The translations under genes were made by a program, and so were the position numbers. DNA of 22,871 bases from Dehalococcoidales bacterium (lineage in GTDB: Bacteria; Chloroflexota; Dehalococcoidia; Dehalococcoidales; UBA3254): NCBI GenBank assembly GCA_016926695.1, contig JAFGOB010000101.1, positions 1-22,871 on the forward strand, written 5' to 3'. The notes beneath the pieces were generated by a model. That model searched no databases, was not told the origin of the DNA, and worked only from the letters and a program-made list of their open reading frames with translations. Below, one piece after another: positions 1 to 22,871 of the stretch (positions are counted from its first letter, which is position 1; every line of letters starts with the position of its first letter).

Positions 1-78
1 TACTGCTAAACCCTATGAAATCCTTAGTCAGAACACTAAAGGAAAGTTCTTCTCAAAAGTTTTACCTATTGAACGGAA

Positions 79-162
79 TGGTGGGCGCTAATGGACTCGA
101 ACCATTGACCTCAGTCTTATCAGTACCAGGCGAGTAAAACCCGGCACAAACGCTAAGCGCCC
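79..162 (-). tRNA. degenerate tRNA-Ile(GAU)-like gene, possibly a pseudogene
   Basis: Read on the minus strand, a perfect 7-bp acceptor stem (GGGCGCT with AGCGCCC) is followed by discriminator A and an encoded CCA. The T arm is canonical (AATGG, loop TTCGAGT, CCATT), the variable loop is AGGTC, and the anticodon loop CTGATAA would carry GAU (Ile). The rest is abnormal. The D arm is about 24 nt with only a GCG/CGC stem and an 18-nt loop instead of the usual 7-11 nt. The anticodon stem (TGGTA with GACTG) has an A-G mismatch and two wobble pairs. Total length is 84 nt, against about 77 for a normal tRNA-Ile with CCA. The intact acceptor and T halves argue for tRNA ancestry; function is doubtful. 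Confidence 0.5.
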
Positions 163-199
163 GCTTATAAATCCTGCCGGTCTGTATCCCTCTTTCTTT

Positions 200-1654
200 T
201 TATCCCGCAGGGTTCAGGCCGATGTACTGCAAAATGTTTCTACCCGCGATCCTGCCGGAGTTCACCGCGAAGCTGGAGGACAGTCCCGTCGAGTCCTTGA
301 TGCAGTAGCTGTCTCCGTACATACCCCCCGCGTCAAAGCCCCCCGCGTAGAGTCCGGGAATGACCTCGTCACCGGTATCCACAACCTCGGCCTTCTGATT
401 GATCTTGATCCCTCCAAGTGTACCCAGGAAAACATTTCTTCCCTTCACTGCATAAAACTCGGGGCCCAGCACCGGCCTGAGATATAGCGGGTCTTTGGCG
501 AACTCATCGTCACAGCCCTTCCGGCAAAAATTGTTATACTGCGCCACCGTATTTTCGAGCACAACCGGGTCCACCCCTATCTTCACGGCCAGTTCACTCA
601 CGGATGAGGCCTTGAAGACCGCATCCTTCTGGTCGACCACTGCGCTTTCCAGCTCCCGCTCCAGGTCAGTCAGGCGCGAAGCCGGCGGAAACTCCGGGAC
701 CATAGCCTTATCTATGCCCTGTTCGATCAGGTATTTTTTGGTGGACGTGTCGAAGATGCTGAAGGTACAGCCGTCCTTCTGCCGTACGCTGGCATTGCCC
801 ATTTCGGTATCGTAGAAGGTGATGCTTTCGTCACAAAACCTCTGGCCTTTTTTATTGATCCAGAGATATGGCTGAACAGGAATATAAGAAAGCTGCGGCG
901 TCAGTTCGGGATTGACAAGAGCATCACGCAGCACTTCCAGCACCCTCATCCCTTCCTCCGCAGCCCCTGCCTCGAAGGCCATGCGGATGCCGTCTCCCAT
1001 CTTTCCCTCATTCCCGAAGGGGATCAGGTTTTCGCCGAGATCGAATCCGGAGTATTTCTTGATCCACTCTTTATTATTGGCATAACCGCCGCTGGCGATA
1101 ACCACTGCCGTAGCCGGGACTTGCTGTTCTGTACCCTTTTCTTCAAATTCCACTCCGCTTATTGTCCGCCCGGATTTCAGCACCCTCGTTACAGGAGTCG
1201 ATAGTGAGATCGCAACTCCCAGCGCCCTGGCCCTTTCTTCCAGCGTTTTTATCACGGCTGCGCCCGCGCCCTGGACCACGTGGTAGGTATAAGGAGCGCC
1301 GGGGATATTGGTAGTGGCGGTAGTGAAAACCACGCCCTGTTTCTGAAGCCATTCGATTGTTGCGGCCGACTCGTTGACTATAGCTCGCACCAGGTGCGGG
1401 TTAGCCCTCCAGTGGCTGTAGCTCATGATACTCTTGAAAGCCTGATTGCGGCTGTAGGTAATGTACCTCTCGCGCTGCATACGGCTTTCAACGGCGAAAA
1501 TGCCGCGGAAATTCACCGAGGTACCGCCGCAGGCTGCGGCCTTTTCAAATACCCTTACCCTTGCCCCACCTTCCGCCAGGGTAACCGCTGCCGCCAGTCC
1601 CGTTACTCCCGAACCAACGATTGCCACCTGTATCTGTTCCTGCGAAAGCGTCAT
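200..1654 (-). CDS. FAD-dependent fumarate reductase/ketosteroid dehydrogenase-like flavoprotein
   Basis: This is a 484-residue FAD_binding_2-family protein. It has an N-terminal dinucleotide-binding motif (GSGVTG, residues 14-19), an acidic residue ending the second strand (E37), GGTS near 43-46, an INKKGQRFCDE segment typical of fumarate-reductase-like flavoproteins, and a C-terminal GLYAGGFDAGG FAD-binding segment. There is no signal peptide, haem motif or flavin-attachment domain, so it is probably a soluble cytoplasmic reductase or dehydrogenase of a C=C bond or ketone. Its substrate cannot be read from the sequence. The start at 1654 is preferred over an in-frame ATG at 1684 because AAAGGAGG lies just upstream of it. 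It is transcribed divergently from the aldo/keto reductase, and its promoter carries the tandem operator motif shared with the cupin gene. Confidence 0.9.
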   Translation of the reverse strand: MTLSQEQIQVAIVGSGVTGLAAAVTLAEGGARVRVFEKAAACGGTSVNFRGIFAVESRMQRERYITYSRNQAFKSIMSYSHWRANPHLVRAIVNESAATIEWLQKQGVVFTTATTNIPGAPYTYHVVQGAGAAVIKTLEERARALGVAISLSTPVTRVLKSGRTISGVEFEEKGTEQQVPATAVVIASGGYANNKEWIKKYSGFDLGENLIPFGNEGKMGDGIRMAFEAGAAEEGMRVLEVLRDALVNPELTPQLSYIPVQPYLWINKKGQRFCDESITFYDTEMGNASVRQKDGCTFSIFDTSTKKYLIEQGIDKAMVPEFPPASRLTDLERELESAVVDQKDAVFKASSVSELAVKIGVDPVVLENTVAQYNNFCRKGCDDEFAKDPLYLRPVLGPEFYAVKGRNVFLGTLGGIKINQKAEVVDTGDEVIPGLYAGGFDAGGMYGDSYCIKDSTGLSSSFAVNSGRIAGRNILQYIGLNPAG

Positions 1655-1724
1655 TTCCCCTCCTTTCCGGTCGTATATTTGCACCCTTTGTTTCTCCCCG
1701 GAATACCACTATACGGCCTTTGAC

Positions 1725-1753
1725 TTCTTATTTTGTTAAGTGTATCATATAAT
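1725..1753 (+). promoter_or_regulatory. possible promoter for the aldo/keto reductase operon
   Basis: A perfect TATAAT lies at 1748-1753, with a weak -35 (TTCTTA, 1725-1730) 17 bp upstream. The predicted transcription start would fall inside the first operator copy. A better placed -35 is not visible, so an activator may be required or the start may lie elsewhere. Confidence 0.35.
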
Positions 1754-1779
1754 ATACTATTAATAAATACTACTATCAA
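1751..1779 (-). promoter_or_regulatory. sigma70-type promoter for the flavoprotein gene
   Basis: On the minus strand TTGATA (1779-1774) is separated by 17 bp from TATATT (1756-1751). Each hexamer matches consensus at 5 of 6 positions. The spacer and the -35 box are covered by two copies of the operator-like motif. Confidence 0.55.
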
Positions 1780-1788
1780 TTAATATTA
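1755..1788. promoter_or_regulatory. tandem 18-bp operator-like repeats, divergent promoter copy
   Basis: Two copies of TACTATTAATWAATACTA lie at 1755-1772 and 1771-1788, offset by 16 bp with a 2-bp overlap. The first is TACTATTAATAAATACTA and the second TACTATCAATTAATATTA. Each is a near-palindrome. The first copy differs at one position from the motif at 5163-5180 in the cupin promoter. The pair covers the -35 box and spacer of the flavoprotein promoter. A dimeric winged-helix repressor, possibly the PadR protein at 3924-4529, is the natural candidate ligand (inference). Confidence 0.55.
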
Positions 1789-1838
1789 TCAATAGGACCT
1801 GCGGCATAAGCTGAAAGGAAGGAGGTTAGATCATCTCG

Positions 1839-2852
1839 ATGAAACTGAAAAACATGGGGAAAACTGGTCTAAAGGTATCGGTCATATGCCTCGGCACCAT
1901 GACCTTCGGTACCCAGGTAAAAGAGGCGGACGCCATTGGTCTCATCCACTCGGGGATGGATAACGGCATCAATTTTCTGGATACCGCCCCTGTCTATAAC
2001 AGCTCTCTGGCCGAGGAGATAGTCGGCAAAGCTATCAAGGGCAGCCGCCACGACTATGTGGTTGCCACCAAAGCCGGACCTCCGGCCAAAATCATCCCCG
2101 GCGTGCCGCCGGGACCGAATGAGACCGGGCTTTCCCGCAAGTCCATTTTCCGGCAGATAGAGGGCAGCCTCAAGCGCCTCCAGACCGACTACATAGACAT
2201 TTATTACGTCCATGAGCCGGACCATAACACCCCTCTGGAGGAAACCCTGGACACACTCAATGACCTGGTCCGTCAGGGTAAGGTACGTTACCTTGGCTGC
2301 TCCAATTTCGCAGCCTGGCAGACGGCCCAGGCTCTAAGGGTAAGTGAGAGGCGCCGCCTTGCCGGGTTCAACTGCGTCCAGCCGCCCTATAACCTGCTTA
2401 CACGAGATATTGAGATGGAACTTTTACCTTTCTGCCTTGATGAAGGCCTGGGTGTCTGCGTCTACAATCCCCTGGCGGGAGAGATGCTCACGGGACGTCA
2501 TGAGTTCGGCAAGCCGCCGGCGGAAGGCCGTTTTACCCTGCCTGTCCTGGGTCCCGGCTATCTCAAGCGCTACTGGTCCGAGACCAATTTCAATGCAGTG
2601 GAAAAGCTGAAAGTACTGGCAGCGGAACACAGGGTAACATTGCCCCAGTTCGCCCTGGCCTGGATACTGCATAATCCGGCTATTACCTCCGTGCTGAGCG
2701 GTACGATCTCGCAGGTGCAGCTCCAGGAAAATATGGCGTCTGTAGATATCCAGCTTACTACCGAAGAGTTCCATGCCTGTGACGAGGTCTGGAGTATGTT
2801 CAAGATACCCAGATATCATTATGCCCATCTCCCCGGCATCCCGCTGAAGTAA
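1839..2852 (+). CDS. aldo/keto reductase
   Basis: This 337-residue (beta/alpha)8 NAD(P)H-dependent oxidoreductase reduces an aldehyde or ketone, or does the reverse. The full AKR catalytic tetrad is visible: D48 and Y53 in the FLDTAPVYN segment, K78 in VVATKAG and H125 in YYVHEPD. LGCSNF and the late NPAITSVLSGT segment also fit the family. Length is normal for AKRs of the general-stress/YghZ type. AAGGAGGT lies 12 nt before the ATG, a rather long spacing. It is first in a probable operon with the HpcH/HpaI aldolase 138 bp downstream and diverges from the flavoprotein gene. The substrate is unknown. Confidence 0.92.
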   Translation: MKLKNMGKTGLKVSVICLGTMTFGTQVKEADAIGLIHSGMDNGINFLDTAPVYNSSLAEEIVGKAIKGSRHDYVVATKAGPPAKIIPGVPPGPNETGLSRKSIFRQIEGSLKRLQTDYIDIYYVHEPDHNTPLEETLDTLNDLVRQGKVRYLGCSNFAAWQTAQALRVSERRRLAGFNCVQPPYNLLTRDIEMELLPFCLDEGLGVCVYNPLAGEMLTGRHEFGKPPAEGRFTLPVLGPGYLKRYWSETNFNAVEKLKVLAAEHRVTLPQFALAWILHNPAITSVLSGTISQVQLQENMASVDIQLTTEEFHACDEVWSMFKIPRYHYAHLPGIPLK

Positions 2853-2889
2853 GGAATGCAGGAGGTTGATAACCATCATTTATGTATAT

Positions 2890-2914
2890 ACCTGTATTTT
2901 TTAAAAAACCAGGT
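2890..2914 (+). other. AT-rich hairpin downstream of the aldo/keto reductase
   Basis: The arms ACCTG (2890-2894) and CAGGT (2910-2914) flank a run of six T followed by six A that pair with each other. It lacks a terminal U tract, so it may be an mRNA-processing or partial attenuation hairpin rather than a terminator. Confidence 0.3.
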
Positions 2915-2922
2915 TAACTAAA

Positions 2923-2938
2923 TTCAGTCGTGACTGAA
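2923..2938. promoter_or_regulatory. perfect 7-bp inverted repeat upstream of the aldolase gene
   Basis: TTCAGTC-GT-GACTGAA is a perfect palindromic pair with a 2-bp centre, 52 bp before the aldolase start. It has no following T tract. It could be a regulator binding site or part of a leader hairpin. It differs from the TACTATTA-type motif seen upstream. Confidence 0.35.
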
Positions 2939-2990
2939 CCCAATGTAAAGCGAAATTCTGTTTCAGAAAGATACAAAAGGAGGCTATTGA

Positions 2991-3785
2991 ATGTCTTTCA
3001 GACCCAAAGAGAACCGTATTTTAAGCGCCATGGCCAGTGGCAGGATACCTGTCGGTATGGAGGTTAATACCGGTAATCCCAGCATCATTGAGATTCTTGG
3101 CTATACCGGTTTTGATTTCCTCATGTTCGATATGGAGCACAGCCGCTTCAGTACCGAGACCATGGAGAACTGCATCCGCGCGGCTGATGCCGCCGGTATT
3201 ACCACCATCGTCAGGATAATGGAGAACAATTCAGCCCTAGCCCGCCAGGCACAGGAAGCCGGCGCTCAGGGAATCGTGGTGCCCCATATCGAAACACCGG
3301 CGGATGTCCGCAAACTGATCGATGCGGTACGCTATGGTCCGGAGGGCAAGTGCGGTGTTTGCCCGTCTATCCGTGCCGCCAATTACTCGGGCGCCACCTT
3401 TCAGCAGTACATCGAATACTGCAACCGCAACACCATGGTTATCCCCCTGCTGGAGGACGTGGCCGGTTTTGACAATGCCGAGGAGATTTTCTCCATGCTG
3501 AAACCCGGCCTGGATGCTATCGGCACCGGGATGGGAGACCTGTCTTATTCACTGGCCAAACCGGGACAGAAGGCCGACCGGCAGCATCCCTTCGTTAAAG
3601 AGGCCGCTGCTAAGGTGACCGCCCTTTCGCAGAAAACCGGTGTCCCTATCATGGACATGGCTTTTTCGCCTGAGCATGCCCGTGAAACCGTTAAAAACGG
3701 CGCCCGCATTCTCCTGTATTCCATCGACCAGCTCCTGTTTTATTCTCTCTGCCAGGATATTATGCGCAATGTAAAATTTGATTGA
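2991..3785 (+). CDS. HpcH/HpaI-family aldolase/citrate lyase-like protein
   Basis: This 264-residue protein is of the phosphoenolpyruvate/pyruvate-dependent class II aldolase family, which cleaves 4-hydroxy-2-oxo acids to pyruvate and an aldehyde using a divalent metal. The expected active-site residues are present: E49-H50 in FDMEHSRF, R75 in TIVRIMENN, E155 in IPLLEDVAG and D183 in GTGMGDLS. The segment GAQGIVVPHIETPADVRKLI is typical of the family. AAGGAGG is 7 nt upstream of the ATG. It is the second gene after the aldo/keto reductase, which could process the aldehyde product or precursor (inference). The exact substrate is not identifiable. Confidence 0.9.
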   Translation: MSFRPKENRILSAMASGRIPVGMEVNTGNPSIIEILGYTGFDFLMFDMEHSRFSTETMENCIRAADAAGITTIVRIMENNSALARQAQEAGAQGIVVPHIETPADVRKLIDAVRYGPEGKCGVCPSIRAANYSGATFQQYIEYCNRNTMVIPLLEDVAGFDNAEEIFSMLKPGLDAIGTGMGDLSYSLAKPGQKADRQHPFVKEAAAKVTALSQKTGVPIMDMAFSPEHARETVKNGARILLYSIDQLLFYSLCQDIMRNVKFD

Positions 3786-3810
3786 TATCATTATGTTCTG
3801 ATGTTTTAAT

Positions 3811-3838
3811 TACCGGCGCAGATCGTGCCGGGTATTTT
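3811..3838 (+). terminator. weak terminator-like hairpin after the aldolase
   Basis: TACCGGC (3811-3817) can pair with GCCGGGTA (3826-3833) with one bulged base, followed by TTTTG. It sits 26 bp after the aldolase stop and before the regulator gene. Confidence 0.35.
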
Positions 3839-3923
3839 GCCATTCCTGCCGCAATAAGAGTATTATTACGGTAATGTCCGGGTATAGAACAGATTTTCAG
3901 GTAAATGAGCAGGAAATTATCCG

Positions 3924-4529
3924 ATGCTGTCAAAGACCGACCTACTTATACTGGGTATAATCGCCGAGAAACCGATTAATCCCTACGCCATCATCAAGCT
4001 GATCAACTACAAAAGCAATAGCATCCGGCGCTATATCCACCCCCAGACCGTCTATGGTGTGGTCAATAGCCTGCACCGCAAGAAGTTGATCTCCGGTAAA
4101 AGGATGAAAAACGGCAACATGCCGGAGAGGACGGAGTATTCCATTACCAAAAAGGGCGAGGAGATGATCCGTAAAAGCCTGATCTCCTATCTCAACACGC
4201 CCGAGGACAACCTCTCAGAGCTGGTACTCTCGATCCTGCTGTTAGGATTTGTCGATAAAGAAACGGTGATTGAGGCCTTGAAAGAATACCGCCAGAAGAT
4301 CCGGAACGAGATCGACATCAGCCGCAAACTGTCCACTAGGTCGAAAATTCCGGACGAGTTCTACACCCGCAAGATCGTTGCCAGGCACACCCTGGACATC
4401 CTTCTGGTGAACCTAAAAACGGTCAACGAGCTGATTGATAGGGTTGAAGCCGACAACCGCTGGCAGGACTTTCAGGTCCCCTGGTGGAGGAACGAATACC
4501 TCCAGGACGGGGAAGCACAGGGAGACTAG
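3924..4529 (+). CDS. PadR-family transcriptional regulator
   Basis: This 201-residue protein begins with the PadR winged-helix domain (about residues 1-85). Visible landmarks are LLILGIIAEKPINPYAIIK, a recognition helix around HPQTVYGVVNSLHRKKLI, and the wing with ERTEYSITKKGEEM. The C-terminal half is alpha-helical and charged, fitting the Vir_act_alpha_C dimerisation domain. Such proteins bind palindromic operators, usually as repressors released by small phenolic or hydrophobic ligands. It lies between the aldolase and the convergent cupin gene, within the set of promoters that share the TACTATTA-type motif. The Shine-Dalgarno is weak (AGGA about 10 nt upstream). An AGTATTA half-site occurs upstream near 3859-3865, which weakly suggests autoregulation. 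Confidence 0.85.
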   Translation: MLSKTDLLILGIIAEKPINPYAIIKLINYKSNSIRRYIHPQTVYGVVNSLHRKKLISGKRMKNGNMPERTEYSITKKGEEMIRKSLISYLNTPEDNLSELVLSILLLGFVDKETVIEALKEYRQKIRNEIDISRKLSTRSKIPDEFYTRKIVARHTLDILLVNLKTVNELIDRVEADNRWQDFQVPWWRNEYLQDGEAQGD

Positions 4530-4591
4530 AAAGACTCACATTAGGCCATACTTTGCCTCAGGGGCGGGCGGGCATCGAATCCGCTCCGCTG

Positions 4592-5098
4592 TTAGTTCTC
4601 CGGCTGGAATCCGACATCCTCCCAGTTGCTCCAGTCTACCCTGTTCCGCTTGTCAGCGGGTAAGAGCTGGGGGAAAAATTTCTCTGTGTGCTGAAGCTCC
4701 TGGTTTACCTCCAGGAAGATAAAGGGACGGACAAGCTTGATCGGTCTCCAGGGAGCGTGGACCACTCCGGCCGGAATATAGACCACGGTGGTTTTGGTGA
4801 TCAGGTGTTTTTCCATCTCCTCCCCCATCGAGAACTCTATCTCAGCTCCCAGGTCGGTCGGGTCCTGCGGGTTGGTGCCGATGTGGAAAAGCAGCTCAGC
4901 CCCTTTGTGGATATGGGGCGGATGGCCTATTTGGAAGGCGTCTGCCGAGACATCTACATCGGGCATAACCCAGTGCAGGAAATAGGCATTGCTGCCCTTG
5001 ACCACGGTATCATCGAATTTGGCGATAATGTCACCCAGGGGGAACTTCTGCTCGCCGCTGTAGGTTAAAAAATATTTACCGTATTTGCTGTTATCCAC
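4592..5098 (-). CDS. cupin-domain protein
   Basis: This 168-residue single-domain cupin has a complete metal-site signature: H59-x2-H62-x-H64 with E68 in HPPHIHKGAELLF, and H114 in IPAGVVHAPW. It could be a metal-dependent dioxygenase, isomerase or decarboxylase, or a small-molecule sensor; the sequence does not distinguish these. The start is GTG at 5098, 7 nt after GGAGG; a nearby ATG at 5103 is out of frame. It is convergent with the PadR gene and is driven from a promoter carrying the same operator pair as the flavoprotein/aldo-keto promoter, so it probably belongs to the same regulon. Confidence 0.85.
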   Translation of the reverse strand: MDNSKYGKYFLTYSGEQKFPLGDIIAKFDDTVVKGSNAYFLHWVMPDVDVSADAFQIGHPPHIHKGAELLFHIGTNPQDPTDLGAEIEFSMGEEMEKHLITKTTVVYIPAGVVHAPWRPIKLVRPFIFLEVNQELQHTEKFFPQLLPADKRNRVDWSNWEDVGFQPEN

Positions 5099-5162
5099 TG
5101 CATTTCCTCCATTCCCGGAATATTTTATGTAAAACCCATCTTTTTTGGAATATTCCGGTTTA

Positions 5163-5196
5163 TAGTATTAATTAATAGTAATATCTTTTAATACTA
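5163..5196. promoter_or_regulatory. tandem 18-bp operator-like repeats, cupin promoter copy
   Basis: TAGTATTAATTAATAGTA lies at 5163-5180. A second, more diverged copy at 5179-5196, read on the minus strand as TAGTATTAAAAGATATTA, matches at 14 of 18 positions. The offset is 16 bp, the same as at 1755/1771. The first copy covers the -10 box and the second the -10/-35 spacer of the cupin promoter. Confidence 0.55.
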
Positions 5197-5203
5197 TTGT
5201 CAA
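5175..5203 (-). promoter_or_regulatory. promoter of the cupin gene
   Basis: On the minus strand a perfect TTGACA (5203-5198) is followed after 17 bp by TACTAT (5180-5175, 4 of 6). The predicted leader is about 70 nt. It is fully overlapped by the operator-like repeats. Confidence 0.55.
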
Positions 5204-5425
5204 ACCAGGAAAGCATCCAAATCATTTGCTGAAAATGTACATGGTTACTGGAGAAATGCCGTAACCGGTGAAATTGTGGACTCAGGACCCGGATATTGAA
5301 GCCGTATGACGACATCTTTCCGTTGGTATAGCATCGCTGGTAGATTGTGAGGAGATTTTGGTTGAAGCAAAAGGTGAAAACCAGGCAGGTGATTAACCCG
5401 GATGGTTTAATTTTTAGAAGCTCAA

Positions 5426-5575
5426 TTATTTGTGTGTATCTTGTCTCCCGCATTCGAAACATTCTTTATCATGTAAAGTAACAACGCCGCCGCATACAGG
5501 ACACAGTCGGCGTGACCTTTCTGTTTGCAGAAAAGCATCCAGACCCCAAATCGCGCCAAGCGTGGTATGAGGTAA
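5426..5575 (-). pseudogene. C-terminal remnant of a zinc-ribbon protein
   Basis: An open frame of 49 codons starts right after a TGA at 5578-5576 and has no ATG, GTG or TTG. It encodes ...ERSRRLCPVCGGVVTL then HDKECFECGRQDTHK and a TAA stop, giving two CxxC knuckles typical of a zinc ribbon. A different frame just upstream (ATG at 5609) reads MACPFNVCGYLI, which could be the original N-terminus separated by a frameshift; that link is speculative. The rest of 5210-5420 shows no convincing gene. Confidence 0.35.
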
Positions 5576-5607
5576 TCAGGTAGCCACAGACGTTGAAGGG
5601 ACAGGCC

Positions 5608-6210
5608 ATGTTGCGTAAATTGATATTTTTGTTTGTAATTGTATTTTTGATTTCGAGTCTTTTAGCGGGAGGATGTTCTAAAAAGGCTGATGACGATGGT
5701 AAACCGGGCGGCGAAACCCCGGTAATTACTACTCGCGGCGCATCAGGAACAATTACCACCGGCACTCCTGTAAAAGTCCTGGCGGAGGAAATCACTGATC
5801 AAGGCGCCGTATTAGTCGTTGACAAAGCTGGAGACCCGCTGGACGGCTTTGTTCTTGATATACCTACCGGGGCTTATGCCAGGGTACCAGTCAAGATTCC
5901 TGAAAACCATTTCGCCATCCAGCCTGAAGTAAAAGACCTGGTCAGTCTATTACAGAGATTTACCGATCTTGAGATGACGTTCAACGGCACCCATACTTTC
6001 CGCGTATGGACAAAAGGCCAGGGTGAATCAAGCATAAGCCGGAAGGAGGGGATGAATATCCCATGGGCCGGGGCCAGCGGGCCTATTACTATCAGATGGA
6101 ACGGGACTTCATTCACGGGAAAATACGTTCACCTTGATCCGGATACGAGAGGGCGCATTGATGAAATCAGCGGGACTGTATTAACTGACGGTACGGTGCT
6201 GGAAAAATAA
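5608..6210 (+). CDS. predicted lipoprotein of unknown function
   Basis: This is a 200-residue protein. Residues 1-23 form a lipoprotein-type signal: a basic start (MLRK), a hydrophobic stretch and LLAGGC with the lipid-bearing cysteine at about residue 23, followed by a charged, flexible SKKADDDGKPGGE linker. The remainder is rich in T, V, G and D and looks beta-rich (for example a DKAGDPLDGFVLDIPTGAY segment), consistent with an extracytoplasmic beta-sandwich. I do not recognise the family. The ATG at 5608 is preferred over a TTG at 5593 because AAGGGA lies 6 nt upstream and the signal peptide then starts cleanly. It is isolated from its neighbours. Confidence 0.75.
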   Translation: MLRKLIFLFVIVFLISSLLAGGCSKKADDDGKPGGETPVITTRGASGTITTGTPVKVLAEEITDQGAVLVVDKAGDPLDGFVLDIPTGAYARVPVKIPENHFAIQPEVKDLVSLLQRFTDLEMTFNGTHTFRVWTKGQGESSISRKEGMNIPWAGASGPITIRWNGTSFTGKYVHLDPDTRGRIDEISGTVLTDGTVLEK

Positions 6211-6507
6211 TGAAGAGAACCAATCAGAGCTGAAGACTTCATTGCTTAATCAGGACGTCCGGAGCCATGTAACAATGGTCGAACATCATAGAGAATCAAT
6301 CCGGGACGGTAATAAAGACAGCAGCTTTGATTATGTGTCCACCGGCTGGAATGATTCAGTGAGTCTGCATCTGACATTGAAAAAATAGACCGTTCTTTCT
6401 CTCAACTGTTCACCAGGTTAGCTACAAAGTCCCCCTTACCTGATGATCTGGGTATTGTTTATTCCCGGATGCGGCTGCATTCTTATACAACCGCACGGAG
6501 AGTATCT
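6211..6507. other. intergenic stretch between the lipoprotein and TIGR04076-like genes
   Basis: Nothing firm is present. A short open frame ending at 6388 could encode a 37-residue peptide from ATG 6275 (ending DSVSLHLTLKK), but it lacks a convincing ribosome binding site and recognisable homology. No terminator with a U tract is evident for the convergent genes on either side. Confidence 0.3.
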
Positions 6508-6846
6508 TCAATCTATCCTCTTCATCTCCCACACGGTGCCCGTCCGGTTCGGGCAATGGATCCGGTAAACCTCCCGGTCGCTGTCATCCCAGGAAGGAAC
6601 GCCCAGTGCGACCCTCCAGTTATAAAGTTCCAGGACATGCTTAAGAGCATAGCAAATGTTATGCGGCTCCTGGTAGGGTATCGCATAGACATAAGTGTCG
6701 CCTATATTGTGGAAGCACTGCCCGGTCTTTTCTACACATTTGATCTCGATTTTGCCAAGGTTGTCCGTGAACTCCCGGTAATCAGCATCCGTGAAATTTC
6801 GCATATCAATGTTGAGATTGGATTTTTTCTGGTTACTTTTTTCCAT
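6508..6846 (-). CDS. TIGR04076-like small protein
   Basis: This is a 112-residue cytoplasmic protein. The order KIEIKCVEKTGQCFHNIGD, then EPHNICYALKHVL, then YRIHCPNRTGTVWEMKRID fits the pattern I recall for TIGR04076 proteins: a Lys/Cys strand, a G-C-x2-x-x-GD motif, a central P-x-x-I/F-C-x-A helix, and a terminal cysteine strand ending in a basic-IE/ID motif. The function of that family is unknown. The ATG at 6846 follows a GAGGGAAGAG purine tract; an adjacent TTG at 6849 is less likely. It stands alone between the lipoprotein and the truncated surface-protein gene. Confidence 0.65.
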   Translation of the reverse strand: MEKSNQKKSNLNIDMRNFTDADYREFTDNLGKIEIKCVEKTGQCFHNIGDTYVYAIPYQEPHNICYALKHVLELYNWRVALGVPSWDDSDREVYRIHCPNRTGTVWEMKRID

Positions 6847-7017
6847 CAACTCTTCCCTCGCTATAGTCTTTCCCAGGACATAACAATAATACCATCAGAT
6901 GAATAACTATAAAATAACCAGTACGCATGGCGTAGCGTTTTAAGCTCAGAATAATTCAGTGTTACGAAATGCTATAAGAGCGGACTATGACATGTGACAG
7001 ACCATAGGATAGCTATT

Positions 7018-7911
7018 TTACTTTAATCCCATGGCTGGTTTTCCGTCTGTGCCGGCATCGCTGTCTGTATCATCAGGCCCCTGGTTTGCCTGTGTGAAAT
7101 AATAGCCTGGAGAACCCTCAAATTTCACGTAATATGTACCAGGTAACAGACCGGTAAACTGGTAAAAGCCGTTGCTGTCGGTTTCTGTAGAGTCGATCAG
7201 ATTATCATCGCTATCAAAAAGTTCGACCTGCACCCCTTCCAGGCCTTCCTCGGATTCATCCTGTTGTCCGTTATTATTGGCATCTATCCAGACATAGTCC
7301 TCAATGCCGGCAGGAGCCGGGGGTGCCGGCAAACTGCAAAGTACCCAGCGTACGTTCTGCATATAAACAAATCCGCCAATGAACTGTCCGCAACCCTGGG
7401 TATTGGAATGGCTGATTTTGGTATAGTTCCTCTGGCTCGTACTGCTGGCATTTCCTCCGAATTTCGTATCATTTGCAGCATCGCCGATTGTATTCAGGTC
7501 CCATAGTGCTATCCCGGATAAAACGGAGTTAGAAAGGTTAAAAACAGTATCAGAACTTCCACTGGAACTGGTGAACTCCTGTTCCGGATGAGCCTTGACG
7601 AAAACCACACCTGATTTTTTGGTCCCCAGTCCATCCCTGAATTTCTCACCCAGCATAATACTGGAATTCGTGATCAACATGTTCTGCTGTCCGCGAATGC
7701 GGAAAAGGACCAGCTTGTTGCCTGTTCCTTCAATGATCCAGTCTGTTTTGTTGATGTCCCAATCTCCATTGTCCAGGACTTCGATCAGGACCACACCGTC
7801 AGAGTTGGTATCCCAGCTATCCGGTACATTATAGATGAATGGGCCAGTCCCCTTAGTCGAGTTTTTATTTGAAATATCACCATATGTCCAGTTTTTTTCT
7901 ACCGAAAGCAC
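7018..7911 (-). pseudogene. N-terminally truncated SdrD_B-domain surface protein
   Basis: The 297-codon frame encodes an Asn/Ser/Thr-rich beta domain (about residues 1-200), a PAPPAPAG linker, then an SdrD B-like (Cna-B fold, Ca-binding) repeat. That repeat starts at IEDYVWIDANNNGQQDESEEGL and runs through TETDSNGFYQFTGLLPGTYYVKF to GPDDTDSDAGTDGK. Such proteins are secreted, but no signal peptide is present. The only start is a GTG without a good ribosome binding site, and the frame stays open upstream into antisense GNAT sequence. The C-terminus stops within the last strand of the repeat. I infer a 5' truncation at a junction shared with the GNAT pseudogene. A functional non-exported product is less likely. 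Confidence 0.55.
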
Positions 7912-7920
7912 GCGAATATA

Positions 7921-8411
7921 GCCTCGCCAGTCTCTCCCCCATACACCAATGATTATGATCTGGCAGAATCTCCAATTGATTGGCTCCGATTATTCGATGT
8001 CGAAAAATGGAGGCTTTTTTCTTGCCGAGAAAACGGTGTTTATCTTGGAGTACACTTGTAGCTCTAAAAACTCCTGAGATTCATATGCTCGATAGCAGAA
8101 ACAATCTGGCTATGATCTGGGATATCCGGATACATACAGACTACAGGCGCAACGGAACAGGTACTCTACTATTTCACCATGTTGCTCAATTGTCAAAGTT
8201 ACAGGGTTGTTCACAATTGAAAATAGAGACATAGAATGAGGATGTTCCTGAATGTAAATTCTACGTTAAGCAGGGGTGTACTCTCGGTGAATTAAGCTTC
8301 TACAAATATGTTAGTTCAAAAATGTGGAATAATGAGATTGTAAAAGGGTGTCTTCATGCCGCTGTGCTGTTCACCGGTATAGCGGATAGTCTCAACAGGA
8401 CACCATTTTAA
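7921..8411 (+). pseudogene. GNAT N-acetyltransferase pseudogene
   Basis: The first frame encodes PPYTNDYDLAESPIDWLRLF and onward to ENGVYLGVHL. A one-base deletion near 8056 moves the reading to the frame encoding VALKTPEIHML, then NLAMIWDIRIHTDYRRNGTGTLLF (the GNAT motif A acetyl-CoA loop, normally R-R-x-G-x-G/A), then GCSQLKIET. An in-frame TAG at 8232-8234 stands where relatives have a Gln codon, and the frame then continues as NEDVPECKFYVKQGCTLGEL. The order matches streptothricin-acetyltransferase-like GNAT enzymes. The N-terminus is also missing. It is a clear dead gene with at least two lesions. Downstream to 8411 the frame stays open but homology fades. Confidence 0.75.
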
Positions 8412-8519
8412 GATATTTTGGGGTTCAACCAGGAGAGGCCAAATTTTACTGGCTGGCACCGCGATTTTAATTGTTTTTTGAATTTTCATTCCTCATTACT
8501 GATTTAATTTTCGTTGATG

Positions 8520-8762
8520 TTACTTTTCAGCCTCATTTCCTGCGCCTCTCCATGAAGTACGACTCCAGGACCAAAGGTTCTGTCCGCACCTGGGACAATC
8601 TATCTTTGCACCATTTCCAGGAATTTGCGCTTTCCCCCTGACCAGCTTCTGACATTTGGCGCAATATATTTTTTTTATTGGCAGTCTTATCAAGAGGCCG
8701 CTTTTTTCTTTTGAAGGGGCTTTCATTGCTATATTATTTTTTTCATTTAGAGGTGCTCTCAT
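8520..8762 (-). CDS. small zinc-ribbon protein
   Basis: This is an 80-residue basic protein with two CxxC knuckles (IYCAKCQKL and IDCPRCGQNLW), which would bind one Zn. A Trp-rich segment (LWSWSRTSW) follows. The ATG has AAGGAG 8 nt upstream, supporting translation. The first 30 residues are basic and poorly structured. It is the last of three zinc-ribbon genes on this strand. Nucleic-acid or protein binding is the usual role for such proteins, but the target is unknown. Confidence 0.7.
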   Translation of the reverse strand: MRAPLNEKNNIAMKAPSKEKSGLLIRLPIKKIYCAKCQKLVRGKAQIPGNGAKIDCPRCGQNLWSWSRTSWRGAGNEAEK

Positions 8763-8983
8763 AACAAATTCTCCTTCGGTATTAGCAGATTTTTTTCTTC
8801 CTACCAGGGTTAAATCAGACTAAGAGCTTAACGTTTATTAGAGCCTCTTTGAGCTTGTTTTCTCTTCTTCAGCCTGGCCCTTTTCTGTCATTTGACAAGC
8901 ATTGAATTTTTTGATTTGTTTTAATTCAGACAGGCGGTATATTTACTATTGTTATCTTGGTGCATTTTCAAGCGGGACCGGTT

Positions 8984-9295
8984 TTATCTGCCGACTCTGG
9001 TTTTCATCTGGCAATTGCTGCAATATACTGGCTTACCTGGACGAGGCTGAAATGGAACCCGAACTGCTTTTCCACATTGGGTGCAGACTACCGGGAACAT
9101 CTGCCGGCGTGAATTGCAATCCTCGTCTTCATTAGCATGAGTGAAGGCCCGATTATTTCTAGCACGGCGACAAGTAGGACAGTTTATGGGGTCATTGGGG
9201 TAACCCTGAGAACTACGGTACTGTTGCTCTTCAACCGTGAAGGTGAAGCTCTTTTTACAATTGTTGCAGTAGAGCAATTTTTCTGTGAAACTCAT
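8984..9295 (-). CDS. four-CxxC zinc-ribbon protein (probable zinc-binding, zf-trcl type)
   Basis: This 103-residue protein has four CxxC knuckles: CNNC, CPTC, CTQC and CSNC. The N-terminal unit (LLYCNNCKKSFTFTVEEQQYR, then INCPTCRRARNN) resembles the probable zinc-ribbon family with the F-T-x-E-E-Q core. The C-terminal unit (CTQCGKAVRVPFQPRPGKPVYCSNC) is the common CxxC-VPF-P-KPVYC ribbon. AGGAG lies 7 nt before the ATG. It is a paralogue of the gene at 9462-9761 and even its leader is similar. Function is unknown. Confidence 0.85.
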   Translation of the reverse strand: MSFTEKLLYCNNCKKSFTFTVEEQQYRSSQGYPNDPINCPTCRRARNNRAFTHANEDEDCNSRRQMFPVVCTQCGKAVRVPFQPRPGKPVYCSNCQMKTRVGR

Positions 9296-9422
9296 TTAAT
9301 GACTCCTAATTGTTAATTATTCAGTCCGGGATCATCCATCGCTTTTATAGTAAAATATAAGATGTATTTGAGGCTGGCAAACTCTAAAGCGAGAATGTAT
9401 AATTTTCGGGTGAATAGAATAG

Positions 9423-9448
9423 ATAAGGGCCAGATATCTGACCCTTAT
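9423..9448. terminator. hairpin just downstream of the first zinc-ribbon gene
   Basis: ATAAGGGCCAG (9423-9433) pairs with CTGACCCTTAT (9438-9448) over 11 bp with one non-Watson-Crick position and a 4-nt loop. On the plus strand it is followed by GATTTTT; on the minus strand, the coding direction, the following bases are only moderately U-rich. It is probably a transcription end or processing hairpin between the two zinc-ribbon genes. Confidence 0.45.
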
Positions 9449-9461
9449 GATTTTTCAGGTA

Positions 9462-9761
9462 TTATTTGGAACTGGTGTAGCAGTCCCGGCAGTATACCGG
9501 TTTATCGCCACGAGGTTGAAAGGGAACTTCGGTCTGCTTGCCGCAGCGACCGCAGGTGGCAGGAAACATCTGGCGTGAGCCTCTATTAGAAATTCTGCCA
9601 TCGTTACCATAACGCTCAGACCTTCGGACAGAACGACAAGTAGGGCAGCGCTTAGGCTCATTGGTAAAGCCTTTAGTGGCAAAAAATTCCTGCTCTTCAG
9701 CAGTAAAGGGGAATGTTTTTCCGCAATCGGAACAAGTGAGGGATTTCTCAGTGTAAGTCAT
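9462..9761 (-). CDS. four-CxxC zinc-ribbon protein, paralogue of the next gene
   Basis: This 99-residue protein has CSDC, CPTC, CGRC and CRDC knuckles. The N-terminal ribbon contains KTFPFTAEEQEFFATKGF and the C-terminal ribbon contains KQTEVPFQPRGDKPVYC. Both units align with the protein at 8984-9295. The ATG at 9761 is preferred over one at 9827 because AGGAGG (9777-9772) lies 10 nt upstream and the family begins at this point. The ribosome binding site is embedded in an 11-bp inverted repeat that could control translation. Confidence 0.85.
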   Translation of the reverse strand: MTYTEKSLTCSDCGKTFPFTAEEQEFFATKGFTNEPKRCPTCRSVRRSERYGNDGRISNRGSRQMFPATCGRCGKQTEVPFQPRGDKPVYCRDCYTSSK

Positions 9762-9762
9762 T

Positions 9763-9813
9763 ATTGAATGACCTCCTATTTTTATAACTTGGCTCAATCC
9801 CGGGTCATTCAAT
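9763..9813 (-). promoter_or_regulatory. leader hairpin predicted to mask the zinc-ribbon ribosome binding site
   Basis: In the mRNA, ATTGAATGACC (9813-9803) is perfectly complementary to GGTCATTCAAT (9773-9763). The 3' arm starts with the last GG of the AGGAGG Shine-Dalgarno and ends one base before the ATG; the loop is 29 nt. Pairing would hide the initiation region. The leader of the 8984-9295 paralogue has a related but weaker arrangement. Confidence 0.5.
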
Positions 9814-9928
9814 TCTTTTGTAGACATAATTTACTAAGGAATGGGTATAACCGAAAACTAAACCAGCACCCTTATTATGCGCTAATATATAAATATTTAC
9901 AAGTAGAGGGAAACGAAGTAAGAAATAT

Positions 9929-10097
9929 TTACTGGCATGATTTCTCGAAACTCACGTTAATATGGCGTAACACATTTACCAGATGGGTCTGAATAGTTAG
10001 TTCACTAATCCTTACCGATTTCCTTGTTGTCCTTCCCCCGGGCTGCTAATTCCAGAACCTGAAGTTCCCGCGAGTGAAATTCCTGGCGAAGTAAAAC
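9929..10097 (-). pseudogene. frameshifted LuxR-type HTH remnant
   Basis: One frame reads FHSRELQVLELAARGKDNKEIGK and then hits TAG at 10005. The next frame carries on with RISELTIQTHLVNVLRHINV, then SFEKSCQ and a TAA at 9929. Together these match the LuxR/GerE helix-turn-helix (consensus L-T/S-x-R-E-x-x-V-L-x-L-x-A-x-G-x-x-N-K-E-I-A, then I-S-x-x-T-V-x-x-H). The spacing indicates loss of about 5-8 nt between the halves. A TGA lies upstream of the first half, so only the DNA-binding domain remains. It lies just downstream of the DUF5667 gene on the same strand. Confidence 0.6.
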
Positions 10098-10201
10098 TCA
10101 GAGCGTGTTTTTTCTGGAGTAATTTTTTATCAAATTACCGTAATGTTTTGTAGAAGTTTTACCCGTAGTGCCAGACGTTAATAGTCCCGAACTGCCGGTT
10201 A

Positions 10202-11986
10202 TTACCGTGATCTTCCACCGCTAGAACCCGCACCTCCACCTCCTGAATCCGTACTTCCTCCGCCGGAACCATCGCCTGAGCTTCCGCCTGACATAGACCC
10301 ACTGTCTGATGCAGAACTACTGCTTCCCCCGGAGCCAGACCCTTCTCCGCCTGAACCTGAATCGTTTCCGCCTGCCCCGGAATTGCTACTTCCTGAACCC
10401 CCACTCCCGGAGCCGGAACTACCACCCGAACCCGAACTACTGGCAGCGCCTCCTGAATCCGTACTTCCTCCGCTGGAACCGCCGCTTGAAGCTGATCCGC
10501 CGCCTGAGCCAGACCCTTCTCCGCCTGAACCGCCCCCGGTACTACTGCCGGCATTACCGGCGCCATTGCCGCCTGAATTCCCGCTTCCAGCGCCCTGCTC
10601 GCTGCCTCCGGACCCGGCATTTTCGCCTGAAACCTGTTCCCCGCCGGAAGAATTGCCTTCATCTGAGCCGGCTGTATCAGCTTCCGCATTGCTGTCGTTT
10701 TCCCCGTTCTTCCCCTGGCCGTTGCCCTGGTTCGAATTGTTCCCGCTCTGCCCGCTGTTATTTTGACCGGCTTTCTCCTGATGCCCGGGGGAATCCGGGC
10801 CCTGCTTACCCATTTGACTCCCTTCATCCGGCCCTTCTCCCTTATCAACGGTCCCGGCCCCCCGGCCGTTATTACCATGGTGCTGATATCCATGGCCTGT
10901 CTTTTCCTGGATTTTAAGGGCTTTTGCCCGGCTGTTCTCAACCACCTTTTTATACTCTGCGGGTACCTGTTGGGAAAGTCTGTCAAGCCTTTCAATACAA
11001 CCTGACAGTACCTTGTAGCTCTCACTTTCAATTTCAGTCGTGTATTCATCCATGGACTGAGCATTCAGCAGGATCTGCTCGCCAAGTTGACTGAACTGCT
11101 GGTACTGGAGGATAACTTCCTGCATTACCCGGTATTGATGTTTTTCCGCCTTGGCCCCGGCCCTTTTCAGCCTTTGTTCCATGGCTGCCAGGTTGGCCCT
11201 GGCCGCCCGCAGAATATCCTGCCGCGACCACTCCTCCAGAATATCGACCTGGCGGCTGGCAGCCAGGGAACCCGCCTCCAGAGCAGGCCCTGAAAGCCCG
11301 TCGAAGGTATCCAGGGTCTCATCGCAAAACAACATCTGCTGCCGGATATCCTCCGAGGCCCTTTCAAGCACGATGGCCAGCGATGCCGTATCATCAATTT
11401 TATTTATTTCTGTTGCGGCAGCCTCCAGGTTGGCTCCATATCCATTTACAGCCTCACCAGCCCTTTTTTCATCTTTGCCCGCCAGCCTGCGCATCTCTTC
11501 AAGACGTCTTTGGGCAAATTGCAGATTCAGGACAGCCTTGTCGGCGCTGTCACCGGCTACCAGCAGCCTGGCGCCTTCAGTTCCCTTCTTTAACGGGTAG
11601 AGCACATCCCCCGGCAGGCTGTCCTGGGCGGCATAAGCGGTCCCGCTTCCAGCCATCGCCACCACGATAATGACCGCCAGTACCGTCAGGGCAACCCTGG
11701 CCCATGCCATCTGCGGAGGTATCCCAAAGCTGAAGAAATCGGAAAACGACCATGACCTGCTTTGCCTGGTCGCCTGGATCTGCCCCAGCAAACGGGCCCG
11801 GGCTGCCTGCTTGCGGCTTTTATCCAGTTTTAAAGCCGGAGGCGACTGGATATTCAGGGCCGTTTTGAGCAGCGGCTCCAGTTCCTGGCGTTTTGAAGGA
11901 TAACGGTCCAGGCATGAAGACAGGGTGGATTTCCCTGACCTTATCTCTTCTACGCAATCGGTTAATATTTTCTCAATCTTAGCCAC
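10202..11986 (-). CDS. DUF5667 membrane protein with long Gly/Ser-rich tail
   Basis: This protein of about 594 residues has a cytoplasmic N-terminus (KIEKILTDCVEEIRSGKSTL, then LDRYPSKRQELEPLL) and one transmembrane helix at about residues 94-115. A DUF5667 region follows with QDSLPGDVLYPLKKGTE, then helical coiled-coil-like sequence to about residue 365. The last 220 residues or so are Asn/Gln and then Gly/Ser low-complexity sequence. It overlaps the ECF sigma gene by 8 nt, so it is probably co-translated and may regulate that factor as a membrane-bound anti-sigma or sensor (inference from the pairing). I prefer the GTG at 11986, which has GGAGAAGAG upstream; a GTG at 12016 has no ribosome binding site. 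No sortase or anchor motif ends the tail. Confidence 0.85.
   Translation of the reverse strand: MAKIEKILTDCVEEIRSGKSTLSSCLDRYPSKRQELEPLLKTALNIQSPPALKLDKSRKQAARARLLGQIQATRQSRSWSFSDFFSFGIPPQMAWARVALTVLAVIIVVAMAGSGTAYAAQDSLPGDVLYPLKKGTEGARLLVAGDSADKAVLNLQFAQRRLEEMRRLAGKDEKRAGEAVNGYGANLEAAATEINKIDDTASLAIVLERASEDIRQQMLFCDETLDTFDGLSGPALEAGSLAASRQVDILEEWSRQDILRAARANLAAMEQRLKRAGAKAEKHQYRVMQEVILQYQQFSQLGEQILLNAQSMDEYTTEIESESYKVLSGCIERLDRLSQQVPAEYKKVVENSRAKALKIQEKTGHGYQHHGNNGRGAGTVDKGEGPDEGSQMGKQGPDSPGHQEKAGQNNSGQSGNNSNQGNGQGKNGENDSNAEADTAGSDEGNSSGGEQVSGENAGSGGSEQGAGSGNSGGNGAGNAGSSTGGGSGGEGSGSGGGSASSGGSSGGSTDSGGAASSSGSGGSSGSGSGGSGSSNSGAGGNDSGSGGEGSGSGGSSSSASDSGSMSGGSSGDGSGGGSTDSGGGGAGSSGGRSR
10239..10531. 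repeat. internal direct repeats in the DUF5667 tail
   Basis: A 32-nt unit at 10239-10270 recurs at 10449-10480 with one difference (210 bp apart). A 26-nt unit at 10332-10357 recurs at 10506-10531 (174 bp apart). Both distances are multiples of three, so expansion kept the reading frame. This points to growth of the tail by slippage or segment duplication. Confidence 0.7.
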
Positions 11987-12560
11987 TTTTTCGCTCTTCT
12001 CCGCCCAGGATATCACGCATCTTTTTCAGTCCTCTGTGCATGATTACCCGGATATTGCCCTCGCTTTTATTCAATGCAGCGGAGATTTCACTGTATTCAA
12101 AGCCTTCAATGAAACTCATTATTATTACCTGCTGCTGGTCTCCGGGCAACTGGAGGATCGCCCTCCTGATCTCCTGCTGGGTAAACTCCGCATCCAGCAA
12201 GTGCTCCGGGCTTTTACCCCGGTCCTCTATCATGATCTCATTGTCGAGATAGGCATGGTCCTTCTTCGTCCTGTAGTAATCCACCACCAGGTTATGACTG
12301 ATGGTAAAAAGCCAGCCGAGAAAGGGCGTTCTGGTCTTTTTGTATTTCGGTAACGCCTTCCAGGCCCTGGTGAAAACCTCCTGGGTTAAGTCCTGCGCAT
12401 CTTCCACGTTGCTTGTCCTGTAATAAACATGCCGGTATATCCGGTCGGCATATATATCATACAAACGTCCGAATGCCACGGTATCGCCGGCCGCAGCACG
12501 GTCGACCAGAGACTCCGTTTCAAGCTTTATTCCGGGATCGGCATTCTCTTTATTCAGCAA
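11979..12560 (-). CDS. ECF-type RNA polymerase sigma factor
   Basis: This 193-residue sigma-70-family factor has region 2 at about residues 20-90 (FGRLYDIYADRIYRHVYYRT, then DAQDLTQEVFTRAWKAL and the -10-reading segment before SHNLVVDYYR). Region 4 at about 130-185 carries a helix-turn-helix (EYSEISAALNKSEGNIRVIM) and ends in HRGLKKMRDIL. Regions 1.2 and 3 are absent, as in ECF factors. The only plausible start is TTG. It is followed, with an 8-nt overlap, by the membrane DUF5667 protein, an arrangement expected for a sigma factor and its regulator. Confidence 0.9.
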   Translation of the reverse strand: MLNKENADPGIKLETESLVDRAAAGDTVAFGRLYDIYADRIYRHVYYRTSNVEDAQDLTQEVFTRAWKALPKYKKTRTPFLGWLFTISHNLVVDYYRTKKDHAYLDNEIMIEDRGKSPEHLLDAEFTQQEIRRAILQLPGDQQQVIIMSFIEGFEYSEISAALNKSEGNIRVIMHRGLKKMRDILGGEERKSG

Positions 12561-12665
12561 TTGCTCTCTCTGCCCTGTTTAACGAAATACTTACCAAATT
12601 GTTACAGACTGCCGGACAAACATCCCCGGCAGGAAAAAATCGAACGGCATTTACTATCATTATAG

Positions 12666-12703
12666 TTGACAGTTCCCGCCGGTATTTATTATACTACTAA
12701 TAA
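12666..12703 (+). promoter_or_regulatory. promoter and Fur-box-like operator of the Fur-family gene
   Basis: A perfect TTGACA (12666-12671) and TATACT (12690-12695, 5 of 6) are 18 bp apart, giving a start of transcription at about 12702-12703. The inverted repeat TTATTA-TACTAC-TAATAA (12686-12703) covers the -10 box and the start point and resembles Fur/PerR boxes. The predicted start coincides with the ATG, so the mRNA may be leaderless. Confidence 0.55.
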
Positions 12704-13143
12704 TGAGAATGAGTCGCAATCGCAGAGACGGATTAAAAAAGACAGACCCTATTCTGACGCCGCAGAGGCAGGCGATACTGGAAGCTATGCGCCGCTCGGG
12801 AAACCTGCTGGACGCCAGGGAGTTATATAGACTGGTCAATAGCGAAGGTGAAACAATCAGCCTTGCCACCATATACAGGAGCTTGAATTTTTTCAGGGAG
12901 AAGGGCGTTATTGATGAATACAGTCTGGGTAAAGACCGCTGCTGCTACGAGCTTAAACATTCTTCGGAGCATCAGCACCTGAAGTGCAAATGCTGCGGGA
13001 GAATATTCGGCTTTGAATGCCCCTCTATTGCGGAGATTGTCAGACAAATACGCGAAGAGAAAGGTTTTATTATCGAAAAAATTGAAATATGTATCCAGGG
13101 CACCTGCCTGGAATGCCGTAAAAAACGCGGTGATGAAATATAA
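12703..13143 (+). CDS. Fur-family metalloregulator (Fur/PerR type)
   Basis: This 146-residue protein has a winged-helix domain (about 10-85) with recognition helix SLATIYRSLNFFREKGVI. The C-terminal dimerisation domain has H86, H90 and H92 (HSSEHQH) and structural zinc cysteines C95/C98 and C135/C138. It would repress iron- or peroxide-response genes as a metal-bound dimer; Fur versus PerR specificity cannot be settled from these residues alone. No Shine-Dalgarno precedes either ATG (12703 or 12709). The gene diverges from the ECF sigma gene and precedes thioredoxin-like and CoA-disulfide-reductase-like genes, which suits a redox-stress role. Confidence 0.88.
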   Translation: MRMSRNRRDGLKKTDPILTPQRQAILEAMRRSGNLLDARELYRLVNSEGETISLATIYRSLNFFREKGVIDEYSLGKDRCCYELKHSSEHQHLKCKCCGRIFGFECPSIAEIVRQIREEKGFIIEKIEICIQGTCLECRKKRGDEI

Positions 13144-13220
13144 TCCCATAAAAGATTGTTTACCCGGCTATAAGTAAAATTTTTGAATTTTATCAATAAT
13201 ATATATAAAGGAGAATATAA

Positions 13221-13562
13221 ATGAGCAAAGTAGTTGATGTTACAGATGGGACCTTTGAGACGGAAGTACTGAAGTCTGACGTTCCGGTTGAAATCGATTT
13301 CTGGGCGCCATGGTGCAGACCATGCCTTATGGTAATGCCGGTCTACGACAAATTGTCCGAGGAATACGACGGGAAATTCAAGTTCTGCAAGATTAATGTG
13401 GACGATAACCCCATTATAGCCCAAAAATATCAGGTCATGAGCATCCCCAACCAGAAATTTTTCCTGGGGGGCAAGCAGGTGGATGAAATTATCGGGGCAT
13501 CCCCCGAACCAATGATCCGCTTAAAGGTAGACGGGATATTGAAGAAGAAAGCGGGCGGATAG
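13221..13562 (+). CDS. thioredoxin-like protein with WCRPC active site
   Basis: This is a 113-residue single-domain thioredoxin. FWAPWCRPCLMVMPVYDKL contains the redox CxxC, here CRPC instead of the usual CGPC, and SIPNQKFFLGG contains the cis-proline loop. Length and strand order match cytosolic thioredoxins, and no signal peptide is present. AAGGAG is 8 nt upstream of the ATG. Arg in the CxxC should shift the redox potential and partner choice relative to canonical Trx. It follows the Fur-family gene by 77 bp and precedes a flavin disulfide reductase, a likely reductant or partner. Confidence 0.9.
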   Translation: MSKVVDVTDGTFETEVLKSDVPVEIDFWAPWCRPCLMVMPVYDKLSEEYDGKFKFCKINVDDNPIIAQKYQVMSIPNQKFFLGGKQVDEIIGASPEPMIRLKVDGILKKKAGG

Positions 13563-13661
13563 AGCGTACTGCTTCTACAAAGAAAGTATCGTTATTCTAT
13601 CGTATTGACGGAAGTTGTTGTTCAATTTCAAGTATAAGCGGTCTTCCAGAGGAGAATGAAC

Positions 13662-15035
13662 ATGCGAAAAACCAATTTCCTGATCATCGGCGGTGTGGCC
13701 GCGGGGATGAGCGCGGCCAGTAAAATCAGGAGCCTTTTGCCGGAAGCTGAGATCCATGTTTTCGAGAAAAGCGGCTATGTCTCCTACGCCGGCTGCGGTA
13801 TGCCCTATTTTATCGCCGGAATGGTGCCATCCAGCAAAAACCTGGTGACATACGATTCTGACTTTTTCAAGCAAAAAAGAAACATCGATGTCCATCTTCA
13901 CCATGAGATGACCGGAATATCTCCCACGAACAAGACCGTAGCGGTCAGAGACACTGCCAAACAGGAAGAAAAGAGCTGGTCATACGATCGGCTGTTGATT
14001 TCCACCGGAGCCAGACCGGTCCTGCCGCCCATCAAAGGTTCTGAACTCAGGGGGGTATTTTCGCTCCGCCTGCTCGAACAGTGCCTGGATATCGACGATT
14101 ATGTAAGCAAAAACTCTCCCAAACATGCCCTTATTATCGGGGCCGGCAATATCGGCATGGAAATGGCGCAGGCCTTTTCCGCCAGGGGTATGGAGATCAC
14201 ACTGGTCGAGAAGGCGCCCGCCATTCTGGGATCGATGGATGACGAGATCAATGAAGCGGTAGAGGAAGAACTGAAGAAGAACAGGGTGACATTGATAAAG
14301 TCTCAGGCGGCAGTCGAGTTCCAGGGCGATAACTCCGCTGTCAGGCGGGCGGTACTGGAAAACGGTGACAGCCTTACGGCCGATATTGTCCTGATCTCTA
14401 CCGGCATCAGGCCCAACTCGGAAATAGCCCGCCAGGCCGGCATTGAGCTGGGTCAGGCAGGGGCTATTAAAGTCGACAGCCGCATGCAGACCAGTGTTCA
14501 GGATATTTTTGCCGCCGGCGATTGCGCGGAAGCCTATCACCTGTTATATGGAAGAAATGTCTATATGCCCCTGGGTACCACGGCCAACAAACAGGGCCGC
14601 GTAGCGGGCAGCAACATGGCGGGAACGGATGCCTTCTTCGCCGGCATCGTGGGCACGGCGGTATTCAAGGTCTACGATCTGGAAGTGGGCAGGACCGGTC
14701 TCAGCGAGAAAGACGCCCGGCGCGAGGGAATCGACGTCGTCACCAATACCGTAGAACACCTTTCCAGAGCCCATTATTTCCCGGGTGCCGGCAGGATCAG
14801 GGTTAAACTGACAGCCGACCGGAAAACGGGCAAAATAATTGGCGCCCAGATGGTTGGAAAAGAAGGGGTGGCCAAGCGTATCGATGTTTTTGCCGCCGCC
14901 ATTACCGCCGGTATGACCGCCGCTCAGGTGGAAAACCTTGACCTGGGATATGCCCCTCCCTTTGCCCCGGTGTACGATCCGGTGCTTATCGCCGCCGGAG
15001 ATCTGAATAAAAAAATACCGGGAACGGCAGCCTGA
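13662..15035 (+). CDS. CoA-disulfide reductase/NADH oxidase-family flavoprotein
   Basis: This is a 457-residue pyridine nucleotide-disulfide oxidoreductase. The FAD motif GGVAAGMSAA lies near residue 10. The single redox cysteine C45 in SYAGCGMPYF is characteristic of CoA-disulfide reductases and NADH oxidase/polysulfide reductases. NAD(P)H binding is at LIIGAGNIGMEMAQAF, TGIRPNSEI and FAAGDCAEA follow, and the C-terminal dimer domain carries YAPPFAPVYDPV. It would reduce CoA disulfide or persulfide, or O2, with NAD(P)H. The ATG at 13662 is preferred over 13656 because AGAGGAG lies 7 nt upstream of it. It forms a redox group with the thioredoxin and the Fur-family regulator. Confidence 0.9.
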   Translation: MRKTNFLIIGGVAAGMSAASKIRSLLPEAEIHVFEKSGYVSYAGCGMPYFIAGMVPSSKNLVTYDSDFFKQKRNIDVHLHHEMTGISPTNKTVAVRDTAKQEEKSWSYDRLLISTGARPVLPPIKGSELRGVFSLRLLEQCLDIDDYVSKNSPKHALIIGAGNIGMEMAQAFSARGMEITLVEKAPAILGSMDDEINEAVEEELKKNRVTLIKSQAAVEFQGDNSAVRRAVLENGDSLTADIVLISTGIRPNSEIARQAGIELGQAGAIKVDSRMQTSVQDIFAAGDCAEAYHLLYGRNVYMPLGTTANKQGRVAGSNMAGTDAFFAGIVGTAVFKVYDLEVGRTGLSEKDARREGIDVVTNTVEHLSRAHYFPGAGRIRVKLTADRKTGKIIGAQMVGKEGVAKRIDVFAAAITAGMTAAQVENLDLGYAPPFAPVYDPVLIAAGDLNKKIPGTAA

Positions 15036-15130
15036 GGTTTATTGACGATCTTGAATTAGCTGTATTTTCAGCATTGTAAAGCGAAGCCTGGTTGAGCCTG
15101 TGACGAGCAATGCCGGCCCTCCTCTCTCAC

Positions 15131-15171
15131 GCCGGAAATCTCCGGCAATATAGATCAGGGCAGGCAGCCCT
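15131..15171. terminator. paired hairpins in the convergent intergenic region
   Basis: GCCGGA-AATC-TCCGGC (15131-15146) and AGGGC-AGGCA-GCCCT (15157-15171) are perfect short stems between two convergent genes. Neither is followed by a U tract on either strand, so termination is only suggested by position. Confidence 0.35.
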
Positions 15172-15201
15172 ACCAGACTTCGCTATTTTACGAAAAAGCT
15201 C

Positions 15202-16419
15202 TCAGTCGGTCTTCAGATCGTAGTAGCCCTGGGCCACCTTGTAGCGGCAAATCTGCTGTCCTCCCAGCCAGAGCTGGGTTATTTTGACGTCCCTCAGGCA
15301 TTTTTCATAGGGGAAGTCCTCGGATATGGCCATCGAGCCCAGCAGCTCCGCCCCCTTGTTGATGATTTCCACCGCCTTATCAGCCGAAAAAACCCTAACG
15401 GCCGCGATTTTTGACAGGAACTCCTTCGACCAGCCCGGACCGTAGTATTGACTGTAGATATCCTTGTGGTCGAGCATAAAAGCCATGTTATAAATCCCGG
15501 CCTTCATCATATCTATGCCAATAGCCATGTCAGCTATCATTCCCGCCGCTATGCTGTGCTGTCTCACCGGCTTAAACCCGCCCATGCGGGACCCCGTGTA
15601 CTCCAGCACGATCTCAAAGGCCCGTTCCGCGATACCCAGCGCCTGTAATGCTCCCAGCCATCCCGCAGTACCCGTCAGCATGTTGCAGAGATTGGCGTCC
15701 ATACCCGGTCCGGCCATGCGGTATTCCCTCGGAACCCTGACGTTGTCGTAATACACGGCGCCGTTGATGGTGGTCCTGAATAACATCTTTTTTTCAGGTT
15801 TGCCGAATGATAGTCCCGGCGCATCCCTGGGCACCATGATCATGGCGATCCCGTCATCGCCCAGAGCGGGATCGGTATTGCAGAAAGTGATATAGACCTC
15901 GGCGATTCCGGCATGGGTCGGCCACATCTTGCTGCCATTGATGACCCATTCGTCCCCTTCCAGCCTGGCCGTGGTTTTTATGCCTGCGCCGTGCATCAGG
16001 GGATTCTCCGTATCAGCCCCTCCGCCCGCATCCGTCATAGACAGGCAGGTATAGGCAAGTTTACCCTTACAAAAGAGAGGAGCAAACCTCTCCAGCACGG
16101 CTTTATTCCCCACTGCTTCTGCCGGACCTGTCCCTGACATGTTGGCGCCTACCGAAAGGGCAATCCCGGCATCGCCTCTGGACAGCTCTTCGGTGATGAT
16201 AGCCGAGTTGGTCATGGAGTGATTGCCGCCGCCTCCATATTTAACCGGGTACGCCATTGATTGTATCCCCATTTCTACCAGCTTTTGATGCACCTGCTCA
16301 ACCAGGCTGTAATCGGATTCCAGTTCCTTCGCTATGGGGATTATTTCCTTTTTGGTAAACGATCTTATTGTCTGCCTGAGCTGGCGGTTTTCCTCTGTAA
16401 AAAGGTGTTCCAGTAACAC
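15202..16419 (-). CDS. acyl-CoA dehydrogenase-family protein with atypical active site
   Basis: This 405-residue protein has the full ACAD layout. An N-terminal helical domain contains KYGGGGNHSMTNSAIITEEL. The flavin-contact motif is at YTCLSMTDAGGGADTEN, GDEWVINGSKMWPTHAG forms part of the beta domain, and a C-terminal four-helix bundle follows. The usual E-G-T-x-E motif with the catalytic base is replaced by LWLGGQQI, and the alternative helix-G glutamate position appears to be Asn. It starts at GTG with AGGAG 6 nt upstream. It is last in a minus-strand series with a Mo oxidoreductase, ferredoxin and REDY-like protein. It could oxidise an unusual acyl-CoA or have a non-dehydrogenase reaction. 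Confidence 0.88.
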   Translation of the reverse strand: MLLEHLFTEENRQLRQTIRSFTKKEIIPIAKELESDYSLVEQVHQKLVEMGIQSMAYPVKYGGGGNHSMTNSAIITEELSRGDAGIALSVGANMSGTGPAEAVGNKAVLERFAPLFCKGKLAYTCLSMTDAGGGADTENPLMHGAGIKTTARLEGDEWVINGSKMWPTHAGIAEVYITFCNTDPALGDDGIAMIMVPRDAPGLSFGKPEKKMLFRTTINGAVYYDNVRVPREYRMAGPGMDANLCNMLTGTAGWLGALQALGIAERAFEIVLEYTGSRMGGFKPVRQHSIAAGMIADMAIGIDMMKAGIYNMAFMLDHKDIYSQYYGPGWSKEFLSKIAAVRVFSADKAVEIINKGAELLGSMAISEDFPYEKCLRDVKITQLWLGGQQICRYKVAQGYYDLKTD

Positions 16420-16509
16420 AATCCGCTCCTTTACAGTGTCTTAATGGATACCCTGTGACTGCCCGGCTTTTATTAGAAAAACCATGGCCGGGATGCCCGC
16501 CGCTGACGG

Positions 16510-16821
16510 CTATGGATAAAGCTCTTCTCCGGACAGCATTGTCAGGTCTTTTGCCATGGGGCCGAATTTCTTTAAAAAGGCCTGGTATTCCGGCAGTGCC
16601 GGTGCCTTCTGGTCGAACTCTTCCTGGCTGGTAAGGTCCAGGATACCGATGTATTTATAGGGGATGTTTCCGCTGGCTGATCCGGTGATTTTTATCAACT
16701 GGTAGCTTTTGACCCCCGGAAGGCTGTTGCACAAGGGGCCCTTGTCGGTTTTAACATAGTTCTTGAACTCTTCATCGGTGGTAGTGTCCGCCAGGTTGTA
16801 GAGAATGATACGCTTCGGCAT
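16510..16821 (-). CDS. REDY/HapK-like ferredoxin-fold protein
   Basis: This 103-residue protein has the pattern of a dimeric alpha+beta-barrel (Dabb) fold: MPKRIILYNLADTTTDEEFK, then LPGVKSYQLIKITG, PYKYIGILDLTSQEEF and LPEYQAFLKKFG. The closest family I recall is the REDY-like HapK proteins, with EthD-like proteins as an alternative. Most members have no defined reaction; some take part in pigment or hydrocarbon metabolism. AGGAG is 8 nt before the ATG. It lies between the ferredoxin and acyl-CoA dehydrogenase genes and has its own possible promoter. Confidence 0.7.
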   Translation of the reverse strand: MPKRIILYNLADTTTDEEFKNYVKTDKGPLCNSLPGVKSYQLIKITGSASGNIPYKYIGILDLTSQEEFDQKAPALPEYQAFLKKFGPMAKDLTMLSGEELYP

Positions 16822-16872
16822 TTCTTTACTCCTTTTTTAATTATTTTGAGCTCGCTTTTGCGGTATACGCCC

Positions 16873-16916
16873 ATTATAGCATATTGGTTTTACTAATAAG
16901 ACTATACACGTCGTGT
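16873..16916 (-). promoter_or_regulatory. possible promoter and palindrome upstream of the REDY-like gene
   Basis: A perfect TATAAT is present on the minus strand (16878-16873) without a clear -35. Upstream lies the perfect palindromic pair ACACG-A-CGTGT (16916-16906), which could bind an activator placed near -45. Confidence 0.35.
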
Positions 16917-16949
16917 CCAATATTTGCCGGTGAGAAAGGTCAGTATAGC

Positions 16950-17453
16950 TCAATCTCTATACACCAGCTTTCGGGCCGCTTTGCGGGCAGCGATTTCCGA
17001 CAGCTCTTCCTGTGTACCCCAGTGCAGTGCCCCCGAAGGACAGTTCTCCACGCAGAAAGGCCCCTTTCCCGTTTCAATGCGGTCAAGGCACATATCGCAT
17101 TTTTGCATGATACCGTCCTCATCGAATTGGGGCGCCCCGAAAGGACAGGCCTCAAGGCAGGCGCGGCAGCCGATACATTTGGAGCGGTCGACCGTCACTA
17201 TACCGTCCTCTATCCTTTTACTTATTGCCCCGGCAGGACAGGCCGGGATGCAGGGAGCCTTGGCGCAGTGCCGGCATGAAAGAGAGAGGAAGGTACGTTT
17301 TACATCCGGGAAGTTCCCCGTAGCTACCTCTAAGACCCTTCTCCATTTCATGCTCTTCGCCTTGATTCCATGCACTTGCTTGCAGGCAATTTCGCAGGAC
17401 CAGCACTTCAAACATCTTTCAGATTCAAACAAGAAACCGTACTGCTTTTTCAC
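16950..17453 (-). CDS. four-cluster [4Fe-4S] ferredoxin, DmsB/PsrB-like electron-transfer subunit
   Basis: This 167-residue protein has four [4Fe-4S] ligand sets: CLKCWSCEIACKQ, CRHCAKAPCIPACPAGAI, CIGCRACLEACPFG, and CDMC with the distant CVENCPSGAL. MKWRRVLEV between the first two sets is typical of DmsB-type subunits. No Tat signal or membrane helix is present, so it works in the cytoplasm. It starts at GTG, three bases after the stop of the molybdopterin subunit, with GAGGGGG upstream. It should shuttle electrons from or to that subunit. No NrfD/DmsC-type membrane anchor is nearby. Confidence 0.92.
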   Translation of the reverse strand: MKKQYGFLFESERCLKCWSCEIACKQVHGIKAKSMKWRRVLEVATGNFPDVKRTFLSLSCRHCAKAPCIPACPAGAISKRIEDGIVTVDRSKCIGCRACLEACPFGAPQFDEDGIMQKCDMCLDRIETGKGPFCVENCPSGALHWGTQEELSEIAARKAARKLVYRD

Positions 17454-17456
17454 AGC

Positions 17457-19718
17457 CTATTCCCCCTCAATCCTGCTGATTTTGACCAGTGTCTGCTTGG
17501 GCATCTGCGAATGGAACCTGTCAAAAAGGCTTTCATCGGTATTATACAGATTATTCACCTCACTGCCGCCGTCGAAAACCGGATACCCCGGCAGCCCCAG
17601 TTCCTGGCAGGGCTGACACCATCCCCGCCTGGTCATCAACACCTCAGGTGAAATTCCGGGGAAATATTCCGCTTTAAAGCGGCACCAGCCGTATAGAGAT
17701 TCTACCTTCACCCAGTCTCCGTCGGCTATCCCGTATTTTTGGGCGGTAGCCGGATTGATGCGCAGCCAGGGATAGGGTTCGAGCTCGCGCAGATAAGGCG
17801 CATCATTCAAATAGCTGTGATGTGAGAGGCGGTAGGCATGTACGTCGCTGATTATCAGCGGATATTCCTCCGTCAGGCGGGGAGTCTCCGCTATTCCCTC
17901 GGGCGGTCCCTGGTAAACGGGGAAATAGGGCAAAGTACCTGATCCCGTCAGGTCATCCTTTCCGCCGATCAACTCGTTACAGCACTGGACCTTGCCGTGC
18001 GGCAGTCTCTTAAAGAGCCTGTCGTATCGCCGGTATTCCGCTGAAGCCGGCGGAGCGTTCCTCTCCACAAAGATACCCCGGGGACTGCTGCGCAGTTCTT
18101 CAAGTGAGATGCCCGAAGGCTCAAGCTGCTCTCTCAGACAGGCGTCCATATCCCCGTTCCAGAAATCGGCCCCATATCCCATTTTTACGGCCAGGTCCAG
18201 GTAAAACTGCCAGTCCGAGCGGCACTCTCCCGGTGGCTCAACAACCTTGTTATAGATTCCTATCCAGGTACCCTCGGCCATATTTTTCACTTCTATCTGA
18301 TGGCTGTGCTCGTAATCGGTGCAGGCTGGCAGGACAATATCCGCATAATCGATGTGGGGAGCACGGTGAACATCCATGGTAAAGAAAAAATCCACCTTTT
18401 TCAATGCTTCAGCCACCTTTTTAGGATTGCGGGTAGCGGAAAGAGGGTTGGTGCAGGAAGCCTGGAGCACCCTGATGGGATATGGCTTCCCGGTTATAAT
18501 GCTCATCAGGCCGCCGTAATAAGTCCCGGTGGGGCCGCCATCCCAGTGAACTGCCTTCTGGAACCAGACAGGGGTTTCGGGCGCCACCAGCTTTTCAACG
18601 AATCCCGGGGGCGCCTTTTCACCCAGGGAGGGGATACGATTGATCCTGATCAGGCCGGGACCAACAGGGGGCGGACCGGAATAGTATCCTCCCGGAATAT
18701 CCAGGTTGCCGGTAATGGCGGAAATCAGGGAGGTAGCCATGATGGTGGATGTGCCGTCCGTGGTCTGGTCGCCGATGCCGTTGCCGGTCTTGATGAAAAC
18801 AGGCTTGATGGCGCCTATCATGCGGGCTGCCTGCCGGATCCGGTCAACAGGCAACCCCGTGATACCGGCAGCCCATTCCGGAGAGTAGTGCCGAACGTAG
18901 TCAGCCAGCTTATCGAAGCCATGGCACCATTCGGCTACAAAATCGAAATCATACAGCTTCTCTCCGATGATAACATTCAGGAATGAAAGAGCCAGCGCAC
19001 AGTCTGTACCCGGACGGACTGGCAGCCAGAGGTCCGCCTTGCTGGCCAGGGGGTCCATCATCGGACGGATATCAATCAGTTTGGCGCCTTTTTCCAGGGC
19101 ATTCAAGATAGAAAAGGTCACTCCCTGATTGGGTCCCGAATTCTCCGGATTGGCGCCCCAGTTTACTATCAATTTCGACTTCTCGAAGTCATCGGTGGAC
19201 CAGCTATTGAAGCCGATGGTGATCAGGGCTGCCGCCATGCGGGGAGTGGCGCATATGCCGCTGTGCAGGTAGTTGGGGCTGCCGTGTACGTTCAGGAAAC
19301 GCCGGCCGAGGGTGCCCAGCACAGGCCAGAACTCGGGCGACAGCACACCGTATGATTCCGGGCCATACCTGTCCCTGGTCTCCTTCAGTTTGGCGGCGAT
19401 GGTCTCAAGGGCTTCGTCCCAGGTTATACGCTGGAATTTACCCTCGCCCCTCTCACCCGCCCGCTTCAGCGGGAACAGCAGCCTGTCGGGCGAATAGACC
19501 ACCTGCGGGCCGGTATGCCCCTTGGCGCACAGCGAGGCAGAACCCCTTCTGCCATTATTACAGGCATCCGGATTGCCCTCCACCCCGATAAAGCGTCCGT
19601 TTTTAACGCGGCAAAGTACCGCGCAGCGGGGTTTGGCTGCTCCGCACCCGTGACAGAAGGTGGGTATTATTTTCTCAACCGCCTCCGCACCGGCGGTGGT
19701 TGCCCCGGTCTTTTCCAT
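17457..19718 (-). CDS. molybdopterin oxidoreductase catalytic subunit
   Basis: This is a 753-residue bis-MGD (Mo or W) enzyme of the DMSO-reductase superfamily. An N-terminal Fe-S domain has C22-x2-C25-x6-C32 (C36 nearby) and C64 in SLCAKG, with a wider spacing than the usual C-x2-C-x3-C. The probable metal ligand is C156 in HSGICATPRM, as in thiosulfate/polysulfide reductase-like enzymes. LIVNWGANPENSG, the DYADIVLPACTDYEHSHQIE segment and a C-terminal molydopterin-binding domain near GIADGDWVKVES complete it. There is no Tat signal, hence a cytoplasmic location. AAGGAGG precedes the ATG. It is paired with the ferredoxin at 16950. The substrate is unknown; reduction or oxidation of a small organic molecule is plausible given its neighbours. 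Confidence 0.92.
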   Translation of the reverse strand: MEKTGATTAGAEAVEKIIPTFCHGCGAAKPRCAVLCRVKNGRFIGVEGNPDACNNGRRGSASLCAKGHTGPQVVYSPDRLLFPLKRAGERGEGKFQRITWDEALETIAAKLKETRDRYGPESYGVLSPEFWPVLGTLGRRFLNVHGSPNYLHSGICATPRMAAALITIGFNSWSTDDFEKSKLIVNWGANPENSGPNQGVTFSILNALEKGAKLIDIRPMMDPLASKADLWLPVRPGTDCALALSFLNVIIGEKLYDFDFVAEWCHGFDKLADYVRHYSPEWAAGITGLPVDRIRQAARMIGAIKPVFIKTGNGIGDQTTDGTSTIMATSLISAITGNLDIPGGYYSGPPPVGPGLIRINRIPSLGEKAPPGFVEKLVAPETPVWFQKAVHWDGGPTGTYYGGLMSIITGKPYPIRVLQASCTNPLSATRNPKKVAEALKKVDFFFTMDVHRAPHIDYADIVLPACTDYEHSHQIEVKNMAEGTWIGIYNKVVEPPGECRSDWQFYLDLAVKMGYGADFWNGDMDACLREQLEPSGISLEELRSSPRGIFVERNAPPASAEYRRYDRLFKRLPHGKVQCCNELIGGKDDLTGSGTLPYFPVYQGPPEGIAETPRLTEEYPLIISDVHAYRLSHHSYLNDAPYLRELEPYPWLRINPATAQKYGIADGDWVKVESLYGWCRFKAEYFPGISPEVLMTRRGWCQPCQELGLPGYPVFDGGSEVNNLYNTDESLFDRFHSQMPKQTLVKISRIEGE

Positions 19719-19761
19719 ACTTCTTCCTCCTTACCCGATAGCCGGTTTTCAATTACAACTC

Positions 19762-19849
19762 ACGGTTGAGCCTGGAACCGTAAGACTCCGCTCATCTCCT
19801 CTTCCCGAGGAGTCCGCCCGGTGTACCGCCTGCAAGGGGATATCCGGGC
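19762..19849 (-). promoter_or_regulatory. structured 5' leader of the molybdopterin oxidoreductase gene
   Basis: Three stems occur in order on the transcript. GCCCGG with CCGGGC spans 19849-19816. The middle stem is either GACTCC/GGAGTC (19814-19784) or the stronger CTCCTC/GAGGAG with a 5-nt loop (19812-19796), which overlap and exclude each other. ACGGTT with AACCGT spans 19781-19762. The leader lies 44 nt before the ATG. Alternative pairings suggest a possible switch, but it matches no riboswitch I can name. Confidence 0.4.
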
Positions 19850-19880
19850 TTAACCGATAGTACATTTATATAGCTACGAA

Positions 19881-19909
19881 AATACACGCAAAAACCGATA
19901 TTCATTCAA
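19881..19909 (-). promoter_or_regulatory. possible promoter of the molybdopterin oxidoreductase operon
   Basis: On the minus strand TTGAAT (19909-19904) is separated by 17 bp from TGTATT (19886-19881). It would give a leader of about 155 nt that contains the three hairpins. Confidence 0.35.
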
Positions 19910-19940
19910 ACAGATTGAACAGCGCCCATGAAGGAGACAG

Positions 19941-20768
19941 CTATACCTTCTGGCATTTTTCGCAATAATAAACAGTACCGCCCATGTAGGCCTCTTTTCT
20001 GATCGTGGCGCCGCAAACAGGACAGGGTTTATTTACGGTGTTTTTACTCAATATGGTCCTGTAGCCTCCGCACCGGCCGAACAGGTCCGATTCGGTATCC
20101 CTGCCACCCTGCTCCGCCATCCTGGCCAGTGTCGTCTTGACAGCCTGAAAAAGCGCCTGCTTTTCTTCCTCTGAAAGCGGTGCTGCCTTCTTTTTTGGAT
20201 GCAGGCGGGCGTTGAACAATATATCCTGCAATACGCCGTTGCCCAGTCCCGGTATTCTCTGTTCGGTAGCCAGCAGGGCCTTCAGGCTTAATTTCGGCGC
20301 TTCGGGCAGGGCTATAATGCCCTCGAAGTAGCTCTCATCGAACTGCGGGCTGAGGGGTGACGGCTTTTCCCCGGCCACCAGGTAATAGGGATTATCCAGC
20401 GTGCCTTTTAAAAAGCCGCCTATGCCGCCGTACATCTGCACCGAGGCGCTCAAGGCTGAACCATCTTCGAACTCAATTAAAAGCTGGTGTTTGGCGGGGC
20501 GCGCTTCACCGGCGGCATGAAAACGGATATTGGCGCCTTCTCCCATCAAAATTCTGGCCTCACCGACCTCGATTTCAACCAGGCCGCCTGTCGCGGCGGC
20601 TTTGCCCACGGTCCCGCCGTTAAGAATCCGGGCATATTCGGATCGTTCACCATAATACCAGGCCAGCTTGTGCGGAGTATATCCCGCGGTTACCGCGGCT
20701 ATGCATTTTCCCGAGATAGTCGCATTGAGCTGACCGGCCATATTCACAGCTTCAGGCAGTTCAAGCAT
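19941..20768 (-). CDS. Fpg/Nei-family DNA glycosylase-like protein lacking the catalytic proline
   Basis: This 275-residue protein has the Fpg/Nei fold. The N-terminus MLELPEAVNMAGQL corresponds to the usual MPELPEVE. A helix-two-turn-helix lies at LLATEQRIPGLGNGVLQDIL, and a C-terminal zinc finger has CPVCG and CEKC. The second residue is Leu instead of the Pro that forms the Schiff-base nucleophile in Fpg and Nei; Glu3 is kept. It may be a glycosylase with another nucleophile, a binding protein, or an inactive relative. The ATG at 20768 follows GGAGGAG and gives a family-like N-terminus; an upstream ATG at 20876 would add 36 unrelated residues. Confidence 0.85.
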   Translation of the reverse strand: MLELPEAVNMAGQLNATISGKCIAAVTAGYTPHKLAWYYGERSEYARILNGGTVGKAAATGGLVEIEVGEARILMGEGANIRFHAAGEARPAKHQLLIEFEDGSALSASVQMYGGIGGFLKGTLDNPYYLVAGEKPSPLSPQFDESYFEGIIALPEAPKLSLKALLATEQRIPGLGNGVLQDILFNARLHPKKKAAPLSEEEKQALFQAVKTTLARMAEQGGRDTESDLFGRCGGYRTILSKNTVNKPCPVCGATIRKEAYMGGTVYYCEKCQKV

Positions 20769-20823
20769 TTCAACTCCTCCTCCGGAAATTATTCCCCTTT
20801 GCGAAGAACCTCCGGTGAACACT

Positions 20824-20829
20824 ATTATA
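20824..20829 (-). promoter_or_regulatory. -10 box for the Fpg/Nei-like gene
   Basis: A perfect TATAAT (20829-20824) preceded by TG lies about 55 nt before the start codon. A -35 of TTCAAT (20852-20847) is at 17 bp and matches only weakly. Confidence 0.45.
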
Positions 20830-20877
20830 CAGGTTAATCGCTTGAGATTGAAGTGAGAAAAAGCGGAATAGACCATC

Positions 20878-21147
20878 TCACCTGAAGTAAAGACAGTAAA
20901 CCAGTCCCAGGTGAATCAGGGTGCTGACTGCCAGGACAAACACAAAAAAGCCCTTTTGGGTCTTATGCCGGAATACCGAGCGCCCGGCCCAGCCACCGGG
21001 GAATCCCCCCAGTAACGCCAGCCAGTGCAGAACAGCCTCGGGTACCCGCCGGCCGCCCGCTCTGGCCCGGTTTTTATCGAACCCGTACAAAAGAAAGGTA
21101 ATAACACTGGCTGCCGCCAGCCATATCCAGTAAAGATAATTTCCCAT
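20878..21147 (-). CDS. DUF1294 membrane protein
   Basis: This 89-residue protein has hydrophobic helices at about 5-22, 42-55 and 66-88. Its family-typical motifs are YGFDKNRARAGGRRVPEAVL, then LALLGGFPGGWAG and RHKTQKGFF. These match DUF1294, a small membrane family of unknown function sometimes fused to cold-shock domains. AAGGAC lies upstream of the ATG. It is on the same strand as the Fpg/Nei-like gene, 109 bp before it, with an apparent separate promoter for that gene. Confidence 0.85.
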   Translation of the reverse strand: MGNYLYWIWLAAASVITFLLYGFDKNRARAGGRRVPEAVLHWLALLGGFPGGWAGRSVFRHKTQKGFFVFVLAVSTLIHLGLVYCLYFR

Positions 21148-21546
21148 GCCTGGTCCTTATTATGCTGATAAGTCTGTGCGATGCCGGAGTGTACTAATAA
21201 TGCGCCCCACGATATGTTGTACTGCTCAGGATATTTAATTTATGCCCCGAAGAAAACTAACGATGGCTGGCTGTATTTTAGTAAAATCCTTCTCCCGTCT
21301 TCCTTTTTCCAAGGAAGATGCCCGTCTCTCTCATCCTGACCTTCTCCCTCGATGGGAGAAGGTCAGGATGAGAGTGATCCAAATTATGCCCCCTTATTAT
21401 TCCTGAACCTGTTCAGGCCCTCTCCCACAAGGGGCGAGGAAAGTAGGGAGGCGTACGATAACGCCCCCTAGCCGATTATTATATCGTAAAGTGTCATTTA
21501 ATAAAAAAGCGGGCAATCGCCTTCCACCTGTGGTACCATAATAACT
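21148..21546. other. repeat-rich spacer between DUF1294 and the ThDP enzyme
   Basis: No gene is visible. The spacer holds a TCTTCC/GGAAGA stem (21298-21318), the long palindrome at 21328-21374, a perfect CCTGAAC-CT-GTTCAGG inverted repeat (21412-21427), and a C/G-rich CCTCTCCC-ACAA-GGGGCGAGG segment. It looks like a decayed dispersed palindromic element. The 60 bp before the ThDP gene show no clear ribosome binding site. Confidence 0.5.
21328..21374. repeat. perfect 21-bp palindrome, REP/MITE-like
   Basis: The arms 21328-21348 and 21354-21374 are exact reverse complements around a TCGAT loop. The composition (ATCCTGACCTTCTCCC) and nearby imperfect palindromes suggest a dispersed intergenic repeat of the type common in Chloroflexota. 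It could also act as a bidirectional terminator, although no U tract follows. Confidence 0.65.
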
Positions 21547-22731
21547 ATGCCGGATAATCAAAGACCAGATTCCACCGTCGCTGAAACCATCGCCCGGGCG
21601 ATCGAGAGCGCCGGGGTAAAGGTGGTCACATACGTCCCCGGTACGGGCGGAAATGAGGTCTTCGACTGCTTCAACAGCCTGGGCCTTCAGCCCTTCCCGG
21701 TCTCCTTACATGAAGAGGCGGCCTATACCCTGGCCCACGGTGCGGCATTAACGGGAACAAGGTCCGCCTGCCTGTTCAAGTCCCACGGCCTGGTCAAAGC
21801 CGGGAACAGCGTTTCGGACTCACTCTATTGCGGCACAACGGCCGGTCTGGTAGTACTGATTTTTGAAGACAGCACCGGGAATCATTCGGACAGCATCCTG
21901 GACATCCGCTCCTTCCTGGAGGGCATCGGACTGCCCTACCAGGTTGCACGGGCAGACCGTCTGTCCGGGCAGTTGCTCCGGGCCTTCGAGCAGTCGGAAA
22001 GAGACAGCCTGCCGCAGGCCCTGGTGGTTGAATCCGGCGACATCTCCAACCTGGTTCCGGCAATCGATCAGCCGGTCCCTGCCGCCGCACTTCCGCAGTA
22101 CCAGCGCGATATCACCCTGCATGTACTCTGCCCCTTCTTCGCCGGTTACCAGCACCAGGTTCTCCAGAGCAAAAAGGCGGGAACTGATTGGAGGCAGATT
22201 CCCCGGCCGGTCCTGCCCAGTCTTCCCGGCTCGGTGCCCGTTAAATGGCGGATGCTGGTCGACTGCTATACCGGACTGTTCAGAGTATTTCAATCGATCA
22301 GGGGCAGCGTCGTCACCGGCGATACCGGGGTCTCAACACTCTTCGCCTGTGAACCCTTCAACTGTGTAGATATCAGCACCTATTACGGGGGCAGCATACC
22401 CCTGGCCGCCGGAGCCTTCCTGGGAGGCTGCCGCGACGCCTGGGCGGTTACCGGCGACTTCGCCTTTATCGCCGCCGGCCATCTGGGACTGCTGGAGGCC
22501 CGGCAAAGAGGCATACCCCTCAAGGTACTGATACTCAACAACGGCAAGGCCGAGACCACCGGCGGACAGCCGCTCCCGGCCGGCACACTGGAAACCGTCC
22601 TGAGCGGATACAACCGTTATGTCAAATACATCCACAACCCTGATAACGGTACGGAGACAGAACAGGTGCTCCGGCTGGCCCGGGAATCTTCCGAACTCTG
22701 CATCGTAGTGGCCGACTACCGGAAAGGCTAA
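21547..22731 (+). CDS. thiamine-diphosphate enzyme, IorA/sulfopyruvate decarboxylase-like
   Basis: This 394-residue protein has an N-terminal PYR domain (1-170) with the catalytic glutamate in SLHEEAAYTLAHGAAL (E56 or E57). The C-terminal PP domain (about 240-394) has the ThDP motif GDF (303-305) through NN (331-332) and a TTGGQPLP segment recalling IorA. It resembles the ThDP domains of indolepyruvate ferredoxin oxidoreductase alpha, and single-chain phosphonopyruvate or sulfopyruvate decarboxylases, in size and order. The IorA ferredoxin domain is absent, so non-oxidative 2-oxoacid decarboxylation is more likely. No good Shine-Dalgarno precedes the ATG; CATAAT 5 nt upstream may indicate a leaderless mRNA. 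It stands alone. Confidence 0.82.
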   Translation: MPDNQRPDSTVAETIARAIESAGVKVVTYVPGTGGNEVFDCFNSLGLQPFPVSLHEEAAYTLAHGAALTGTRSACLFKSHGLVKAGNSVSDSLYCGTTAGLVVLIFEDSTGNHSDSILDIRSFLEGIGLPYQVARADRLSGQLLRAFEQSERDSLPQALVVESGDISNLVPAIDQPVPAAALPQYQRDITLHVLCPFFAGYQHQVLQSKKAGTDWRQIPRPVLPSLPGSVPVKWRMLVDCYTGLFRVFQSIRGSVVTGDTGVSTLFACEPFNCVDISTYYGGSIPLAAGAFLGGCRDAWAVTGDFAFIAAGHLGLLEARQRGIPLKVLILNNGKAETTGGQPLPAGTLETVLSGYNRYVKYIHNPDNGTETEQVLRLARESSELCIVVADYRKG

Positions 22732-22810
22732 AAGGTTTTTCTCTTCACATCGATTCCCGCGAAGTGCCCTCCCTACTGCCTGATTTAGCTCGTGACAACA
22801 ACCATGACCT

Positions 22811-22850
22811 GTCATTGTGAATGAGCCCGCAGGGCGAGTGTAGCAATCTC
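22811..22850. repeat. dispersed intergenic repeat of the GTCATTG...CAATCTC type
   Basis: The segment opens with GTCATTG, has an internal GAGCCCGCAGGGCGAG near-palindrome, and closes with AGCAATCTC. I recognise this as a common bacterial intergenic repeat pattern (GTCATTGCGAG...GAAGCAATCTC). It lies 80 bp after the ThDP gene, at the window end. Positions 22732-22810 show nothing else. Confidence 0.5.
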
Positions 22851-22871
22851 TATCAGTGTACAGCGATAAAA

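Follow-up and report, generated by a model that had tools for sequence, protein, structure and literature searches.

Which protein reads the two nearly identical double sites that flank a padR gene in this stretch of Dehalococcoidales DNA (22,871 nucleotides, hereafter the window)? The initial annotation took them for copies of a single operator type, one at each of two promoters, recognised by the PadR protein whose gene lies in between, and this reading is supported by the comparisons of sequence described below. PadR proteins are abundant and their textbook operator is of the ATGT/ACAT type; to our knowledge, few PadR operators are known. The genes of the locus are:

200–1654, minus strand: flavoprotein, an FAD-dependent oxidoreductase (FAD_binding_2, PF00890)
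1839–2852, plus strand: aldo/keto reductase (PF00248)
2991–3785, plus strand: HpcH/HpaI-type aldolase (PF03328), with the reductase to one side and padR to the other, all on the same strand
3924–4529, plus strand: PadR-family regulator of 201 aa (PF03551, 34.1 bits against a cut-off of 27, residues 9–83)
4592–5098, minus strand: cupin-like protein with HxH-x3-E ... H residues, tail to tail with padR

The regulator has 28 homologues besides itself, and its AlphaFold model (pLDDT 78.3), whose best PDB match is the PadR protein Rv1176c, has the PadR-type winged helix-turn-helix fold. Y21 and Y44 are invariant in 27 aligned homologues (27 of the 29 hits were aligned) and align with tyrosines of the solved PadR 9qbc; we read them as the equivalents of Y20 and Y42, the signature winged-helix tyrosines of Bacillus subtilis PadR according to the accessible portions of PMC6457526, a paper on LftR, so that both would be present here. 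The B. subtilis protein (PadR-s1, PDB 5x11, solved with operator DNA) shares these conserved tyrosines, as judged from the same partial source and the fold match, and likewise joins a winged helix-turn-helix to a multi-helix C-terminal part. Size and helix content fit subfamily 1 (about 180–200 aa and a C-terminal domain of several helices), whose members dimerise through these helices and have a ligand pocket: the window's protein has 201 aa and, in the single-chain model, C-terminal helices at 97–109, 112–139, 144–176 and 187–198. As for the putative targets, the mechanical open reading frame of the flavoprotein begins at GTG 1684, while a strong ribosome-binding site (GGAAAGGAGGGGAA) accompanies ATG 1654; its nearest NCBIfam family is vinyl phenol reductase (333 bits, under the cut-off of 600). 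The cupin-like protein had no match in Pfam or NCBIfam, and its H62, H64, E68 and H114, which we take to be the cupin motif, are invariant in 40 aligned sequences. An Rfam search returned nothing at gathering thresholds.

Two double sites and the candidate promoters around them

The two putative operators are:

1754–1789, unstranded: predicted operator 1, pseudo-palindromes 1755–1772 and 1771–1788, between the divergent flavoprotein and aldo-keto reductase genes
5162–5197, unstranded: predicted operator 2, pseudo-palindromes 5163–5180 and 5179–5196, over the cupin promoter

The 18-bp copies first noticed, TACTATTAATAAATACTA at 1755–1772 and TACTATTAATTAATACTA at 5180–5163 (minus strand), differ at one base, and their letters and coordinates were right. 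The second copies were also reproduced: 1771–1788 matches the TACTATTAATTAATACTA form at 16 of 18 positions and the TACTATTAATAAATACTA form at 15, and 5179–5196 (minus strand) matches the TACTATTAATAAATACTA form at 14 and the TACTATTAATTAATACTA form at 13. At both places the step is 16 bp, so that paired elements overlap by 2 bp and the double site spans 34 bases at each of the two promoters flanking padR. This 16-bp doubling is confirmed as genuine. The arrangement had been described as a tandem repeat, which holds for the second copy at 16 bp but is incomplete: each element is itself a near-palindrome, TA(C/G)T-N10-A(C/G)TA, with 7, 7, 8 and 5 of 9 symmetric pairs in the four 18-mers, and the orientation of an element is therefore arbitrary. 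TA(C/G)T is retained in 6 of the 8 half-sites, and the two elements of each block score 8/8 and 7/8 under this C/G wobble, which was allowed only after the window and one related locus (L001) had been inspected. With the wobble, the blocks show TACT/AGTA half-sites around an AT-rich core, as in cdPadR1-type operators, while by the strict letters they lie at 2 and 3 mismatches of 14. Against a PadR operator, the strict pair with at most 3 mismatches gave 2 matches in the window, where 0.30 were expected and 3 of 100 shuffles also reached 2. When the 18-mer pattern was searched with at most 3 mismatches, all 6 window matches (both strands counted, plus one of the second copies) fell in the two blocks (shuffle mean 0.02, largest 2). 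No site was found in the scanned upstream regions of the HpcH gene and of padR (3786–3923).

Promoter-like boxes, which are consensus matches and thus candidate promoters only, numbered 12 in positions 1–7000 (shuffle mean 7.8). Those at the blocks are:

1720–1748, plus strand: predicted aldo-keto reductase promoter, TTGACT-N17-TATCAT, 10/12 consensus (-35 at 1720–1725, -10 at 1743–1748)
1751–1779, minus strand: predicted flavoprotein promoter, TTGATA-N17-TATATT, 10/12 consensus (-35 at 1779–1774, -10 at 1756–1751), mostly within operator 1
5175–5203, minus strand: predicted cupin promoter, TTGACA-N17-TACTAT, 10/12 consensus (-35 at 5203–5198, -10 at 5180–5175)

Operator 2 occupies the spacer, -10 and start region of the predicted cupin promoter. 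The claim that both pairs cover promoter boxes thus stands for the cupin and flavoprotein boxes, which lie in or against the operators, but not for the best aldo-keto reductase boxes, which lie beside the site: operator 1 starts 5–6 bp past their -10 and would therefore sit at the transcription start rather than over them.

Matching double sites ahead of distant padR homologues

The decisive evidence for a PadR operator came from loci with PadR homologues, for whose selection only the similarity of the proteins counted (the best 80 of 133 confirmed stretches, from the query alignment of 27 of 29 hits). These homologues are 25–48% identical to the window's PadR over the matched part, and among them, all from one scan of GTDB genomes, the best full-length identity was 35%, none being judged an orthologue. 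Among these best 80 of 133, 61 of 78 loci, from 5 of 10 protein clusters, had two copies of the window's 18-bp palindrome set exactly 16 bp apart within the 200 nt that precede the padR homologue (mean of dinucleotide shuffles, 0.05 loci), which supports the intervening PadR as the candidate regulator. After 16 bp, the most frequent offsets were 32 bp (22 loci in 3 clusters), where a third element continues the array, followed by 13 bp (11 loci in one cluster). Elsewhere the 16-bp pair occurred once in 1.25 Mb, compared with twice in the 22.9-kb window.

The letters agree as well. In the same set, exact TACT-N10-AGTA preceded padR at 61 of 79 loci, as against 6 of 1277 other mechanical open reading frames there. 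TACT-N9..13-AGTA was found upstream at 66 of 79 loci and ATGT-N7..11-ACAT at 2, each with a mononucleotide-shuffle mean of 2.45. The carriers (among L001–L079) belong to Lachnospiraceae, other Bacillota MAGs and two Treponema-labelled MAGs, and have the same doubled palindrome as the window, although their core is mostly TATATA where the window's blocks have ATTAAT.

Other observations point the opposite way. The pair is missing from 17 of the 78 loci and from 5 of the 10 clusters, each such cluster consisting of one locus, and L002 lacks it whereas L001 has it, though both are about equally close to the window's PadR. In the carriers it is the promoter of padR itself that has the site, often about 50–70 bp ahead of the start, whereas the upstream region of the window's padR is without it. 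Furthermore, the window's recognition helix matches those of 13 aligned carriers at only 3–5 of 14 positions, no better than it matches those of the non-carriers L002 and L003, at 4.

The strict form of the 16-bp pair is rare. Only three of the 61 carriers (L043, L060 and L072) have it, and in 199 Bacillota genomes TACT-N10-AGTACT-N10-AGTA occurs in one genome, at a single position that the palindrome makes match on either strand, with no PadR gene within the surrounding 3 kb; a reversed-pattern control also matched one genome. Weak PadR matches appeared in 27 of these 199 genomes, the best (34%) being the same gene as L001. Searches with PadR, cupin, reductase and flavoprotein found no relative of any of them in viral contigs, and the PadR query found none in plasmids.

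The departure of the motif from ATGT/ACAT had been noted as a reservation about PadR. An ATGT-N8-10-ACAT inverted repeat, the classic PadR operator, is indeed absent from both blocks, but the reservation falls away, because TACT/AGTA is the gel-shift-tested half-site of cdPadR1 from Clostridioides difficile (CDR20291_0991, PadR-s2, PDB 5dym), according to the available parts of PMC5050560. As far as these excerpts go, the cdPadR1 promoter has two TACT/AGTA repeats, one of them over -35/-10, the AT-rich core is needed for binding and loose half-site spacing is tolerated in vitro. Half-sites and AT-rich core are thus common to that promoter and the window's blocks. The spacer differs (N11-12, against N10 in the window and in 61 of 79 relatives from the best 80 of 133), as does the arrangement, in which a small PadR-s2 protein acts at its own promoter on repeats 25 and 52 bp ahead of the gene that are not doubled at 16 bp. 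LmrR of Lactococcus lactis is also a PadR protein, a ligand-released repressor that binds as one dimer or several both at its own promoter and at that of its target, in the consulted portions of PMC4534193 and PMC3506622; it is unlike the window's system in its ATGT/ACAT half-sites, 8–10 nt spacing, drug-pump target and PadR-s2 size class. The paper listings and excerpts that we searched contained no report of a 16-bp doubled PadR operator.

Alternative readings of the blocks

The blocks could be operators of a regulator encoded elsewhere, such as another PadR paralogue or a protein of the MarR/TetR type, with the intervening PadR there by coincidence. The bare upstream region of padR and the divergence of its recognition helix from those of relatives would suit this, and the locus is known from the window alone, so that paralogues may exist elsewhere. 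However, the geometry is exactly that of the operators in the PadR clade, and a paralogue would still leave each block a PadR operator. Moreover, relatives probably keep the PadR, cupin and reductase genes linked: three of them probably carry PadR and cupin on one contig (3 exact contig-size matches among the 10 best cupins; shifted-control mean 0.017, largest 1), and one probably carries PadR and the aldo/keto reductase together, as the PadR homologue P0002 and the best reductase lie on contigs of identical size, 7256 (1 match in the top 10; control mean 0.05). In the complete hit lists the linkage is weak, with 3 cupin matches against 0.74 and 2 reductase matches against 0.5, the control maximum being 3 in each case. 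On balance we regard a regulator from elsewhere as unlikely. A Fur protein (12703–13143) was set aside as a candidate regulator because the Fur box differs in appearance from the TA(C/G)T-N10-A(C/G)TA element.

It is very improbable that the blocks are common AT-rich promoter DNA, UP-element or -10-like, with no dedicated protein, even though both are 20% GC and overlap promoter-like boxes. They are identical at 30 of 36 positions (1754–1789 against 5162–5197, minus strand), and 0 of 2000 paired dinucleotide shuffles reached this value, the best being 26 whether AT-rich cores or 154-nt upstream stretches were shuffled; the earlier judgement that AT richness is insufficient was borne out. No place in 1.35 Mb of other DNA from the fetched loci matched the 36-bp block at 27 or more positions, and 5 Mb of random sequence with the site's own composition gave no match at 30. 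Palindromy and an exact 16-bp step are, moreover, not expected of UP-elements. That one block is a recent copy of the other, by duplication or as a small mobile repeat, with just one functional, would fit the 30/36 identity across 36 bp but is hardly credible, as the likeness ends at the block edges (flanks agree at 4/20 and 8/20) and TA(C/G)T persists in the half-sites despite the differences.

Proposed regulation by PadR

We thus consider it likely that both blocks are operators of the PadR protein set between them, which would repress the flavoprotein/aldo-keto reductase and cupin promoters; since many distant relatives carry the same 16-bp-step site before their own genes, the double site is very probably bound by this regulator, which would thereby control a few metabolic genes. 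What is seen directly is the sites and how they are laid out, along with the same layout ahead of distant PadR genes; from this we infer binding, cooperativity, repression and ligand release as follows. Each 18-bp element would take one PadR dimer, and two dimers would lie side by side on the overlapping elements, probably cooperatively and, as 16 bp is about one and a half helical turns, on roughly opposite faces of the DNA. Bound PadR would cover the -35/-10 region at the cupin and flavoprotein promoters and the start point at the aldo-keto reductase promoter, hence its presumed action as a repressor. A small ligand, probably a substrate of the controlled enzymes, may release it.

More tentatively, a largely uncharacterised PadR clade of gut Bacillota, some Treponema-labelled MAGs and the window's Chloroflexota lineage may share one operator code, in which 18-bp TA(C/G)T-N10-A(C/G)TA palindromes follow one another in twos or threes at a fixed step of 16 bp, and adjacent dimers bind cooperatively along the array on alternating faces; in the lineage of the window this array would have moved from the padR promoter to those of neighbouring metabolic genes. 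The regulated set here would comprise the flavoprotein, the cupin-like protein with its unnamed family, the aldo-keto reductase and perhaps the aldolase downstream of it. If this is true, the fixed 16-bp TACT/AGTA-type register would be a predictable binding code for the whole PadR clade, offering a simple way to test the cooperation between PadR dimers and making regulons of uncultured bacteria readable from sequence alone.

Two paired blocks at the divergent and cupin promoters

The initial annotation had placed an 18-bp element at two promoters, each with a weaker copy at a 16-bp offset, and all four copies were confirmed at the claimed coordinates. They form two putative operators, operator 1, between the divergent flavoprotein and aldo-keto reductase genes, and operator 2, at the cupin promoter. 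The promoter-like boxes listed with them are consensus matches, of which positions 1-7000 contain 12, compared with 7.8 in shuffles.

Elements and promoter-like boxes
1755-1772, 18-mer of operator 1, 7/9 palindrome pairs
1771-1788, 18-mer of operator 1, 7/9 palindrome pairs
5163-5180, 18-mer of operator 2, 8/9 palindrome pairs
5179-5196, 18-mer of operator 2, 5/9 palindrome pairs
1779-1774 and 1756-1751, minus strand, flavoprotein -35 and -10 boxes, largely within operator 1
1720-1725 and 1743-1748, plus strand, best reductase boxes, ending 5-6 bp short of operator 1
5203-5198 and 5180-5175, minus strand, cupin -35 and -10 boxes, consensus match

Each of the four 18-mers is a pseudo-palindrome with the half-site TA(C/G)TATTAAT, and adjacent elements share two bases to give a 34-bp unit. 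With up to 3 mismatches allowed, matches to the 18-mer pattern were confined to the two blocks throughout the 22,871 bases (mean 0.02 and maximum 2 in shuffled windows). After extension to 36 bp, 1754-1789 and 5162-5197 (minus strand) are identical at 30 of 36 positions, compared with a top agreement of 26/36 among 2000 trials with dinucleotide-preserving shuffles of the AT-rich cores or the 154-nt upstream stretches. Block 1 had no match at 27 or more positions across 1.35 Mb of other fetched DNA and none at 30 in 5 Mb of random sequence of its own composition, and identity in the flanks is just 4/20 and 8/20. The shared blocks thus go beyond what AT-richness alone explains, bearing out the doubt raised earlier.

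A weight matrix derived from all four copies revealed no additional site in the window. The copies score 22-28, the top stretch clear of them 11.4, and the intergenic stretches upstream of the HpcH-type aldolase gene and padR at most 0.8; since the matrix was trained on the sites it scores, only the gap to the remaining window is informative. Both blocks score 8/8 plus 7/8 against the wobble pattern TA(C/G)T-N10-A(C/G)TA, in line with the level required of the doubled form at homologue loci. The strict doubled pattern, TACT-N10-AGTACT-N10-AGTA, recovers them at 2 and 3 mismatches, a pair of matches also reached in 3 of 100 shuffles.

Relative to the promoter-like boxes, operator 2 occupies the cupin spacer, -10 and start. 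The reductase boxes end just before operator 1, which would therefore cover the reductase start point. This placement suggests the usual repressor layout, and a single protein complex at operator 1 could shut both divergent promoters. The cupin leader (5115-5158, between operator 2 and the start codon) also contains a perfect 10-bp inverted repeat, CCGGAATATT, with arms 24 nt apart, which could be a hairpin or the site of a second regulator. The flavoprotein (200-1684 as a mechanical ORF) probably starts at ATG 1654, which has a strong ribosome-binding site, rather than at the mechanical GTG 1684.

The doubled site at loci of PadR homologues

As first noted, the motif is unlike ATGT/ACAT; its half-site is that of cdPadR1, the PadR of Clostridioides difficile. 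Excerpts of the report on cdPadR1 (PMC5050560) describe binding to inverted repeats of the form TACT(N11-12)AGTA whose core is AT-rich; two of them lie in its promoter, one overlapping -35/-10, and sub-fragments of that promoter without these repeats were unbound. The paper also reports binding, possibly non-specific, at two promoters that have just half a repeat.

Similarity of the PadR protein was the only criterion for choosing homologue loci, and the 80 best of 133 were used. Most come from Lachnospiraceae and other Bacillota, with two Treponema-labelled, one Calditrichales, one KSB1 and one Gastranaerophilales; the TACT/AGTA pattern was fixed after PMC5050560, ahead of any look at these loci. 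Among 79 of these 80 (L039, whose match begins at base 14, was omitted), 66 had TACT-N9..13-AGTA in the 200 nt upstream, where mononucleotide shuffles gave 2.45, and 2 had ATGT/ACAT there, again with 2.45 in shuffles. With re-derived gene starts, again for 79 loci (L075, L076 and L080, with a 17-bp variant, dropped because the search did not recover them; L081, L084 and L088 added from a scan of 199 Bacillota genomes), the spacer was exactly 10 in 61. The N10 form preceded 6 of 1277 other mechanical ORFs of at least 120 aa at the same loci. When one site was anchored per locus, second-site letters peaked sharply at offsets -16 and +16.

The doubled form, defined as a perfect wobble match paired at 16 bp with another of 7/8 or better, was present at 61 of 78 loci (76 of the 78 from the best 80 of 133; L081 dropped as a duplicate of L001), compared with a dinucleotide-shuffle mean of 0.05. 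Elsewhere in the 5-40 range, offsets gave 0-4 loci, the exceptions being 32 bp, with 22 loci carrying three-element arrays, and 13 bp, with 11 loci from a single cluster. The carriers are confined to five of ten protein clusters (single linkage, 60% identity), with 49 in one, and so the 61 loci are far from 61 independent events. L001, the nearest full-length relative, combines a TACT element with a TAGT element and shares this wobble with the window. Beyond padR promoters, 1.25 Mb yielded the doubled form once, and the window has two. That occurrence, at 11262-11295 of the Treponema-labelled MAG locus L043, lies 1.26 kb beyond the padR start and just ahead of an ORF (11348-11800) whose effector-binding match (Cass2) is weak and below cut-off. 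The arrangement resembles that of the window in its second-promoter placement. L043 and L055, both Treponema-labelled MAG contigs, have a PadR and operator belonging to the Lachnospiraceae cluster, by horizontal transfer or mis-binning.

Against these results, 17 of the 78 loci lack the pair, including all single-locus clusters except that of L001 (five such). One of these five, L002, is about as similar to the window PadR as L001 (33% vs 35%). The recognition helix of the window PadR is identical at 3-5 of 14 positions to 13 aligned carriers and at 4 of 14 to the non-carriers L002 and L003; helix identity is thus no predictor of the site. The strict form is found in only 3 of the 61 carriers and in 1 of 199 Bacillota genomes, there with no PadR gene within the surrounding 3 kb.

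Gene linkage and predicted regulation

Three of the seven best cupin homologues (P0031, P0034 and P0036) lie on contigs sized 1714, 1474 and 4084, exactly as the PadR homologues P0011, P0014 and P0004; a shifted-size control for the ten best cupins gave 0.017 expected, maximum 1. Across 120 of the 180 cupins found, the same three matches compare with an expectation of 0.74, and one or more shifts reached 3 as well. The top reductase match shares its contig size, 7256, with PadR P0002; among the 119 reductases listed, two size matches against 0.5 expected (maximum 3) are within the control range, so the top-ranked one alone counts. Linkage of padR to the cupin gene and to the reductase gene thus probably persists in some relatives.

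Named reductase homologues are at 68% (Chloroflexota), 62% (Dehalococcoidia) and 61% (Deltaproteobacteria), and named cupin homologues at 52% (Chloroflexota) and 49% (Dehalococcoidales), which suggests a Chloroflexota origin. The cupin-like protein (4592-5098) has 180 homologues at E <= 1e-3, with a few named Chloroflexota or Dehalococcoidales among the 120 listed, whereas the Pfam, NCBIfam and PDB searches gave no relative at the thresholds applied; H62, H64, E68 and H114 are invariant in 40 aligned homologues.

Elsewhere in the window are a tRNA-Val (TAC anticodon; 79-162, minus strand) close to the edge, three consecutive small CxxC zinc-ribbon-like proteins (8520-9827, minus strand; by eye), a protein with a long Gly/Ser-rich low-complexity tail (10202-12016) adjoining an RNA polymerase sigma-factor-like gene (11979-12560; named by eye), and a molybdopterin oxidoreductase with a 4Fe-4S partner (16950-19718), DMSO/thiosulfate-reductase-like but scoring below curated cut-offs.

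We predict with good confidence that the blocks are the operator of the PadR encoded at 3924-4529, and hold repression and dimer cooperativity less firmly. Against this prediction, the matrix scan found no site of its own upstream of padR. If cotranscribed with the reductase and aldolase, padR would still be autoregulated, which is no more than possible given the 138-nt gaps and a terminator-like hairpin, itself weak, at 3813-3831. The half-site is already known, and what appears new is the N10 spacing, compared with N11-12 in cdPadR1, and the fixed 16-bp register, used at two enzyme promoters, of which we found no report in excerpts of the open-licence literature. Most likely, two PadR dimers would occupy each block on roughly opposite DNA faces, and would keep the flavoprotein/reductase promoters and the cupin promoter shut off until a ligand arrives.
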